This document shows positions 1 through 64,000 of a stretch of 64,000 nucleotides of DNA, piece after piece. Position 1 is the first letter of the stretch; each line of letters starts with the position of its first letter. Under the pieces are notes generated by a model, which had not been told where the DNA came from, ran no database searches, and saw nothing but the letters and a program-made list of their open reading frames with translations. The translations under genes and the position numbers were made by a program. This DNA comes from Wenzhouxiangella sp. 15190. GTDB lineage: Bacteria; Pseudomonadota; Gammaproteobacteria; Xanthomonadales; Wenzhouxiangellaceae. The stretch spans positions 1 to 64,000 of the forward strand of contig NZ_QVMV01000028.1 of NCBI RefSeq assembly GCF_003417465.1, in the 5' to 3' direction.

Positions 1-1
1 A

Positions 2-84
2 TAACAAGTCGCTCAAGTACGTTCCGGCCCTGTCGGGCCTCCACCGGACGCGCTTACGCGCGCTGCTCAGCTAAATCGTTAGTC
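2..84 (+). repeat. attC recombination site (integron cassette boundary)
   Basis: The stretch opens with TAACAAG and closes with GTTAGTC. In between is the long imperfect inverted repeat typical of attC sites, with a GGCCC/GGGCC core near the middle. Very similar sequence recurs at 1328-1410 and 3770-3855, each time just after a cassette gene. The R' box GTTAGTC at the right end is matched by GACTAAC at 547-553, the left box of the next attC, as expected for one cassette. The cassette to which this attC belongs lies left of the window. Confidence 0.8.
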
Positions 85-96
85 TGAGGAAGGAAG

Positions 97-552
97 ATGA
101 GCAGTCAACAAGATCAAATACTTGCCAGGGAACTTGGCAAAGTCGGATCACTTGGAGGCAAGATCGGCGGTGGGGTTGCTGGGGCAGCTGGCGGTTCATT
201 GGGAGCAAGTCTTGCAGCCCGATTTTTGCCCACGGAGCAATATCTAAAAGAAGTGAGCGTGCCGCGGGATGTCAGGACAACTCTCACCAAGTTGACTTCA
301 TATCTTTTGAAGGAAGGACGACTCGCGAACGACAGCGAAGCAGGCCCGTCGCAGTACCCTAAGATATCCGGCATCTTGGGGTCCGGTTTTCTCAATATGA
401 ACCCCACGCTGGTACACGTCGAAGTGATCGGTATCGACACTGGTTGCTGCCTACTTCTGGTTAGCGGTGCCGCCAAAGAAGGGTTGATAAAGCAGCGATC
501 CGCGCAGAAAGCCGTGAACCGATTGGTGGATTTCCTTGGAACGATCGACTAA
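97..552 (+). CDS. Integron cassette protein of unknown function (151 aa)
   Basis: I do not recognise the family. The protein has a charged N-terminus, then a glycine/alanine-rich stretch at about residues 17-45 (repeated GG, GAAGG and GAS motifs) that could be a glycine-zipper-like membrane or packing segment. A mixed domain follows, with a Cys-Cys pair near residue 117. The ATG is preceded by an AGGAAGG ribosome site. The stop codon overlaps the left box of the following attC, the compact arrangement normal for cassettes. The gene has no promoter of its own that I can see, so expression probably depends on read-through from the array. Confidence 0.7.
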   Translation: MSSQQDQILARELGKVGSLGGKIGGGVAGAAGGSLGASLAARFLPTEQYLKEVSVPRDVRTTLTKLTSYLLKEGRLANDSEAGPSQYPKISGILGSGFLNMNPTLVHVEVIGIDTGCCLLLVSGAAKEGLIKQRSAQKAVNRLVDFLGTID

Positions 553-710
553 CAAAACCTTGCAGCCGACACCGAGAAGGGCCCGGATTCCGACTCCGGG
601 TAACTTTGGGGCTGACAAAGCCGGCTAAGACCATGCGGCAGGGCTCCTCTGACGGAATCGCCAACGCCGACCGACTTCTGCCGCTGCGCTACAAAGAAAG
701 CCCGTTACGC
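547..710 (+). repeat. Long, divergent attC site
   Basis: GACTAAC at 547-553 is the exact reverse complement of GTTAGTC at 78-84, the box that opens this cassette. The right end is GTTACGC at 704-710. At about 164 bp it is longer than most attC sites, and its internal symmetry is weak (GCAGC/GCTGC near the ends and a CCCGG..CCGGG hairpin inside). Assignment rests mainly on the end boxes and on lying between two cassette genes. Confidence 0.5.
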
Positions 711-718
711 TAGACAAT

Positions 719-1330
719 ATGGAAGCCGGAGACGTGAGAAATATCACAGACGAGGAGTTGGAGATGCGAGCCGAGATTACGGTGCAGCAATCGGGCGGGC
801 TCCAAGCGATGCACCTTGCTTTCTATCAGGTTTCCATCAAGTACAACTACGATCGAGCTCAAGCCGCATTTCAGCGATATGATCAGTTGGTATCTGATAG
901 CGATGACGCCGAGGAGCTGATCTCAGCAGCACAAGAAGCGGTCTCCCACATAGCCGCCCTGTCAAGGTTCTTTTTTCCTTCTCGATCTGGTCTCAAAAAT
1001 TATCGGAAGTCATTGCGATTTGCTCGAGCCGACGTATTGAAGCGACATTTTGAGATTAAGAAGGATTCCCCACTGGCCGACAGAAGGATGAGAAATATCC
1101 GGGAACACTTCGACGAAAGACTAGACGAATACCTTTTATCGAACGATGGCGGAATGTTCTTCCCTTCGCCGATGCTCGATTCTCACACGATCGCCGACGA
1201 TCCACTCGGAAAAGTATTTAAGCTAATTGATACTGACGCGAACTGCCTTGTGCTTTTAAATGAGAAATTCTTTATCGATCCTCTAAGGGATGAACTGAAT
1301 CGTGCTTTCCAAATGTGGAAACTTCGATAA
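719..1330 (+). CDS. Integron cassette protein of unknown function (203 aa)
   Basis: No domain is recognised. The protein is soluble-looking, rich in charged residues and predicted mostly helical, with no signal peptide or membrane segment. The coding region is visibly more AT-rich than the chromosomal genes further right, as is common for cassette DNA. It starts 9 bases after the GTTACGC box of the preceding attC and ends right at the next attC-like site. No strong ribosome site precedes the ATG, so initiation may be weak. Function unknown. Confidence 0.65.
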   Translation: MEAGDVRNITDEELEMRAEITVQQSGGLQAMHLAFYQVSIKYNYDRAQAAFQRYDQLVSDSDDAEELISAAQEAVSHIAALSRFFFPSRSGLKNYRKSLRFARADVLKRHFEIKKDSPLADRRMRNIREHFDERLDEYLLSNDGGMFFPSPMLDSHTIADDPLGKVFKLIDTDANCLVLLNEKFFIDPLRDELNRAFQMWKLR

Positions 1331-1410
1331 TAAAATACTAAAGTGCGTTTCAGGCTTGGCGCGCCTCTACTGGACACGTTTACGCGTACCGCTTATATAA
1401 ATCGGTAGGT
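1328..1410 (+). repeat. Degenerate attC site
   Basis: This aligns along its full length with the attC at 2-84: TAATAA for TAACAA at the left, a GGCTTGGCGCGCC centre, TGGACACGTTTACGCG, and CGGTAGGT for CGTTAGTC at the right. The right core reads GGTAG instead of GTTAG and the left box does not match the cassette's opening GTTACGC. It may therefore be inactive for recombination. Confidence 0.6.
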
Positions 1411-1415
1411 ATTCT

Positions 1416-2228
1416 ATGAAATTTTGCTACTTTGATGAAAGTGGAACGGGAGATCAGCCCATTTCGGTAATGGCTGGTGTTGTTGCTGATGCTCACCGAA
1501 TGCACTTGACCAAAGATACGTGGTCAGGTTTATTGGGTCAACTTTCGGATATAGTAGGGCAGCCTGTTCGGGAGTTCCATTCCCGGAAATTCTATTCTGG
1601 TTCAGGCATCTGGAAGGGATTGGATGGACCTCATCGCGCGAGCATTATATCGGCTATCGTCAAGTGGATGAAGGACCGAAAGCACAAAGTGGTCTATTCG
1701 GCATTGGATATTCAGCGCTATGAGGAAAAGCGAAATGAAGATGCTCGTTTTGAAGGTTTGAGCGCCTGGAGGACAATGGCGCTTCATGTCGCCCTGAGTG
1801 TGCAGCGTCGGCACCAAGGTGAATCTAAAAACAAGGGCCACACTGTATTGGTGTTTGACGAGCAAGTTAAGGAGAAAGACAGGTTTACTGACCTAATCCT
1901 AAACCCACCTGAATGGACCGATGAGTACTATGAAAGGAAAAGGGGAAGGAAAGCTCTTGATCAATTAGTTGATGTTCCGCATTTCGTTGATTCGAAGCAA
2001 GTCGAATTGGTGCAGGTCGCGGACCTATATGCTTTCATTCTTCGTCGTCAATTTGAGCTTGAGACGGGGTTAGATGAAGCGAAGTACACTGATGAACGAA
2101 ATAAAGTTGGAGCCTGGGCAGAGGATATTCTTTCACAAACCATTGGCAATGGACATATCTACCCCAAAAAGCAACCGAGTGACGCAGCTCAATTGTTTCG
2201 GTCGGTAGCGCCAGAGTGCTGCATTTGA
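1416..2228 (+). CDS. DUF3800 domain protein (integron cassette)
   Basis: The N-terminus reads YFDESG at residues 4-9, the hallmark opening of DUF3800 proteins. Acidic residues recur in VFDEQ near residue 148, and a late VQVADLYAF segment near 205 matches the second conserved Asp motif. DUF3800 is predicted to be an RNase H-like, metal-dependent nuclease fold and is frequent in phages, integrons and defence islands; its substrate is not known. At 270 aa the length is typical and the frame is intact. The start ATG sits a few bases after the preceding attC. The attC expected downstream is missing, replaced by a decayed DUF222/HNH gene end. Confidence 0.8.
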   Translation: MKFCYFDESGTGDQPISVMAGVVADAHRMHLTKDTWSGLLGQLSDIVGQPVREFHSRKFYSGSGIWKGLDGPHRASIISAIVKWMKDRKHKVVYSALDIQRYEEKRNEDARFEGLSAWRTMALHVALSVQRRHQGESKNKGHTVLVFDEQVKEKDRFTDLILNPPEWTDEYYERKRGRKALDQLVDVPHFVDSKQVELVQVADLYAFILRRQFELETGLDEAKYTDERNKVGAWAEDILSQTIGNGHIYPKKQPSDAAQLFRSVAPECCI

Positions 2229-2261
2229 TACCCAGCCATGCGCCGTTGACCCCTGGTTTTC

Positions 2262-2500
2262 GCAGCGCTTTGACCCGCATCTCATCATCCATCGGTTCAC
2301 CGTCCCAGGCTGGCACACACGTTTCCGCGGAAACGTCGACGCCGGCGCGGCGGTTCTGCGCCATCAGCGCGAAGGCGTTACCGCGGAAACGTGTTTTGGC
2401 GCCTCGGGAATGGGTCGGCCCCGGCGGTTGAGGGAAAAGGGTTGCCCCTCGACCCCACGGCCAGATGTTGGAATTTCAGCGTATTTCGCGATACATTGCA
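2262..2500 (-). pseudogene. Relic of a DUF222/HNH gene 3' end (copy 1)
   Basis: On the minus strand this encodes a tail matching the C-terminus of the intact DUF222/HNH protein at 6353-7702, including the peptides FALMAQNRRAGVDVSAETC and PAWDGEPMDD. Nucleotide similarity is high from about 2281 to 2440 and fades towards 2500. The HNH centre and N-terminal half are absent. It carries a perfect 18-bp palindrome at 2319-2336. It probably records an earlier full-length gene copy that decayed or recombined into the array. Confidence 0.7.
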
Positions 2501-2705
2501 CCTCAGGGAACCCAGTGGTAGCGAGGAGTTGGCGAAATTCGAATGCAAACCGCAACCGGCGGTCCAGGTGAACGGCCAGATTATGCTCCGGCTTCCGAGC
2601 CTGCAAAAGCAAGGCCCATTAGTTAAGAGTACGCAATCCTGATGCGCGGCTCAGTGGAACAGGCATTTATCCGCCATGCTGCGCACAGCCGATCAATGCT
2701 TTTAG

Positions 2706-2713
2706 GTTAGAAG
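2706..2713 (+). repeat. attC R' half-site opening the next cassette
   Basis: GTTAGAAG here is the exact reverse complement of CTTCTAAC at 3381-3388. That pairing marks 2707 to about 3388 as one cassette carrying the nuclease-fold gene. The left part of this attC cannot be delimited with confidence. Confidence 0.55.
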
Positions 2714-2722
2714 GCTAATCGT

Positions 2723-3364
2723 ATGGGATACAGAATGCCTGAACGGCTCCCATTTCTAGAAGACGCGCTCCAAGGACTGGCGTTTTGGGTCGGTTACCGT
2801 AGGGCCTATTTTCGAAACTATCCACTTGCGGAGGCCTCGCTCGTCGCTGAATCGTGCAATCTCATTCAGTCCAAAATCACATCTGACCAAAAGTTATACC
2901 CGGAGCTGTTGTACCGTCGGCTTGCCGATACTGCCGGCAGGAACGAGCTTGGGGACCTTTGGCGGGCCGACCTAGCAATACTGGATGCGGCCTGTCCCGA
3001 TCCATACAAAGAGCACGTTTGGGATGCTGTACAGTTCGTATTTGAGGTAAAGCGCGCGACGGCGCCACCGGCAGAAATCGATCAAGATCTACGGCGCTTG
3101 TTGCATTTCAAGGAGATGTGCCGCCATGGAGCTCGTGCTTTCTTGATCGTCGCATCCGAAGCAAAGTTACCTGGGAGATTTGTCGATCCGGAAAAAGGTC
3201 AGTCAAGACTTCACGCGCACGAAATTCCAGAAACGGCGGGGGTGTACCACGTTCGTCGAACGGTGAAAGCGGCGTCTAGCTTTGAGAAGAAGGAATCTGC
3301 TCATTTTGTATGCATTTGTGAAATCTTTAATCATCCGCCTAAGCAAGCCCTGCCGGGGGTTTGA
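2723..3364 (+). CDS. Probable PD-(D/E)XK nuclease-fold cassette protein (213 aa)
   Basis: A segment at about residues 70-115 contains NELGDLWRADLAILD followed by FVFEVKRA. This is the spaced Asp...Glu-x-Lys arrangement of PD-(D/E)XK nuclease folds. A helix-rich C-terminal part follows. No signal peptide or membrane segment is seen. The open frame is bracketed by a matched pair of attC boxes (GTTAGAAG at 2706 and CTTCTAAC at 3381), so it is a cassette gene. Similar small folds occur in restriction and DNA-repair proteins, but the target is unknown. The fold call rests on one motif and could be wrong. Confidence 0.6.
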   Translation: MGYRMPERLPFLEDALQGLAFWVGYRRAYFRNYPLAEASLVAESCNLIQSKITSDQKLYPELLYRRLADTAGRNELGDLWRADLAILDAACPDPYKEHVWDAVQFVFEVKRATAPPAEIDQDLRRLLHFKEMCRHGARAFLIVASEAKLPGRFVDPEKGQSRLHAHEIPETAGVYHVRRTVKAASSFEKKESAHFVCICEIFNHPPKQALPGV

Positions 3365-3381
3365 AGCGTGCGAACTATGCC

Positions 3382-3480
3382 TTCTAACAAGGACACTATA
3401 GTCCGATGCTTTACAGCTTCCATCCTTCGCTACCGTTCCGGTTGGTCGCCGTCAAACGCGGAAGAGCGCCAACATTAAAG
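3382..3480 (+). repeat. attC site of the nuclease-fold cassette
   Basis: The left box TTCTAAC (3382-3388) pairs with GTTAGAA at 2706. The right box ATTAAAG (3474-3480) pairs exactly with CTTTAAT at 3770-3776, the left box of the next attC. The core G of GTTAAAG is replaced by A. The interior is unlike the 2-84 family, as is normal for attC sites of different origin. Confidence 0.6.
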
Positions 3481-3499
3481 TATAGTAATTGATTCGCAA

Positions 3500-3739
3500 A
3501 TGAAATTGATCTACGTTTTCATTTTTCTTGTAGCACCGCTTGTTCTCGCGTCCTGCACCACCACGCAGAAAATCAATCGGCCTGATGGACGAGTTGAATA
3601 TTTAATTGCGTGTGGGGCGAGTACGGGTTGGGGTATTTGCTATAGAGAAGCCAATGAAACATGTCCCGACGGATATGAGACAGTTTCAGAAAAAGCGGGT
3701 CTTAATCGGAAGGAACTCAGAATAGCCTGCCCTGAGTAA
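3500..3739 (+). CDS. Small cassette-encoded lipoprotein (79 aa)
   Basis: The N-terminus is a classic lipoprotein signal: a Lys after Met, a hydrophobic stretch and the lipobox LASC with the modified Cys at about residue 19. The mature part has four more cysteines (CGAS, ICYRE, ETCPDG, IACPE), suggesting two disulfides in the periplasm or at the outer membrane. It is bracketed by paired attC boxes (ATTAAAG at 3474 and CTTTAAT at 3770). I do not know a function. Confidence 0.75.
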   Translation: MKLIYVFIFLVAPLVLASCTTTQKINRPDGRVEYLIACGASTGWGICYREANETCPDGYETVSEKAGLNRKELRIACPE

Positions 3740-3769
3740 GGGCTGCAATCGCGCATCGTTGGATATGCA

Positions 3770-3855
3770 CTTTAATAAGCCGCTCAAGTACGCTCTAGCC
3801 CTGACGGGCCTCCACCGGATACGCCTACGCGCGCCGCTTAGCTAATTCGTTACGG
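3770..3855 (+). repeat. attC site of the lipoprotein cassette
   Basis: The sequence from TAATAAG through CGTTACGG is nearly the same as the attC at 2-84, with shared CCGCTCAAGTACG, GGGCCTCCACCGGA and CGCGCGCCGCTTAGCTAA blocks. The left box CTTTAAT matches the opening of its own cassette. The right box GTTACGG (3849-3855) opens the methyltransferase cassette. Confidence 0.8.
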
Positions 3856-3879
3856 TTACAAGCATCGTAGGATACGATA

Positions 3880-4635
3880 GTGGACGAATTTGAATTACTT
3901 GTAGATCTGCACAAGGGCGCTAACCGTCAAGGGCCCGGAGGCGATGCTGAGACTGAAAAGGCGATTGGTCTCGCCGGTATAGATCGAGATGCGCCGTTGA
4001 AAATTGCCGATATTGGCTGCGGCACTGGTGCCTCTACGCTGGCTTTGGCTCGATCGTTGAATGCAAAGATTACGGCTGTCGATTTCCTTCAGGACTTTAT
4101 GGATGTTCTGATGGCCAGGGCTCAGAGTGACGGTGTTGAGGACAAAATCACCCCTCTTTGCGCATCGATGGAGCAACTCCCATTTGAGGACGAGAACTTC
4201 GATGTTATCTGGTCTGAAGGCGCCATCTACAACATTGGTTTTGAAAAAGGTGTCGCGGATTGGAAGCGCTACTTGAAGCCAGGCGGTCTGCTTATTGCCT
4301 CAGAGATTACCTGGCTTACTATATCCCGCCCTTCGGAGCTTCAAAACCACTGGGACGATGAATATCCGGAAATAGATACGGCATCAGCAAAGATAAAGAT
4401 ACTGGAAGAAAACGGTTATACACCTATCGGCTACTTCATTCTGCCAAAGCATTGCTGGCTCGATAATTATTACGAGCCAATGCGTAGGAACTTCAGCGCT
4501 TTCCTGAACCGGCACGGAGATAGCGAAGAGGCCCTCAGAATTGTTGAGGCAGAGCGCCATGAAATTGAGCTTTATGAAAAATACAAGGCATATTTCAGCT
4601 ACGGTGTATACATCGCCAGGAAGTCCATCCCGTAA
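3880..4635 (+). CDS. Class I SAM-dependent methyltransferase (cassette, 251 aa)
   Basis: Motif I is ADIGCGTGAS at about residues 43-52, followed by an acidic strand end (TAVDF) near 70 and the post-motif LPFEDENFDVIWSEGA near 105. This is the order of class I Rossmann methyltransferases of the UbiE/small-molecule type. The substrate cannot be read from sequence. The start is a GTG shortly after the GTTACGG attC box. The gene ends at CCGTAA(A), which resembles the CCGTAAC left box of the attC it should have; the rest of that attC is replaced by a DUF222/HNH relic. Confidence 0.85.
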   Translation: MDEFELLVDLHKGANRQGPGGDAETEKAIGLAGIDRDAPLKIADIGCGTGASTLALARSLNAKITAVDFLQDFMDVLMARAQSDGVEDKITPLCASMEQLPFEDENFDVIWSEGAIYNIGFEKGVADWKRYLKPGGLLIASEITWLTISRPSELQNHWDDEYPEIDTASAKIKILEENGYTPIGYFILPKHCWLDNYYEPMRRNFSAFLNRHGDSEEALRIVEAERHEIELYEKYKAYFSYGVYIARKSIP

Positions 4636-4636
4636 A

Positions 4637-4830
4637 GGTCATGAAACGTCGACCCCGGCGCGGCGGTTCTGCGTCATCAGCGCGAAGGCGTTACCGCGGA
4701 AACGTGGTTTTGGCGCCTGGGGAATGCGCCGGCCACGGCGGTCGAGGAAATCGGATTGCCACTCGCTCCGAAGTTGAAATTTTCGCAGATTTTGCGCTAC
4801 TTTGAGCAACAGTGGCCGCAGTAGCAGCGA
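4637..4830 (-). pseudogene. Relic of a DUF222/HNH gene 3' end (copy 2)
   Basis: On the minus strand this again encodes the FRGNAFALMTQNRRAGVDVS tail of the intact gene at 6353-7702. It is truncated at its 3' side compared with copy 1, starting within the GAAACGTCGAC half-palindrome. Similarity to copy 1 continues, weakly, past the tail (CGGCGG..GAGGAAA..GGATTGCC). It abuts the methyltransferase stop codon, at the expected attC left box. Confidence 0.65.
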
Positions 4831-4848
4831 GGAAATCAAAGCCTCTGC

Positions 4849-6348
4849 ATGAGAATGGCTAGCACGTACCTAAAAGGGTTATCCGCAGTCCTGTTTTGCC
4901 TGCTGGCAGTGCCGATGCCAGCGGCGCAGTCATTTTCAGTGGACACAAGCACTATTGATTCTTTCGTAACCGATCGCATGGAATCTTCCGGTGTTCCTGG
5001 CGTATCGCTTGTGATCGTTGATGACGGCGGCATCTCCTATCAGAAAGGATATGGGCATGCTGGTGGCGGGCAGGGCGCGCTTGATTCCCGGGTGCCGATG
5101 TGTATCGGGTCCTTGACGAAGTCCTTTACGGCACTTGCCGTTATGCAGCTGATCGATCACGAGAAGATACGGTTGCATGAGCCGGTTGGCCGTTATGTTT
5201 CTTCCTTCCAGTCAAGCTCGGGCACTTCCGAACCCATTACCGTATTTCACCTGCTGACTCATACCAGTGGTTTCTCGACGCTGCAGGGCAATCAGGTTAT
5301 TCAGACCAGCAGGCTCGACCTTGCGAAGCCTGAATCCCTGGAAGCGCTGGTCGAGGAAATAGCCAGGATGGAGCCCGTGAGACAAGCGGGTGGTGTGGCG
5401 GACTATTCGAACGCCAATTACCTGGTGCTCGCGCAGTTGGTTCAGCAAGTGAGCGGCATGTCCTATGCGCGGTATTTCCGGGAAAACATTTTCGGGCCTC
5501 TGGGAATGAACCGGAGCTTTGTGCGCGGGGAGGGCGGTGATCATCCGGATCCGGCCGCTTCTTTCCGGTTCTGGTTTGGTTATCCGGTTGAATATGATGC
5601 CCAGGTCGATGAGGGGCCCGTCGGGCCGACCGGGATTTATTCGACTGCCGGGGATATGGGCCGGTATCTGCTCGCCATGATGAATCGGGATTCGCGGTTG
5701 CTCTCCGCTGAAACGTTCGAGCTGCTTTTCAGTACCGTGCGTGAGCATCGATCCGGCCCGGGTGAAATGGGGTGGCGGTACTCGGAGCCGAATGGCAATG
5801 CGGCCTTCTGGCATAGCGGAGAATGCCCGGGCGCCACGAATGTCATGGCGATCTTTCCGGAGGAAAGGACGGCTTTGGCCGTCATGGCCAATGCTCGCAG
5901 TGGCGGGTTTCATTTTTCGAGAGTTGGAGCATTGACCCAGGGCCCGCTGCAAATGATCGTCGGAAGCGAGCCGGCCAAAGACGGCCCGGGCCCCAAGGAC
6001 TGGGCGGCCTTGCTGTTTCTCGTGATCCTGATAGGCGCCCTGGCCGTATGGGCGATCAGGCTCGTTCGAAGCTATGCAACCGGTTCCCTGAGCGCGCTGA
6101 AATATCCGTTCGATGTCCGGGAGTTGCTCTGGCGAGTGGGTGTTCCCATCGGTCTGCTGCTCGCTATTTGCTATGGCTTGCTGGTGGTCCTGCCCAACTT
6201 CAATGACACGACGCTTTGGGGCGTATTTCTGTTCGCACCGGACCTGGCCTGGTTGTTGACCATCGGCGGCGGTCTGGCTGCTGGCGTCGCGATCCTCCGA
6301 GCCGTGCTCCTGGCCCGATTCACGCTGTCCGTCAATAAAGGGGCTTGA
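4849..6348 (+). CDS. Exported serine beta-lactamase-family hydrolase with C-terminal membrane segments
   Basis: This 499-residue protein has a signal peptide (about residues 1-26) and a class C beta-lactamase/penicillin-binding fold. The S-x-x-K motif is in IGSLTKSF near residue 87, the Y-x-N motif in DYSNANY near 186, and a WHSGE motif near 322 replaces the KTG triad, as in many esterase/peptidase relatives. The last 115 residues hold about three hydrophobic segments, anchoring it to the inner membrane with the catalytic domain outside. Such proteins are usually D-aminopeptidases, esterases or of unknown substrate rather than resistance enzymes. A second ATG lies two codons in. It stands between an HNH relic and the intact DUF222/HNH gene, so it may belong to the variable region. 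Confidence 0.85.
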   Translation: MRMASTYLKGLSAVLFCLLAVPMPAAQSFSVDTSTIDSFVTDRMESSGVPGVSLVIVDDGGISYQKGYGHAGGGQGALDSRVPMCIGSLTKSFTALAVMQLIDHEKIRLHEPVGRYVSSFQSSSGTSEPITVFHLLTHTSGFSTLQGNQVIQTSRLDLAKPESLEALVEEIARMEPVRQAGGVADYSNANYLVLAQLVQQVSGMSYARYFRENIFGPLGMNRSFVRGEGGDHPDPAASFRFWFGYPVEYDAQVDEGPVGPTGIYSTAGDMGRYLLAMMNRDSRLLSAETFELLFSTVREHRSGPGEMGWRYSEPNGNAAFWHSGECPGATNVMAIFPEERTALAVMANARSGGFHFSRVGALTQGPLQMIVGSEPAKDGPGPKDWAALLFLVILIGALAVWAIRLVRSYATGSLSALKYPFDVRELLWRVGVPIGLLLAICYGLLVVLPNFNDTTLWGVFLFAPDLAWLLTIGGGLAAGVAILRAVLLARFTLSVNKGA

Positions 6349-6352
6349 ACGA

Positions 6353-7702
6353 CTAGCCAGTCCTTGCCGATTCCATCTGGTACAACACCTCGACCACCAG
6401 ATCATCATCCATCGGCTCGCCGTCCCAGGCTGGCACACACGTTTCTGCTGAAACGTCGACGCCCGCGCGGCGGTTCTGCGTCATCAGCGCGAAGGCGTTA
6501 CCGCGGAAACGTGGTTTTGGCGCCTCGGGAATGTACCGGCCGTGGCGATCGGTGAATTCCGGTTGCCCGTCGGCACCCATGCGGACACCGAAACCACCTT
6601 CGTGCACGGCGCGGTGATGGTGTCGGCACAGGGTGACCAGGTTGTCGACTTTGGTCTCGCCGCCGTCGGCCCAGTGGATGATGTGATGGGCGTCGACGTA
6701 CTTATGCGCCGTGCAGCCTGGAAATCGGCAGCCGCCGTCGCGTCGTTGTAGTACGCGGCGAATCGCCGGCGGGATCGAGCGGGTCTTGCGGCCCACGTCC
6801 AGGGTTTCGCCGTCGCCGGATTCCGTCCACGGCACGACGCCGCAGTCGCAGGCCAGGCGCCGGGACGTTTCCGCGGAAACGTTTCCGGCATTTTCCAGCG
6901 TGGATTCGGCGCCCTCGCCATCCTCGCGCAGGGTATCCACGTCGGTATGCACGTGCACCGTGCAGCGGTCGCCGCCGCTGACCGTGCCCTGGTTACCGGA
7001 CAGGAAGGCGTCGGACAGGCGTTCCAGCGCATCGGCCCGGCGCTGCTCGATCGGGCAGGGGAGGGGCTTGTTCATATCCGGCTCGGGTGACGTTTCAGCG
7101 GAAACGTCCCGGTGCTCGGCCTCGGTCTCGTCCATGGCGGCGTCGACGGCCTTCATGATGCGCTCGCCCTGTTCGGGCGTGAAGCGGCCGTGGAGCAGGA
7201 AGGAACCGTCCTCGTCCATCCGCCAGATCACGCGCCGGCGCTCGTGTCGATCGTTTTCCGCTTCGAGCGCTTCGTTGCGCTTTGCCCGGCGGTACTGGCG
7301 CACGGCGCGTTCGACGTGGGACGCCGTGCCGTGCAGTGCGATCATCAGCAGGAATTCCTCGTTTTCCGGTGTCGCCACCCGGGTCACGGCGCGCACCTTG
7401 GAGTAACTGATCTCGCCTTTGGCGAACGATGCGCTGATCCTGGGCAGATCGCCGAGCGCATGGGCCACGCGAATCTTTTCGCGGGCCGCGTTCAGGCCGA
7501 TGCCGCATTTCCAGTTGAGCCAGTGGGCGCAGGAGCGTATATCCGGTTCGGCCCAGCCGGCGGCTTCGTCGAACTGCCGGATCAGGGTCAGCAGCCGGTA
7601 GTTTGCTGCGTGAATATGGGCCGCCAGCTCGGTGATCCGGTCCTCGAGTTGGCGGATTTCCGATTGCGGCAGGGTGGGGGTGATGGGGGTTGTCAACGCC
7701 AT
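6353..7702 (-). CDS. DUF222 / HNH endonuclease-domain protein (13E12 family)
   Basis: The N-terminal 240 residues match DUF222 (helical, with HWLNWKCGIGLNAAREKIRV near 60-80). The C-terminal part carries an HNH nuclease domain at about 326-375 with CRFPGC, DAHHIIHW, NLVTLCRHHHRAVHEG, including the catalytic His pair and zinc cysteines. This family is a probable mobile homing-type nuclease. Four copies of an ACGTTTC..GAAACGT palindrome lie inside the coding sequence, giving the repeated peptide VSAET three times and RGNAFA once. Two 3'-end relics lie at 2262-2500 and 4637-4830. A LexA-like box precedes the start. Confidence 0.85.
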   Translation of the reverse strand: MALTTPITPTLPQSEIRQLEDRITELAAHIHAANYRLLTLIRQFDEAAGWAEPDIRSCAHWLNWKCGIGLNAAREKIRVAHALGDLPRISASFAKGEISYSKVRAVTRVATPENEEFLLMIALHGTASHVERAVRQYRRAKRNEALEAENDRHERRRVIWRMDEDGSFLLHGRFTPEQGERIMKAVDAAMDETEAEHRDVSAETSPEPDMNKPLPCPIEQRRADALERLSDAFLSGNQGTVSGGDRCTVHVHTDVDTLREDGEGAESTLENAGNVSAETSRRLACDCGVVPWTESGDGETLDVGRKTRSIPPAIRRVLQRRDGGCRFPGCTAHKYVDAHHIIHWADGGETKVDNLVTLCRHHHRAVHEGGFGVRMGADGQPEFTDRHGRYIPEAPKPRFRGNAFALMTQNRRAGVDVSAETCVPAWDGEPMDDDLVVEVLYQMESARTG

Positions 7703-7723
7703 GATGAGGCCCTCTTCTGAATG

Positions 7724-7739
7724 CTATACAAGTATACAG
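7724..7739 (-). promoter_or_regulatory. LexA-like box upstream of the DUF222/HNH gene
   Basis: Read on the minus strand the sequence is CTGTATACTTGTATAG, about 22 bases before the start codon. It fits the gammaproteobacterial LexA form CTGT-N8-ACAG with one mismatch (ATAG), and contains the inverted repeat TATAC-TT-GTATA. SOS control of this nuclease gene is an inference. Confidence 0.35.
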
Positions 7740-7903
7740 TAATGCCGGGCAAAAATCCAGAAATCATCATTATTTCATGGGGTTAGATCGTCCCTGCATG
7801 TACAGGAGATTGACAGTACCTTCCCGTTGCTGTGGGCCAGCTTGTGCCCCGCGTCCGCGCCCGCTAGCATGGGCTGCGCCTCCATAACAAGAAGGGCGGG
7901 ACG

Positions 7904-10900
7904 TTGGCCGATCCGCGCGAAGCGCAATTCCAGCAGGACATAGTTGATGCGATGGCCGCCGGCGGGTGGCTGGTGGGTCGTTCGGAGGGGTACGACCGCG
8001 CCCGGGCGCTGTATGCCGAGGACGTGGTCGGCTACTACCGCGAGGCGCATCCGGATCAGTGGGAGCGGTTTTGCAAGCGCAACGAGCGCGACCCGGAATC
8101 GGCGTTGCTCGACAAGGTCGCGCGCGAACTGGACAAGGCCGGCACGCTGAATGTGCTGCGTCACGGTTTCAAGGTGCCCGGCGCGCGGGTGAGCCTGTGC
8201 ACCTTCAAACCCGACCACGGCATGAACGAGGATACCCTGGCGCGCTATCGCGCCAACCGCTTGCGCGTGGTGCCGGAGGTGTCCTACTCACCGCACGCGC
8301 GGACCGGCGAGTACAACCCGCGCCTGGACCTGGTGCTGTTCGTCAACGGCATTCCCACCGCCACGCTGGAATTGAAGAGCGAGTTCAAGCAGGCCCTGGA
8401 ACGCGCCCAGCGCCAGTATCGCCGCGACCGCCCGGTGCGCGCCCCGACCAACCGCAAGCCCGAGCCGCTTTTGACCTTCAAGCGCGGTGCGCTGGTGCAT
8501 TTCGCCGTCAGCCAGGCGCAGGTGGCCATGGCCACGAAGCTGGCCGGCAACAACACGGTGTTTCTGCCCTTCGACCAGGGCACGCCCGACGGTGGGGCGG
8601 GCAATCCGCCGCCGGCGAGCGAGGACGACTATGCCACCGGCTATCTCTGGGACGAGGTCTTCGCCCCGGACAACTGGCTGAAGATTCTCGGGCGCTTTCT
8701 GCACCTGGAGGTCAAGTCCGAGCAGGACTTCCACGGCAAGTGGCACAAGAAGGAGACCATGATCTTTCCCCGCTATCACCAGTGGGACGTGGTCAACAAG
8801 CTCCTCGACGCCACCCGCGGCGACGGTCCGGGCAAGCGCTACCTGGTGCAGCACAGCGCGGGCTCGGGCAAGTCCAACTCGATTGCCTGGACGGCGCACC
8901 AACTGGCCGCGCTCTACGACGACGACGGCAACAAGCGCTTCGACTCGGTGGTGGTGGTGACCGATCGCACCGTGCTCGACGACCAGCTGCAGGACACCAT
9001 TTACCAGTTCGAGCATGCCACCGGCGTGGTGCAACCGATCAGCCGCGACGAGGGTGGGCGGAGCAAGCGCGATCAGCTTGCCGCGGCGCTCGAGGCGCGC
9101 ACGCGCATCATCGTGGTGACCATCCAGACTTTCCCCGCACTGTTCGAGGCGCTGGACCAGCATCCGGATCTGAAGGCCGGCACCTATGCCGTCATCGCCG
9201 ACGAGGCCCATTCGTCCCAGACCGGCCAGGCGGCGGCCAAACTCAAGGCGCTGCTGGGCGTCGACCGGCCCGAGGGCGAGGATCTCAGTGCCGAGGAACT
9301 GCTCGATGCCGCCGTGGCCGCGCGCAAGCCCTCGGAGACGATCAGCTACTACGCCTTCACCGCCACGCCCAAGGGCAAGACCCTGGAGCTGTTCGGCACC
9401 CGGCCGGATCCCGAGCGCCCGCCGGCCGAGGACAACAAACCGGTGCCGTTTCACGTCTATTCCATGCGCCAGGCCATCGAGGAGGGTTTCATTCTCGATG
9501 TGCTGCACAACTACGTGACCTACAAGACCGCCTTTCGCCTGGCCCATCCCGACGCCGATGATCAGGAGGTCGACGCCCGCCGCGCCTCGACGCGCATCGC
9601 GCGCTGGGTGCGCCTGCATCCCTACAACATCGAGCAGAAGGTCGAGGTCATCGTCGAGCATTTCCGCGAAAAGGTCTATCCGCTGCTCGACAAGCAGGCC
9701 AAGGCGATGGTGGTCACCGGCAGCCGCCAGGAAGCGGTGCGCTATCAGTTGGCCATGCGTAGCTATATTGACGAGAAGAACTACGATTCCGTGCATCCGC
9801 TGGTGGCGTTTTCCGGCTCGGTGCCGGCCGACGAGTACATTCCGGCGGAAGTTACCGAGACCAGTGGCGAACTGAACCCCGGGCTGAAGGGGCGCGATCA
9901 TCGCGAGGCCTTCAACACCGGCGATTTCAACGTGATGATCGTCGCCAACAAGTTCCAGACCGGTTTCGATCAGCCGCGGCTGTGCGCCATGTACGTCGAC
10001 CGCAAACTGCAGGGCGTCGACTGTGTGCAGACCCTCTCAAGGCTCAATCGCCGCTTCCCGGGCAAGGAAGCGCCGTTCGTGCTCGATTTCGTCAACGATG
10101 CCGAGGACGTGCGCGCGTCCTTCGAGCCTTACTACAACACCGCCGAGCTGACCGACGTCTCCGACCCCGACATCGTCTTCGACCTGCAGCGCAAGCTCAA
10201 CGAGGCGCGCGTCTACGAGTGGCACCAGGTCGAGTCCTTCTTTCGCGCCTTTCACGACAAGAAGGCGTCGAATTCGACGCTTTCGTATTACACGGCGCCG
10301 GCCGTTGAGCGGTTCAGGAAGCGCTATCACGATGCGCTGGCCGACCTGCGCCACTGGCAGGCCGAAAAGCGCCGCGCCGAGGAAAATGGCAACCGCGACG
10401 GGCGCCAGCGCGCCGAGCACGAACTGGCCGAGGCCGGTGAACGGCGCGATGCGCTCGATCTGTTCCGGCGCGACCTGCAGAGCTTCTATCGCACCTACGA
10501 GTTTCTCGCCCAGATCGTCGACTACGACGACCGGGAGCTGGAGGCATTGTGCGTGTTCGCCCGCCATCTGCATCCGCTACTTCGCACCGAGCGCCTCGAC
10601 GACGAGGATCTCGACCTGTCCGAACTGGACCTGACCCACTACCGGCTCAACAAGCAGAACGAACAGAGCATCCGGCTGGGGGAAGAGCAGGGCGAGTACG
10701 GCCTCGATCCGGTCTCGGAAGTCGGTAGCGGAAAGCCGAAAGATCCCAAAAAGGAACGCCTGGCCGAGATCATCGAGCGGCTCAACGACCTGTTCGGTAC
10801 CGAGGTCGACGACCGCGACCAGCTCCAGTTCGCCGACAACCTGGCCGATCGCATGAGCCGCGACGAGGGCGTGGTCGATCAGATCCGCAGCCACACCCCC

Positions 10901-11086
10901 GAGCAGGTGATGCACGGCCGGTTTCCGCGCCTGCTCGAACAGATCGTGCTCGACGCCATGTCCGACCACGAGGAACTGGCCACCAAGGCGCTCGAGACCG
11001 ACAACAACCTCAACGGCCTGGCCTGGGCCGTGCTGCGGCTGATGGCCGAGCGGGATGGCACGGCGCGTGTGGGAGGAGTTGATTGA
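7904..11086 (+). CDS. hsdR: Type I restriction enzyme R subunit (HsdR-like)
   Basis: The 1060-residue protein begins with a PD-(D/E)XK nuclease domain (LDLVLFV near 140, LELKSEF near 155). A two-lobed SF2 helicase motor follows: Walker A HSAGSGKSN near 318-326, DEAH box near 432, FTATPKGK near 485, and the second-lobe motifs TGFDQP near 686 and QTLSRLNR near 709. A helical C-terminal region would contact the methyltransferase. In type I systems this subunit translocates DNA with ATP and cleaves at a distance. The start is TTG, with no ATG nearby in frame. No hsdM or hsdS gene is in the window. Partners may lie elsewhere, or the subunit is an orphan. Confidence 0.92.
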   Translation: MADPREAQFQQDIVDAMAAGGWLVGRSEGYDRARALYAEDVVGYYREAHPDQWERFCKRNERDPESALLDKVARELDKAGTLNVLRHGFKVPGARVSLCTFKPDHGMNEDTLARYRANRLRVVPEVSYSPHARTGEYNPRLDLVLFVNGIPTATLELKSEFKQALERAQRQYRRDRPVRAPTNRKPEPLLTFKRGALVHFAVSQAQVAMATKLAGNNTVFLPFDQGTPDGGAGNPPPASEDDYATGYLWDEVFAPDNWLKILGRFLHLEVKSEQDFHGKWHKKETMIFPRYHQWDVVNKLLDATRGDGPGKRYLVQHSAGSGKSNSIAWTAHQLAALYDDDGNKRFDSVVVVTDRTVLDDQLQDTIYQFEHATGVVQPISRDEGGRSKRDQLAAALEARTRIIVVTIQTFPALFEALDQHPDLKAGTYAVIADEAHSSQTGQAAAKLKALLGVDRPEGEDLSAEELLDAAVAARKPSETISYYAFTATPKGKTLELFGTRPDPERPPAEDNKPVPFHVYSMRQAIEEGFILDVLHNYVTYKTAFRLAHPDADDQEVDARRASTRIARWVRLHPYNIEQKVEVIVEHFREKVYPLLDKQAKAMVVTGSRQEAVRYQLAMRSYIDEKNYDSVHPLVAFSGSVPADEYIPAEVTETSGELNPGLKGRDHREAFNTGDFNVMIVANKFQTGFDQPRLCAMYVDRKLQGVDCVQTLSRLNRRFPGKEAPFVLDFVNDAEDVRASFEPYYNTAELTDVSDPDIVFDLQRKLNEARVYEWHQVESFFRAFHDKKASNSTLSYYTAPAVERFRKRYHDALADLRHWQAEKRRAEENGNRDGRQRAEHELAEAGERRDALDLFRRDLQSFYRTYEFLAQIVDYDDRELEALCVFARHLHPLLRTERLDDEDLDLSELDLTHYRLNKQNEQSIRLGEEQGEYGLDPVSEVGSGKPKDPKKERLAEIIERLNDLFGTEVDDRDQLQFADNLADRMSRDEGVVDQIRSHTPEQVMHGRFPRLLEQIVLDAMSDHEELATKALETDNNLNGLAWAVLRLMAERDGTARVGGVD

Positions 11087-11220
11087 TGGATAGAGAGTTA
11101 AAGGATCAGGTGTCCGAGTGGCCCGAGGGCTATTTCGAGCGGCTGTTTGACCGCGACGAGATCGCGCCGCTGGAACGCGGCAGCCAGGGCGAGTTCGAGT
11201 CCCGAATGCAGCTGGAATGA
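11086..11220 (+). CDS. Small ORF overlapping the hsdR stop (44 aa)
   Basis: The ATG overlaps the hsdR TGA (TGATG), so translation would be coupled. The peptide contains WPEGYFERLFDR and PLERGSQGEFESR. This recalls the C-terminal tails of some type II antitoxin or small bacterial proteins, but I cannot name a family. It could be a real small protein or the remnant of a longer gene. Confidence 0.4.
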   Translation: MDRELKDQVSEWPEGYFERLFDRDEIAPLERGSQGEFESRMQLE

Positions 11221-11270
11221 AGCTGCGTCTGGTAGCCCGGAATTCCAGGCCGTGGGCCAAGGAAGGGGTG

Positions 11271-11320
11271 GAGCGCGCCGGTGGCGACGGGTACGCCCAG
11301 GCTGGGCGTCCGGATTGTGC
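11271..11320 (-). pseudogene. Short relic resembling the 3' part of copA
   Basis: Bases 11271-11304 match 12170-12203 inside the copper ATPase gene at 30 of 34 positions in the same orientation. On the minus strand they encode SLGVPVATGALHPFLG, against [16 protein letters not shown] in the ATPase. The frame is lost on either side. It looks like the leftover of a partial duplication or an older ATPase copy beyond the toxin-antitoxin pair. Confidence 0.45.
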
Positions 11321-11355
11321 GAAACCGAGTTGTTGGTCCGTGATCGGCCTGAGGT

Positions 11356-11374
11356 ATATACTAAGTAATTACTT
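11356..11374 (+). promoter_or_regulatory. Promoter/operator of the parDE-like pair
   Basis: TATACT at 11356-11361 could be the -10 element. The perfect 12-bp palindrome AAGTAATTACTT at 11363-11374 lies just before the antitoxin start. Such palindromes are typical operators for ribbon-helix-helix antitoxins that repress their own operon. Confidence 0.5.
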
Positions 11375-11392
11375 CAATTGGGCAGCATTCAT

Positions 11393-11677
11393 ATGAGCAA
11401 GGACGCCATTTTCACAATGAAGCTCGAGCCCGAACTGCGCGAGGCCTTTGTGGCGGCGGCCGGCGAGGAGGGCCGTCCGGCATCACAAGTCATGCGCGAA
11501 CTGATGCGGGAATATATCGAGAAGCAGACAGCGCATGAGAATTACCAAGCCTGGCTGGAGCGCAAGGTGGAACGGGCACGCGAGTCCATGCGCGCCGGCC
11601 GCGCGCTGGATACCGAGCAGGTGGAAGCGGAATTTGCCGCCCTTCGAAACGAGGCCATGAAGGTTGCCGAGCCGTGA
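11393..11677 (+). CDS. ParD/CopG-like ribbon-helix-helix antitoxin
   Basis: From the ATG at 11393 the protein is 94 residues. Its N-terminus has the strand-helix-helix pattern of ribbon-helix-helix DNA-binding proteins (FTMKLEPELREAFVAAAGEEGRPASQVMRELMREYI), followed by a charged helical tail that would wrap the toxin. An upstream in-frame TTG at 11378 is a less likely start. It overlaps the downstream toxin gene by four bases, and the pair forms an autoregulated operon with the palindrome at 11363-11374 as likely operator. Confidence 0.85.
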   Translation: MSKDAIFTMKLEPELREAFVAAAGEEGRPASQVMRELMREYIEKQTAHENYQAWLERKVERARESMRAGRALDTEQVEAEFAALRNEAMKVAEP

Positions 11678-11973
11678 GAGTCGTCTGGACGCCGGAGGCG
11701 CGGACAGACCGATTCGAAATCTGGGCCTGGATTGCACGGGAGGACCCTTTCGCTGCGGCCCGAATGGACGAGCGCTTCGGGACGGCAGTGCATCGGCTCG
11801 GTGATCACCCGCAACTGGGACAGGATGGTCTGGTGCCGGGTACAAGGGAGTTCATCGTTCACGAAAGCTACCGTTTGATCTACGAAGTCGACTCGAAGAG
11901 TGACCGCATTTGGATTCTCGGGTTGGTCCACACTCATCGCCAATGGCCACCGCTGCAAGACGAACGCGAATAG
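11674..11973 (+). CDS. RelE/ParE-family toxin
   Basis: This 99-residue protein has the ParE layout: an N-terminal strand (VVWTPEARTD), two helices, and a sheet with the conserved late segments GTREFIVHESYRLIYEVD and ILGLVHTHRQWP. ParE toxins usually poison DNA gyrase, and RelE relatives cleave ribosome-bound mRNA. Target cannot be settled here; the RxxIVHxSYRLIY segment and RHH partner favour ParE. The GTG start overlaps the antitoxin stop, ensuring coupled expression. Confidence 0.85.
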   Translation: MRVVWTPEARTDRFEIWAWIAREDPFAAARMDERFGTAVHRLGDHPQLGQDGLVPGTREFIVHESYRLIYEVDSKSDRIWILGLVHTHRQWPPLQDERE

Positions 11974-12057
11974 GCCGTGATTCCAGGGCCCAACGCATTC
12001 AGGGTGCGCCACCGACAGTGGATCACTTGAGGGTCCCGGGCCGCGCAGGCGTTTCGC

Positions 12058-14355
12058 TCAAATAGATACCTTGTTCAACCGCAGGGCATTGCCGATCACC
12101 GACACCGAGCTGAAACTCATGGCGGCCGCGGCGATCATCGGGCTGAGCAACAGGCCGAAGAACGGGTAGAGCACGCCGGCGGCGACGGGCACGCCCAGAC
12201 TGTTGTAGACGAAGGCGAAGAACAGGTTCTGCTTGATGTTCGCCAGGGTCGCGCGCGACAGGCGACGGGCGCGGACGATGCCGTTTAGATCCCCCTTGAT
12301 CAGGGTGACGCCGGCCGATTCCATGGCCACATCGGTACCCGTGCCCATGGCGATGCCGACCTGCGCCTGCGCCAGGGCCGGGGCGTCGTTGATGCCGTCG
12401 CCGGCCATGGCCACGGTGCGTCCCTGCTCCTGCAGTTCCTTGACCTTCTCGGCCTTGTCCTTCGGCGCGACGTCGGCAAAGACCCGGTCGATGCCCAGCT
12501 CCTTCGCCACCGCCTTGGCTGTCGTTTCGCTGTCGCCGGTGACCATCACGATCTCCAGGCCCTCTTCATGTAAGGCCTCGATCGCATCGTGCGTGCTTTC
12601 CTTGATGGGATCGGCCACGCCGATCAGGCCGGCAGCCTTGCCGTCGACGGCGGCGAACATGGCCGTCTGGCCCTTGCCGCGCAGTTCTTCGGCCGTATCG
12701 ATCAGTGCTTCGACGTCGATGTCGAGCGTGTCCATCAGCTTGCGGTTACCCAGGGCGACCTGCTGCTCGCCGACGCGGCCGTACACGCCCTGGCCGGTGA
12801 CGGACTCGAAATCGGACACATCGGTCAGCTCGATATCACGGGCCTTGGCGCCTTCCACGATCGATTCGGCCAGCGGGTGCTCACTGGCGCGCTCGAGCGA
12901 GGCGACGGCGCCGAGCAGGTCGGCTTCATCCACGCCTTCGGCGGTTTTGATGTCGGCGAGTTTCGGGCTGCCTTCGGTGAGCGTGCCGGTCTTGTCGACG
13001 ATCAGGGTGTCGACCTCGCGGAAGACTTCGATCGCCTCGGCATTGCGGAACAGCACGCCCATGCCTGCACCGCGGCCGGTGGCGACCATGATCGACATCG
13101 GTGTGGCCAGGCCCAGCGCGCAGGGGCAGGCGATGATCAGTACGGCCACGGCATTGACGACGGCGTAGGCCAGTCTCGGCTCGGGGCCAAAGCTCAGCCA
13201 GGCGAAGAACGCGATCACCGCTGCCGCAACGACCGCCGGCACGAAATACTTTGCCACGACGTCGGCCAGGTTCTGGATCGGCGCGCGCGAGCGCTGCGCC
13301 TCGGCCACCATCTGCACGATCTGTGACAGCACGGTGTCGTTGCCCACCTGCTTGGCCTCGATCACCAGCGTGCCCGAGTCGTTGACCGTCGCCCCGATCA
13401 CTTTCTCGCCGGAAGATTTCTCGACCTTGACCGGCTCGCCGGTAATCATCGACTCATCCACGTTGGAGCGGCCTTCGACCACCTCGCCGTCGACCGGGAT
13501 CTTCTCGCCGGGACGCACGCGCAGCCGGTCGCCGATCTGCACGTCCTCGAGCGGGACGTCTTCCTCGTTGCCGTCGGAGTCGATGCGCCGCGCGGTTTTC
13601 GGCGCCAGGCCGAGCAGGGCGCGAATGGCCTGGCTGGTCCTCGAACGCGCCTTCAGTTCCAGCACCTGGCCGAGCAGCACCAGGGTGACGATCACGGCCG
13701 CCGCCTCGAAATACACGCCCACCGTGCCTTGCTCGTTGACCATGGTTGGCGGAAAGATGCCCGGCGCCACGGTTGCGACCACGCTGTAGATGTAGGCGAC
13801 CGAAACACCCAGCGCGATCAACGTGAACATGTTCAGGTTCATGGTGCGAACGGACAACCAGCCGCGCACGAAGAACGGCCAGCCCGCCCAAAGCACCACC
13901 GGCGTGGCGAGAACCAGCTCCAGCCAGATGCCGAGCTGATGCGGAATTACTTCCTCCAGGCCGGGAATGAACATCTTGCCCATGGCCAGGAACAGCACGA
14001 TGGCCGACAGCGGCACGCTCACCCAGAAGCGTCGGCTCATGTCGACCAGTTCGGGATTGTCCTCTTCTTCGACAGTCACGGTCCGCGGCTCCAGCGCCAT
14101 GCCGCAGATCGGACAGTCTCCGGGTTCGTCGCGCACGATCTCCGGGTGCATCGGGCAGGTGTACTCGGTCTTGGTCGACGGACCGGACTGCGCCTTCTCC
14201 AGCGCCATCCCGCACTTGGGGCAGGTACCCGGCTCGTCGGATTCCACGCCCGGGCACATCGGGCAGTAATACGCCTTGTCGCCCGAAGGCTGATTGCCGT
14301 CGGTGTGATGATGCTCGTGTTCCGAGTGGCAGCAGTGGTGCTCGTTTTCACTCAT
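12058..14355 (-). CDS. copA: Copper-translocating P1B-type ATPase
   Basis: The 765-residue protein exports copper (probably Cu+) from the cytoplasm using ATP. A His/Cys-rich N-terminus is followed by two short heavy-metal-binding repeats (YYCPMC..CGMAL near 29-52 and [14 protein letters not shown] near 64-88) instead of a classic HMA domain. The CPC metal motif is near 412 ([12 protein letters not shown]), the phosphorylation site DKTGT near 455, the SEHPLAES motif near 490 and GDGINDAP near 652. The last helices have YNSLG and MSFSS, both usual for Cu+ pumps. The gene lies 51 bases downstream of a CsoR-type repressor gene on the same strand and is surely controlled by it. Confidence 0.93.
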
Positions 14356-14406
14356 TGCAAAGCTCGCGAATTGATTGGAAAGAAAGAGGAGATGGGGCAG
14401 GGCGCC

Positions 14407-14685
14407 TCAGCGCCCGTAACGGGTCAGCACATCGACCAGTTCGTCGATACGCTCGTTCGGCTCGGATGTGCGCCCCTTGGCCAGCTCGTCCTGAATGCAG
14501 TGCTGAACATGCGTGCGCAACACGCCGTCCTCCACCGCCCGCAACGCCGACCGCGCCGCCCGGAGCTGGGTGAGGATATCGACGCAGTAGCGCTCCTCGT
14601 TGATCATCTTGACGACACCGTCGAGCTGCCCCCGCGCCCGATTCAGGCGGCGCAGCTGTTCATGATGGGAGGGGTGCCGAGTCAT
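14407..14685 (-). CDS. csoR: CsoR-family copper-responsive repressor
   Basis: This 92-residue, all-helical protein has the Cu(I) ligand set of CsoR: Cys34 (RYCVDIL), His59 and Cys63 (RTHVQHC), with the same spacing as the founding CsoR (C-x24-H-x3-C). An LRRLNRARGQLDGV helix near 11-24 is the family signature. CsoR tetramers release their G-tract operator when copper binds. A matching operator lies 11 bases upstream, so the protein likely represses itself and the downstream ATPase. Confidence 0.92.
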   Translation of the reverse strand: MTRHPSHHEQLRRLNRARGQLDGVVKMINEERYCVDILTQLRAARSALRAVEDGVLRTHVQHCIQDELAKGRTSEPNERIDELVDVLTRYGR

Positions 14686-14696
14686 GGGGAAACATG

Positions 14697-14713
14697 ATAC
14701 CCCTAGGGGGTAT
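14697..14713. promoter_or_regulatory. csoR: CsoR-type operator
   Basis: ATACCCCTAGGGGGTAT is an almost perfect inverted repeat with the C/G tracts around TA found in CsoR operators. It lies just upstream of the csoR start on the minus strand, where bound repressor would block the promoter. Confidence 0.8.
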
Positions 14714-14922
14714 GCTATGCAACTCGAAAAGGGTTGAGGTCAATATATATTCTGTTTATTCAGGATGTTATGGAACATATTTCAGGTCGTATATAGAACG
14801 TTTCATGACATTGCAGGGGGTATCCGCAAATGGGGAAGGGCTGGCGAGGGGCCGGCCCGAGGGTAAGCGTACAGGCTGTAGACTGTGCGACGGTCTAGAA
14901 GATTTCTCCCCGGAGCATTCTC

Positions 14923-15894
14923 ATGCGCATAGCCACCGCTACCGTTCTGCTGTTCGTCATCGGCCTGTCTCATGCCGGCGACTACCCCCACCCGGTGCAA
15001 TCGTTCGACTTCGACAGCCAGCGTCAGGAACTGTCGATGGCCTACATGGACGTGATGCCGGATGTCGAGCCCCGCGGCACCTTTGTTCTCTTGCACGGCA
15101 AGAACTTCAACGGCGCGTACTGGCACCAGACCATCGACTTCCTGACCGAACGCGGCTTTCGCGTCGTAGTACCAGATCAAATTGGTTTCGGCCGCTCATC
15201 CATGCCGGCACACTACCAGTTCACCTTCGACCAGCTCGCTGCCAATACACGTGCATTGCTGGCGCATCTGGATGTGTCGGCGGCGCACGTGATCGGACAT
15301 TCCATGGGCGGGATGCTGGCCACGCGTTTTGCCCTTCAGTATCCCGAGTTTGCCGATCAGCTCGTGCTGCTCAATCCCATTGGTCTGGAAGATTGGCGCG
15401 CCATGGGCGTGCCGTACGTGCCGATCGAGCGGATCTACCGAGCCGAGTTGCAGAAGGACTTCGAATCGATCCGGGCGTACCAGCGGGCCAGCTACTACGA
15501 CGGCGACTGGAAAGAGCGCTACGAGCCCTGGGCCCGCATGCTGGCCGAAGCCTACGAAGGTGACGAAGGGGAACGATTCGCCTGGAACATGGCATTGACC
15601 GCCGACATGGTGCTGTCGCAGCCGGTGGTGTACCAGTTCGACCAGCTCGCCGTACCCACCGTGTTGATGATCGGCCTGCGCGATCGCACGGCCATCGGCC
15701 GCAACCTGGTCGACGAGGCACTGGCCGAGAAGATGGGCGATTACCCGGCATTGACCGAAAAGGTGGCCGGAATGATCCCCGACGTCGAGGTCGTGCGGTT
15801 CGAGGGCATCGGCCATCTGCCGCATATCGAGGCGCCGGAAGCGTATCTCGAGGCGCTCGGAGACGTGATCCCGGACGGGCGGGTCGTCGAATGA
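14923..15894 (+). CDS. Exported alpha/beta hydrolase
   Basis: A short signal peptide (about residues 1-19, ending SHAG) leads into an alpha/beta hydrolase fold. The oxyanion HGK motif is near 58, the nucleophile elbow GHSMGG at about 125-130 (Ser127), the acid probably the Asp in LRDRT near 253, and the catalytic His in GIGHLPH near 297. These are periplasmic esterase/haloalkane-dehalogenase-like enzymes whose substrate cannot be assigned. The downstream small membrane-protein gene overlaps its stop (ATGA). A promoter is not obvious in the 237-base gap after the csoR operator, which is AT-rich around 14740-14800. Confidence 0.88.
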   Translation: MRIATATVLLFVIGLSHAGDYPHPVQSFDFDSQRQELSMAYMDVMPDVEPRGTFVLLHGKNFNGAYWHQTIDFLTERGFRVVVPDQIGFGRSSMPAHYQFTFDQLAANTRALLAHLDVSAAHVIGHSMGGMLATRFALQYPEFADQLVLLNPIGLEDWRAMGVPYVPIERIYRAELQKDFESIRAYQRASYYDGDWKERYEPWARMLAEAYEGDEGERFAWNMALTADMVLSQPVVYQFDQLAVPTVLMIGLRDRTAIGRNLVDEALAEKMGDYPALTEKVAGMIPDVEVVRFEGIGHLPHIEAPEAYLEALGDVIPDGRVVE

Positions 15895-16115
15895 AATACA
15901 GCCCGGCCCGCGGATCCGAGGCCGTTGTCTGCTGGATTCTGATCGCCGCTTGCGTGGCGATCATTGCGGTGGCGTTGGCCGGCTGGCTGGCGGAAACCAC
16001 GAAGCTTTCCTGGCTGGAGGTGCTGCTGCCGGTACTGGGAATCTTCGGCGCCACGGCTCGTTTGCGAGGATGGGCACCTCCGCCCAAGGGCGGGGCTGGT
16101 GGCGGCGGTCCCTAA
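15891..16115 (+). CDS. Small membrane protein (74 aa)
   Basis: The ATG overlaps the hydrolase stop codon, so the two are translationally coupled. One or two hydrophobic segments (about residues 12-33 and 40-53) are followed by a Pro/Gly-rich tail. No family is recognised. Its last four bases overlap the convergent ferredoxin reductase gene. Confidence 0.6.
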   Translation: MKYSPARGSEAVVCWILIAACVAIIAVALAGWLAETTKLSWLEVLLPVLGIFGATARLRGWAPPPKGGAGGGGP

Positions 16116-16885
16116 CCCACGAACGCCCGCTCGAAGACGTAATCGCCCGCCTGGCCGATTGAAGGGCTGACCTGGAATCCGCGCTCATCGAGCAGCTCGC
16201 GGAAGTCCTTCAGCATGGCCATGCTGCCGCAGAGCATGACGCGATCGTTTTCCGGGTCCAGATCCGGCAGCCCGAGATCGCTGGTCATTTGTCCCGAATC
16301 CAGCAGGTCCGTCAGCCGACCGCTGTGGATAAACGGCTCCCGGGAAACGGCGGGGTAGTAGAGTAGGCGCCCCCGGATCATGTCGCCAAGCAGCTCATGG
16401 TTTGGCAGTTCATCCGTGATGTGTTCCCGGTAGGCCAGATCCTCGACAAGCCGCACGCCGTGGGCAACGATGACGCTGTCGAAGCGCTCGTAGGTTTCAG
16501 GGTCCTTGATGATGGACAGATACGGCGCCAGGCCGGTGCCCGTTCCCAGCAGGTAGAGGCGCTTGCCGGGATGCAGGTCGCTGATCAGCAGGGTGCCCGT
16601 GGGCTTTTTCGACAGCAGGATCTCGTCGCCGACTTGCAGGTGCTGCAGGCGGGAGGTCAGCGGGCCGTCGGGCACCTTGATGGAAAAGAACTCCAGTTCT
16701 TCCTCCCAGGCGGCACTGGCAAACGAGTAGGCACGCATCAGCGGCTTGCCGTCGACGGGCAGGCCGATCATGATGAACTGGCCGCTTTCGAACCTCAGGC
16801 CGGGATCGCGCGTGGTCCGGAAGCTGAACAGGCCGTCGTTCCAGTGATGCACGCTCAACACGCGCTCGCGGCGGAATTTGTCCAT
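16112..16885 (-). CDS. fpr: Ferredoxin--NADP+ reductase
   Basis: The 257-residue protein has the FAD-binding motif RAYSFAS at about residues 50-56 and the NADP-binding GTGTGLAP near 112-119. It ends DYVFERAFVG, close to the YVFERAFVEK tail of bacterial Fpr enzymes, which stacks on the flavin. Fpr moves electrons between NADPH and ferredoxin or flavodoxin in the cytoplasm, feeding iron-sulfur assembly and oxidative-stress defence. Length and motif order are normal. It is on the same strand as the helicase gene upstream but about 160 bases away, so probably transcribed separately. Confidence 0.92.
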   Translation of the reverse strand: MDKFRRERVLSVHHWNDGLFSFRTTRDPGLRFESGQFIMIGLPVDGKPLMRAYSFASAAWEEELEFFSIKVPDGPLTSRLQHLQVGDEILLSKKPTGTLLISDLHPGKRLYLLGTGTGLAPYLSIIKDPETYERFDSVIVAHGVRLVEDLAYREHITDELPNHELLGDMIRGRLLYYPAVSREPFIHSGRLTDLLDSGQMTSDLGLPDLDPENDRVMLCGSMAMLKDFRELLDERGFQVSPSIGQAGDYVFERAFVG

Positions 16886-17002
16886 GGTCAGGGGTGGGTT
16901 CCTACCGGGTAAAGCGATGCATGCTAACGAAGGAGCCGGGAAAGTCCTTGTCTCAAATCAAGGCATTCCATTCCGTAGGGCAGCTTGGGTCACGGTTACA
17001 GC

Positions 17003-17027
17003 GGCGACGGACCGGAGGCCCGTCGCC
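17003..17027. terminator. Stem-loop downstream of the helicase gene
   Basis: GGCGACGG and CCGTCGCC form an 8-bp GC stem with a 9-base loop, 18 bases past the end of the helicase gene. There is no T-run on either side, so intrinsic termination would be weak; it may instead stabilise the mRNA end. Confidence 0.35.
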
Positions 17028-17044
17028 AAAGCAATTTCCCGTGA

Positions 17045-18373
17045 TTACGCGGCCCTGGATTGCTGTCCGCGCCGGCCGCGATTGCGGCTCTGATTGTTGC
17101 CGCGGGCCGACTTCTGGCCGCGATTGCCGCCGTTGTTGCCCCGGCCACCGCCACCGCGGTTGCCGCCACCGCCACCCCGGTTTCCGCCGGGTTTGCCGCG
17201 TCCACCGCGGGCAGGCGTCTTGCCGGCTTCCCGCGAGAGCGGTTCGGTGGGTTCGTACCCGTCGACCCCGTAAGTCGGGATCTCGGTCTTGACCAGCTTG
17301 CGGATGTCTTCGAACAGACCATGCTCGGATCCGGCCACCAGCGAGACGGCCAGGCCGTCGCGTCCGGCGCGACCGGTACGACCGATGCGGTGCACGTAGT
17401 CTTCCGGCACGTTGGGAATGTCGTAGTTGACCACGTGTGGCAGCTGATCGATATCGAGACCGCGCGCGGCGATGTCGGTGGCGACCAGCACGCGCACCTT
17501 GTTCTTCTTGAATTCGCTCAGTGCCTTGGTACGCGCGCCCTGGCTCTTGTTGCCATGGATGGCGACGGCTGGCAGACCGTCGGTCTCGAGCTGTTTTGCA
17601 AGGCGATTGGCACCATGCTTGGTGCGGGTAAACACCAAGACCTGCTGCCAATTGTTCGAGCCGATCAGGAACGAGAGCACTTCGCGCTTTTGCTTCTGGT
17701 CGACGCGGAAGGCCTGCTGGGCGATGGCATCGACCGTCGAGTTCGGCGCGGCGGTCTCGACACGCTCGGGATTCTTGAGGAAGTTGTGCGCCATCTGCGT
17801 GATCTCTTTCGAGAACGTGGCGGAGAACAGCAGGGTCTGGCGCTGCTTCGGCAGGGCCTTGACGATCTGGTCGATGGCCGGACGAAAGCCCATGTCGAGC
17901 ATGCGATCGGCCTCGTCGAGTACCAGGTACTCGATCTTGGACAGATCGACGGTGCCGCGCTGCATGTGGTCGATCAAACGACCCGGCGTGGCGACGAGCA
18001 CGTCGATGCCGCGCTGCAGCTTGGAGATCTGCGGGTTGATGTTCACGCCGCCGAAGATCTCGAGTGAGCGCAGTTTGACGTGACGGCCGTAGGCGCGCAG
18101 GTTTTCGTTGACCTGCGCGGCCAGTTCGCGCGTCGGCGCCAGGATCAGCGCGCGCGGCTGGCGCTGGTGACCGCCTTGTTCGCTCAGTCGATGCAGCAAG
18201 GGCAGGGTAAAGGCGGCGGTCTTGCCGGTGCCGGTCTGGGCGCTGGCCATGATGTCACGGCCTTCGAGAATGACCGGAATGGCTTTTACCTGGACGGGTG
18301 TGGGCTGGGTATAGCCCTGTTCGCTGACAGCACGCAGCAATTCGGCCTTGAGGCCGAGGGAATCGAAATTCAT
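17045..18373 (-). CDS. rhlE: DEAD-box RNA helicase, RhlE-type
   Basis: From the ATG at 18373 the protein is 442 residues and starts MNFDSLGL with the Q motif GYTQPTPVQ near 18-26. Walker A AQTGTGKT is near 45-52, DEAD ([14 protein letters not shown]) near 150, SAT near 181 and HRIGRTGR near 328. The last 60 residues are an Arg/Gly/Asn-rich tail ([13 protein letters not shown] repeats) that binds RNA non-specifically. RhlE helicases remodel rRNA precursors and assist RNA decay. A 14-codon upstream extension is open but lacks family similarity; AAGGA before 18373 supports the chosen start. Confidence 0.92.
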
Positions 18374-18620
18374 GGATGTTCCTTGTTTAAACCAAGGCGA
18401 AGAAGAGCCCGTCAATCGGGCGAGCTACAAATCGGGGAGAGGCCTTGGTCTAAATGCAATCCGCGAGAGGGCACCGGTTCATCCGCTACAGGTAAGCGCA
18501 GCGGCCGAGTGCGGGACGCACAATAGCACGAATCCTCCGTAAACGGGAGAAAAGCCGAAACTTGAACCGGCCAGTCTCGGGCGCTACCCTCGGATTGCGG
18601 CTTGGCTGGGAGGCGTTGCA

Positions 18621-21299
18621 ATGCCGAAAATCCTCCAGCACCTGACTGTCCTGCTCTTGCTGGGTCCGGGCTGGCCATGTCTGGCCTCGCCCCCTGAAGA
18701 CCCGAAAGAAACCATCGTCTTCACCACCCTTCGCCCGGCCAATCAGGATATCTACCTTGTCGACGGCAAGGACAGCGAACCCAGGCGAATCACCGATCAT
18801 CCCGCACTGGACTACAACCCCGCATTCTCGGCGGATGGCCGGTGGCTGGTCTTCACATCCGAGCGAAGCGGCAACGCCGATCTACATGCGCTGGACCTGA
18901 AGAATGGCGGCGATCCGGTTCGCCTCACCCGCAGTCGTGGAATGGACGATGCCGCCGACATCTCGAGAGACGGCGACAGGATCGTGTTCGTCAGCACCCG
19001 CGATGGTCATGCCGACATCTTCGTCATGCCGTTTAAGCCGGATGCCCCGGCCGAGGCGGAAGAAGCTGCCGTGAACCTGACCCGGGATTCAATCGGCGAC
19101 TTCCAGCCGGCGTTCTCGCCGGACGGCTCGACCATCGCGTTCTCGCGCCAGCTGGAGCAATCCGACGTCCAGTTGGACAATCCTGCCCGCGCCGCTCGCG
19201 CGCAATCGATCGTGACCCACATCCATCTGATGGACGCCGACGGATCGAACAGGCGGCGGCTGGTGGGCGAGGTTCCGTTTCGCATGCAGCCCGGCGCGCG
19301 TATCTTCGGAGCGCCGGCCTGGTCGCGGGATGGGGACGCCGTCCATTTCCACACCGCCGAGATCGCAGGCATGATGTCCGGCCCCGAATGGTCAGCCGAT
19401 ATCTGGCAAGTCAATGCCAACGGCAACGACGCTCGTCCCCTGGTCCAATCCGATTCCTTGCATATGCTCACGCCTGCGGTCGGCGGAAATGACCGGGTCA
19501 TTTTCCACGGCCAGACGGCGTTGCCGCCCCGGCAGTCCCTGTCGGACGAATCGGGGACGATTTACTCTCTGGCGGCCGGCGGCTCCGACCCTTCAATACT
19601 TTCGAGCACCGACTCCGAACCGGTCTGTTTCGCCCCCGCCGTCGGTCCCGACGGACAGGTCGCCTGTCACGGCCCGGGCCCCATCGAGAGGTTGAGCCCC
19701 AAGGCCGACGGCAATCCTCTTCTCAGGCCCGGCACACAGGCCACCGTGCCGCTGCCGGACAGAACCGTCGAGCTGGTCGGCATGCATGGCTACTTTCCCG
19801 ACTTCCTGCCTGACGGCCGGCTGGCCTACGGCGAATCCCTCCCGCAGACGGGCTATGTCGAGGACCACGGCATTCCACCGATCGTGACTTCCCGAATTGA
19901 TGGCTCCGGGCGGCGGGTGGTGCTCGACAGCGATTCACTCGGTGGCTGGGCGACATCCACCTGTCGGCGCGACGGACGTATTGCATTCAACGCCGGGCCC
20001 GATTTCGCACCGGTGGATGCACCCGTGGATATCTGGACGATGCAGCCAGACGGCACGGAGCTGAAGAACCTGACCGATGACGAGACCGCCAACGATGCCT
20101 TTCCGGCATGGTCGTCGGATTGCGAACACATCGTCTTCCGCAGCGGCCGCGACGGCAACAAGGAGATCTACATCATGGAAGACGACGGCGCCAATCCGCG
20201 CCGGCTCACCCGTCATCCAGCCACCGATACCGCACCCGACATTTCACCGAACGGCGAGTGGATCGTATTCGCCACCGGCCGGGAGCGTCTTGAGTCCGAA
20301 GATGGAGAACAACTCGAACAGATTGGACAGGAAGGCTACGGCGGCGGTGCCGGCTATCGGCTCCTTATACAGCGACTCGACGGCAGCGAGCGGCGATTCC
20401 TGGAGCCGGATCTGGTCGGCGCTCCGGGGCGCGACATGCATCCAAGATTTTCGCCGGACGGCAAGTGGATTCTGTTTATATCCGGCCGTGGCGGAATGAA
20501 CGATGAGCGCCTTCTGGCCCCGGCACCGCAACCTTACGGTGAGCTCTGGACGATCCCAGTCGAAGGCGGCGATGCCGTTCGACTGACCCACGACAAGTGG
20601 GAAAACGGGCTGGCCCGGTGGGGCCGCAAGAAAACGCCGGATGAATTTTCATGCACCCAGGTACTCGGATTCTCCCAGTCACTGGAGTGGTACGGCGGGC
20701 TGTCGCTGGCGGATTACATGGCAGGCGACGGGCCGCCGCAATCTCCAACGCTGGAGGCCGGGGCGTTCCTGCCTAAGTGGCAGGGCGGTTTCTACATGGG
20801 CGCGGCCGTCGAGAAGTGGACGGATCCCGAATTTCCGGCCTGGTCGGCAACTCCCGCCACGACACACGAGAAGACAGCACACTGCGACCGTGATGAGGTC
20901 GACCGGGTGGTCTTCAACGTCTCCGGCGCGGCCCGGTCAGCGGACGAGTGGGCAAGCGTCATTGAATCCGTCGCGAAGCTGATCCGAAAGAACTTCCCGG
21001 CCGTCCGACAGATCGTGATGCAGCCCGTGGTGGGGGCATCCGAAGGGGAGTGCCAGGAGGTTCTTGCGGCCCGCAACCATCCCGAAATTGTCGAAGGCAT
21101 CCGCCGAGTTACACAGCGGGGCATGGTGGAAGCCGGGCCCGAGGCAAGAGTGAAAAGCTGCCGCCAGTTTCGTGATGAGCTGGGGCACCTGACCAAAGAT
21201 GGCGCCAGGCACGTTCGGAACAAGCTTGAAAACCATTACCGCGATGAGACCGCCTTGCCCGAGGGCGAGGCCAGCAGAGGCGCTTCACCGGATACGTGA
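18621..21299 (+). CDS. Exported TolB-like beta-propeller protein with C-terminal SGNH-like domain
   Basis: A signal peptide (about residues 1-23) leads into repeated PD40/TolB-type propeller units up to about residue 650, recognisable from recurring PAFSADGRWLVFTSER, SPDGSTIAF, SGRDGNKEIYIMEDDG-type blades. The last 230 residues differ. They open with VLGFSQSLEWYGG near 668 and close with DELGHLTKDGARH near 855, resembling the first (GxS) and last (DxxHLT) blocks of SGNH hydrolases, with conserved cysteines between. The propeller would bind a partner or substrate in the periplasm. The hydrolase assignment is inferred from the two blocks. It is followed after 37 bases by an M20 peptidase gene. 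Confidence 0.75.
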   Translation: MPKILQHLTVLLLLGPGWPCLASPPEDPKETIVFTTLRPANQDIYLVDGKDSEPRRITDHPALDYNPAFSADGRWLVFTSERSGNADLHALDLKNGGDPVRLTRSRGMDDAADISRDGDRIVFVSTRDGHADIFVMPFKPDAPAEAEEAAVNLTRDSIGDFQPAFSPDGSTIAFSRQLEQSDVQLDNPARAARAQSIVTHIHLMDADGSNRRRLVGEVPFRMQPGARIFGAPAWSRDGDAVHFHTAEIAGMMSGPEWSADIWQVNANGNDARPLVQSDSLHMLTPAVGGNDRVIFHGQTALPPRQSLSDESGTIYSLAAGGSDPSILSSTDSEPVCFAPAVGPDGQVACHGPGPIERLSPKADGNPLLRPGTQATVPLPDRTVELVGMHGYFPDFLPDGRLAYGESLPQTGYVEDHGIPPIVTSRIDGSGRRVVLDSDSLGGWATSTCRRDGRIAFNAGPDFAPVDAPVDIWTMQPDGTELKNLTDDETANDAFPAWSSDCEHIVFRSGRDGNKEIYIMEDDGANPRRLTRHPATDTAPDISPNGEWIVFATGRERLESEDGEQLEQIGQEGYGGGAGYRLLIQRLDGSERRFLEPDLVGAPGRDMHPRFSPDGKWILFISGRGGMNDERLLAPAPQPYGELWTIPVEGGDAVRLTHDKWENGLARWGRKKTPDEFSCTQVLGFSQSLEWYGGLSLADYMAGDGPPQSPTLEAGAFLPKWQGGFYMGAAVEKWTDPEFPAWSATPATTHEKTAHCDRDEVDRVVFNVSGAARSADEWASVIESVAKLIRKNFPAVRQIVMQPVVGASEGECQEVLAARNHPEIVEGIRRVTQRGMVEAGPEARVKSCRQFRDELGHLTKDGARHVRNKLENHYRDETALPEGEASRGASPDT

Positions 21300-21336
21300 T
21301 TGCCGGAGTACTCAGAGATGAGTACAGGAGGGAATG

Positions 21337-22815
21337 ATGCCCTGGAAAGTAATCCTGGCGGCAATCACGATTGCCTGCTTTGGACTGATTGCCGTCATGG
21401 TCTGGAATACGGCACGAATGCCGTCGACGCGAATCGATGCGGAACCACCCGGCGAGGAGATTGAAAAGCGGGTGAGCGGCATTGATGGGGCCGAGGTTGC
21501 CACCCACCTTGCCGAGGCGGTGCGATTTCGTACGATATCCAGCGATACGCAGCTGCCGAACGAAGCCGAACCCTTTCTGGCGTTTCATGACTGGCTCGAG
21601 GCGACTTATCCAGACGCCCATGGCGTGATGGAGCGTGAGCGAGTCAACGAACTGTCGCTGCTCTATCGCTGGCCCGGAAGATCCGACTGCAAGCCCGTCG
21701 GCTTCATCAGCCATCTCGATGTGGTTCCGGTTGAAGAGGAGAGCATCGAGGAATGGTCGTACCCACCCTTTGGCGGCACCGTCACCGACGGCTATGTCTG
21801 GGGACGTGGATCGGTCGACACCAAGTCGAATCTCGTCATGATCATGGAAGCCGTGGAGCGACTTGCCGAGGACGGCTATACACCGTCCTGCGATATCTAT
21901 CTGCTTTTCGGACATGACGAGGAAATTGGCGGTTCGAACGGGGCTGGCGCCATGTCGCAAAGGCTCGCAGAGCGGGGCATCCACTTTGATTGGGTTCTCG
22001 ACGAATCAGGTGGTGGTTCGATCCATGCCGACGGATCAAGAAAATGGGCACAGGTAACCTTGTCCCAGCGTGGCTATGTGACCCTGGAACTGAAGGCCAC
22101 CGGGGTCGGTGGACATTCTGCGCTCCCGCTCAGACCGAATGCAATTCTTCGCCTTTCACGAGCGCTCATGCGGCTGTCGGATTCGACGATGCCGGGCGGT
22201 CTGCAGGGCCTCGCGCTGGAAATGGTCAAGGCCAGGGTGCAGCGTCGGTCCTACCTGGAACGATTGCTCGTGGCAAACACGTGGATCACCAAACCAGTGG
22301 TCGAACGGATCATCGAGTCCATGCCGGGAGGCGCCGCGATTCTGCGCACCACGCATTCGCCGACCGTGATTGATGGTGGCCAGAAAGACAATGTGCTTCC
22401 CAAGACGGCACACGCTCTCATCAATTTCAGAGTGCATCCACGCGACGACATCGAGTTCGTCCGAAATTGGGTCCGGGAATCAATCAATGATGATTCCATC
22501 AAGGTTTCCATACACCAGGAACGTGCGTTTGAAGCGCCCCCGGCGACCGATCCGTCCGCACCGCAGGTGACACATTTCAAGGAAGTGATCGGCGAGGTCT
22601 ACGGGTCGATCGATCCACTGATTCCGGGCTTTGGACTGGCGGCCTCTGATGCCAGGCATTACGCACCCATTGCGGATGCACTGCTGAAATTCGAGCCGGT
22701 TGTTATCAGGGAAGGCGATTCCCTTAACCCGCATGACACGAATGAACGCCTGCCGATCGATTCACTCGCCCGCGGAGTGGTGTTCTATCAGCGACTGATC
22801 GAGCGACAGGAATGA
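21337..22815 (+). CDS. Membrane-anchored M20 family metallopeptidase (PM20D1-like)
   Basis: The 492-residue protein has an N-terminal membrane anchor and the M20 dinuclear zinc motifs: SHLDVVPVEE near 128-137, GRGSVDTKSN near 158-167 and GHDEEIGG near 190-197 with the catalytic Glu pair. A late His in ARHYAPIADA contributes the last ligand. The insertion pattern and anchor resemble PM20D1/carboxypeptidase S enzymes, which cleave N-acyl amino acids or dipeptides. An AGGAGG ribosome site at 21326-21331 is best spaced for the second of two adjacent ATGs (21337 rather than 21334). Probably co-transcribed with the propeller gene. Confidence 0.88.
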   Translation: MPWKVILAAITIACFGLIAVMVWNTARMPSTRIDAEPPGEEIEKRVSGIDGAEVATHLAEAVRFRTISSDTQLPNEAEPFLAFHDWLEATYPDAHGVMERERVNELSLLYRWPGRSDCKPVGFISHLDVVPVEEESIEEWSYPPFGGTVTDGYVWGRGSVDTKSNLVMIMEAVERLAEDGYTPSCDIYLLFGHDEEIGGSNGAGAMSQRLAERGIHFDWVLDESGGGSIHADGSRKWAQVTLSQRGYVTLELKATGVGGHSALPLRPNAILRLSRALMRLSDSTMPGGLQGLALEMVKARVQRRSYLERLLVANTWITKPVVERIIESMPGGAAILRTTHSPTVIDGGQKDNVLPKTAHALINFRVHPRDDIEFVRNWVRESINDDSIKVSIHQERAFEAPPATDPSAPQVTHFKEVIGEVYGSIDPLIPGFGLAASDARHYAPIADALLKFEPVVIREGDSLNPHDTNERLPIDSLARGVVFYQRLIERQE

Positions 22816-22865
22816 AGGTGAACGACAACAGTGCCTGGTCGACTCATACTCGGTTTTTCTAGAGG

Positions 22866-23507
22866 TCACGGCATCGCCAGCCACGCGCATTCGTGCAGGG
22901 CGGTCAGCCCGCGTTCGGCAAAGCGCGCATGCTGAGCCAATACGTCGCGGCGTTCGAGCAGCTGGAACTGCAGGCCGGGATAGTCCGTCAGTTCATCCTC
23001 GAGGACGGCGAAAGGCGGGCCGTCCATTTCGGTCTGGTCATACTCGAAGGTCACCAACAAACCGCGGGCCTTGTCAGTCAGCAGAGTGCGCAAATGGTCC
23101 AGATAGGCGGGCCGCATGTCATGGGGCAGGGCGATGAGGGCGGCACGGTCATAGAACAGGTCGAAAGGTTCGTTGGTCGCGTAGGCGAAGAAATCGCCCT
23201 CGACCAACTCGACACCCCCGGCGCGCCAGTACGTGAGCTCCGCGACGGCTGATTGCGTTGGCTGTTTGCCCCATTCTTCGAAGAATTCCTTGACTGCCTT
23301 GGCGCTAAGCTCGATGCCGGTCACCTCGTGACCATTCTCGGCCAGCCAGCGCAAATCCAGACTCTTGCCGCACAGGGGGGCCAGCACGCGGCCGGCATGC
23401 ACATCCGCTATTTCATCCCAGTGACGCTTGAGTGCCCAGTGGATGTCGGATTGATGAAAACCGATCTCGCCACGATTCCATCGTTCACGCCAGAAGTCTC
23501 TTTCCAT
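22866..23507 (-). CDS. tpm: Thiopurine S-methyltransferase family protein
   Basis: From ATG 23507 the protein is 213 residues and starts MERDFWRERWNRGEIGFHQ, the family's typical opening. The SAM site shows LAPLCGKSLDLRWLAENGHEVTGIELS near 44-70, and FYDRAALIALPHDMR near 120. Bacterial members methylate selenite/tellurite species or small thiols and can protect against metalloids; physiological substrate here is unknown. An open 20-codon upstream extension is not homologous and was left out. The gene faces the M20 peptidase gene. Confidence 0.9.
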   Translation of the reverse strand: MERDFWRERWNRGEIGFHQSDIHWALKRHWDEIADVHAGRVLAPLCGKSLDLRWLAENGHEVTGIELSAKAVKEFFEEWGKQPTQSAVAELTYWRAGGVELVEGDFFAYATNEPFDLFYDRAALIALPHDMRPAYLDHLRTLLTDKARGLLVTFEYDQTEMDGPPFAVLEDELTDYPGLQFQLLERRDVLAQHARFAERGLTALHECAWLAMP

Positions 23508-23696
23508 TACTCGTTTGAAGTCCTTGATCTTGCGATGACTTGTAGCTCCACGTTCATGAATGGTCAAACGGATGATTTCAGTTCGATGACAGCACTTGAA
23601 ACAGAGGCGTCATATTCGCGTCACCGATGTGCAATGAAGCATCGCTAACGTAGCCGACATTAGTTCAACGCCACACACATCACGGGTAGAGCTTTC

Positions 23697-24485
23697 ATGT
23701 ACAGGCGAGTCTATCAGCCCGGGTTAATCGTGGGGATGCTGCTGTTTCCCCTGATTCTCTCGGCCCAGCCCGCGGGCGACGGGGATAACCTGGAAGCACT
23801 GGCCGAAGAGCTGGTGCGCATTCGCGGCGAGGTCGAATCGCTCAATTCCGAGCTCAACCGCAAACAGGACCGGCACCGAAACGAAATGAGTTCGCTGGCC
23901 GCCCAGAAGGGCGAGCTGGAGGCCACGTTGCGGCGCGAGCAGTTGCGCGTGGACCAGCTGGAAGCCGATCTCGAAACCAACCGCGAGCGTGCCGAGCAGG
24001 CGGGCATCGCCGGCGAATCGCTGGTGCCCGTAGCCGAGGAAGCGATTGCCTCCCTGCGGCGACACATCGAAACCTCCCTGCCGTTCAAGCCTCAGGAGCG
24101 CATGGATGCGCTGGAGGAAATCCAGACGCAGCTCGAAACCGGTTCCCTGGCGCCGCCGCGGGCCGTCAATCGACTCTGGGGCTTCTACGAGGACGAACTG
24201 CGGCTGACGCGCGAGAACGGCCTCCACAGCCAGGTTATCCAGCTCGACGGCGAACAGGTCCTGGCGGACGTGGCGCGCCTGGGCACGGTGGCGATGTACT
24301 TCAAGACACGCGACGGCGAGTACGGTCAGGCCGAACGCAGCGGCGAGGACTGGCGCTTCGCCCGCCTGGACGACAGGGCGGCCATCCAGCGCATCGACAA
24401 GCTGTTCGAGTCCCTCAAGAAGCAGATCCGCACCGGCTATTTCGAACTGCCCAACGGCGCCATCCGGCTGGAGTCCGAACAATGA
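23697..24485 (+). CDS. DUF3450 periplasmic coiled-coil protein of the TonB2 cluster
   Basis: The 262-residue protein has a signal peptide (about residues 1-24), then a long coiled coil (about 32-100, heptads rich in E, L and R), then a conserved C-terminal domain (PRAVNRLWGFYEDELRLTREN, ending SLKKQIRTGYFELPNGAIRLE). This matches DUF3450 proteins encoded first in TonB2-type clusters (the Vibrio VC1548 position). The role is thought to be support of energy transfer in the periplasm but is not defined. Its stop overlaps the ttpC start by four bases. Confidence 0.85.
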   Translation: MYRRVYQPGLIVGMLLFPLILSAQPAGDGDNLEALAEELVRIRGEVESLNSELNRKQDRHRNEMSSLAAQKGELEATLRREQLRVDQLEADLETNRERAEQAGIAGESLVPVAEEAIASLRRHIETSLPFKPQERMDALEEIQTQLETGSLAPPRAVNRLWGFYEDELRLTRENGLHSQVIQLDGEQVLADVARLGTVAMYFKTRDGEYGQAERSGEDWRFARLDDRAAIQRIDKLFESLKKQIRTGYFELPNGAIRLESEQ

Positions 24486-25900
24486 GCATCCGCATCTTTC
24501 ACATTCTGATCCTGCTCGCCGCCGCCTGGCTGGCGGCGCCGGCGACCGCGCAGGAGTCCGAGCCGGTGCAGCCGGAGACCGAGCAGACCGAAACCGAAGC
24601 ACCGCCCGTGGCAGCCCAGGCCCCTTCGCTGGAACAGGCCTTTCAGCGGGAGTTCGCCTTCCTGCAGGGGCAAAAGCGCGACCTGGAGCGGCGCATCGCC
24701 GAGTTCGAGGAAACCAGCGAAGCCGATCGGCAACAGCTGCAGTCGGATATCCAGTCACTCGAGCGTCGGGTGGTCGAGCTGACCAGCCGCGGTGATCGCC
24801 TCGATGAACAGGTGCTCGAGTCCGAGCGCTCGGTCGAGTCGGCCCGCGACAACGTCAACCTGCTGGCCAACACCTTTCTCCAGGCCGAGGCAACGATCGA
24901 TGGCTGGGAAGCCCCGCAGCTCGAAGGCGACGAGGTGCCGCAGGCCGATGACGTGGCTGCGATGTTCGAAAACGTCCGGGCGGAGCTGGCCCGGCGCGGT
25001 GCAGTTCAGCGGGAAAGCGGTGAGTTCTTCCTGGCCGACGGCACGCGGGTGGACGGCGAAATCATCCACGTGGGCCGCATCGCCAGTTTCGGCGTCAGCG
25101 AGCGCGGTGCGGGCGCCCTGGCGCCGGCCGGCGAGGGCGAACTCAAGCTATGGAATGAAGAGTCGACTGAGGCTGCCCGTGCCCTGGCGGCCGGGAAGAT
25201 GGTCTCGCCCCTGCCGGTCTTCATCTATGAAACGCTCAGCTCGGAAGTCGAAGAGAAGGGCAGCAAGGACGTATTCGAGACCATCTCCAGCGGTGGCGTG
25301 ATCGGCTGGATCATCTTCTTCCTGGGTCTGCTGGCCGCCGCGCTGGTCGCCCTGCGGGCCGTGTTCCTGTGGCGTGCCGGCACCTCGACCGGCCGAATTC
25401 TCGATGACGTGGCCGCACCGGTCCGCCGTGGCGACCGTGAAGCCGCGCTGTCGATGCTCAAGAAGCGCAAGGGCGCGACCGCTCGCGTCGTGGCCTCGGC
25501 CATCCGCAGCCTCGATCGTGATCGCGAGCATCTCGAAGACATCGTGTCCGAGTCGATCCTGCACGAGTCCGGGCATCTCAACCGCTTCGGCGCCTTCATC
25601 ATGGTGATTGCCGCGGTCTCGCCGCTGCTGGGCCTGCTCGGCACGGTCACCGGCATGATCTCGACCTTCGATGTCATCACCGAGTTCGGTACCGGCGATC
25701 CCAAGTTGCTGTCGGGCGGTATCTCGATCGCGCTGGTGACCACCGAGCTCGGCCTGATCGTGGCCATCCCGACGCTGCTGTTCGGCAACCTGCTCTCGAG
25801 CTGGGCCGAGCGCATCAAGGACGACATGGAAAAGGCCACGCTTCGCGTGACCAACCAGTACCTCGAAGCCCGGGGCGACACGGAGCAGGTCGGCGGCTGA
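24482..25900 (+). CDS. ttpC: TtpC-like MotA/TolQ/ExbB proton-channel protein with periplasmic coiled coil
   Basis: The 472-residue protein begins with a signal-like segment, has a periplasmic coiled-coil region (about 55-130) and a folded domain, then a membrane helix near 272-296 (GWIIFFLGLLAAALVALRAVFLW). The MotA/TolQ/ExbB domain sits at about 350-460 with FGAFIMVIAAVSPLLGLLGTVTGMISTF and the G-rich SGGISIALVTTELGLIVAIPTLL helix. This architecture is that of TtpC, the extra energiser protein required by TonB2 systems in Vibrio. It overlaps its neighbours on both sides, indicating tight coupling in one operon. Confidence 0.9.
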   Translation: MSIRIFHILILLAAAWLAAPATAQESEPVQPETEQTETEAPPVAAQAPSLEQAFQREFAFLQGQKRDLERRIAEFEETSEADRQQLQSDIQSLERRVVELTSRGDRLDEQVLESERSVESARDNVNLLANTFLQAEATIDGWEAPQLEGDEVPQADDVAAMFENVRAELARRGAVQRESGEFFLADGTRVDGEIIHVGRIASFGVSERGAGALAPAGEGELKLWNEESTEAARALAAGKMVSPLPVFIYETLSSEVEEKGSKDVFETISSGGVIGWIIFFLGLLAAALVALRAVFLWRAGTSTGRILDDVAAPVRRGDREAALSMLKKRKGATARVVASAIRSLDRDREHLEDIVSESILHESGHLNRFGAFIMVIAAVSPLLGLLGTVTGMISTFDVITEFGTGDPKLLSGGISIALVTTELGLIVAIPTLLFGNLLSSWAERIKDDMEKATLRVTNQYLEARGDTEQVGG

Positions 25901-26508
25901 TGTTCGACGAACTGGTCAATGACTTCCGGTTCTACTTCGAAGTGGGCGGCTACGTCATGCCGCCGCTGGTGCTGGCCACGGTGGTGCTGTGGTTCGCCAT
26001 CGGTTACCGGTTCGCCGCGCTCAAGCGGGGCAACCTGCGATCGGTGCGGCGGATCATCCAGAAGCACCCCGTAGGTCTCAGTCATCCACCACGCGGCGTG
26101 ATCGAAAAGGCCATCGAGCAGGGGCTGCGGATCGCACGCTCGAATCACGGCGACCTGAGGCGACTGCTCGACGATGCCTTCTGGCCGATCGAGCGCGACA
26201 TCAAGCGTTTCCACAAGCTGATCATGACCATCGTTGCCGTCGCCCCCCTGATGGGCCTGCTCGGCACCGTGGTGGGCATGATCGAAACCTTCGATTCGCT
26301 TGGTGACATGTCGCTGTTCGCCCAGTCGGGCGGCATTGCCGGCGGCATTTCCCAGGCACTCTTCACCACCCAGATGGGCCTGGCCGTGGCCATTCCCGGC
26401 CTGATCGTCGGCGGCATGCTCGAAAAGCGCGCCACCGTGATCCGCATCGAGCTGGCCCAGGTCAAGGACATCCTCTGCGCCAACGTGCAGAAAGGCAGCC
26501 CGGCATGA
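25900..26508 (+). CDS. exbB: ExbB-type proton-channel subunit
   Basis: This 202-residue MotA/TolQ/ExbB protein has an N-terminal membrane helix (about 17-38), a cytoplasmic loop, and the two-helix channel region TIVAVAPLMGLLGTVVGMIETFDS and GGISQALFTTQMGLAVAIPGLIVGG near 107-185. It would form the pentameric inner-membrane channel that, with ExbD, uses the proton gradient to drive TonB. It starts on TGATG overlapping the ttpC stop and overlaps exbD by four bases. Confidence 0.92.
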   Translation: MFDELVNDFRFYFEVGGYVMPPLVLATVVLWFAIGYRFAALKRGNLRSVRRIIQKHPVGLSHPPRGVIEKAIEQGLRIARSNHGDLRRLLDDAFWPIERDIKRFHKLIMTIVAVAPLMGLLGTVVGMIETFDSLGDMSLFAQSGGIAGGISQALFTTQMGLAVAIPGLIVGGMLEKRATVIRIELAQVKDILCANVQKGSPA

Positions 26509-26915
26509 GATTTCGCGAACGCGCCAACACCGAACAGGCCGTCGACATTTCGCCCCTGATCGACATGGTGTTCATCCTGCTGATCTTCTTCATGGTCTCG
26601 ACGACTTTCGTCAAGGACATGAAGCTCGATCTCGAGCGCCCGAGTGCCACGAGCTCGGAGCAGGCGTCGACCAAGGCCATTCGTCTCTACATCGACAACA
26701 GCGGCGAGACCTGGCTGGACGGCCAGCCGATACGTACCTGGGTGATCCAGAGCAAGCTCAGGGACATGCTGCAGGGCGCTGCTTCCCAATCCGTGCTGGT
26801 CGTCACCGACAGCAATGTACCGGCCAGCAAGCTGGTCGAGGTGGTCGACCAGGCGCGCCGCTCCGGCGCCGCCGACGTCGGCGTGGCCACTGTCGAAGAA
26901 GCCGGTCGTGGTTGA
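26505..26915 (+). CDS. exbD: ExbD-type biopolymer transport protein
   Basis: The 136-residue protein has the single membrane helix with the proton-carrying Asp in ISPLIDMVFILLIFFMVSTTF near 16-36, then a small periplasmic domain. That is the complete ExbD/TolR plan. It works inside the ExbB pentamer. Coupled translationally to exbB (ATGA overlap); the tonB gene follows after 24 bases with an AAGGAGG ribosome site. Confidence 0.92.
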   Translation: MRFRERANTEQAVDISPLIDMVFILLIFFMVSTTFVKDMKLDLERPSATSSEQASTKAIRLYIDNSGETWLDGQPIRTWVIQSKLRDMLQGAASQSVLVVTDSNVPASKLVEVVDQARRSGAADVGVATVEEAGRG

Positions 26916-26939
26916 ACTGAATACCAAGGAGGATGACGC

Positions 26940-27572
26940 ATGACTTCAGAAATCAGGAAATGGACCTACGGCCTGACCTTCATGTTTTTGGGGTCGGTTC
27001 TCATCATCGGCACCTTGCTGATGATCAATCGCCTGGCCAAGGGGCCGGAGGCGGAAGAACTGACCAAACAGACAAGCTTCCAGGTCGATCGCAAGGAAGA
27101 GCCGCCGCCGAAGAAGGTGGTCAAGCGCGAACAGCCCGAACCCCGGCGCTCGCGCGATATCAACCCGCCGATGGTGGATCTCGATACCTCTTTGTCGGGC
27201 ATCGACATGGGCATTCCGGGAATCACGTCCGATGACCTCGGCAGTCTGCGCGATGAGCTGCTGGGCGACACCCGGGACGTGGTCATGACCGACGATTCGG
27301 TCGATCAGCCGCCGCGGCCGACCCGCCAGACACCGCTGCCTTACCCGTCCTCCGCGCGCAAGGACGGCGTTGAAGGCTACGTGGTGCTGTCGCTGCTGAT
27401 CAGCGCCGCCGGCGAGATCGAAAAGGTCCAGGTGCTGGAATCGGGGCCGGACGACCGTTTCGAGGATTCGGCGGTCCAGGGCATCAAGAACTGGCGCTTC
27501 GAGCCCGCCCAGTACCAGGGGCGTAACGTGCGCGTGTGGGCCAAGCAGCGCATTCGCTTCGATCTCAGCTAG
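26940..27572 (+). CDS. tonB: TonB energy transducer
   Basis: The 210-residue protein has one N-terminal membrane anchor (about 11-30), a proline/lysine/glutamate-rich periplasmic spacer (KEEPPPKKVVKREQPEPRR near 55-73), and the C-terminal TonB fold at about 125-208, with the YPSSARKDGVEGYVVLSLLISAAGEI strand-helix and NWRFEPAQYQGRNVRVWAKQRIRF end. It links the ExbB/ExbD/TtpC motor to outer-membrane receptors. The short spacer is typical of TonB2 proteins, which are thought to rely on TtpC to reach the outer membrane. Confidence 0.92.
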   Translation: MTSEIRKWTYGLTFMFLGSVLIIGTLLMINRLAKGPEAEELTKQTSFQVDRKEEPPPKKVVKREQPEPRRSRDINPPMVDLDTSLSGIDMGIPGITSDDLGSLRDELLGDTRDVVMTDDSVDQPPRPTRQTPLPYPSSARKDGVEGYVVLSLLISAAGEIEKVQVLESGPDDRFEDSAVQGIKNWRFEPAQYQGRNVRVWAKQRIRFDLS

Positions 27573-27598
27573 GCGCCGGCAAGGAGATTCCCGCCATC

Positions 27599-28771
27599 AT
27601 GCGCATGTTGTGGCTGATTTTGATCCTGGTGCTTGGCAATACGGCAGGCGCCCAGGAAGAACCCGCATCACAGCCGGAAGACGAAGTCGAGCGCCTGTCG
27701 CTGGCAGCGCTGCTGATCGGCGACGGCAACTATGAGCGAGCACGCGGCGTACTGGCGGCAATCGACGTGGACGATCCCGATGTCGATCGGGTCCGGTACC
27801 ACAGCCTCGACGGGCTGGTGGCGCTCAACCTCGACGAACTGTCCCGGGCCGAGGCCGCTTTCGAGCGCGCGCTCGAGGCCGGGCGCGAGCGCGAGGAGCC
27901 GCCCGCCGACGTGGTCTGGCTTTACCTGGCCCAGGCCCGCTTCGGCCGGGAAGATCATGCCGGCACCCTCGAAGCGCTCGACGGCGCCGATTCCGAAACC
28001 ACCGACCTGCCTTCGGTTTATCTCATGCGGGCCCAGTCGCACTGGCAGATGGGCGATCTCGAGTCCGCCTGGCAGGTGCTCTCGAAGGGTGCCGGGCGCT
28101 TTCCGGATCGCGCCGGGGACTTCACGCGCCAGCAGGTTCATCTGCTGGTCGAGCAGGGGCTCTACCAGGAGGCGGCCGCGCTCGGCCAGCGTTTCATGGC
28201 GCAGGGCGAGGCCACGGCGAATGACGCCCTGGCCATCGGGAACGCGCTGCGCGAAGCCGGTGAATACGAGCAGGCGCTGAGCATTCTCGAATCGGCCAGG
28301 CTCGAGGACAGCGACAACGTGCGCCTGGCGCGGGTGCTAGCCCAGACCTGGCTGGAGCTCGACAAGGTTCTGCCGGCCGCCGACATCCTTCACGAAGCCG
28401 CAAGGCTGGATCCCGCCCTGATGGCCGAAGCGGCCGAACTCTATCGCCGGGCCGGCTGGCTGATGCAGGCGCTCACGCTCAACGCCCGGGTCATCGACCA
28501 GTCGAAAAAGCTCAAGCAGCGCCTGGCTATCTTCATCGAGCTGGGCCGTTTCGACCAGGCAGCCGGCATGGAGTCGGACCTGGTCCGTACCGGCCTGCTC
28601 AACGAAGAAGACATTCGCTATGCGCTGGCCTACGCCCTGTTCAAGACCGGCCGTTACGAGCAGGCCGAATCCCACCTGGCCCGGCTGACGCAAGACGACC
28701 TGTTCCGCAAGGCCAACGAGCTCAGACGAGCCATGGAGCAGTGCCGCGACGAGCCGTGGCTGTGTACCTGA
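27599..28771 (+). CDS. TPR-repeat protein of the TonB2 cluster
   Basis: From ATG 27599 (AAGGAGA upstream) the protein is 390 residues with a signal peptide (about 1-19) followed by tetratricopeptide-like helical repeats, for example DGNYERARGVLAAIDVDDP and REAGEYEQALSILESARLEDSDNVRLARVLAQTWLELDKV. It matches the periplasmic TPR protein that closes TonB2 operons (the VC1543 position). Its job is probably scaffolding of the transport complex. A longer reading frame starting inside tonB is not the likely start. Confidence 0.85.
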   Translation: MRMLWLILILVLGNTAGAQEEPASQPEDEVERLSLAALLIGDGNYERARGVLAAIDVDDPDVDRVRYHSLDGLVALNLDELSRAEAAFERALEAGREREEPPADVVWLYLAQARFGREDHAGTLEALDGADSETTDLPSVYLMRAQSHWQMGDLESAWQVLSKGAGRFPDRAGDFTRQQVHLLVEQGLYQEAAALGQRFMAQGEATANDALAIGNALREAGEYEQALSILESARLEDSDNVRLARVLAQTWLELDKVLPAADILHEAARLDPALMAEAAELYRRAGWLMQALTLNARVIDQSKKLKQRLAIFIELGRFDQAAGMESDLVRTGLLNEEDIRYALAYALFKTGRYEQAESHLARLTQDDLFRKANELRRAMEQCRDEPWLCT

Positions 28772-28796
28772 TCCGCCAATGTTTCCGAGGTATTCG

Positions 28797-31700
28797 ATGA
28801 TCATGCTGCCCAGGGCAATCTGTCTGGCGACAGTGCTCCTTCTGTTGATTGCCGCGCAGGCGAGCGCCCAGGACGACAGCGCGGGCGATATCAGCGTGCT
28901 CGTGTTCGAAAACGGGCGGCCGGTGCCCGGCCTTCGCGTCGAAATCGGCGAGCAGTTCGGGCTGACCAACGCCGACGGCGCCTGGCGCGGACAAGTCGAA
29001 CCCGGGCGCACGCGTCTGGCCGTCTACGAACACGCCCTGGCCCTGGCGGCCCTGCCGCTGGAAGTGCGCCAGGGTGAAGTCGCCCGCTACATCATCACCC
29101 TGGCCGGCCCGGACCGGCAGGCCCGGGTCAGCATCGAGAGTTCTCACGAGGGCGATCGGCAGCCCGCGCCGCGGGGCGCACCGGAAGCGCCGGCGGGCGA
29201 GCAGGGCAGTGGCCTGCTCACCGGCCGCGTCGTCTCGACCGAAGACGGCTCGCCGGTGACCGGCGCGCGCGTGTTCGTCAGCGGCACCCCCGTCGAGGCG
29301 CGCACCGACGAGGATGGTCAGTTCCGCATCGAAGTCCCGACCGGTGAATACGCCGTGTCCGTTCTCCACAGCGAGTTCGCCACGCGCACCGTCGATGGCG
29401 TCCGGATCCAGCGTGAAAGCGAAACGCAGCGAGACTTCGAGCTTCCGCCGTCCGGCCTGGAGCTGGCCGAATACGTCGTGGTCGAGCCGCATATCCAGGG
29501 CAGCGTGACCTCCGTGATCGCCGAGCAGCGGGACACCTCGGGTGTGTCCAATATCATCGGCACCGAGCAGTTCTCGCGCTCGGGCGACGGCGATGCCGGC
29601 AGCGCGCTGGCCCGCGTGACGGGGCTGACCCTGGTCGGCGGGGAGTTCATCTTCATTCGCGGTCTCGGTGAACGTTACTCGAGTACGCTGCTCAACGGCG
29701 CCAACGTGCCCAGCCCGGACCCGACGCGCAAGGTCGTGCCGCTCGACCTTTTCCCGACCGGCGTGATCGAGTCGATTCGCGTGCAGAAAAGCTATTCGCC
29801 GGACCTGCCGGGGGATTTCGGCGGCGGCGTTGTGGAAATCCGCACGCGCGGTATCCCGGAAGCGGACTTTCTCGAGATGAGCGTCTCCGTCGGCGGGCGG
29901 CAGGGCACGACATTCACCGACGGCCTGACCTATGAAGGCGGCGATCGCGACTTCCTGGGGATGGACGACGGAACCCGTGAACTGCCGTCGGCCATCGCCG
30001 ATGCCGTCGAGGACGGCGGAACACTGACGGCCGCGGGGCCGTTCAACCCCGACGGTATATCGCAGGAAGAGCTCGAGATGCTCGGCGAATCCTTCCCCGC
30101 CATCTACCAGGCGGAACGCGAGGAGGTCGGGCCGGACCTGGGCTTGTCGGTCGAAGGCGGCAAGCTGTTCGAATTCAGTGACGACTGGACGGCGGGCATC
30201 ACCACGGCGGTGATGTGGTCCGATTCCTGGCAGACCCGCAGCGAAGAACGCCGGAGTTTCATTCCCCTGGGCGACGGTAGCCTGCGTTCGAATGACGAGT
30301 ACAAAGTCGAGCGCTCCACGCGCGATATCGAGCTCAGTGGCTTCCTCACGGCCGGCCTGCAGTACAGGGAGAATCACCGCATCGATCTGACCTCGATGCT
30401 GCTGCGGCAGACTCAGGACGAGACCTTCATCCAGCAAGGCTACAACCTGGACGAGGATGGCATCGTCCGCTTCACCGAACTGGAGTGGGAGGAGCGCGAA
30501 CTGCTTTCCCACCAGCTGCGTGGTGAACATACGTTTGAATCACTGGGAAAGACCAAGCTGGAGTGGGATTACGCGGACTCGCGCGCAAGGCGTGACGTGC
30601 CCGACCAGCGGCGCTATCGATACGATCCGGACAACGAGTCCGACTTCATCTTTTCGCGTCGTTCCGACAATCTCGTCCGGCGTTTCTCCAAGCTGGAGGA
30701 CGATGCGACTGATTACGGCATCGACCTGAAAGTGCCGTTCGGTTTCGACTGGATGACCGGCAACATAAGTTTCGGCGCTCGGCGCCTGGACAAGTCACGC
30801 GACTCCAGCATTCGCCGCTTCCAGTTCGATGGCACGAACCGCCTGCCGTTCGATCTGCGCCGTGATGAAAACCCGGAAACCTTCCTGAACCCGGAGTTCA
30901 TCGGCCCGGGCGGGTTGGTGCTCAAGGAAACCACGCGCGAGACGGACAACTACACGGCATTGCTCGAAGTGGATGCCCGCTACGCCAACCTCGACATGAC
31001 TTTCTTCGAACGTCTGCGCCTGACCGGGGGTGTTCGCGTCGAGGACTGGGAGCAGAACGTCACGACGTTCCAGCTGCTCAACCCCGGCGCCACTCCGGTG
31101 GTTGCCGAGTTGTCCGACGAAGACCGGCTTCCAGCCTACTCGGCAACCTGGTACATGACTGAAAACCAGCAACTTCGTGCCAGCTACGCCGAAACGATCG
31201 TGCGCCCGGACTTCAAGGAGCTCTCACCGGCACCGTTTACCGACCCGGTCCTCAATCGCGAAGTGATCGGTAACGCCGAACTCGTACCGTCCCGGATCGA
31301 GCACATGGATCTGCGTTGGGAATACTATCCCGAGCCCTCCGAATTGATTTCGCTCGGGCTCTTCTACAAGTCCATCGCCAACCCGATCGAAGTAACCGTC
31401 GAAGCCGGCGTCGAGCAGCGTCTGACCTACGCCAATGCCGACGAAGCCGAAAACTACGGTGTCGAACTCGAGTGGCGCAAGAGCCTCGGCTTCTTCGGCA
31501 ATTTTCTCGGTAACGAAGCGGTGTGGGATCGGCTCTACCTGGCCGGCAACTACTCAAGGGTCGAGTCCGAGATCTTCATCGAGGATCTCGGCATCCTGAC
31601 CAATGAATCCCGCCCGCTGCAGGGACAGTCGCCCTATGTGGCCAACGTCCAGATCGGTTACGACGACGAGGAACGGGACTTCTCTGCCACCCTGCTGCTC

Positions 31701-31937
31701 AACACGGTGGGCGAGCGCATCGTCGAAGTCGGCGTGCTGGGCGCGCCCGACAAGATAGAACAACCTGCGCCCGACCTTGACCTGGTGTTTCAGTGGCGAT
31801 GGTTCGATCTGTTCGACTTCAAGGCGGAGTTCGGCAACCTTCTGGATTCCGAGTTCGAGATCCGCCAGGGCGAGGAGGTCACGCAACGCTACAAGCGTGG
31901 CCGCGAATTCAGCCTGGGTGTCAGCTGGGAATACTGA
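28797..31937 (+). CDS. TonB-dependent outer-membrane receptor with regulatory-like N-terminal domain
   Basis: From ATG 28797 (GAGG six bases before) the 1046-residue protein has a signal peptide, a first Ig-like segment, and a carboxypeptidase-regulatory-like domain near 130-210 (GRVVSTEDGSPVTGARVFVSG). A plug domain near 230-350 follows (FIFIRGLGERYSSTLLNGANVPSPDP, DLFPTGVIESIRVQKSYSPDLPGDFGGGVVEIRTRG). A long beta barrel ends in FSLGVSWEY, with the aromatic C-terminus required for outer-membrane insertion. Receptors with such extra N-terminal domains resemble Oar, which in myxobacteria helps secrete a protease. It sits between a complete TonB motor and a secreted protein gene, so the cargo may be that protein or its ligand. 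Confidence 0.9.
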   Translation: MIMLPRAICLATVLLLLIAAQASAQDDSAGDISVLVFENGRPVPGLRVEIGEQFGLTNADGAWRGQVEPGRTRLAVYEHALALAALPLEVRQGEVARYIITLAGPDRQARVSIESSHEGDRQPAPRGAPEAPAGEQGSGLLTGRVVSTEDGSPVTGARVFVSGTPVEARTDEDGQFRIEVPTGEYAVSVLHSEFATRTVDGVRIQRESETQRDFELPPSGLELAEYVVVEPHIQGSVTSVIAEQRDTSGVSNIIGTEQFSRSGDGDAGSALARVTGLTLVGGEFIFIRGLGERYSSTLLNGANVPSPDPTRKVVPLDLFPTGVIESIRVQKSYSPDLPGDFGGGVVEIRTRGIPEADFLEMSVSVGGRQGTTFTDGLTYEGGDRDFLGMDDGTRELPSAIADAVEDGGTLTAAGPFNPDGISQEELEMLGESFPAIYQAEREEVGPDLGLSVEGGKLFEFSDDWTAGITTAVMWSDSWQTRSEERRSFIPLGDGSLRSNDEYKVERSTRDIELSGFLTAGLQYRENHRIDLTSMLLRQTQDETFIQQGYNLDEDGIVRFTELEWEERELLSHQLRGEHTFESLGKTKLEWDYADSRARRDVPDQRRYRYDPDNESDFIFSRRSDNLVRRFSKLEDDATDYGIDLKVPFGFDWMTGNISFGARRLDKSRDSSIRRFQFDGTNRLPFDLRRDENPETFLNPEFIGPGGLVLKETTRETDNYTALLEVDARYANLDMTFFERLRLTGGVRVEDWEQNVTTFQLLNPGATPVVAELSDEDRLPAYSATWYMTENQQLRASYAETIVRPDFKELSPAPFTDPVLNREVIGNAELVPSRIEHMDLRWEYYPEPSELISLGLFYKSIANPIEVTVEAGVEQRLTYANADEAENYGVELEWRKSLGFFGNFLGNEAVWDRLYLAGNYSRVESEIFIEDLGILTNESRPLQGQSPYVANVQIGYDDEERDFSATLLLNTVGERIVEVGVLGAPDKIEQPAPDLDLVFQWRWFDLFDFKAEFGNLLDSEFEIRQGEEVTQRYKRGREFSLGVSWEY

Positions 31938-32064
31938 AATCCCAAGGGCTGTAAAGAATCGGTCATGTACAGGTCACGGATCTGACACCCAGGCCCAATA
32001 CGCTGAGCATGATGACGGTAGTTCATCGTCCTTCACTCGCGAAATGAAAGCAGAGGAAACAAGC

Positions 32065-33750
32065 ATGCTCAAACATATGAAGCGCAACCTTGTGGCGTTT
32101 GCGGCCGGATCAATGCTGATCGGATCGGCAAACGCTTTCGTAGTCAATGAAGAATTCACCGGTAACTACTTTGAAGAGGGCAAGAGTGGCCGTGGGGTGA
32201 TCGTTGATATCGTTCCCTCCAACAACCAGGAATTTGGAAATGCCGTGATTGCCCAGTGGTTCACTTTCCGTGATGGAGCTCCGCTGTGGCTGACGGGCTT
32301 CGGCTCGATCGATCAGAACACCAATATCGCTGAGCTCGACTTCTACGAGCTCGAGGGCGGCAGTTTTGGCCCGGAGTTCACCGAAGATGACGCCAGCCAG
32401 GAAATTTGGGGCACCGGCACGCTGAGCTTCGACAGCTGCGACCAGTTGACCCTGGACTATAACGGTGACGATGGAACCGGCACGCTGGATCTCTCACCCG
32501 TTTCCCAGGGTGCTGAATGTATCGTCAAGCGTGAATTCGAAGGCTGTCCCGATTTTGCCAGCGCCGGGCCGCTCGAGGGCTCGTGCATCGTCGGCGGCGA
32601 GGTCAATTCCGACATCGCACTGAGCAACGAAATCACCTGGTTGATCCAGGGCCAGCTCATCATCAACGACGGCGCTTCTCTGACGATCGAGCCCAACACC
32701 GAACTGGTCGGCGGCACCCTGGGTGATACCGACACGCTGGTGGTCAAGCAGGGCGGCCAGATCTTTGCCGAAGGCACGGCCAGCAACCCGATCATCATGC
32801 GCGGCCCGGACGCCGCCACGCGTGCCGAGTGGGGCGGTGTGGTCATCAACGGTTTCGCCCCGATCAACGGCTGCTCGGAAGGCACCGATCCCTGCACCGC
32901 GCAAGGCGAGGGCAATTCCGGAACCTACGGCGGTAACGACCCGCACGACAACAGCGGCGTCATGCGCTACATGGTCGTCTCCAACGCCGGCCGCCAGTTC
33001 AGCGAAGAGAACGAGCTCAACGGCATCGCCTTCCAGGGCGTGGGCGACGGCACCACGGTCGAGTACATCCAGGTCCACCTCAACGAAGACGACGGCGTCG
33101 AGTTCTTCGGCGGCACGGTCAACGCCAAGTACCTGGTCCTGACCGGCATCGGCGACGACAGCCTCGACTGGACCCAGGGCTGGCAGGGCAAGGCACAGTT
33201 CGTTCTCGCCAAGCAGTACACCGACAACGGCGACCAGGGTATCGAGGCCGACAACAACGGCGACGCCAACGACTCGACTCCGCGCGCCAAGCCGATGCTG
33301 GCCAACATGACCTACATCGGCCAGTCCAACACCGACATCGGCATCCTGCTGCGTGAAGGCACCGGCGCCAACATCGCCAACACCGTGGTGACCGGCTTCG
33401 GCGAGTTCTGTCTCGATATCGACAACGAGTCGACCTTCGAGAACGAAGAAAACCTGACCATCGAAAACAGCGTCGTCGGCGGCTGCGGCGAAACCTTCAG
33501 CGAAGATGGCGAAGACCTGTTCAGCGTTTCCAACTGGTTCTTCAGCTTCCCGGGCAACGTCGAAGCCAACCCGCGACTGTCGAACTACGCCCCGAACGCC
33601 AACTCGCCGGCCATCGGCATCGGCGCCGTCCCGTTCGAAGACGACTTCTTCGACAACGTCGACTACGCCGGTGCAATTTCGGGCACGGGAGCTGACTGGA
33701 CCAGGGGCTGGACGGTCGGTCTCGACCGCACCGCACCGCTGGGCCAGTAA
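32065..33750 (+). CDS. Secreted right-handed beta-helix-like protein
   Basis: The 561-residue protein has a clear signal peptide (about 1-26, ending GSANA). An N-terminal domain (about 27-150) contains EEGKSGRGVIVDI and QWFTFRDGAPLWLTG, a module common in exported proteins of Xanthomonadales-like bacteria. The remainder is Gly/Asn/Asp-rich with recurring short strands (LTIEPNTELVGG, VEYIQVHLNEDDGVEFFGGTVNAKYLVLTG, ADNNGDAN), consistent with a beta-helix. Four cysteine pairs suggest disulfides. AGAGGAAA precedes the ATG. It is the last gene before the terminator at 33792, 127 bases after the receptor gene. Confidence 0.75.
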   Translation: MLKHMKRNLVAFAAGSMLIGSANAFVVNEEFTGNYFEEGKSGRGVIVDIVPSNNQEFGNAVIAQWFTFRDGAPLWLTGFGSIDQNTNIAELDFYELEGGSFGPEFTEDDASQEIWGTGTLSFDSCDQLTLDYNGDDGTGTLDLSPVSQGAECIVKREFEGCPDFASAGPLEGSCIVGGEVNSDIALSNEITWLIQGQLIINDGASLTIEPNTELVGGTLGDTDTLVVKQGGQIFAEGTASNPIIMRGPDAATRAEWGGVVINGFAPINGCSEGTDPCTAQGEGNSGTYGGNDPHDNSGVMRYMVVSNAGRQFSEENELNGIAFQGVGDGTTVEYIQVHLNEDDGVEFFGGTVNAKYLVLTGIGDDSLDWTQGWQGKAQFVLAKQYTDNGDQGIEADNNGDANDSTPRAKPMLANMTYIGQSNTDIGILLREGTGANIANTVVTGFGEFCLDIDNESTFENEENLTIENSVVGGCGETFSEDGEDLFSVSNWFFSFPGNVEANPRLSNYAPNANSPAIGIGAVPFEDDFFDNVDYAGAISGTGADWTRGWTVGLDRTAPLGQ

Positions 33751-33791
33751 GCACAAGCTTCATTCTTCAGACAGACCCATTGCAGCATTCG

Positions 33792-33818
33792 GGCCCCGCT
33801 TCGGCGGGGCCATTTTTT
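33792..33818 (+). terminator. Rho-independent terminator ending the TonB2 unit
   Basis: GGCCCCGC-TTCG-GCGGGGCC forms an 8-bp stem with the very stable TTCG loop, followed by ATTTTTT. It lies about 40 bases after the beta-helix gene. Confidence 0.92.
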
Positions 33819-33825
33819 GTTCAGG

Positions 33826-36000
33826 TCAGGACCGCTTCGATGCAGTGCTTCGTTGCGATGAAAGGTGGGACTCGAGATCGTCCAGTGGTTGCGGATAATC
33901 GATCAGATAGCCTTGCATGTAGTCGACATCGGCCCGCATCAGACATTGCGCGAGAGACTCGGACTCGACACATTCGGCAACCGTGATCTTGCCCATGGCA
34001 TGGCCGAGGCGATTGACCTCGCTGATGAATTCGAAGGCTTCGGGATCACGGTCGATACCGTGCACGAAGCTGCCGTCGATCTTCAGATAATCCACCGGCA
34101 ACTGACGCAGGTAATTCATCGACGACACGCCTGTTCCAAAGTCATCGAGTGCGATACGGCATCCGCTACGGTGCAGTCGCTCCAGAAGCTCCCTGGCCGC
34201 CTCGATATTGCTGATCAATGCCGTTTCGGTCACTTCGATGCACAGCTTCGGTAGCAGCCTGGCGTGTTCTCGTGTGCGCCGGTCGAGGAAGTTCAGGAAA
34301 CGGGCGTCACCCAGGCTTCGACCGGAAAGGTTGATATTGACGCGCTCGAGCATCTCGACCACAGCGGGATTGTTTTCCATCCAGCCAAGCACCGAGCTTA
34401 CAACCCAGCGATCGATCTGTGCAGTCATGAAATAGCGCTCTGCTGCGGGCATGAACTGTGCAGCTGTAATGGTCGCCTCGTCCGGGTCCTCGGACTGCAT
34501 CCGGATCAGTATTTCGATACTGTTTGTTCGATAAGGGGGTTCGCTGGTCGGCACGATCGACTGCCAGTAGAGCAGCATTCGGCCTTCATTCAAGGCCGAC
34601 TGGATACGGTGCACCCAGCCGAGTTCACCATATTTCTCCGCCAGTCGCTGGTCTTCCGGATGCCAGGCATGGATCTGGTTACCGCCATCCTCCTTGGCTG
34701 CCACACAGGCGCAATCGGCTCGCCGCAGGATGCGTTCGATGCTGTCTTCGCCGTCGGAAAAGGTCACCAGGCCGATACTGAGCGTGACCGACTGATGATC
34801 GTCGCCATCGGATAGCGGGCGGGAAGCCAGGTCCGAAATCATCTCGTGACCCGATTCGCGGGCCGACTCCTGGTCGGTGTCGGTCAGGAGAACGGCGAAC
34901 TCGTCGGCGCCGAGGCGGGCGATTTCCGCATGGATCGGCAGCAGCGCCTTCAGGCGATGAGCCAGTCTCTGCAACAGCTTGTCCGCCTGGGCATGCCCGA
35001 GCCGCTCGTTGACGAGACGAAACTGGTCGACGTTGATATTGAGCAGGCTGTGCTCGCCTGATCCGGGATTGCGGCAGAGTTCATCGATGCGCCGCTCCAG
35101 GGCGTGCCGCGAAAGCAATCCCGTGAGTGTGTCGTGCTCGCGCAGGTAGGCAAGCTGCTGCCGTGCGGCATGGATCTCGCGGCGGTAAACCAGCAACCTT
35201 CTGGACAACCATACGAGCGCCAGCGCTGCCAGCAGGGCGACAATTATGAGTGTGACCATTACCGTGCGGCTGGTGGCCTGCTCCTCTTCCTCGAACGGCC
35301 GCAACCAACGCGCGTAGATGCGATCGAATTCACCACTCGACATGACCTGGTCGAGCCCTTCGTTGAGCCTATCCAGCAGCTCATCGTTGCCTTGCTTGAC
35401 GGCCAGGGCGTACTCGACCGGCAAAACGGGTGGACCGGAAACCGCCAGGTTCTCGATATTCTGCCGTTCGAGCGTATAGCGCCCGCGATGTTCCGTCAGC
35501 AGGGCGGCATCGTGCTCGCCGCCGGCCAGCAATTCCAGACCTTCCGTATCGCTGTCGACCAGGGTGAGCTCGATGTCTGGATGGTGCTGGAGCAGATATT
35601 CATGGCTGTAGGCCCGGCGCTGGACGATGACCTGCCGGCCCTCGAGATCCTCGATCCGTGCGATGGGCGTGCCGCCGCTCGGAATGAAGATCCGGTGGTG
35701 GACGATGACGTGCGGACGCGCGAAATCCACGGTGTTTTCTCGTCGTGGCGACACGAACATGCCCAGAACGTCGATGCGGCCGGTGGCCAGCGCATCCCGC
35801 ATCTCGTCCCATTCGCCGAGTTCGAATCGCACCTCGAAATCGCCGGCCTCGGCAATGGCGCGCATCAGGTCGATGTTGAATCCGACCGGGCGTCCACGAT
35901 TGTCGAGTGTTTCGTAGGGGCGGTAGCCGTCTTCTCCCCCGACCACGACGACCTCCTCCGCCGCGGCCTGAAGACAGAGCAGCAGTAAAGGAACTGCCAT
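33826..36000 (-). CDS. Periplasmic-sensor GGDEF/EAL protein
   Basis: From ATG 36000 the 724-residue protein has a signal peptide and a family 3 solute-binding domain (about 18-235: GFNIDLMRAIAEAGDFEV, GRIDVLGMFVSPRRENTVDFARP). One membrane helix near 255-275, a GGDEF domain (about 300-455) and an EAL domain (about 470-715) follow. The GGDEF motif reads GADEF and the EAL motif reads EIL, both off consensus. The EAL domain keeps VEVTETALI and DDFGTGVSSMNYL. It probably senses a small periplasmic ligand and adjusts cyclic-di-GMP or acts as an effector. It follows cdd on the same strand after 73 bases, so it may belong to the deo operon. A long open upstream extension overlaps cdd and is not coding. 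Confidence 0.85.
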   Translation of the reverse strand: MAVPLLLLCLQAAAEEVVVVGGEDGYRPYETLDNRGRPVGFNIDLMRAIAEAGDFEVRFELGEWDEMRDALATGRIDVLGMFVSPRRENTVDFARPHVIVHHRIFIPSGGTPIARIEDLEGRQVIVQRRAYSHEYLLQHHPDIELTLVDSDTEGLELLAGGEHDAALLTEHRGRYTLERQNIENLAVSGPPVLPVEYALAVKQGNDELLDRLNEGLDQVMSSGEFDRIYARWLRPFEEEEQATSRTVMVTLIIVALLAALALVWLSRRLLVYRREIHAARQQLAYLREHDTLTGLLSRHALERRIDELCRNPGSGEHSLLNINVDQFRLVNERLGHAQADKLLQRLAHRLKALLPIHAEIARLGADEFAVLLTDTDQESARESGHEMISDLASRPLSDGDDHQSVTLSIGLVTFSDGEDSIERILRRADCACVAAKEDGGNQIHAWHPEDQRLAEKYGELGWVHRIQSALNEGRMLLYWQSIVPTSEPPYRTNSIEILIRMQSEDPDEATITAAQFMPAAERYFMTAQIDRWVVSSVLGWMENNPAVVEMLERVNINLSGRSLGDARFLNFLDRRTREHARLLPKLCIEVTETALISNIEAARELLERLHRSGCRIALDDFGTGVSSMNYLRQLPVDYLKIDGSFVHGIDRDPEAFEFISEVNRLGHAMGKITVAECVESESLAQCLMRADVDYMQGYLIDYPQPLDDLESHLSSQRSTASKRS

Positions 36001-36073
36001 CCAACGCAATGCTTGCTCTCCCTTGCTTTTACGGCTCCAGCGTACCCCGGAATCCAGTTGCACCGCCAGTCCG

Positions 36074-36481
36074 TCAGACGGGGATGTTCTGCGGCCCGAA
36101 AGCCTCCGGCAGAAGTTGATCGAGCGTATGGGTCCGAGTGACTGTGCCGTGCTCGTCGACGGCCTGAATGACCATCGTTCCGGCACCGAACTCGCGCAGC
36201 CTCTGCCGGCAGTCCCCGCAGGGTGTGCACGGGTGATCGTTGGGACCCAGCACCCAGACGCTGCGGATGGAGCGTTCGCCGGCGGCAATCATTGCCGAAA
36301 TGGCCGAGGCCTCGGCGCAGACGCTCTTGAAGTGGGCCACCTCGACATTGCTGCCACCGAATCGCTTGCCCGAAGCGGCTTCGACAATCACCGCTACGGG
36401 GTGATCGGAGTAGGGGGCATAGGCGTTTTTTCGCAATCGCTTGAGTTCTTCGAGCAACTGCTGTTCGATCGCTTCGCTCAT
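36074..36481 (-). CDS. cdd: Cytidine deaminase
   Basis: The 135-residue protein has the zinc site of small tetrameric cytidine deaminases: [14 protein letters not shown] near 53-66 (Cys and catalytic Glu) and [12 protein letters not shown] near 85-96. It deaminates cytidine and deoxycytidine to (deoxy)uridine, feeding the phosphorylase of the same operon. The ATG overlaps the deoB stop by four bases; a longer open frame running into deoB was rejected. Confidence 0.93.
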
Positions 36482-37716
36482 GGCGTCTCCATTGCCTGCT
36501 CGGCGCTTGTCAAAAAGCTCTCGCCGTCGGGGAGAGGAGCGAGCCCGAAGAATGCCCCCAGCGTCTGGCCGATGTCGGCAAAAGTCGCCCGTTCGCCGAT
36601 ACACCCCGAAGGAAGGCCCGCGCCCCGGGCCAGGACCGGAACGTGCTCGCGCGTGTGATCACTGCCGGCGAAGGTCGGGTCGCAGCCGTGATCGGCGGTC
36701 AAGATAAGCAGGTCATCATCATCGATTTTTTCAATGAGATGGGGGAGCTTCTTATTAAAGTACTCGAGGGCATCAGCGTAGCCTTCCGGATCACGGCGGT
36801 GGCCGTGGACCATGTCGAAATCGACCAGGTTGGTCATCACAAGGCTGCGATTCGCGGACTTATCCATCGCCTCGAGCGTGGCCTCGATCAGGGCCGCGTT
36901 GCCGTCGGCCTTGATCGTCGAGCTGATTCCGCGATGGGCAAAGATGTCGGCGATCTTGCCAACGGCGATGACTTCGCCGCCGTCGTCGACCAGGCGCTCG
37001 AGCACGGTGGGCGAGGGCGGCGGCACGCTGAAGTCGCGGCGGTTGCCGGTGCGCTTGAAGTCGCCGGCGTGGTTGCCCACGAAAGGACGCGCGATGACGC
37101 GCCCGATGGGATTGTCGCCGCAATAGTCGTCGAGCAACTCGCGTGCGATTTCACACAGCCGGTATAGCCGCTCGAGGCCGAAAAACTGCTCATGGACGGC
37201 GATCTGGAAGACGGAATCGGCCGAGGTGTAGACGATGGGCTTGCCGGTCTCGATGTGCTCGACACCGAGCCTGGCGATGATCTCCGTGCCGGAGGCATGG
37301 CAATTACCCAACACGCCCGGCAGATCGGCGCGCTCGATCAGGGCTTCGAGCAACTCGGGCGGAAAACTGTTCTCCCTGTCACTGAAATAGCCCCATTCGA
37401 AGCGGACGGGCACACCGGCCATTTCCCAGTGGCCCGAGGGCGTGTCCTTGCCGCTGGAGATCTCTTTTGCATAACCCCAGGCGCCGTCCACCCGGTCCGG
37501 CAGGGTGACGCCGGCGGCAAGCTGCCCCGTGCTGGCGCGATGGGCATGGAACAGCCCCAGCCGCGCCATGTTGGGTAACGACAGCGGCCGGCCGTTCCGG
37601 CTTCGATACTCGGCGATATGACCGAGCGTGTCGGCCCCGGCGTCGCCGAAGCGTTCGGCGTCGGCGGATGCACCGATGCCGAAGGAGTCGAGCACGATCA
37701 CGAGGGCACGCGGCAT
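36478..37716 (-). CDS. deoB: Phosphopentomutase
   Basis: The 412-residue protein opens with [23 protein letters not shown], the metal-binding start of DeoB, has the [14 protein letters not shown] segment carrying the phosphorylated Thr near 88-101, and ends with the [22 protein letters not shown] metal site near 345. It converts (deoxy)ribose-1-phosphate to the 5-phosphate. It starts one base after deoA ends and overlaps cdd, so all are co-translated. Confidence 0.95.
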
Positions 37717-37717
37717 A

Positions 37718-39049
37718 TCAGGATTCTCCGGGGGTCAGTCTTTCCGAGACCAGTTCCGGTCGCTCGGCAGGTTGTTCGCTGATTCGGCAGGCATCTCGAA
37801 CGGCTGTTGCGGCGCGTTCAGCGTCGTCTGCGCTGCGCGCGTGGATTCGAGCCAGCGGACGATCCGTACCCACATCGTCGCCGATCTGGGCCAGGCCGCT
37901 GAGACCGACCGCCGGATCGATCCGGTCGTCGGCACTGCGGCGCCCGCCGCCGAGATCCACCACGGCCATGCCGATGGCGCGAACGTCGCAGGACGCTACA
38001 AAACCCGGCCGATCGGCGTACACGTCTTCGACGACCGGCGCTTCGGGCAAATACTTGTCCGGCCGCTCGATCAGGTCCGAAGGTCCACCGAGCTCGCCGA
38101 CCATGGCGGCGAAGCGTTCGGCGGCGCGACCGCTTTCGATCGCCGATTCGACTTGCTGCCTTGCCGTGTCACGATCTTCGGCCAGGCGGCCGGCCAGAAG
38201 CGTCTCGATCGCCAGCTCCCGGCTCAGTGTCATGAGCGTGTCCCGGCGCGGTTGGCCGCGCAGGCAATCGACGACTTCCGCAAGTTCCAGGGCATTACCG
38301 GCGCTGTCGGCCAGCGGCTGGCTCATGTCGGTCAGCAGGGCGTGCGTGCGCACGCCGGCGAGTGTGCCGACTTCCGTCAGCCGACGGGCCAGGTAACGCG
38401 CTTCGTCGGGGTCGGTCATGACCGCACCGTTACCGGTCTTGATGTCGAGCACCAGGCCTTCGAGCCCCTCGGCCAGTTTCTTCGACAGGATGGAGGCGAC
38501 GATCAGGGGCACCGATTCCACCGTGGCGGTGACGTCGCGGACCGCGTAGAGGCGACGGTCGGCCGGCGCGAGGTCCGCCGTCTGGCCAATCATCGCACAG
38601 CCGATGTCACGTACGATCTCCTGGAAACGAGCGGTGGGCGGCGAGACTTCGTAGCCGGGTATGGCCGCCAGCTTGTCAACGGTCCCGCCGGTATGGCCCA
38701 GGCCGCGCCCGGCGATCATGGGCACGAACCCGCCGCAGGCGGCAACGATGGGTGCGACCAGCAAGGAAGTCGCGTCGCCGACCCCGCCGGTGGAATGCTT
38801 GTCGAGCACGGGGCCGGGCAGGGCAGGGTCATCCCATCGCAAGACCTGCCCGGAATCACGCATGGACCGGGTCAGGGAAACGCATTCGCCGTCTTCCATG
38901 CCGTTGAGAAACACGGCCATGGCAAAAGCACCGAGCTGTTCGTCGCCGAGCGAGCCGTCGGTGATGCCCTCGACCAGTTGTTCGATGGCTGCGGCATCGA
39001 GCGCACGGCCATCACGTTTTTGTCTGAGTATCTCGCGAAACTGCATCAA
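37718..39049 (-). CDS. deoA: Thymidine phosphorylase
   Basis: The 443-residue protein matches Deo[23 protein letters not shown] near the start, the phosphate-binding signature [25 protein letters not shown] near 83-108, and KTGNGAVM near 190. It splits thymidine or deoxyuridine into base and deoxyribose-1-phosphate. ATGA overlap with deoC places it in the same operon. Confidence 0.95.
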
Positions 39050-39789
39050 TCTTCCAGAGTGGCCAGCAGATCGTCGAGCAGGCCCGAGGCACCGAAGCGG
39101 AAGTGCTCGGGGGTTATCCAGTTCTTCCCCATGATGCCGGCGGCGATTTCCAGATACTCCCTGGCCTGCCCGGCAGTCCGGATACCGCCCGAGACCTTGC
39201 AGCCCACCTCGGCTCCACTGTCATGGATGGTCTCGAGCAGGATGCGCGCGGCCTCCGGCGTGGCGTTGACGGGCACCTTGCCGGTCGAGGTCTTGAGAAA
39301 ATCGGCGCCGGCCTCGACGGCGATTTCGGCGGCCTTTCGGATCAATTGGGCGTCGGCCAGCTCGCCGGTTTCGAGAATCACCTTCAGGAGATGTTCGCCG
39401 CATGCTTTCCGCGCGGCCATCACCAGCTTGCGGCCGGCCTCCGCATCGCCTTCGCGAAGTGAGCGCCAGGGAAAGACCAGGTCGATTTCATCGGCCCCGG
39501 CTTCGAGTGCTTCGCGGATCTCGGCGATTACCCGATCGGGCCTCTCGCTCCCGCCCGGAAAATTGACGACGGTGGCAACCCGCACCCGGCCGGCCAGTTT
39601 CTCCTCGCTCAGCACGTCCTGTGCAACGTGAATGAAGCGGGGATAGACGCAGACCGCCGCCACCGGCCCAAACGGTGTTCCCGCACGGCGGCACAGGGAC
39701 CGGACCGCCGATTCGTCGTCGTCGGCTTCCAGGCGTGTCAAGTCCATCAGTCGCAGGGCCAATTGCGCAATCGTTGCCGCTTCAGTCAT
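39046..39789 (-). CDS. deoC: Deoxyribose-phosphate aldolase
   Basis: The 247-residue TIM-barrel aldolase has the Schiff-base Lys in ADFLKTSTGK near 165-170, a second conserved Lys in EVGCKVSGGIRT near 197, and VCVYPRFI near 46. It cleaves deoxyribose-5-phosphate to glyceraldehyde-3-phosphate and acetaldehyde. It is the first gene of the deo operon; the promoter must lie in the 119-base gap to the divergent hydrolase gene, where no clear operator is seen. Confidence 0.95.
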   Translation of the reverse strand: MTEAATIAQLALRLMDLTRLEADDDESAVRSLCRRAGTPFGPVAAVCVYPRFIHVAQDVLSEEKLAGRVRVATVVNFPGGSERPDRVIAEIREALEAGADEIDLVFPWRSLREGDAEAGRKLVMAARKACGEHLLKVILETGELADAQLIRKAAEIAVEAGADFLKTSTGKVPVNATPEAARILLETIHDSGAEVGCKVSGGIRTAGQAREYLEIAAGIMGKNWITPEHFRFGASGLLDDLLATLED

Positions 39790-39908
39790 CTTTCGAACGC
39801 ACCTTCAGGGACGTAAATTTTGCAATATGAAGGTATCATCGAACGTATCCCCGGCGACAGGAATGTCGACGGGCTCTTCCTGGTGCCGACAATAAGGACG
39901 ATCTGCTG

Positions 39909-41936
39909 ATGAAAACGATCGACGAACTGCCACGGCCCATCCGTGAGGATGCCAACGTCTGGATCCCGATGTCCGACGGCACCCGACTCGCCGCGCGCAT
40001 CTGGCGCCCACGCGATGGCGAGCCCGTGCCGGCTATTCTCGAATACATTCCCTACCGCAAGCGTTTCGGGACGGCCCAGCGTGACGAGGTGATGCACCCC
40101 TACGTCGCCGGTCACGGCTATGCCTGCGTGCGGGTCGACCTGCGCGGCTCGGGCGAATCCGACGGCGTGCTCGAGGACGAGTACCTGCAGCAGGAACTCG
40201 ATGACGGCTGCGAAGTGCTCAAGTGGCTGGCGAGCCAGCCCTGGTGCACCGGCAAGATCGGCATGATCGGCATTTCCTGGGGTGGATTCAACGGCCTGCA
40301 GATCGCCGCGCTGCAACCGCCCGAGCTCAAGGCGGTGGTGGCCGTATGCGCCTCCGACGACCGCTTCGCCGACGACGTGCACCACATGGGGGGCTGCCTG
40401 CTGGGAGACAACATTTCCTGGGCCTCGGTGATGTTCGCCTACAACTCGCTGCCGCCGGATCCCGACCTGGTGGGCGATCGCTGGCGCGAGATGTGGTTCG
40501 ATCGGCTCGAGGGCAGCGGACTGTGGCTGGAAAAGTGGTTGCAGCACCAGCGACGCGACGAGTACTGGCAGCACGCCTCCGTCTGCGAGGACTATTCGGC
40601 CATCCAGTGCCCGGTCTATGCCGTCAGCGGCTGGGCGGACGGCTATTCCAACGTGGTGTTCCGGCTGATGGAGCATCTCCAGGTGCCGCGCAAGGGCCTG
40701 ATCGGGCCCTGGAGCCACAAATACCCGCACCAGGGCGTTCCGGGACCGGCCATCGGCTTCGTCCAGGAAGTGGTGCGCTGGTGGGATCAGTGGCTCAAGG
40801 ATACGGACAGCGGCATCATGGACGAGCCCATGCTGCGCGTGTGGATGCAGGACAGCGTGCCCCCGGTGACCTACTACAAGCAGCGCCCCGGGCGCTGGGT
40901 AGCCGAGTCCGAATGGCCGGCCGAGCGGGTGAGTGAGCGGCATCTCGCCCTATCCAGTGAAGGATTGGTGCCGGCTAGAGACGAACCCGAACCTTACGCG
41001 ACCACCGTTCGTTCACCTTTGACGGTGGGCCTGTTCGCGGGCAAATGGTGTTCCTACGCCGCCGGGCCGGATCTCGCACACGACCAGCGCGAGGAAGACG
41101 GCGGCGCCCTGGTTTTCCAGAGCGAGCCGCTGGAGGAAACCTTCGAGATCATGGGTGAACCCTATCTGGATCTCGAGATTTCATCCGACCGGCCGGTGGC
41201 GATGATTGCCGCGCGGCTGTCGGACATGGCGCCGGACGACAAGGCCACGCGCATCACCTACGGCTTGCTCAATCTCACCCATCGCGACAGCAGCGAGTGT
41301 CCCGAGCCGCTCGAACCCGGGAAGGTCTATCGCGTCCGTGTGTCCCTGAACGCCATCGCCCAGGTCTTTCCGGCCGGCCATCGCCTGCGGTTGTCGCTTT
41401 CCACCTCCTACTGGCCACTGGCCTGGCCACCGCCGGAACCGGTATGCCTGCATGTGCACACGCAAAACAGTTGCCTGGTTCTGCCGCAACGACAACCGAC
41501 CCAAGCAGACGCGGCGCTGCCGGAGTTCGACCCGCCGGAGGGGACGGCGCCGAGTCCGGTCACGCACATCGAAGCCGGACACCACAACTGGCTCGTGCAT
41601 CGCGATCTGGCACTGGACAAGTCGACGCTCGAGGTCATCAATGACGACGGCTGCTTTCACCTGGACGACATCGATATGACGGTGGCCAAGAAAACCGTGG
41701 AGACATACACCACGGTGGCCGACGATTTTCATTCACCCCGGGCTAAAGTCGTTTCCGAACGAACGCTCGCGCGCGGCGACTGGCAGATTCGAACCGTTAC
41801 ACGCACGTTCATCACCTCGACTGCCACGCATTTCCTGCTGCATGCCAACATCGACGCCTACGAGCTTTCCGACGAAGGCGAGAAACGCGTCTACAGCGAC
41901 AACTGGGACGAGTCCATTCCCAGGGATCTGGTTTAG
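39909..41936 (+). CDS. CocE/NonD-family hydrolase (X-Pro dipeptidyl-peptidase S15 type)
   Basis: The 675-residue protein has an alpha/beta hydrolase domain with the nucleophile in IGISWGGFNG near 119-127, an Asp in GWADGYSNV near 245 and the His in GPWSHKYPH near 273. A helical cap lies between, and a jelly-roll C-terminal domain (about 350-675) follows. No signal peptide is seen. Family members hydrolyse esters or cleave X-Pro dipeptides; the substrate here is unknown. It is divergent from the deo operon and not obviously linked to it. Confidence 0.88.
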   Translation: MKTIDELPRPIREDANVWIPMSDGTRLAARIWRPRDGEPVPAILEYIPYRKRFGTAQRDEVMHPYVAGHGYACVRVDLRGSGESDGVLEDEYLQQELDDGCEVLKWLASQPWCTGKIGMIGISWGGFNGLQIAALQPPELKAVVAVCASDDRFADDVHHMGGCLLGDNISWASVMFAYNSLPPDPDLVGDRWREMWFDRLEGSGLWLEKWLQHQRRDEYWQHASVCEDYSAIQCPVYAVSGWADGYSNVVFRLMEHLQVPRKGLIGPWSHKYPHQGVPGPAIGFVQEVVRWWDQWLKDTDSGIMDEPMLRVWMQDSVPPVTYYKQRPGRWVAESEWPAERVSERHLALSSEGLVPARDEPEPYATTVRSPLTVGLFAGKWCSYAAGPDLAHDQREEDGGALVFQSEPLEETFEIMGEPYLDLEISSDRPVAMIAARLSDMAPDDKATRITYGLLNLTHRDSSECPEPLEPGKVYRVRVSLNAIAQVFPAGHRLRLSLSTSYWPLAWPPPEPVCLHVHTQNSCLVLPQRQPTQADAALPEFDPPEGTAPSPVTHIEAGHHNWLVHRDLALDKSTLEVINDDGCFHLDDIDMTVAKKTVETYTTVADDFHSPRAKVVSERTLARGDWQIRTVTRTFITSTATHFLLHANIDAYELSDEGEKRVYSDNWDESIPRDLV

Positions 41937-41978
41937 GGCAAAGCAGCGAGCCGCCGTTTTGCAGTTGTCATAGCCGAC

Positions 41979-41992
41979 TGATCCAAATCAAT
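41979..41992 (+). promoter_or_regulatory. FNR/FixK-like box upstream of the FixL-like gene
   Basis: CTGATCCAAATCAA matches the TTGAT-N4-ATCAA consensus at nine of ten fixed positions. Its centre is about 70 bases before the kinase start, consistent with activation from around -41. The FNR/FixK-type regulator encoded at 44849-45532 has the matching recognition residues. Confidence 0.55.
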
Positions 41993-42055
41993 AAACATTG
42001 ATATACTCCGTGATGTGATGGGGGTCACATGGAGAGTGGCTGCAAGGCGTGTTGA

Positions 42056-43600
42056 ATGGACCGGCAGACCGACAACAAACAGATCGAGCAGACCTACAAA
42101 CCGCATTTGCTGGACGCATTACTTGATGTTTCCGGCCTGCTCGTCGTCATGCTCGACGAGAGGGGACGGATCGAGCTGTTCAATCGGGCCTGCGAAGAAT
42201 TGACCGGATTTCGGGCCGCTGATGTGCTGGGAAAACCCATCTGGTCATGCCTGATTCCGGAAGATGAGCTTCCGGATGTGAAGGACGTGCATGGCCGGCT
42301 CTGCGAAAGCGAGGCAAGCAATGTCCACATCAATCACTGGCTCACGATAAAAGGCGACAAACGGCTCATCCAGTGGCGTAATGTCTCGCTGCGGGATAAA
42401 GTGGGCCCCCCGCTCGGTTACGTCGGCACGGGGATCGACGTAACCGACCGCGAGCGCGCGCTGAGGGCGCAGTGGCACTGGGAGCACGAAAGGCACTACC
42501 TGCTCGACTCGCTGCCCCTGCTGATTGCGCACGTCGACCCTGACTTCTGCATTCGATTTGCCAACGACGGATACCGGCAATGGTTCGGCCTGAAACCCGA
42601 AAAATTGCTCGGTGAGCATCTGGTCTCGATCATCGGCGAGGCAGCCTTCGAAACATTGCGGCCTCATTTCAGTAATGCCCTGGCCGGCAAGCGCTCGATC
42701 TATCACGGGAAAATCACCTACCTGCACGGTCCCCCGCGCTTTATCCACGGCAGCTATATTCCCAACTTTGAAGAAAACGGCCGCATCGACGGCTTCTATA
42801 TCGTGACGGTTGATCTGACCGATCAGCAGCGCTTGCGCGAGGAACGCGACCGGGCCAGGCGGGAGGCCCAGTCACATCTGCTCGAACTGGCGCATACCAC
42901 CCGCCTTTCGGCCATGAGCGAAATCGCCACCGGCCTGGCGCATGAAATCAGCCAGCCGCTGACCGCCATTGCAGCCAGCGCTGAGGCCTCGCTGATGAGG
43001 CTCGAGAATCATCCGGAAGCGACAGAGTCGCTCAAACCGGTCCTGGAGAAGATCGCCGCCCAGGGTCAGCGCGCCCGTCAGATCATCGAACAGCTGCGAA
43101 ATTTCCTGCGCAAAGATCTGGAAGACTCCCGCGACGACTGCGATCCCGCGGCCCTGGTGGACCACGTGTTGCTGTTGCTGGAATCGGAACTGTGTGGCGC
43201 GCAAGTGGAAGTGGAGACCGACATCGATCCCGCCATCGAAAACGTTCGTGTCAATCGCGTCCAGATCGAGCAGGTGCTGTTCAACCTGATCCGCAACGCC
43301 ATCGATGCGCTGCGCGATGTCGACGGCGATCGCCGGATCGTCATCCGCAGCCGGCGGCTTCCCGAAGGCGATCGATGTCGCATCGAGGTTACGGACTCGG
43401 GTAAGGGGCTGGACGAGGCAGCCATCCCGCAGCTTTTTCATCCCTTCTACACCACCAAAGCCGAGGGGCTGGGGCAGGGGCTGTCGATCTGCCGCTCGAT
43501 CGTCGATCGTCACGGCGGTGAGCTCGAGGCCGTCAACAGTCGGGAAGGGGGCGCAGTGTTCATTTTTACCGTTCCCCTGAGTGACGAGTATGGCAACTGA
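42056..43600 (+). CDS. FixL-like soluble PAS histidine kinase
   Basis: The 514-residue kinase has no membrane segment. Two PAS domains (about 20-135 and 142-265) precede the H box MSEIATGLAHEISQPLTAI near 288-306, with the phospho-acceptor His near 297. The ATPase domain has N box NLIRNAIDAL near 411, G1 DSGKGLD near 447 and G2 GLGQGLSICRSIV near 470. Order and H-box sequence match FixL/NtrB-type kinases. Whether either PAS domain binds haem cannot be decided from sequence. The start overlaps nothing upstream. The FixJ-like regulator gene overlaps its end, making a two-component pair. Confidence 0.9.
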   Translation: MDRQTDNKQIEQTYKPHLLDALLDVSGLLVVMLDERGRIELFNRACEELTGFRAADVLGKPIWSCLIPEDELPDVKDVHGRLCESEASNVHINHWLTIKGDKRLIQWRNVSLRDKVGPPLGYVGTGIDVTDRERALRAQWHWEHERHYLLDSLPLLIAHVDPDFCIRFANDGYRQWFGLKPEKLLGEHLVSIIGEAAFETLRPHFSNALAGKRSIYHGKITYLHGPPRFIHGSYIPNFEENGRIDGFYIVTVDLTDQQRLREERDRARREAQSHLLELAHTTRLSAMSEIATGLAHEISQPLTAIAASAEASLMRLENHPEATESLKPVLEKIAAQGQRARQIIEQLRNFLRKDLEDSRDDCDPAALVDHVLLLLESELCGAQVEVETDIDPAIENVRVNRVQIEQVLFNLIRNAIDALRDVDGDRRIVIRSRRLPEGDRCRIEVTDSGKGLDEAAIPQLFHPFYTTKAEGLGQGLSICRSIVDRHGGELEAVNSREGGAVFIFTVPLSDEYGN

Positions 43601-44231
43601 AGCGCGAGGTGAAAAGGGTACCGTCGTGATCGTCGACGACGACGGGCCGGTGCGGGAATCGCTGTCGCTACTGCTCGATACAGCCGGATTCGATACGCGT
43701 TGCCATCGCAGCGGCGAGGACTTGCTCGATTGCGGACCGCCGGACGGTCCGGCCTGCTTGTTGCTGGATCTTGAAATGCCCGGGATGAAGGGCACCGAGG
43801 TACAGAAGAGATTGGCGGATGCGGACTGGAGTATCCCGATCGTCTTCCTGACCGGCCACGGTGACGTGCCCGCAGCAGTCAATGCCCTGAAGACCGGCGC
43901 GGTGGATTTCCTGCAGAAGAACCAGCTTAAGCCCGGAATCCTTTTGGACCGGATTGAAAAGGGCGTGGCCGAGCACAAGCGCCGAATGCTCGACCTGGAA
44001 GCCAGCAATAGCGAGAAGGAGAGGATTTCCCGGCTGACCGTGCGCGAGTTCGAAGTGGCGCAGCTGGCATCTTCGGGGCTGACAAACAAGGCGATCGGGC
44101 TGGAGCTGGGCATCAGCGAACGGACCGTCGAAATTCACCGCGGCCGCGCCATGAAGAAGCTGGCTTTGCGCACGGCCGCCGACCTGGCGCGAATGAAACC
44201 GGCATTCGAAAGCAGCGCGCCCGATTCATAA
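43590..44231 (+). CDS. FixJ-like response regulator
   Basis: From ATG 43590 the 213-residue protein has a receiver domain (acidic pocket VIVDDDGPVR, phospho-acceptor Asp in LLLDLEMPGMKG near 59, Thr in FLTGHGD, Lys replaced by QKNQ near 113) and a LuxR-type helix-turn-helix LTVREFEVAQLASSGLTNKAIGLELGISERTVEIHRGR near 146-183. It would be phosphorylated by the kinase next door and activate transcription, plausibly of the FixK-type gene downstream. The canonical receiver Lys seems shifted by one (FLQKNQ). A GTG three codons upstream is an alternative start. Confidence 0.9.
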   Translation: MATEARGEKGTVVIVDDDGPVRESLSLLLDTAGFDTRCHRSGEDLLDCGPPDGPACLLLDLEMPGMKGTEVQKRLADADWSIPIVFLTGHGDVPAAVNALKTGAVDFLQKNQLKPGILLDRIEKGVAEHKRRMLDLEASNSEKERISRLTVREFEVAQLASSGLTNKAIGLELGISERTVEIHRGRAMKKLALRTAADLARMKPAFESSAPDS

Positions 44232-44254
44232 AAGTGAAATAAAATAAGAAATCG

Positions 44255-44268
44255 TTGACCAGCATCAT
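44255..44268 (+). promoter_or_regulatory. Weak FNR/FixK-like box upstream of the receiver-only gene
   Basis: TTGACCAGCATCAT matches eight of ten fixed positions of TTGAT-N4-ATCAA, centred about 80 bases before the start of the next gene. On its own this level of match is weak. Confidence 0.3.
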
Positions 44269-44341
44269 GAAGCTGTTCCGTGCATTATGCTCCAATTGAC
44301 TGCCATTCCTGCTGGTTGGTGTAACCACCCGGGAAACGAAC

Positions 44342-44728
44342 ATGAACACTTGGCGGGTACAGCCCTTGATCCATGTCGTGGATGATGACGAAGCCGTGCG
44401 AAGCAGTCTGACGCTGCTGGGTGAGGCGCGCGGCTGGCGTGTCAGAGGCTATGCCAGCGCACAGGATTACCTGGCCACCTCTTTTTCGGGGGAAGGGCGG
44501 CCGGAATGCCTCGTTCTTGATCTTCAGATGCCGGGCATGAACGGCGCGGAGCTCCTTGAGACGCTCAGTTCGTCCGGAAAACATCCTCCCGCGGTGGTTC
44601 TGACGGCCTGGCCAGATGGTGATCTCGCCCGCCGCGCCGCGCAAGCCGGCGCCAGACGCATACTCGCCAAGCCCTTTTCTCCCAGAGACTGGCTGAACGC
44701 GGTCGAGGAATCACTGATCCCCGCATAA
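44342..44728 (+). CDS. Single-domain response regulator (receiver only)
   Basis: The 128-residue protein is a lone receiver: HVVDDDEAVRSS near 10-20, phospho-acceptor Asp in LVLDLQMPGMNG near 59, and Lys in RRILAKPFSP near 108. There is no output domain. Located between the FixLJ-like pair and the FixK-like gene, it may act as a phosphate sink or an adaptor for the kinase, as single receivers often do. Confidence 0.88.
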   Translation: MNTWRVQPLIHVVDDDEAVRSSLTLLGEARGWRVRGYASAQDYLATSFSGEGRPECLVLDLQMPGMNGAELLETLSSSGKHPPAVVLTAWPDGDLARRAAQAGARRILAKPFSPRDWLNAVEESLIPA

Positions 44729-44848
44729 GGGGGTTCCCTTATTTGTAGGTTTCCCCTGATCCGTTAAATTGACCCGGAAGCACCCAGTTCATGACGGGTG
44801 CAGGCATTCGGTTGGCACCATCCGGGCAATCCCCGGGAGGGAGCACAG

Positions 44849-45532
44849 ATGGATCAGAGTCTACGGGCTTTGGGGGGGAAGGCAAAAGCAGCCTCGGCAC
44901 GACCGGCGACTTGGCCTGGACGTTTCCGGAACGGGATCGCCCCGCGCCGGATTCTCCAGACCGGGGACCATTTGTTCGAGGCGGGCGACGCACAAAGCGA
45001 CGCTTTTATCGTCCGTAGTGGTCACCTCAAGAGTTATCGCGTTCATCGAGATGGAGAGGAGCAGATCCTGGGCATGCATGGTCCGGGCGATGTGCTGGGA
45101 TTCGATATCCTGATCGGCCGCCCCGCCAGTTGCAGCGTCGTGGCGCTGGAGATCGCCAGTCTCGAACTCGTCGATCTGGGTCGGGGTGAGGTCGGGGACG
45201 CGGGCACCGCCGGCTACATGAGCGTCCTGGAGGGCATGTACCGCGAATTGCAGCGGTTCAGCCGGTTGCTGTACATGGACCGCCACCCGGCCGAACGGCG
45301 ACTGGCCGAATTTCTCCTCGATTTTTCACGCGAGGAAGGCGAACGGGGCCGAAGCTATTACGACCTGATGCTTCCCTTCAACCGTCGCGACCTGGCTTGT
45401 TTTCTGGGCCTGGCACCCGAAACCCTGTCGCGGACATTCAGCCGGTTCCAGGAGCGTGGCATCCTTTCGGTCGACAACCGCGAGATTCACATCATCGACA
45501 ACGAAGCCCTGGTCGCCGCCGCCGGCGAGTAA
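44849..45532 (+). CDS. FixK/FNR-type Crp-family transcription regulator
   Basis: From ATG 44849 (GGGAGGGA upstream) the 227-residue protein has a cyclic-nucleotide-fold domain (about 25-135), a long dimerisation helix and a C-terminal helix-turn-helix NRRDLACFLGLAPETLSRTFSRFQERG near 183-209. The recognition helix has E-T-L-S-R, the E--SR pattern by which FNR/FixK proteins read TTGAT half sites. The N-terminal cysteine cluster of FNR is missing, so it probably does not sense oxygen directly and instead depends on the FixLJ-like pair. The gene before it on the same strand is the receiver-only protein. Confidence 0.9.
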   Translation: MDQSLRALGGKAKAASARPATWPGRFRNGIAPRRILQTGDHLFEAGDAQSDAFIVRSGHLKSYRVHRDGEEQILGMHGPGDVLGFDILIGRPASCSVVALEIASLELVDLGRGEVGDAGTAGYMSVLEGMYRELQRFSRLLYMDRHPAERRLAEFLLDFSREEGERGRSYYDLMLPFNRRDLACFLGLAPETLSRTFSRFQERGILSVDNREIHIIDNEALVAAAGE

Positions 45533-45557
45533 ACGGGCCAGCCTTGCTCCACAGGCT

Positions 45558-46874
45558 TCAATCCTCGTCGAACTCGAAAGGCAAGAGCTTTTCGATCTCA
45601 TCGAAGTGGTCAAGAAGTTCCTTCTGGGAGTGTGCGCCCACAAATACCACGGCAATCTCGTAACTGTAACTGTCCTGGAAGTTCAGGTCGCTCAGGCGCA
45701 TGCCTTCTTCAGCCAACAGGTGAATATAGGTATGGGGAAACGCCTGCTTCACCCGTTCCATGTCGTCCTTGTCGGGCACGCGCTTGATCACGCCGTCACT
45801 GATATCGTCCTTGAATACGCGCATCATGAACTTGCCCGACAGGCTGTAGTCGCCCCGGCGATGCGGAAACTCCGGTTCGCGACCGAGCGCCAGGTCCAGA
45901 ACCACCTTTTGATTGGTCGCCCCGTCCACCAGCAGGAATAGCGGCGAATGCGACTTGGAGATCCTGGAATTGATTTCCAGCAATTTCATGCTGTTGTCAG
46001 CCTTGTTCCAGAAAAACTCGATATTGAAGGTGCCCTGGTCGTAGTCGAACTGGCGCATGACCTGGCGTGCTGCTCCGATCATGCGCTCCTGCACTTCGGG
46101 TGGCAGTTTCGACGGATATTGATAGCGCGAGAAACTGGAATGATGACGGCCGGCCCTGATCGAATCGATGACACCGAAGATCTGGATTTCGCCGTTCCAG
46201 CAATAGCCCTCCACAGTGGCCTGGGTTCCGCTCGATATGATTTCCTCGGCAATGCAATGATAGCCGTCGACCGCCTCGACCTCCTCGGGCATCTCGAGCA
46301 GGCTCAGGAACTCATTGAAGGGACGGCCGAATATGCCGATGTTGTCTCGAATTTCCGGCAGGTGCGAGCGAAGGTCGTCCGGGGTTTTGATGTAGTAACC
46401 CAGGAATGAGGAATGCGACTTGATCGGCTTGAGCCAGAATGGATAGTTAATGCGTATATCCGCGACCGGATCATCGGCGAATGGATTCAAGGCCTGAAAA
46501 TTCGGAACCATGTCCGGCAGAACGGCCTTCTGCTCCAGGCGCGACCAGTACTTGTGTTCGCAACGCCCTACCGATTCCAGCGGTTGTGCCGGCAAACCGG
46601 CATCGTGGGCAATGACCGGAACAAACCCGCTGGTGGGAAAATCCCAGTACCCCATGACAGCGTCAGGGCCGCCTTCGACTTCGGCAAACCGGCTTTTGGC
46701 CCGCTTGCGCAGATCGTCCAGGGAGGGGTATTCACCGTCCTCGGGTTCGACGATTTCCGAGTAATCGAACAGGCAGTGAAAACGGTATTTCTCGTCGCCA
46801 TCCCGGGAATCGGAAATGGTTTCGAGCAGCTCCTGATTGAAGGGATCCATCCCCATGACGAACACATTTTTCAT
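45558..46874 (-). CDS. ATP-grasp domain protein of unknown substrate
   Basis: From ATG 46874 (GGAGGG eight bases before) the 438-residue protein has an N-terminal pre-ATP-grasp region and an ATP-grasp core. YPFWLKPIKSHSSFLGYYIK near 143-162 holds the ATP-binding Lys, and QGTFNIEFFWNKADNSMKLLEINSRISKSHSPLF near 278-312 holds the metal-binding Glu and Asn. The enzyme should join a carboxylate to an amine or thiol through an acyl-phosphate. Substrate is unknown; no partner biosynthetic genes are adjacent. It is divergent from a P-type ATPase and convergent with the FixK-like gene. Confidence 0.8.
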   Translation of the reverse strand: MKNVFVMGMDPFNQELLETISDSRDGDEKYRFHCLFDYSEIVEPEDGEYPSLDDLRKRAKSRFAEVEGGPDAVMGYWDFPTSGFVPVIAHDAGLPAQPLESVGRCEHKYWSRLEQKAVLPDMVPNFQALNPFADDPVADIRINYPFWLKPIKSHSSFLGYYIKTPDDLRSHLPEIRDNIGIFGRPFNEFLSLLEMPEEVEAVDGYHCIAEEIISSGTQATVEGYCWNGEIQIFGVIDSIRAGRHHSSFSRYQYPSKLPPEVQERMIGAARQVMRQFDYDQGTFNIEFFWNKADNSMKLLEINSRISKSHSPLFLLVDGATNQKVVLDLALGREPEFPHRRGDYSLSGKFMMRVFKDDISDGVIKRVPDKDDMERVKQAFPHTYIHLLAEEGMRLSDLNFQDSYSYEIAVVFVGAHSQKELLDHFDEIEKLLPFEFDED

Positions 46875-47018
46875 TGATGACACCCTCCGGGTGGGTCGGG
46901 TTAAAGTGCAACTATTCGAGCTCCACAGATCACATTATGTCAGAGTGGTAAGGCGGTGAACCTCTGATGTCCGATCGGCGCCGCAGTGGCGAAATTTTTC
47001 CTGAACGGGGACCAGCCG

Positions 47019-49748
47019 ATGGCGGCAAACACCAAGCGGGAAGGCAACAAGAACGAGGCCTGGCATGCCCTCGGATACGAGGATTGCCTCGACCGGCTCG
47101 ACGGCGATCGTGAGGGGCTGACCCAAGACCAGGTTGCCGAACGGCAGGAAAAGTTCGGCCCCAACAAGCTGCCCGAGAAAAAGCTGGACAGTGTCCTGAT
47201 CGTGTTTCTCAAGCAGTTCCGCGATCCGCTCATCTACGTGCTGCTGTTCGCCGGCGCGGTCTCGCTCGCGATTCAGCATTGGAGCGATGCGATCTTCATT
47301 TTCGCGGTGCTCGCCTTCAACGCGACTTTGGGCACTATCCAGGAGTACAAGGCGCAGATCAGCGCCCAGTCCCTGCAAGGTGTGATCCAGAAGACGGCCC
47401 GGGTGATCCGGGCGGGCAAGAAGCGCCAAATCAATGCCGAGGAATTGGTTCCGGGCGATATCGTGGCGGTCACATCCGGTGACGCCGTGCCCGCCGACAT
47501 TCGACTGGCGGACGAAGACGAACTGCGTGTGGACGAGTCCCTGCTGACGGGCGAGTCGGAACAGGTCGACAAGGACAGCGAAACGGAGCTGGCGGAAGAC
47601 ACCCCGCTCGGCGACCGCGACAACATGCTCTATGCGGGCACTACCGTCACCAGCGGGCGCGGGCGCGGTGTCGTGTGCGCCACCGGCGGGCGGACGGAGG
47701 TCGGGCAGATTGCGCGCTCCCTCACCGAGGAGTCGGAGGACCCGCCGCTGGTTCAGCGGATGCGCCGGCTCACGCGCCTGATCGCGGTCTTCATCGTCGT
47801 GGCAGTCCTTGCGCTCGGAGCGGCCCAGATCGCGGCCGGCAGCAGTTGGGGGGAGACCTTCCTGCTTGCCGTTGCGCTCGCGGTCTCCGCGATCCCGGCC
47901 GGACTGCCCGTCGCGGTTACGGTCGCACTCTCGGTCGCTTCCTACCGCATGGCCCGGCAACAGGTCATCATCCGCCAGTTGCCGGCGGTCGAGGGGCTGG
48001 GCTCTTGCACCGAGATTTGCAGCGACAAAACCGGCACCCTGACGGAAAACCGCCTGACCGTGAAATGTTTCGCTCTCCTCGACGAGGGTGTCTTCGACCT
48101 CACCGGCGAGGGCCTCGAAACCGAGGGGGAACTCCGCAAGGGCGATTCCGACGAACCGCCCCCGGACAAGTCCGGAGAACGCATCGCGGAGGCAATCGGC
48201 TCGGCCGTGCTCGCCAACGAAGCGGAAATCGAAAAGGGCGAGGACGGCTCGCTCGAGACGCAGGGCGACACCCTGGATGTGGCTTTTCTCATCGCCGGTC
48301 GAAAACTGGATATCCGGCGGGAATCCCTGATCGAGGAGGACGGGCGCGAGCAAGTCGGCGAGATTCCCTATAGTTCAGAGCGCAAATTCGCCGCCTCCTT
48401 CAACCGCCGCGGCGACGAGATCCACGCCCACGTCAAGGGCGCCGCCGAAACGATTGCCGAGATGTGCGCCGAAGACCAGCGCGACGCCATCCACCGGGAA
48501 GCGCAAAAGCTGGCAGCCGAGGGTTACCGCGTCCTGGCCGTCGCGGGTGGCCCGGTCAAAGACGAGAACGCGGCGAAAGAGGGCGAGGAGTCCGCTCTCG
48601 AGAATCTCGAGTTCCAGGCCCTCGTCGGGTTGATCGATCCGCTGCGCCCCGAAGTGCCGGATGCGGTCGACGCTTGCCACGATGCAGGCGTGGACGTCCG
48701 CATGGTCACCGGCGATCATCCCGATACCGCCATCGCAATCGGGCGCAAGCTTGGCATCGCGAAGGAGGACGAGGAATCGGTCACCGGGCCGGAGCTGATC
48801 GAAGCTGTGGGCGAGGAACGCTCCGAAAAGGAACACGGCAAGGCTTCCGACACGATCGACCGGAGCCATGTTTTTGCCCGCATCGAACCGCATCAGAAGA
48901 CGCGTCTCGTCGAGTACCTGCAGGATCGCGGCGCGTTCGTGGCGGTCACCGGCGACGGCGTCAACGACGCCCCCGCCCTGAACGCCGCGCATATCAGTGT
49001 GGCCATGGGCAAGGGCGGCACGGATGTGGCCCGCCGCACCGCACAACTGATTCTCGGTGACGACAACTTCGCCTCCATCGTCAAGGGCATCGAGCAAGGC
49101 CGGATCGCCTACGACAACGTGCGAAAGGTGGTGTGGCTGCTGATCAGCACGAGCGTGGCAGAGCTGACCTTGTTTGCGCTCGCACTGGCCAGCGGATTGC
49201 CACTACCGCTCTTCGCGGCGCAGCTGCTCTGGCTGAACCTGGTGACGAACGGCATACAGGATGTCGCCCTCGCATTCGAGCGGGGCGAGCCGGGCGTCCT
49301 CAAGCGCCGTCCACGCCGGCCGGACGAACCCATCTTCAACCGGCGCATGATGGAACAGGTGCTTCTGTCCGGCGCATGGATCGGCGTGGTTAGCTACGGC
49401 GTCTTCTACTACTTGATCCAGCACGTCGGCATGGGGACGGATGAAGCGCGCAATATCATCCTTCTTCTCATGGTGCTATTTGAAAACATCCATATCTTCA
49501 ACTGCCGCTCCGAGGAGCGCTCCGCGTTCAAGGTTCCCCTTTCCGGAAACTGGTTGCTCATCATCACGGTCGTGCTCGCACAGGGCGTACACATCGCATC
49601 CATGTATATTCCGGGCCTGAGCGACGTTCTCGGCACGCAACCCGTCTCGCTCGAGACCTGGAGCGTCCTCCTCCTGATTACGCTGTCCGTTATCGTCGTG
49701 GTCGAGGCTTACAAGGCCATCCGCAAACGCAGTGCGCATGAATCCTAG
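47019..49748 (+). CDS. P2-type cation-transporting ATPase
   Basis: The 909-residue pump has the cation-ATPase N-terminal segment (FGPNKLPEKK), TGES near 176, the transmembrane motif AIPAGLPVAVTVALSVA (PAGLP in place of the PEGLP common in Ca2+ pumps), phosphorylation site [10 protein letters not shown] near 334-343, GDGVNDAPAL near 645 and ten hydrophobic helices in total. It resembles SERCA/PMR1-like bacterial ATPases. The ion could be Ca2+, Mg2+ or another cation. The interior is unusually acidic (about 385-420 and 540-590), suggesting a salt-adapted protein. A GTG at 46986 is an alternative start. Confidence 0.88.
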   Translation: MAANTKREGNKNEAWHALGYEDCLDRLDGDREGLTQDQVAERQEKFGPNKLPEKKLDSVLIVFLKQFRDPLIYVLLFAGAVSLAIQHWSDAIFIFAVLAFNATLGTIQEYKAQISAQSLQGVIQKTARVIRAGKKRQINAEELVPGDIVAVTSGDAVPADIRLADEDELRVDESLLTGESEQVDKDSETELAEDTPLGDRDNMLYAGTTVTSGRGRGVVCATGGRTEVGQIARSLTEESEDPPLVQRMRRLTRLIAVFIVVAVLALGAAQIAAGSSWGETFLLAVALAVSAIPAGLPVAVTVALSVASYRMARQQVIIRQLPAVEGLGSCTEICSDKTGTLTENRLTVKCFALLDEGVFDLTGEGLETEGELRKGDSDEPPPDKSGERIAEAIGSAVLANEAEIEKGEDGSLETQGDTLDVAFLIAGRKLDIRRESLIEEDGREQVGEIPYSSERKFAASFNRRGDEIHAHVKGAAETIAEMCAEDQRDAIHREAQKLAAEGYRVLAVAGGPVKDENAAKEGEESALENLEFQALVGLIDPLRPEVPDAVDACHDAGVDVRMVTGDHPDTAIAIGRKLGIAKEDEESVTGPELIEAVGEERSEKEHGKASDTIDRSHVFARIEPHQKTRLVEYLQDRGAFVAVTGDGVNDAPALNAAHISVAMGKGGTDVARRTAQLILGDDNFASIVKGIEQGRIAYDNVRKVVWLLISTSVAELTLFALALASGLPLPLFAAQLLWLNLVTNGIQDVALAFERGEPGVLKRRPRRPDEPIFNRRMMEQVLLSGAWIGVVSYGVFYYLIQHVGMGTDEARNIILLLMVLFENIHIFNCRSEERSAFKVPLSGNWLLIITVVLAQGVHIASMYIPGLSDVLGTQPVSLETWSVLLLITLSVIVVVEAYKAIRKRSAHES

Positions 49749-49785
49749 AAGCAACCGCTTCCCTTGCACAGGGGCAGCGATTCGC

Positions 49786-50520
49786 TCAGCCTTCCAGGCG
49801 ATGCCGGACATAACGCCCGAGGGCCATGGCGTTCTTTGGCGCGAAGCCTTCTGAATCGTTGTTGAAGTAGCAATACACATCGCGACCCGCTCGCAGCAGC
49901 CTGGCGATGCGATCGGCCCGGGCGCTGAGGAACTGCGGCGAAAAATCGCCGTTCCCGGTCGCTCCATGGAAACGCAGATAGGCCCAGTTGGCCGTCAGTT
50001 CCCATGGATGGTCGGGCAGCAGGTCATGAATGCACAGGGCAGCTCCGTGGCGTTCGAGCACCTCGAAGATCTCGGGCCGCAGCCAGTCGGCATCCCGGAA
50101 CTCGACAGCCCAGCGCCGGTGACGGGGTGTCGCAGCGAGGAATCGATCCAGGCGCTGGGGATTGGCCCGCCAATGTGGCGGCAGTTGCACCAGAATCGCT
50201 CCAAGATGGCTGCCCAGGCGTTCGGCACGCGCCATGAAGACGCTGATGGTGTCGGCCGGATCGCGCAGGCGCTTGATGTGGCTGCCGTAGCGGCTGAACT
50301 TGAGCGTATAGGCAAAGCCTGCAGGCGCCTTGTCGCGCCAACTGTCGAAGGTGGCTTCCCCGGGCAGGCGATAGAAGGTATTGTTGATTTCCACCGTCTG
50401 GAACTGCCCGGCGTAAAAGTCGAACCATTCCCGGCGGGGCAGGCCGTCCGGATAGAAGACCCCCGACCAGTGCCCGTAGTCCCAGCCCGAGGTGCCCAGA
50501 ATAAAACGGCCGGTCGACAT
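49786..50520 (-). CDS. DUF72 (YecE-like) TIM-barrel protein
   Basis: The 244-residue protein has the DUF72 marks: LGTSGWDYGHWSGVFYP near 8-24, VEINNTFYRLP near 43, LVQLPPHWRAN near 110, AVEFRDADWL near 138 and YCYFNNDSEGFAPKNA near 217-232. The family is a TIM-barrel of unknown activity, possibly phosphate-binding or nuclease-like. It lies 35 bases downstream of the zinc-ribbon gene on the same strand and could share its transcript. Confidence 0.88.
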   Translation of the reverse strand: MSTGRFILGTSGWDYGHWSGVFYPDGLPRREWFDFYAGQFQTVEINNTFYRLPGEATFDSWRDKAPAGFAYTLKFSRYGSHIKRLRDPADTISVFMARAERLGSHLGAILVQLPPHWRANPQRLDRFLAATPRHRRWAVEFRDADWLRPEIFEVLERHGAALCIHDLLPDHPWELTANWAYLRFHGATGNGDFSPQFLSARADRIARLLRAGRDVYCYFNNDSEGFAPKNAMALGRYVRHRLEG

Positions 50521-50555
50521 GGTTCAGTTCACAGTCGTCCGGAAGGGAATGTCGA

Positions 50556-50789
50556 TCAGCCGTGGTCCACCAACACCGTGATGCCCGCCCGATGGGCGCA
50601 ATGAGCACCGCAAAAGATGTTGCCTTCGTGCTCCACACCATGTCCGATCACTCGGACGCCGCACTGGCCGCACACCGGGGCCAACTCCTGGACGGCACAC
50701 TCGAAACAGTCGAACTCGTATTCCTTGCCATCCTTGACGACCAGTATCGTGTTTTCGTAGTCGTTGCCACAGGTTGCACAGATTCCCAT
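50556..50789 (-). CDS. Small zinc-ribbon-like protein (77 aa)
   Basis: The protein has nine cysteines. The paired motifs CATC, CFEC, CGQC and CGAHC are arranged as two zinc sites. A GGAGG ribosome site precedes the ATG at 50789. No DNA-binding helix or membrane segment is evident. It may be a metal-binding adaptor or store; I do not recognise a named family. The DUF72 gene follows on the same strand. Confidence 0.7.
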   Translation of the reverse strand: MGICATCGNDYENTILVVKDGKEYEFDCFECAVQELAPVCGQCGVRVIGHGVEHEGNIFCGAHCAHRAGITVLVDHG

Positions 50790-50845
50790 GTCGATCCTCC
50801 CAGTGTTGGGTTTTCACCCGATAGAACTACAGATATCTTGCCCCG

Positions 50846-51218
50846 TCAAGGTGCGTCCTCGAAGCGATCGGCATGGATCAGTTCGATCCAGACGGCTTGG
50901 CTGCTGCCGGCGGAGTAGACATCCAGTTCAGGAACCTTGCTCCGTGACGGCAGCGGTAAAGCCGCCCCGGGCCGACGCATTGCTGATGTTGTCGATGATG
51001 ACCGAGTAACGTGCGCTCGCTCCCGGAAGCACGCCGCTGTCACCCTGGACTTGCACGTCGACCACGCCGGGTAAGGCACCGTGACAGCTTGCACAACCAT
51101 TGCCCGAATCGCCGGGTCGTAGAGTGGTGTTGATGACGCCGTAGGAGTTGGCATGAACAAGCTGAGCGGGCACTAAAAGCCAGCAAGCAAGCACCACGAA
51201 ACGGACATGCACGGTCAT
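50846..51218 (-). pseudogene. Frameshifted or truncated exported c-type haem protein
   Basis: The first part (51218 to 50928) encodes a signal peptide, then SGNGCASCHGALPG with a CXXCH haem site near 46, then a beta-sandwich start ending AAVTEQGS and a stop. In another frame the sequence goes on as KVPELDVYSAGSSQAVWIELIHADRFEDAP. That ends in the same DRFE-type tail as the large exported protein next door. The two parts fit one protein broken by a frameshift or internal deletion. A sequencing error is possible. Confidence 0.6.
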
Positions 51219-51280
51219 GACTCCGGCAAGACCAGAGCAGGGCGGTCTCCCGCCCGCGCGGGGCGGGAGACCTTGCCTGA

Positions 51281-53470
51281 TCATTCGATTACGGCTTCGA
51301 AACGATCGCTGAAGATGAAGTCGAAGTCTGCCGGCCATTCATCCACGCGCACGGTGATCAGGGCCAGGTTCGAATCGTTGCCGTCGGTGGTCACCCGATA
51401 GGTGAAGCGCTCGAAGCCCAGGAATCCTTCGTCCGGCGTGTAGACGATGGCATCGTTCTCGACCGAGGCCGTACCCGAAAGGGGCTGATCAACGATCGTG
51501 ATGGTCGAGAGGTCTACGGGAATCGGTCCGTCCTGGAAGGTATCGTTGGCGAGCACATCGATGGTGGCCGGAATCTCCCGGAAGGTCTCGGCAAAATCGT
51601 TCTCGGCCACCGGCGCATTCGGCACCGGCTCGGGATTGACCGTTACCTTGACCGTCGCCTCGTTGGAGACCACGCCGTCGATCTCGACGGTGTAGTTGAA
51701 CGTGTTGTCACCCTCGAAACCAGCATCCGGCACGAAATCCACGGTATTGTCGGTGCCATCCAGCGTGGCCGTTCCATTGGCCGGCTGGGAGGTGATCACG
51801 ACCGTTGATACCGCGGGGTCGGGATCGATCAGCGCGCCGTCCAGCAGGTCATTGGCCAGAATATTGATGGTTACCGGCTGCTCGAAATCGGTGACGGCGA
51901 TATCGTTGATGGCCACCGGTTCACCCGTTGCCGGCATGTAGCTTTCCAGCGTCGGCGGCTCGTTGCCGGGCAGTGTCCATTCCGGATCCTCGCTGCCGGC
52001 GATGTCGCCCAGTCCCAGGCTACTGACGGATGTCGGAATCAAGCGCAGGGTGAGACTGTCGTAGCGCGGCATCCCCGTCGTTTCGTCGACAATCTCTTCG
52101 CCGATATAAATGTAGGTGTCCATGTTGGCGCCGCTGAGATCGTCGCTGAGGAGACTTTCGAAGCGTCCCGGATCGGAGTCCGGGATGTTTTGCCCCAGCA
52201 GAAATGATGCCCACTGTTCGAGCTCATCCAGAGGCACCACGGACCACGGGTCGGCACCGGTATCCGGATCACCGGCCTGGCCATAGCGCCAGTCGCTGCC
52301 ATCCCACCAGGCGACCACGGCATCCGACTCGGTTTCCGGATCGCCGTCTTCGTGCAAGGCGATTACCGTGGGTACCAGCAGGTCGGGCATCATGTAGCCG
52401 AACAGGTTGCCAGTCAGTCCTGCACCGGCCGCCTGCTGGTTGGGCATGTCGAAGTAGTTGAGGGTTATGGCGCCGATACGACCGTCTGTCACTTGGTAGC
52501 CACTTTCGATGTACTGGCTCTTTTCGGGGCCCTCCACATCCTGCGGCGGGAAGATGCCGGCAGCTGCATCGCTGAAGAAGCCGGGATCGAATCGCGGCCG
52601 CAGGCCGTCGTCGAACAGCTTGGGTGCAAATGTGGCGTATCGATTCTCCTGCCAAACTTCCCGATCCGGGGCGCCGGTTTCACCCTCGAAAAACTCGCGC
52701 GGTACCAGGGGGCGCATCTCGAAGGCGACGCCATCTTCCTCGAAGGAAAGCGGCACGAAATCGTCACCGACACCGGTGCCGAGTTCCACGCGAAGGCTTA
52801 CGATGCGCTCGTCGGTATTGTTAATGAATTTCTGGATGACCCGGTAGATGCGGCCGATGCCGTATTCCTCACGGAACGCTTCCAGTGCTGCGCCACCGTC
52901 GTCTTCGGGGTCCTTGACGCCCTTGTAGCGAATATCCTTCATGCCGGTGTCGAAGACCAGGTCGATCGGCACATCGGCCTGGGTCACTTCCAGGAAGTAG
53001 CGCTTGGAGCTGCCCTGGGGATCGCTACAGGTCTTGGGAACGAGTTCACCGAACTCCTCGTCGATCCGCTCGCCCGAGGCCATGATGCAGTTGGCCACGG
53101 GAAACTCGTAATCGTCGGTGACCGCCTGGATCCCTGGCGGGCGACCGCTGCCGTCATCCAGCGCCCAGCCGATGAATGCCACGCTGCCCGCGCCAGTGCC
53201 ATCGGGATCCGCGTCCTTGGTGGCCTGGTCCGGATAAATGTAGGTCCGGCCCAGCACTTCCTCGGCCTGTCGCGTATGGCGGAAGATGGCGGTCGTCGAT
53301 GCGGTGTCCTCGATGACGGTTCGTGCATTGACGTTGTTCCACTCGGTGAGCCGAGGAACCGGTACGTCGACGTAAGTTTCGGGTTCGGGTTCCTGGGCCG
53401 ATACGCCGCAAGCCACCAGCCAGGTCAGAAGACCGACCAAGACTTTGCTGGTCCAGGTTCGACCCCGCAT
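51281..53470 (-). CDS. Large exported protein with tandem Ig/cadherin-like domains and DRFE tail
   Basis: From ATG 53470 the 729-residue protein has a signal peptide (about 1-26) and a long acidic N-terminal domain (about 27-490) with EWNNVNARTVIEDTAST and three cysteines, of a kind seen in exported gammaproteobacterial proteins of unknown function. Two bacterial Ig/cadherin-like repeats follow (PVAINDIAVTDFEQPVTINILANDLLDG near 515 and PVAENDFAETFREIPATIDVLANDTFQDG near 620, each ending with a DxxFTYTV-like strand). The end is DFDFIFSDRFEAVIE. It is probably periplasmic or surface-exposed; an extra 20 codons upstream are open but dilute the signal peptide. Confidence 0.75.
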   Translation of the reverse strand: MRGRTWTSKVLVGLLTWLVACGVSAQEPEPETYVDVPVPRLTEWNNVNARTVIEDTASTTAIFRHTRQAEEVLGRTYIYPDQATKDADPDGTGAGSVAFIGWALDDGSGRPPGIQAVTDDYEFPVANCIMASGERIDEEFGELVPKTCSDPQGSSKRYFLEVTQADVPIDLVFDTGMKDIRYKGVKDPEDDGGAALEAFREEYGIGRIYRVIQKFINNTDERIVSLRVELGTGVGDDFVPLSFEEDGVAFEMRPLVPREFFEGETGAPDREVWQENRYATFAPKLFDDGLRPRFDPGFFSDAAAGIFPPQDVEGPEKSQYIESGYQVTDGRIGAITLNYFDMPNQQAAGAGLTGNLFGYMMPDLLVPTVIALHEDGDPETESDAVVAWWDGSDWRYGQAGDPDTGADPWSVVPLDELEQWASFLLGQNIPDSDPGRFESLLSDDLSGANMDTYIYIGEEIVDETTGMPRYDSLTLRLIPTSVSSLGLGDIAGSEDPEWTLPGNEPPTLESYMPATGEPVAINDIAVTDFEQPVTINILANDLLDGALIDPDPAVSTVVITSQPANGTATLDGTDNTVDFVPDAGFEGDNTFNYTVEIDGVVSNEATVKVTVNPEPVPNAPVAENDFAETFREIPATIDVLANDTFQDGPIPVDLSTITIVDQPLSGTASVENDAIVYTPDEGFLGFERFTYRVTTDGNDSNLALITVRVDEWPADFDFIFSDRFEAVIE

Positions 53471-53568
53471 CCCGGGTGGCGTATACGAGGTGGCGTTTTT
53501 TCCAGAAAATGCGATTCGACTTTCAGTCACCTAAAATTTCTCCTTGATGTGATTTTGCGACTCTTGCC

Positions 53569-54021
53569 CTAATCAACAATCCGCCAACTCCCGTCGGCCT
53601 GGCGGCAGGCGGTTCCATAGACCTGCTCGGTCCGGCCGCCGATTTCGGCGTCCAGGACGTATTCGCGACAGGGGCCCTCGGCCGACTCGTAGGTTCGGGT
53701 GGGCTCCATGCGGTAGTCGTAGCCGGTATCGGGATTGGTCCAGGTGGTGGCCACACCGGTGCGGGTGGTCTCCAGCGTAGCAGACATCTTCATGCGGTCG
53801 AGTTCGTCCATTTCGCGGCCGATGGAGCCGCCGATAGCACTGCCGGCGAGGGCGCCGATGACGGTGGCCGTGGTCCGGCCGCGACCACTGCCGACCTGGC
53901 TGCCGAGGACCCCGCCGAGCACCCCTCCGATGACCATGCCCACTTCTTCCTTGGGGCCGGTGGCGCAACCCGGAAGTGTCAATATCAGCGTCAGCACGAA
54001 GACTGACAAGATGGTCTTCAC
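53569..54021 (-). CDS. Glycine-zipper outer-membrane lipoprotein (17-kDa antigen type)
   Basis: The 150-residue protein has a lipoprotein signal with lipobox LPGC (Cys near 19), then a glycine-zipper segment VGMVIGGVLGGVLGSQVGSGRGRTTATVIGALAGSAIGGSIG near 27-68. The C-terminal domain (TTWTNPDTGYDYRMEPTRTY, CREYVLDAEIGGRTEQVYGTACRQADGSWRIV) is typical of the rickettsial 17-kDa surface-antigen/SlyB-like family. It should sit in the outer membrane, where it supports envelope integrity. Confidence 0.88.
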   Translation of the reverse strand: MKTILSVFVLTLILTLPGCATGPKEEVGMVIGGVLGGVLGSQVGSGRGRTTATVIGALAGSAIGGSIGREMDELDRMKMSATLETTRTGVATTWTNPDTGYDYRMEPTRTYESAEGPCREYVLDAEIGGRTEQVYGTACRQADGSWRIVD

Positions 54022-54200
54022 TGTTTTGGACCCTCTTAAAATGATGGGTAAACACCCATATTAGGTCTCACTCGACTTCAGGCTCGTGACATAAATCAAC
54101 AAAAGCGCAATTTCCTGACACTGTCCCCGACACCGTTGACTTTCATGACGGGCCAGGCTGGCGATATCGCGGCTTGTCGCGCGAAGAAGGTTCCGGTTCA

Positions 54201-54214
54201 GTGATCGAGGTCAA
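54201..54214 (+). promoter_or_regulatory. FNR/FixK-like box upstream of the DUF3775 gene
   Basis: GTGATCGAGGTCAA matches eight of ten fixed positions of TTGAT-N4-ATCAA and is centred about 80 bases before the start, the same spacing as the boxes at 41979 and 55966. A similar eight-of-ten match, GTGACATAAATCAA, lies at 54086-54099. Confidence 0.35.
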
Positions 54215-54286
54215 ATCGGCTCGAGTGGGAAGCGATTATTATGGAATTGTTGTGCAACAACGCATCGATGCGAGGAGGAGTCTGTC

Positions 54287-54715
54287 ATGGACGGCAGGAA
54301 ACAATCCGCCGACAGGAACGAGACGACACCGACGCTCCGGGTCAATCCCGATGACGTGTGCCAGCTCATTCAGCTCGCGCGTGATTTTCACGCTCAGGAT
54401 TCGGTCGTGGTCGAGGATGAGCCAGACAGCCTGACCGACGACCTGGTATTCAATGCGCTGGAGCAGCACGGTGAAGATCCCATCGTCGGCGAATTTCGCA
54501 ATATCATCGCCGATCTGGATCGTGGCCAGCAGGTGCAGCTTGTCACGCTGCTGTGGGTCGGACGCGGTGATTACGACCTGGTCGAATGGAGCGACGCGGC
54601 TGCGGAGGCCGACGCGCAGTGGACCGAGTACACGGCCGATTACCTGCTGGCGCATCCGCTGCTAGCCGACCACCTCAACGAAGGGCTCGAGATGCTGGGC
54701 CATCACTGCGAGTGA
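54287..54715 (+). CDS. DUF3775 family protein
   Basis: The 142-residue soluble protein has the family core DDVCQLIQLARDFHAQDSVV near 23-42 and FRNIIADLDRGQQVQLVTLLWVGRGDYDLVEW near 70-101. Function is not known; members are small, acidic and often found near low-oxygen or stress genes. GAGGAG precedes the ATG. It converges with the host-attachment gene. Confidence 0.85.
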   Translation: MDGRKQSADRNETTPTLRVNPDDVCQLIQLARDFHAQDSVVVEDEPDSLTDDLVFNALEQHGEDPIVGEFRNIIADLDRGQQVQLVTLLWVGRGDYDLVEWSDAAAEADAQWTEYTADYLLAHPLLADHLNEGLEMLGHHCE

Positions 54716-54729
54716 GCGACCAGCTGCCC

Positions 54730-55164
54730 TTACAGGTACTCGGGCAACTGGTCGCGAATGGCCGCGGGATCCAGCCTCGAAACGTTCTTGTCGGTCTCGC
54801 TGCGAATGAGTTCGCGGGTTTCGTCGTCCAGGTGGTTGCGAAGTTCACCCAGGAAGTGCGGGGCAGCCAGCACGTGCAGCCGGTCCAGGCTGCCGTCGAG
54901 GCGAGCCTGACGTAGTCGCCCGGCCAGCTCCGCCGCCATCGCCTTCTCGGAATGCTCGCGCTGGCTTTCCGACTCGGACATCGCAAAACGTCCGGCGCGG
55001 GAACGATTCAAGCCCCGGCCGGGCCCATCCGTCACGAGATCCTGTTCACGCAGGCGCGAGTCCGGATTGAGCATCACATCGAATTCCTCGAGTGCCTGTC
55101 CCGAACCCTTGCGGAATAACCGCACGCGCGAACTGTCTGCAACGACGACCCAACAATCGCTCAT
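54730..55164 (-). CDS. Host attachment protein family (baeRF-like)
   Basis: The 144-residue protein matches the family first described as required for attachment to host cells in Agrobacterium: WVVVADSSRVRLFRKG near 5-20, REHSEKAMAAELAGRLRQAR near 69-88 and LHVLAAPHFLGELRNHL near 96-112. The fold is related to archaeal release-factor domains; the true role is unclear. Third gene of the hsp20-dodecin operon. Confidence 0.85.
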   Translation of the reverse strand: MSDCWVVVADSSRVRLFRKGSGQALEEFDVMLNPDSRLREQDLVTDGPGRGLNRSRAGRFAMSESESQREHSEKAMAAELAGRLRQARLDGSLDRLHVLAAPHFLGELRNHLDDETRELIRSETDKNVSRLDPAAIRDQLPEYL

Positions 55165-55180
55165 CAGCGGTGCACTCGCG

Positions 55181-55381
55181 CTATTCGAGAACGAAGCTGA
55201 CGCGCATGTTCACCCTGTAGCGGATGATATTGCCGTCTTCGACCATAACCTTCTGCTCCGCGATCCAGGCGCCGCGCACGTTCTTCAGCGACTTCTCGGC
55301 GCGCTCGATACCACGGCGAATGGCGTCCTCGAAACTTTCGTTGGAGTCGGATGTAATTTCTACGACCTTTGCGACACTCAT
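55181..55381 (-). CDS. Dodecin (flavin-binding protein)
   Basis: The 66-residue protein has the dodecin pattern: VAKVVEITSDSNESFEDAIRRGIERAEKSLKNVRGAWIAEQKVMVEDGNIIRYRVNMRVSFVLE. Dodecins form hollow dodecamers that store flavin and buffer it against photoreaction. Complete length, with 16 bases to the host-attachment gene and 43 bases after hsp20, so all three are likely one transcript. Confidence 0.93.
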   Translation of the reverse strand: MSVAKVVEITSDSNESFEDAIRRGIERAEKSLKNVRGAWIAEQKVMVEDGNIIRYRVNMRVSFVLE

Positions 55382-55424
55382 GGATCTATCTCCTCGGTGC
55401 GAGTGGTGTCCTTTAATGATTGCG

Positions 55425-55871
55425 TCAGCCCTTGATTTCGATCTTGCGGGCCGCCGCTTTCTCGGACTTGGGAACGTGGATTTCCAGTACGCCGTCCTTC
55501 ATCCTGGCTTCGACGCCGTCTTCGTCGGCATCGGGCAGCGAGAACTGGCGGGAAAAACTTCCGGAGAAGCGCTCGACGCGGTGAAAATCGTCACCTTCGT
55601 CGCGGTGCTCTTCCTTGCGGTTGCCCCGGATCGTCAGAACACCTTTCTCCAGAGTGACGTCGATATCATTGGGATCGACACCGGGGATATCGGCCTGGAC
55701 GACATAACCCTTCTTGTTTTCCTTGAGATCAACGGCCGGGGCCCAGGCCTCGCCGAAGAAAGCTTCATCGGGAAGTTCCTCGAACGGCCAGTCGGCCAGG
55801 GACATCAAGTGTCGAAGGGCGTTGCCCGTGGTGGGTTGGTTGCTGCGTGTGCGTTTGCGGGGAAGTGCCAT
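55425..55871 (-). CDS. Small heat-shock protein, Hsp20 family
   Basis: From ATG 55871 the 148-residue protein has an N-terminal arm, the alpha-crystallin domain (about 45-140: WAPAVDLKENKKGYVVQADIPGVDPNDIDVTLEKGVLTIRGNRKEE, then FSRQFSLPDADEDGVEARMKDGVLEIHVPK) and the IEI tail motif (RKIEIKG). It holds unfolding proteins for refolding. The start has a perfect AGGAGG within a predicted hairpin, and three 16-base repeats lie just upstream. An open 36-codon extension crosses those repeats and was rejected. An FNR/FixK-like box lies about 100 bases upstream. Confidence 0.92.
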   Translation of the reverse strand: MALPRKRTRSNQPTTGNALRHLMSLADWPFEELPDEAFFGEAWAPAVDLKENKKGYVVQADIPGVDPNDIDVTLEKGVLTIRGNRKEEHRDEGDDFHRVERFSGSFSRQFSLPDADEDGVEARMKDGVLEIHVPKSEKAAARKIEIKG

Positions 55872-55895
55872 AATCAAGCCTCCTTGATTGGAGCC
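55872..55895 (-). promoter_or_regulatory. Hairpins around the hsp20 ribosome site (possible RNA thermometer)
   Basis: On the minus strand AATCAAGGAGGCTTGATT directly precedes the ATG. AATCAAG and CTTGATT can pair (7 bp), presenting the Shine-Dalgarno GAGG in the loop. Alternatively CTCC just upstream can pair with GGAG and hide it. The two pairings exclude each other. Thermosensing is an inference. Confidence 0.4.
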
Positions 55896-55932
55896 AGCAT
55901 TGATTGGAGCCAGCATTGATTGGAGCCGGCAA
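55885..55932. repeat. Three tandem 16-bp repeats before hsp20
   Basis: The unit TGATTGGAGCCAGCAT occurs at 55885, 55901 and, with changes in the last bases, 55917. The copies abut exactly and lie in the hsp20 leader. Read on the minus strand, each unit supplies another CTCCAATCAA. Confidence 0.85.
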
Positions 55933-55965
55933 TTCTCACGATACGCCGAGTCGGGCCATGACGCA

Positions 55966-55979
55966 TTGATACAGGTCAA
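55966..55979 (-). promoter_or_regulatory. FNR/FixK-like box upstream of the hsp20 operon
   Basis: TTGATACAGGTCAA matches nine of ten fixed positions of TTGAT-N4-ATCAA. It is centred about 100 bases before the hsp20 start, and about 120 bases before the divergent exported RNG-repeat gene. Confidence 0.5.
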
Positions 55980-56093
55980 ACGAGCGGGAACGATCGCTGT
56001 ACCACTTACCGGGACATGACCTCTGGCACGTGTATTCCGGGCCCAGCCTGTGCTTGAATACAGGCGTACTGATCATTCAAAAGAGGCAGTCCC

Positions 56094-56987
56094 ATGTCCA
56101 TCCACAGAACATTCATTACGGTCGCGGCCATCCTTATGGCCACATCTTCACTGGCAGCGTCCAATGAAAGCATTTCCATTCCCCCCGGTGCTACGCACGA
56201 GGGCAACCTCGAGACCCGCAATGGCGCCATTCGGGTTGGCGATGAAGCAGTCATCGAGGGCTCCCTGGACAGCCGCAACGGCCACATTACAACCGGCAAG
56301 TCGGTTACCGCGAGCGATGTCTATTCGCGCAACGGGTCCATCGTCCTGGGCGAGAACGGCCAATACGGCCGTGTCGAGTCCCGCAACGGACAGATCAAGC
56401 TGGGTGACGGCACAACCGCCGACGCACTGGAGACGCGCAACGGCAGCATCGTGGTCGGCTCCCGGGCCCGAACCGGAAAGCTGCTCTCCAGAAACGGCGG
56501 CATCAACGTCGCTTCCGAAGCTGTCGTTGAAGGGACGGCCGAGACGCGCAATGGCGGCATCTCGCTCGAGAAGGGCAGCCGGGTTACCGGACGCATCGCC
56601 ACGCGCAACGGTCGCGTCAAACTCAGCGGTGCCACGGCAGAAGAGGGCATCCAGACCCTGACCGGTGACATCCTGCTCGAGGCAGGCAGTCGCTCGGGCG
56701 GTGATCTGGTCATCGAGATCAAGAAGAATGACGCGGGCAGCGGCGGCAGCTTTTTCGGTCTGGGGGGTAGCAAGACCTGGCCCGAGGCCGGCGATATCCG
56801 CGTTCTCGATGGCAGCGAAGTCGATGGCGACATTGTGCTCGTGCTCGACGCCGACTATGACGAAGCGATGCCCACGGTTGAAATCGGCAGCGACGCCGTC
56901 GTGACCGGCAACCTTCGCATCGACAGCCGGGTTGAGCTGATCGTTGCCGGTACCGTCAACGGAGAGGTCGAACGCGTCACACCCTGA
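56094..56987 (+). CDS. Exported RNG-repeat (beta-helix, polymer-forming-like) protein
   Basis: The 297-residue protein has a signal peptide (about 1-22) and then eight consecutive repeats of 18-19 residues, each centred on (S/T)RNG(x)I, between about residues 42 and 185. The spacing equals one turn of a beta-helix, and resembles DUF4097/bactofilin-type polymer-forming folds. A second part (about 190-297: RVLDGSEVDGDIVLVLDADYDEAMPTVEIGSDAVVTGNLRIDSRVELIVAGTVNGEVERV) continues the same style with a Gly-rich linker. Location is periplasmic or outer surface; function unknown. Confidence 0.75.
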   Translation: MSIHRTFITVAAILMATSSLAASNESISIPPGATHEGNLETRNGAIRVGDEAVIEGSLDSRNGHITTGKSVTASDVYSRNGSIVLGENGQYGRVESRNGQIKLGDGTTADALETRNGSIVVGSRARTGKLLSRNGGINVASEAVVEGTAETRNGGISLEKGSRVTGRIATRNGRVKLSGATAEEGIQTLTGDILLEAGSRSGGDLVIEIKKNDAGSGGSFFGLGGSKTWPEAGDIRVLDGSEVDGDIVLVLDADYDEAMPTVEIGSDAVVTGNLRIDSRVELIVAGTVNGEVERVTP

Positions 56988-57122
56988 GGGTCGGCGATAT
57001 TGGCGCCCGTCATTAAGTATGGCGGGCGCTCGAGCATCGGAACGCCTGTGCGGGCAAGAGGAATTGCGGTACGCTTGCCGATAACGGAGAAGAAGCCTTC
57101 TTTCAGACACACCGGTACCGCC

Positions 57123-57350
57123 ATGATCAACAAGACCGCTCTAGTGGCCGCCCTCGGTTTGCTTCTGGCTTGCGCGTGCAGCGACGGCACCGCGCCCGAC
57201 CGGGTGGAGGCGAACGACTCCGAATCGCGGGAAGAGGGCGGGGGCGTCTACCAGCGCCCGCTCGACAAGGCTCGCAACGTCGAAGACCAGCTTCAGGATG
57301 CGGCCGACAAGCACAAGCGTGACCTGGAGGAACAGGAAGGCGGCGGCTGA
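57123..57350 (+). CDS. Small lipoprotein (75 aa)
   Basis: From ATG 57123 the protein has a lipoprotein signal with two cysteines in LLLACACSDG; the lipobox Cys is one of those near residues 17-19. The mature part is short, charged and helical (LDKARNVEDQLQDAADKHKRDLEEQE) and resembles small outer-membrane-anchored coiled-coil lipoproteins. A longer open frame from 57000 lacks a signal peptide at its start and is not favoured. Confidence 0.7.
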   Translation: MINKTALVAALGLLLACACSDGTAPDRVEANDSESREEGGGVYQRPLDKARNVEDQLQDAADKHKRDLEEQEGGG

Positions 57351-57439
57351 GGCCACGCCGGAATGTCGCCGTCTCTGGTCCGCTCGGGCGATTTTATGTA
57401 TGCTTGGCCCACGAGGGCGACCCGAAGGAGTTCCTTCAC

Positions 57440-59248
57440 GTGAAGCCGACCGATACGCGCAACACGGAGTACTTCCATCGGGTTGTCGACTGCCAGTGGG
57501 CCTGCCCCGCACATACCGATGTCCCCGAATACATCCGCCTGATCGCCCAGGGGCGATTTACCGACGCCTACATGGTGAATCGGGAGTCCAATGTCTTTCC
57601 CGGCATTCTCGGCCGGGTCTGCGATCGTCCCTGCGAGCCTGCCTGCCGCCGCACCCGGGTCGATGAAAAGCCGGTGGCCATCTGTCGGCTCAAGCGGGTC
57701 GCAGCCGATCACAAGTCGGACATCGAAGCCCGACTGCCGCTCGTTCCCGAGCGCAAGAACGGCAAACGCATCGCGCTGGTCGGCGCCGGCTGCGCCAGTC
57801 TGACGGTATGCAACGACCTGATGCCGCTGGGCTACGAGTGCACGGTGTTCGAGGCACTGGACGTGCCCGGCGGCCTGATGCGCTCGAACATCCCGGCCTT
57901 CCGATTACCGGCCGAAGTCCTCGACGAGGAGATCGACTACATCACCGACATGGGCGTGGACCTGCGGCTCAACAGCCCGGTCGAGAGCATGCGCGCGCTT
58001 CTGGACGAAGGCTACGATGCCGTGTTCGTCGGTTCCGGCGCCCCCAAGGGCAAGGAGCTGGACCTGCCCGGACGCAGCGAGGGCGACGCCAGTATTCACA
58101 TCGGCATCGACTGGCTGGAATCGGTGGCCTTCGGGCACACGAAACGCATCGGCAAGCGGGTCCTGATCATCGGCGTGGGCAATACCGCCATGGACTGTTG
58201 CCGAACGAGCCTGAGGCTCGGCGCCGAAGACGTGAAGGTGATGGCGCGCAAGCCGCGCACGTTCTTCAAGGCCTCCGACTGGGAGCTCGAAGACGCCGAG
58301 GAAGAGCAGGTGGAAATCGTCATCAACCACTCGCCGAAGTCCTTCGTGGTCGAGGACGGCCGGCTCAAGGGCATGATGTTCGACATCATGGAATACGACA
58401 TCGAAGACGGCCGGATCACCGACAGCCGAGTGATCGAGGAGACGTTCCTGCCGGCCGACGACGTCATCCTGGCCATCGGGCAGGAGACTGCGTTCCCCTG
58501 GATCGAACGCGACATCGGCATCGAGTTCAACGAATGGGACGAGCCGGTGGTTGACCGCACGACCTACCAGTCCACCTTGCCCGGCGTCTTCTTCGGCGGC
58601 GATGCCGCCTTCGGCCCCGAGAACATCATCTGGGCCGTCGAGCACGGCCACCAGGCCGCCATATCCATTCACAACCATGTTCACGACAAACCGGTGACCG
58701 ACCGACTACCGCGCACCGTCAACCTGGGTTCGCGCAAGATGGGCATTCACGAATGGAGCTACTCCAACTATTTCGAACCGGCCGCGCGCCGGCAGATGGA
58801 GCACGTTCCGCTGACCGAGCGATTCCGCGAACTCGATACCGAGGTCGAACTCGGATTCACCGCCGAGCAGACCGCCTGCGAGGTCGAGCGCTGCCTCAAC
58901 TGCGATATCCAGACCGTCTTTACCGACGAGCTGTGCATCGAGTGCGACGCCTGCGTCGACATCTGCCCGACACGCTGCCTGACGATTACCGACAACGCCG
59001 CGGAGGATGAACTCCGACAGAACCTGACCGCGCCGGCCGACAACACCGAACAGCCGCTGTTCGCCTCCGGCGAGCTCAGGCAGACCGGCCGCATCATGGT
59101 CAAGGACGAAAACGTCTGCGTGCATTGCGGCCTGTGCGCGGAGCGCTGCCCGACCGCCGCCTGGGACATGCAGAAGTCCCTGCTCGACATCCCGTATGCC
59201 GCCGATCACGATGTCACGCCATGCCAGAAGCGCCGGACCGGAACCTGA
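57440..59248 (+). CDS. GltD-like FAD/iron-sulfur oxidoreductase subunit of the 2-oxoacid oxidoreductase
   Basis: From GTG 57440 (AAGGAG ten bases before) the 602-residue protein has an N-terminal iron-sulfur module (CQWACPAHTDVPEYI, CDRPCEPACRR), an FAD-binding GAGCASL near 113, and an NAD(P) site IIGVGNTAMDCC near 244. The second FAD motif FFGGDAAFGPENIIWAVEHG is near 382. Two C-terminal 4Fe-4S ferredoxin clusters follow (CIECDACVDICPTRC near 500 and CVHCGLCAERCPTAAW near 560). The plan is that of glutamate-synthase small subunits plus a ferredoxin tail. It is followed after four bases by the KorA-type gene. It would couple the KorAB reaction to NAD(P)H. Confidence 0.85.
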   Translation: MKPTDTRNTEYFHRVVDCQWACPAHTDVPEYIRLIAQGRFTDAYMVNRESNVFPGILGRVCDRPCEPACRRTRVDEKPVAICRLKRVAADHKSDIEARLPLVPERKNGKRIALVGAGCASLTVCNDLMPLGYECTVFEALDVPGGLMRSNIPAFRLPAEVLDEEIDYITDMGVDLRLNSPVESMRALLDEGYDAVFVGSGAPKGKELDLPGRSEGDASIHIGIDWLESVAFGHTKRIGKRVLIIGVGNTAMDCCRTSLRLGAEDVKVMARKPRTFFKASDWELEDAEEEQVEIVINHSPKSFVVEDGRLKGMMFDIMEYDIEDGRITDSRVIEETFLPADDVILAIGQETAFPWIERDIGIEFNEWDEPVVDRTTYQSTLPGVFFGGDAAFGPENIIWAVEHGHQAAISIHNHVHDKPVTDRLPRTVNLGSRKMGIHEWSYSNYFEPAARRQMEHVPLTERFRELDTEVELGFTAEQTACEVERCLNCDIQTVFTDELCIECDACVDICPTRCLTITDNAAEDELRQNLTAPADNTEQPLFASGELRQTGRIMVKDENVCVHCGLCAERCPTAAWDMQKSLLDIPYAADHDVTPCQKRRTGT

Positions 59249-59252
59249 CTCC

Positions 59253-61073
59253 ATGACCTCCCCGGAAACGAACCGTGTCAACGACTTCGTAATCAAGATC
59301 GCGACCGTCAACGGTACCGGATCGGCCAGCGCCAATACGCTGTTGATGAAGGCCCTGTTCAGGATGGGCATTCCGGTCACCGGAAAGAACCTGTTCCCTT
59401 CCAACATCCAGGGCCTGCCGACGTGGTACGAAATTCGCGCCAGCCGCGACGGCTACAACGCCCGGACCGGCCGGGTGGACGTGATGGTGGCGATGAATGC
59501 CCAGACCTATGCGCAGGACCTGGCCGAAGTCAGTCCCGGCGGCTACCTGATCTACGATGCCACCTGGCCCAGGGATGCCCAGCTCGAACGCGACGACATC
59601 GAGATCATCGGCATACCGCTGGCCGAGATGGTCAACGAGCGATTCGACAAGCCGCGGGTACGCATCCTGATGAAGAACATCGCCTATGTCGGGGCGCTCT
59701 GCGGATTGATGGATATCGACCTGGGCATCGTCCGGGGCCTGGTCGAGGACACCTTCAGTGCCAAGCCCGGCTTGATCGACTCCAACATGGAAGCCATCGA
59801 ACTGGGCTTCGATCATGCCCGCAAGCACTTCGACTGCCCCTTGCCGGTGCGTGCCGAGCGCATGGACGCCAGCAGGGGCCATGTGCTCATCGACGGCAAC
59901 CAGGCGGCCGCGCTGGGCTGCGTCTACGCCGGCGCCACCGTCGGTGCCTGGTACCCGATCACCCCGTCGACTTCACTGATGGACGCCTTCGAGCGATTCT
60001 GCGGCAAGTTTCGCCGCGATCCCGAAACGGGCGAGAACCGCTACTGCATCGTGCAGGCCGAAGACGAACTGGCCGCTGCCGGCATGGTCATCGGCGCGAA
60101 CTGGGCCGGGGCACGCGCCTTCACCCCGACGTCGGGGCCCGGCATCTCCCTGATGGGCGAGTTCCTGGGATTTGCCTACTACACCGAGATTCCGGCGGTG
60201 TTCTTCGATATCCAGCGGGTCGGCCCGTCCACCGGCATGCCCACCCGCACCCAGCAGTGCGACCTGATCGCGGCCGCCTATGCCTCGCACGGCGATACCC
60301 GCCACCCGCTGCTGATCCCGTCCGACCCGGCCGAATGCTTCGAACTGTCCGTCACCGCCTTCGATCTGGCCGAGCGCCTGCAGACCCCGGTGTTCGTGCT
60401 TTCCGATCTCGATATCGGCATGAACGACTGGATGGTGCCCGAACTGACCTGGGACGACGGCTATCGGCCCGATCGGGGCAAGGTGCTCGACGCCGAGGCG
60501 CTCGAGAAGCTGGACGTCTTTCATCGCTTTGCCGATATCGACGGCGACGGCATCGCCTATCGCACGCTGCCCGGTTCCGATCCCAAGGGTGCCTATTTCG
60601 TGCGCGGCTCCGGCCACAACCGGTACGGCGGTTATACCGAAGACGCCGAGGAGTACCAGGACGTGGTCGATCGCCTGCTATGCAAGTGGCAGACGGCGCG
60701 CGAACTGGTGCCGGCCGCAAAGCTGACCGAGGCCGACCGTCCGACCGGCATCGGCATCGTCGCATTCGGCTCGTCACACGGTGCAGTCGGCGAGGCGCTC
60801 GACCGGCTCGCCGCGGACGGCATTCATGCCGACTATCTCAGGCTGCGCGCCTTTCCGTTCGGCGAGGAAGTGCAGCGCTTTCTCGACGACCACGAAACGG
60901 TATTCGTGGTCGAGCAGAACCGTGATGCCCAGATGCGCTCGCTGTTGCTGCTCGAGACGGAAGTCGAACGCCGCAAGCTGGTCTCCATACTCCACTACAA
61001 CGGAATGCCCATTCCATCGGACGCCGTGACCGAACGCATTCGCGAACACGTACGCAGAGAGGCGGCGGCATGA
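59253..61073 (+). CDS. korA: 2-oxoacid:acceptor oxidoreductase, fused gamma-alpha subunit
   Basis: The 606-residue protein begins with the gamma domain (about 10-200: ATVNGTGSASANTLLMKALFRMGIPVTGKN), followed by the alpha pyrophosphate domain (GNQAAALGCVYAGATVGAWYPITPSTS near 211-237). PTSGPGISLMGEFLGFAYYTEIPAVFFDIQRVGPSTGMPTRTQQ is near 290-333. With the beta subunit it oxidatively decarboxylates a 2-oxoacid, most likely 2-oxoglutarate, to the CoA ester, passing electrons to ferredoxin. Fused gamma-alpha is normal for KorA. The start ATG was chosen over an upstream open extension. It overlaps korB by four bases. Confidence 0.9.
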   Translation: MTSPETNRVNDFVIKIATVNGTGSASANTLLMKALFRMGIPVTGKNLFPSNIQGLPTWYEIRASRDGYNARTGRVDVMVAMNAQTYAQDLAEVSPGGYLIYDATWPRDAQLERDDIEIIGIPLAEMVNERFDKPRVRILMKNIAYVGALCGLMDIDLGIVRGLVEDTFSAKPGLIDSNMEAIELGFDHARKHFDCPLPVRAERMDASRGHVLIDGNQAAALGCVYAGATVGAWYPITPSTSLMDAFERFCGKFRRDPETGENRYCIVQAEDELAAAGMVIGANWAGARAFTPTSGPGISLMGEFLGFAYYTEIPAVFFDIQRVGPSTGMPTRTQQCDLIAAAYASHGDTRHPLLIPSDPAECFELSVTAFDLAERLQTPVFVLSDLDIGMNDWMVPELTWDDGYRPDRGKVLDAEALEKLDVFHRFADIDGDGIAYRTLPGSDPKGAYFVRGSGHNRYGGYTEDAEEYQDVVDRLLCKWQTARELVPAAKLTEADRPTGIGIVAFGSSHGAVGEALDRLAADGIHADYLRLRAFPFGEEVQRFLDDHETVFVVEQNRDAQMRSLLLLETEVERRKLVSILHYNGMPIPSDAVTERIREHVRREAAA

Positions 61074-62125
61074 CCTGGATCACCAAACCCAAAGTCGACT
61101 GGGCCGGCCAGCAGCGCAATCCGCTCGGCCTGACCATCCGCGACTACGAAGGCGTCATGTCGACGCTGTGCGCCGGCTGCGGCCACGATTCGGTCACCGC
61201 CGCGCTGGTGCAGGCCTTCTGGGAGATGGCCATCCGGCCCGAGCAGGTCATCAAGCTTTCGGGTATCGGCTGTTCATCGAAAACGCCGGCCTATTTTCTC
61301 GGCGGCGCGCACGGATTCAACTCCGTGCACGGGCGCATGCCCTCGATCGCCACCGGAGCGCTGGCCGCCCACAGGGATCTCATCGCGGTCGGCATATCCG
61401 GCGACGGCGATTCGCTGTCGATCGGAATGGGGCAGTTCGCCCATGCCGTTCGTCGCAATATCAACGTTCTCTATCTCATCGAGAACAACGGCGTCTACGG
61501 CCTCACCAAGGGCCAGTTCTCGGCCTCGGCCGACTGCGGCAGCAAGAGCAAACGCGGGGTCGAGAGCCGGCAGCAGGCGATCGACCCGGTCGCCACGGCC
61601 ATCACGCTCGGCGGCAGCTTCGCGGCCAGAAGCTTCTCCGGCGACAAGAAGCAGCTGGTCCCCCTGATCAAGGCCGGCCTGTCCCATCCCGGCTGCGCCG
61701 TCATCGACGTGATTAGCCCCTGCGTGACCTTCAACGATCACGAGGGCTCCACCAAGAGCTATGCCTTCACGCGCGCCCACCACGAAGCCGTGACCGAAGC
61801 CGACCTGGTGGAACCGGCCGAGGCCATCGAGACCGAGTACGACTGGGGCGATGCCGTCAACGTCACCGTGCATGACGGTTCGACCATCCGGTTCAAGAAG
61901 CTCGAGCCCGACTATGACTGGAGCAGTCGCGCCGGTGCACTGCAGTACCTCGAACACCACCGCGAGCGAGGGGAGGTGGTCACCGGCCTCCTGTATCGCG
62001 ACGCCGACCAGCCCGACTTCCACACCATCGCCAAGACTGCGAAACAACCCCTGCGCGACATGGAATACGAGCAGCTATGCCCGGGTTCCGACGCGCTCAC
62101 ATCACTGCAGGATCGCCTGCGCTGA
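61070..62125 (+). CDS. korB: 2-oxoacid:acceptor oxidoreductase, beta subunit (thiamine pyrophosphate)
   Basis: The 351-residue protein has the thiamine pyrophosphate motif GISGDGDSLSIGMGQFAHA near 107-125 ending ENNGVYGLTKGQFSAS near 141-156, and the cluster cysteines in CAGCGHDS near 32-39, with GIGCSSKTP near 64. Matching KorB length; the C-terminal Cys that completes the cluster is in ISPCVTFNDH near 220. It pairs with korA and the flavoprotein upstream. Confidence 0.92.
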   Translation: MTWITKPKVDWAGQQRNPLGLTIRDYEGVMSTLCAGCGHDSVTAALVQAFWEMAIRPEQVIKLSGIGCSSKTPAYFLGGAHGFNSVHGRMPSIATGALAAHRDLIAVGISGDGDSLSIGMGQFAHAVRRNINVLYLIENNGVYGLTKGQFSASADCGSKSKRGVESRQQAIDPVATAITLGGSFAARSFSGDKKQLVPLIKAGLSHPGCAVIDVISPCVTFNDHEGSTKSYAFTRAHHEAVTEADLVEPAEAIETEYDWGDAVNVTVHDGSTIRFKKLEPDYDWSSRAGALQYLEHHRERGEVVTGLLYRDADQPDFHTIAKTAKQPLRDMEYEQLCPGSDALTSLQDRLR

Positions 62126-62179
62126 AGCATCGCAGCCGCGGCCGGTGGGCATGCGAACCGGGCGCAAGCGGCAGCGGCA

Positions 62180-64000
62180 CTACTGGTTGTCCGGTCGCCT
62201 GACCGGAAGTTCCGGGTGGTTTTTCAACAGCCAGGGTATGTCTTCCAAATCCATGGGCGGGCTGAAGTAGTAACCTTGCGCTTCCGGGCAACCCGCGTTC
62301 TTCAGGAATTCCAGTTGATCCGTGCGCTCGATTCCCTCGGCCACGACGCCCATGCCGAGGCGCTGCGCCAGGTCGATGACCGAACTGACGATGCTGGCGT
62401 CGGACTCGTCTCGGGGCAGGCCGCTGATGAAGGACTTGTCCAGTTTGACGAAGTCCACCGGGAATTGCTTGAGGTAGGCCAGAGATGAATAGCCCGTCCC
62501 GAAATCGTCCACCGCGATCATGATGCCCATATCCCGCAGACTCTGCAGCAGTTGCACGGTCCAGTCCGGATCCATGACCAGCACGCTCTCGGTGATCTCC
62601 ACCCGGATCTCTCGCCCCTCCACGCGGTGGCGTTGCATGGATGTCCGTATCGCTTCCAACAACCCCGGATCCTGGAACTGGATGGATGAGAAATTGACAG
62701 CGACCCAGCCGAAGGGAACACCATCGGTACGCCACTCGGCAATCTGCCGGCAGGTCTCCTCGAAAACCCAGGCGCCCAGCTCGATGATCATGCCGTTATC
62801 CTCGGCTACCCCAATGAAGTTGTTCGGGGGCACCAGGCCGAGTTCGGGATTGTTCCAGCGCACCAGGGCCTCCAGTCCGATGACCCGGCTGTTCGACAGC
62901 CACACGGAGGGCTGGAAATGGAGCAGGAACTCCCGGTTGTCGAGCCCGCTGCGGAGCTGGCGCTCGATGAGGAGTTGATACTCCAGCTGTTCGGTCATTT
63001 CCGGAGTGAACACTACAATCTCGCCGCGACCCCTGTGCTTGGCCTCGCGCATGGCCACGTCGGCCTTGCGGAGAAGTTCGTCCAGGTTGGTGCCGTGCTC
63101 CGGCGACAGGGTGATACCGGCACAGACGGTGGGATGAATGGGGAGCTGCTCGATCCGAATGGGGGCGGTCAGACGCGCCATTCGCTCATGGATGATCTCG
63201 ACAGCCTGATCGGTATCGGAAACATCTCCAACTACCATCACGAAGTCGTCGCCGATCAACCGGGCCACGTAATCGTCGCCTTCACAGACTTTTCTCAGAC
63301 GCCGAGCCAGCTCCTCGATCAACTGGTCACCCACCACATGGCCGAAGGCATTGTTCACGGTCTTTAGGCGGTCAAGATTCATGAGGGCAAGGGCCCGGTT
63401 CGAACTCGTTCCGGATTCGTCGGAAACCTTCCCACTCTGAAACCAGTCTCTCAGGGCCTCCCGATTGGGCAAACCGGTAAGGGGATCGTGGTAGGAGAGG
63501 TAATCGACCTTGCGCTCGTAGTCGCGCAGCTGGGATATGTCTTCGAAATTCACCACCAGGTAGGGATCGCCCCCGTGAGGATCCTGTACTTCACTGACGG
63601 CGGCCCGCGACACGAACACGCGGCCCGCCATGGACTGCTGTAGCAGCTCACCGCGCCAATGGCCCTTGGCCTGGATCCCCTGGCGGATGTGATCTTCCTG
63701 CTGCTCGACTTCCAGGAACGGGGGCCGGCTGCCAATGGCGTCATCCCGTTCGCAGCCGATTAGACGCGTGTAGGCTTGATTGACGTCCAGGATCACGAAA
63801 TCCGCGTCGCAAATCATCATTGCCTCGTCGGCGCCACGGAAAGCGGCGGCCACGAGTTCGAGCTGGCGCTCGCTTTCCAGGCGGTCGCTGATGTCGCGTG
63901 CCACGACAAAGGCCTGCGCTTCTCCTCCCGGACTCTGGAAGCGCGCGCTGGTCATGTCCACCGGAATCGAAGTGCCGTCGGCGCGCCTGAATCGTATCGT
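62180..64000 (-). CDS. PAS-GGDEF-EAL cyclic-di-GMP protein (5' end beyond the window)
   Basis: The frame stays open to the right edge, where FRRADGTSIPVDM shows the end of one PAS domain cut by the window. A second PAS domain follows (LVAAAFRGADEAMMICDADFVILDVN), then GGDEF and EAL domains. The GGDEF motif reads IGDDF and is probably inactive as a cyclase. The EAL domain has VIGLEALVRWNNPELGL, VEITESVL and DDFGTGYSSLAYLKQFPVDFVKLDKSFI, so phosphodiesterase activity is likely. The only GTG start inside the window lies within the PAS domain, so the true start is outside. It is convergent with korB. Confidence 0.88.
   Translation of the reverse strand, partial: TIRFRRADGTSIPVDMTSARFQSPGGEAQAFVVARDISDRLESERQLELVAAAFRGADEAMMICDADFVILDVNQAYTRLIGCERDDAIGSRPPFLEVEQQEDHIRQGIQAKGHWRGELLQQSMAGRVFVSRAAVSEVQDPHGGDPYLVVNFEDISQLRDYERKVDYLSYHDPLTGLPNREALRDWFQSGKVSDESGTSSNRALALMNLDRLKTVNNAFGHVVGDQLIEELARRLRKVCEGDDYVARLIGDDFVMVVGDVSDTDQAVEIIHERMARLTAPIRIEQLPIHPTVCAGITLSPEHGTNLDELLRKADVAMREAKHRGRGEIVVFTPEMTEQLEYQLLIERQLRSGLDNREFLLHFQPSVWLSNSRVIGLEALVRWNNPELGLVPPNNFIGVAEDNGMIIELGAWVFEETCRQIAEWRTDGVPFGWVAVNFSSIQFQDPGLLEAIRTSMQRHRVEGREIRVEITESVLVMDPDWTVQLLQSLRDMGIMIAVDDFGTGYSSLAYLKQFPVDFVKLDKSFISGLPRDESDASIVSSVIDLAQRLGMGVVAEGIERTDQLEFLKNAGCPEAQGYYFSPPMDLEDIPWLLKNHPELPVRRPDNQ

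Follow-up and report, generated by a model that had tools for sequence, protein, structure and literature searches.

A cluster of eight genes on the forward strand of the window (the whole 64-kb stretch of DNA analyzed) is apparently turned on by phosphate starvation, as judged from its promoter sequences. It probably encodes a phosphorus-scavenging module of the outer membrane under PhoB control, in which a TonB2-type motor would energize a TonB-dependent receptor and a secreted beta-helix partner would capture or trim a ligand for import. The exchange of gate and partner together in some relatives suggests that the receptor and the beta-helix protein form one nutrient-capturing device. Phosphate-starvation receptor-partner pairs are already known, namely ElpS/CC0171 of Caulobacter and FI/FII of Flavobacterium. 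In a literature search of one library, a dedicated TonB2 motor of Pho type and a modular swap of barrel and partner were not found in print, and no papers on the receptor/beta-helix pairing were found beyond PMC2996285, PMC5172544, PMC11208175 and PMC8115612.

Gene order and Pho-type promoters

The first six genes encode a TonB2-type energizer in one cluster, in the order DUF3450, TtpC, ExbB, ExbD, TonB, TPR: a TtpB-type DUF3450 protein (23697-24485; PF11932, 115 bits, above the cut-off), a TtpC-type ExbB paralogue (24482-25900; PF01618), ExbB (25900-26508; PF01618), ExbD (26505-26915; PF02472), TonB (26940-27572; PF03544 and TIGR01352) and a TtpD-type TPR protein (27599-28771; TPR families), the start of the latter being picked by eye for its signal peptide. 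They are followed by the genes of a TonB-dependent receptor of 1052 amino acids (28779-31937; Plug, TonB_dep_Rec and CarboxypepD_reg) and of a secreted right-handed beta-helix protein (32065-33750; no match in Pfam or NCBIfam). Gene calls and profile matches agree with the order and strand proposed in an earlier sequence-only reading of this DNA, according to which the genes run straight on to a strong terminator. This is correct as far as the receptor, with overlaps of 1-4 bp or spacers of 7-26 bp from the DUF3450 gene onward, but the receptor and beta-helix genes are separated by a 127-bp gap containing a Pho-box-like array. The terminator-like stem-loop with its T run (33792-33811, forward strand; eight G-C pairs, then ATTTTTTG) is the strongest site of a scan that yielded 12 such sites against 9.1 expected.

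The Pho-box-like direct repeat GCGTCAT-attc-GCGTCAC, located upstream of the motor operon (23607-23624, forward strand), recurs at an 11-bp period before the DUF3450 gene in relatives, and the array before the beta-helix gene (31949-31988, forward strand) contains four 7-mers in 11-bp steps: CTGTAAA, CGGTCAT, AGGTCAC and CTGACAC. The pattern GTCATN6GTCA has only two sites in the 64-kb window, at these two promoters, and both resemble the box before phoB of the same genome. The boxes are conserved: in the window and 60 related loci, which are not independent, a Pho-box score of at least 18 was observed before the DUF3450 gene in 21 of 42 cases, before the beta-helix gene in 17 of 56 and before the receptor gene in 0 of 57, as compared with 1.1% of 366 random stretches. 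The Pho consensus was taken from general knowledge, and the first site was noticed by eye. In relatives such scores peak at a spacing of 11 bp, whereas each of six alternative spacings gave 0-2, and this control rules out a chance origin of the boxes. The E. coli-type Pho 18-mer with up to three mismatches has 11 sites against 6.9 expected and is uninformative alone. In Bacteroidota loci, boxes of the type seen in the window are not enriched (0/15 before the beta-helix gene and 1/15 before the receptor). At least one of phoB, phoR, pstB or phoU occurs in the same stretch (up to about 22 kb) in 11 of the 60 related and 8 of the 80 distant loci, counts for which the thresholds were set on reading the results and no background control was used. 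The sequence-only reading mentioned neither the Pho-type promoters nor phosphate starvation, nor the published relatives ElpS/CC0171 and FI/FII.

Co-inheritance of motor, receptor and partner

Co-occurrence of the receptor and beta-helix genes, on which the earlier proposal of a dedicated module was to stand or fall, is nearly obligate. Among 121 genomes searched, both genes are present in 61 of the 62 that bear the receptor, and the beta-helix gene was never found without it; among 276 genomes searched class-wide, all 20 receptor-bearing genomes have both, the exceptions being two genomes (G298 and G330) with a beta-helix gene and no receptor. Linkage is similarly near-obligate, the two genes being unlinked at L090 and L108. 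A receptor lies within the stretch in 69 of 80 distant loci, and its adjacency to the partner is kept across phyla in differing gene orders. L070 and L133, and likewise L073 and L134, were reached by separate routes but are one contig each, with equal lengths and matches, so that counts over both sets include at least two duplicates. A search of the same genome for a second receptor/partner pair gave no further receptor match, and its six further partner matches cover the N-terminal domain only.

The AlphaFold2 model of the receptor (pLDDT 87) has a 22-strand barrel, and Foldseek matches it to TonB-dependent transporters (best E 6e-29). The solved transporters among these matches are mostly importers and include XusA, which has a surface lipoprotein, XusB; XusA (9gbc) is also the best PDB match by sequence. 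The description of the receptor as Oar-like is justified by its domain architecture (an N-terminal carboxypeptidase-regulatory-like domain, plug and barrel) but not by its best curated NCBIfam model, which is TIGR01782 (TonB-Xanth-Caul; 208 bits, under the cut-off of 310).

Different parts of the receptor have different histories. N-terminal domains 1 (residues 36-121) and 2 (residues 144-222), encoded at 28884-29444, evolve with the motor, whereas in three relatives plug and barrel (29505-31934) and the beta-helix gene were replaced jointly, as examined by AU tests, and the N-terminal domains stayed with the motor. The low-confidence linker between them (residues 226-238; 29454-29492), which by inspection only contains the likely TonB box, is at or near the exchange junction: in L074 the receptor identity switches close to residue 231, and in L076 and L079 it does so between about residues 185 and 231. 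From this joint replacement of barrel and partner we conclude that the motor and the N-terminal domains belong together, and that the barrel and the beta-helix protein are the specificity unit. Across loci the N-terminal extension likewise accompanies the motor, with the exception of L117, which has the extension and no motor within reach. The loci L138 and L159 only resemble further exceptions, but their start codons were set too far downstream (receptor match from residues 34 and 38, respectively), and the short receptors of L063, L073, L109 and L134 are truncated at contig ends. Taken together, co-occurrence, linkage, joint replacement and the tracking of the motor by the N-terminal domains support well a dedicated motor-receptor-partner module.

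The beta-helix partner and its published relatives

The secreted protein consists of a signal peptide (residues 1-24, by inspection), an N-terminal beta-domain (about residues 25-156), which the sequence-only reading did not include, and a right-handed parallel beta-helix (157-544). The latter assignment, made earlier from the sequence, is upheld by an AlphaFold2 model (pLDDT 85), which aligns with right-handed beta-helices over about residues 157-544 with VIA-align Z of up to 23.4. Foldseek alone gives weak matches (best E 3e-3); the VIA comparison of the model settles the fold, and leaves function aside. Searches of Pfam, NCBIfam and PDB sequences for the family yielded nothing useful (one weak Beta_helix match among 40 members of alignment A2), and sequence searches found no solved relative. 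Eight residues are acidic in all 40 and all 16 members of two alignments, including three pairs 22 residues apart; E317 (acidic in 40/40 of A2) and D396 (97% of A2) were excluded from this set, being below 90% in A1. The signal peptide of the window's partner is an ordinary one, without a lipobox, unlike those of the 56 of 79 distant relatives flagged by a rule-based lipobox prediction; this makes a stable surface location of the partner here less certain.

One close published counterpart is ElpS (CC0170/CCNA_00169) of Caulobacter crescentus, described as a secreted lipoprotein encoded beside the TonB-dependent receptor CC0171 (PMC2996285; PMC11208175) and having a PhoB-dependent phosphate-starvation promoter (PMC2996285; PMC5172544). 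Like this pair, the window combines a secreted protein with an adjoining TonB-dependent receptor, and it has a Pho-type promoter. It differs from ElpS, as known here by description, in the ordinary signal peptide, the extra N-terminal domain and the dedicated motor, whereas ElpS is a lipoprotein whose gene neighbors a type II secretion system, and the accounts cited mention no motor genes. The ElpS-type order partner-receptor-gspC-gspD-gspE is observed in Maricaulis, Kordiimonas and others, with the partners found via the window-family search (gspD called by TIGR02517 in L163, the other gsp genes by inspection or tblastn).

In Flavobacterium johnsoniae, the FI/FII lipoproteins adjoin TonB-dependent transporters (Fjoh_3856/3857 and Fjoh_0546/0545) and are reported to be induced by low phosphate; FII has a pectin-lyase-fold entry and adjoins phoBR, the authors give an identity to ElpS of 31-36%, and one Flavobacterium member ranked first in abundance among exoproteins under low phosphate (PMC8115612). 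At the Flavobacterium locus L207 the genes are arranged as for FII, and they code for relatives of both window proteins and for a PhoB-like regulator (214 bits, under the TIGR02154 cut-off of 296). By the description of the Fjoh proteins, FI/FII share with the window a receptor adjoining its partner and low-phosphate induction, which for the window is predicted; they differ in lacking motor genes, in a receptor with a single N-terminal domain where the window's has two, and in a lipidated partner. The window's partner thus shares predicted phosphate-starvation (PhoB) control with the ElpS / FI-FII type in silico but lacks its lipid anchor; as the lipobox is absent, the protein is classed as a relative and not as an ElpS. 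Receptors with a matched extracellular partner are also found in SusC/SusD, XusA/XusB and TbpA/TbpB. In these systems the partners are SusD, XusB and TbpB, none of them known as a beta-helix, and the window's partner has a beta-helix fold and no match to SusD Pfam.

Uptake, export and other proposed roles

The sequence alone agrees with both roles considered in the sequence-only reading, capture of a ligand and export of the beta-helix protein; uptake of a phosphorus-containing ligand fits better and is favored. An argument counted against phosphorus scavenging comes from Caulobacter, where cc0171 is reported to be constitutive and not Pi-induced, with internal phosphate unchanged (PMC2996285). 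Export would make the receptor a motor-driven passage for the beta-helix protein from the periplasm, the partner then mobilizing phosphate outside. The precedent is Oar of Myxococcus xanthus, a TonB-dependent transporter tied, like the window's receptor, to a secreted protein (PMC6434023); its export function is shown for the protease PopC, and the resemblance of the window's receptor to it is one of domain architecture. The absence of a lipobox agrees with export, and joint replacement would be expected of a carrier and its cargo as well. We nevertheless consider export unlikely, since most distant lineages have a predicted lipoprotein as partner, and the Bacteroidota gene order is receptor then lipoprotein, as in SusC/SusD. 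Surface lipoproteins of the SusC/SusD type have their own export route. Moreover, the receptor fold matches mostly importers, in a list that contains no solved structure of Oar, and deletion of cc0171 is stated to leave ElpS production unsuppressed (data not shown in PMC2996285, the discussion of which is silent on surface location). Slightly more doubtful is the wider proposal of a TonB-powered secretion port, where the phosphate-controlled motor would read the N-terminal domains of the receptor and expel the matched beta-helix protein through the barrel, ElpS-like proteins being brought to the cell surface likewise by their partner receptors in many phyla. If this is true, Oar/PopC would be one instance of a widespread route and not an isolated example, and the passage of ElpS across the outer membrane would be explained.

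It is just as doubtful that the beta-helix protein acts on its own outside the cell as an enzyme (a lyase, a hydrolase or a phosphatase helper), merely co-regulated and making no contact with a receptor that imports the released product. Its fold is that of polysaccharide lyases, epimerases, polygalacturonases and phage tailspikes, the conserved acidic residues are suggestive of such a role, and ElpS secretion is reported to accompany higher alkaline phosphatase activity in supernatants (PMC2996285). However, no catalytic Pfam family matches the protein, and both its replacement together with the barrel against an unchanged motor and its adjacency to the receptor across phyla in different gene orders suggest a matched pair.

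The motor agrees in gene content and order with Vibrio TonB2/TonB3 (TtpB-TtpC-ExbB-ExbD-TonB-TtpD; PMC6957404), but Vibrio TonB2 is described as iron-regulated and serving several siderophores, whereas in the window the motor genes follow a Pho-type promoter and are linked to a single receptor. Iron response is a trait of the Vibrio examples and is not taken here to define the TonB2 type. Despite six motor genes identical in kind and order, an iron (siderophore) system of the Vibrio kind is very improbable, since related pairs respond to phosphate and Pho-type sites are present in place of any Fur-like site above chance, in accord with the sequence-only reading, which saw no iron box (the best match scores 9 of 19 positions in one promoter gap and 10 in the other, against a mean of 9.3 for random windows, with a Fur consensus from general knowledge).

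Under the favored uptake model, low phosphate would activate PhoB, which would bind both tandem-repeat sites and so turn on the motor-receptor operon together with the beta-helix gene, the latter being transcribed from a separate promoter. The TtpB/TtpC/ExbB/ExbD/TonB/TtpD motor would then energize this receptor, probably via the two N-terminal periplasmic domains, as their co-inheritance indicates. The secreted beta-helix protein may dock on the outer face of the barrel and capture a phosphorus-containing ligand, or trim it with the conserved acidic site, for import by the receptor.

The receptor/beta-helix pair spans several phyla, and neither Pfam nor NCBIfam provides an annotation for the partner. 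The natural replacements provide a ready-made dissection of the system into N-terminal domains that go with the motor and a barrel that goes with the partner, and make testable both how one TonB complex selects one receptor among many and what role the ElpS-type proteins play.

Gene content and linkage of the receptor and its partner

The make-up proposed in the sequence-only reading, in which DUF3450, TtpC, ExbB, ExbD, TonB and TPR genes (the motor) are followed on the forward strand by a receptor (28779-31937) and a secreted beta-helix protein (32065-33750; the partner), was borne out for all eight genes by gene calls and, except for the secreted protein, by Pfam/NCBIfam family matches. The first six match TtpB-TtpC-ExbB-ExbD-TonB-TtpD of Vibrio TonB2 in content and order, as far as described in the available part of PMC6957404. 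Since two further DUF3450 clusters exist in the genome (contigs C7 and C39) with higher-scoring DUF3450 proteins (249 and 245 bits, respectively, vs. 115 bits), the module motor is a divergent addition to them; the receptor matches only itself in this genome. The closest named relative found, L133, is a Wenzhouxiangella contig whose length and matches equal those of L070, a locus from the same genus. On the other side of the 129-bp promoter gap, which serves both, a thiopurine-methyltransferase-like gene (22866-23567, reverse strand; named by inspection) is read divergently from the motor operon.

Among 121 genomes (our own and 120 relatives; thresholds of at least 287 bits for the receptor and 100 bits for the beta-helix protein), the receptor was found in 62 and the beta-helix protein in 61, both in 61, neither in 59, the beta-helix protein alone in none, and the receptor alone in one, G085, where the contig stops 436 bp past it (Fisher p 3e-34, for genomes that are not independent). 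A class-wide draw of 276 genomes (E <=1e-30 and <=1e-12, respectively) gave 20 with the receptor, 22 with the beta-helix protein and 20 with both, in all 20 on one contig and few kb apart. In the window and 60 related loci, the partner lies within 700 bp downstream of the receptor in 42, is divergent and upstream of DUF3450 in ten, stands elsewhere nearby in four and is absent from five stretches, of which three have a contig end within reach (L075, L085, L089) and two have unlinked genes (L090, L108).

A single scan of contigs from named genomes, run with the beta-helix family, gave 543 loci, of which the best 80 belong, by record title, to Pseudomonadota, Bacteroidota, Poribacteria, Acidobacteria, Gemmatimonadetes, Planctomycetota and others. 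A receptor of the module's type is present in 69 of these 80; both frames could be measured in 67, being less than 700 bp apart in 58 and separated by the motor in seven more, and among the 11 loci with no such receptor in the stretch, the flanks are complete to left and right only in L147, L169 and L195. The pair stands beside the type II secretion gene gspD in ten loci (L142, L144, L160, L163, L164, L186, L193, L194, L201 and L119), which extends the published Caulobacter-type layout to Kordiimonas, SAR86 and a same-order relative of the window.

Concerted exchange of barrel and partner

Three relatives, L074 (same genus), L076 and L079 (same family), combine a motor of the local lineage with a receptor and a beta-helix protein of another type. 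The L074 motor is 86-87% identical to that of the window's clade, its receptor at best 48%, and its beta-helix protein is nearest to that of L076 (77%). Raw rank correlations of pairwise identity, over the 44 of 61 loci that have every part (motor: TtpC, ExbB, ExbD and TonB), are modest: 0.61 for motor-receptor, 0.32 for motor-partner and 0.42 for receptor-partner. The partial correlations are 0.80 for receptor-partner (motor constant), -0.16 for motor-partner (receptor constant) and 0.59 for motor-receptor (partner constant).

The identity flips within the receptor, for L074 near residue 231 and for L076 and L079 between approximately 185 and 231: in these three relatives, which may stand for one or more events, the N-terminal domains are those of the motor lineage and the plug and barrel are of the other type. 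In the AlphaFold2 model, the plug is joined to the second N-terminal domain by a linker of low confidence (residues 226-238). Trees were built for 22 loci hand-chosen from the 44, with groups named after the identities were seen, some by a quick method and one run with a warning of a long branch (L093). The N-terminal domain tree (residues 36-225) unites L074 and the window clade (84/94, not starred) and rejects the grouping of L074, L076 and L079 (AU p 0.0025), and the TtpC tree likewise rejects this trio (p 8.8e-81). The plug-barrel tree joins the three (100) and rejects a grouping of L074 and the window clade (p 7.5e-44), as does the beta-helix tree (p 3.4e-39).

In line with this, loci with the motor tend to have a receptor with a long N-terminal extension. 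Among 141 loci, 54 have a long extension and five to six motor genes, 60 a short one and no motor, and one (L117) a long extension without motor; in four (Alteromonas and kin) the extension is short and the motor close by is a different one of weak similarity. Two long cases sit near contig starts, two short ones are start-codon artefacts, and the remainder lack the motif (5) or a whole receptor frame (13).

Candidate Pho-type regulation

Putative Pho-type regulation of the module is a point overlooked by the sequence-only reading. The pattern GTCATN6GTCA has exactly two matches in the window, one at 23609, ahead of the motor operon, and the other at 31962, in the receptor/beta-helix gap, where it is part of an array of four 7-mers in 11-bp steps; two or more sites anywhere occurred in 8/100 shuffles. 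Genome-wide, GTCAYN6GTCAY has 17 matches vs. 6 for the reversed control pattern. Two of them, overlapping, precede a phoB-phoR-pstSCAB-phoU cluster (genes named by inspection, the PstS-like match being under its cut-off), two are the module's own, 12 fall within listed open frames and one at a frame start.

The best half-site pair in the upstream 200 bp, scored for the window and 60 related loci, reached the threshold of 18 at spacing 11 for 21/42 DUF3450 and 17/56 beta-helix genes, vs. 0/57 receptor genes and 1.1% of 366 random stretches, the receptor controls and most random stretches being coding DNA. Shuffled copies of the DUF3450 and beta-helix stretches reached it in 0.1 and 0.2 cases on average (maximum 2), and at six other spacings (8-10, 12-14) just 0-2 stretches did. 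Some of the other spacings, too, gave mean scores above those of the receptor control, so composition contributes to the scores, but it is not the source of the peak at spacing 11. Among distant non-Bacteroidota loci the threshold was reached by 10/57 beta-helix, 2/50 receptor and 2/316 random stretches, and in Bacteroidota by 0/15 and 1/15 beta-helix and receptor stretches, respectively.

One of phoB, phoR, pstB or phoU lies in the same stretch in 11/60 related and 8/80 distant loci, a count without background control. The order in Alteromonas L167 is phoB-phoR-phosphate-binding-like protein-oxygenase-beta-helix-receptor-motor, and the PhoB proteins of L167 and L185 score above the TIGR02154 cut-off. 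In L167, the oxygenase, of the 2OG-Fe(II) type, and the phosphate-binding-like protein are encoded at 6331-8246, after phoR and ahead of the beta-helix gene.

The beta-helix protein and the possible role of the module

The acidic beta-helix protein (pI 4.05) is modelled with a right-handed parallel beta-helix over residues 157-544. Eight positions (E282, D342, D343, E346, D364, D365, D368 and E394) are acidic in 40/40 members of alignment A2, from several phyla, and 16/16 members of alignment A1, and D295 in 38/40 and 16/16, respectively. Three acidic pairs at 22-residue spacing suggest one acidic patch over successive coils, a putative metal or catalytic site. By our own lipobox rule, with a start-codon choice slightly biased towards a lipobox, 56/79 distant relatives were flagged and the window protein was not; four flags among 56 near relatives look false-positive, and the unflagged L119 protein looks like a lipoprotein by eye.

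The N-terminal beta-domain (residues 25-156; 32137-32532) is found again, at approximately 26-36% identity, in six further proteins of this genome that are predicted to be secreted (L007-L012), joined there, by inspection, to apparent leucine-rich repeats, cyclophilin or its own copies; perhaps these proteins share it for sorting or anchoring. Its Foldseek matches were only weak ones, to lipocalin (nitrophorin) structures. In many alpha- and gammaproteobacteria the partner has about 900-1360 aa (L144, L146, L160, L163, L167, L174, L176 and others), and several genomes have two separate, duplication-like beta-helix matches in one frame.

The receptor-partner pair and its Pi response are already known in outline. 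Caulobacter ElpS, encoded beside the receptor CC0171, is described as a phosphate-starvation protein in PMC2996285, whose authors already remarked on the co-occurrence of elpS and cc0171 homologues; the elpS promoter is reported as PhoB-dependent (PMC5172544), the Caulobacter PhoB regulon as including various TonB-dependent receptors (PMC11208175), and the Flavobacterium pairs as likewise tied to phosphate starvation (PMC8115612). In the literature searched we found no Pho-type TonB2 motor, barrel-partner replacement or motor-linked N-terminal domains.

As a less favoured possibility, the receptor may export the beta-helix protein, on the precedent of Myxococcus Oar/PopC (PMC6434023), a reading that is kept because ElpS is reported to reach the cell surface independently of the type II system (PMC2996285). 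That barrel and partner were exchanged in concert suggests that they are a matched pair at the outer face, and the N-terminal domains suggest a coupling of the receptor to the module motor. The Pho-type sites and the related Caulobacter and Flavobacterium pairs would place the module in phosphate starvation, and in our preferred reading the partner captures or trims a phosphorus ligand, which the receptor then imports.
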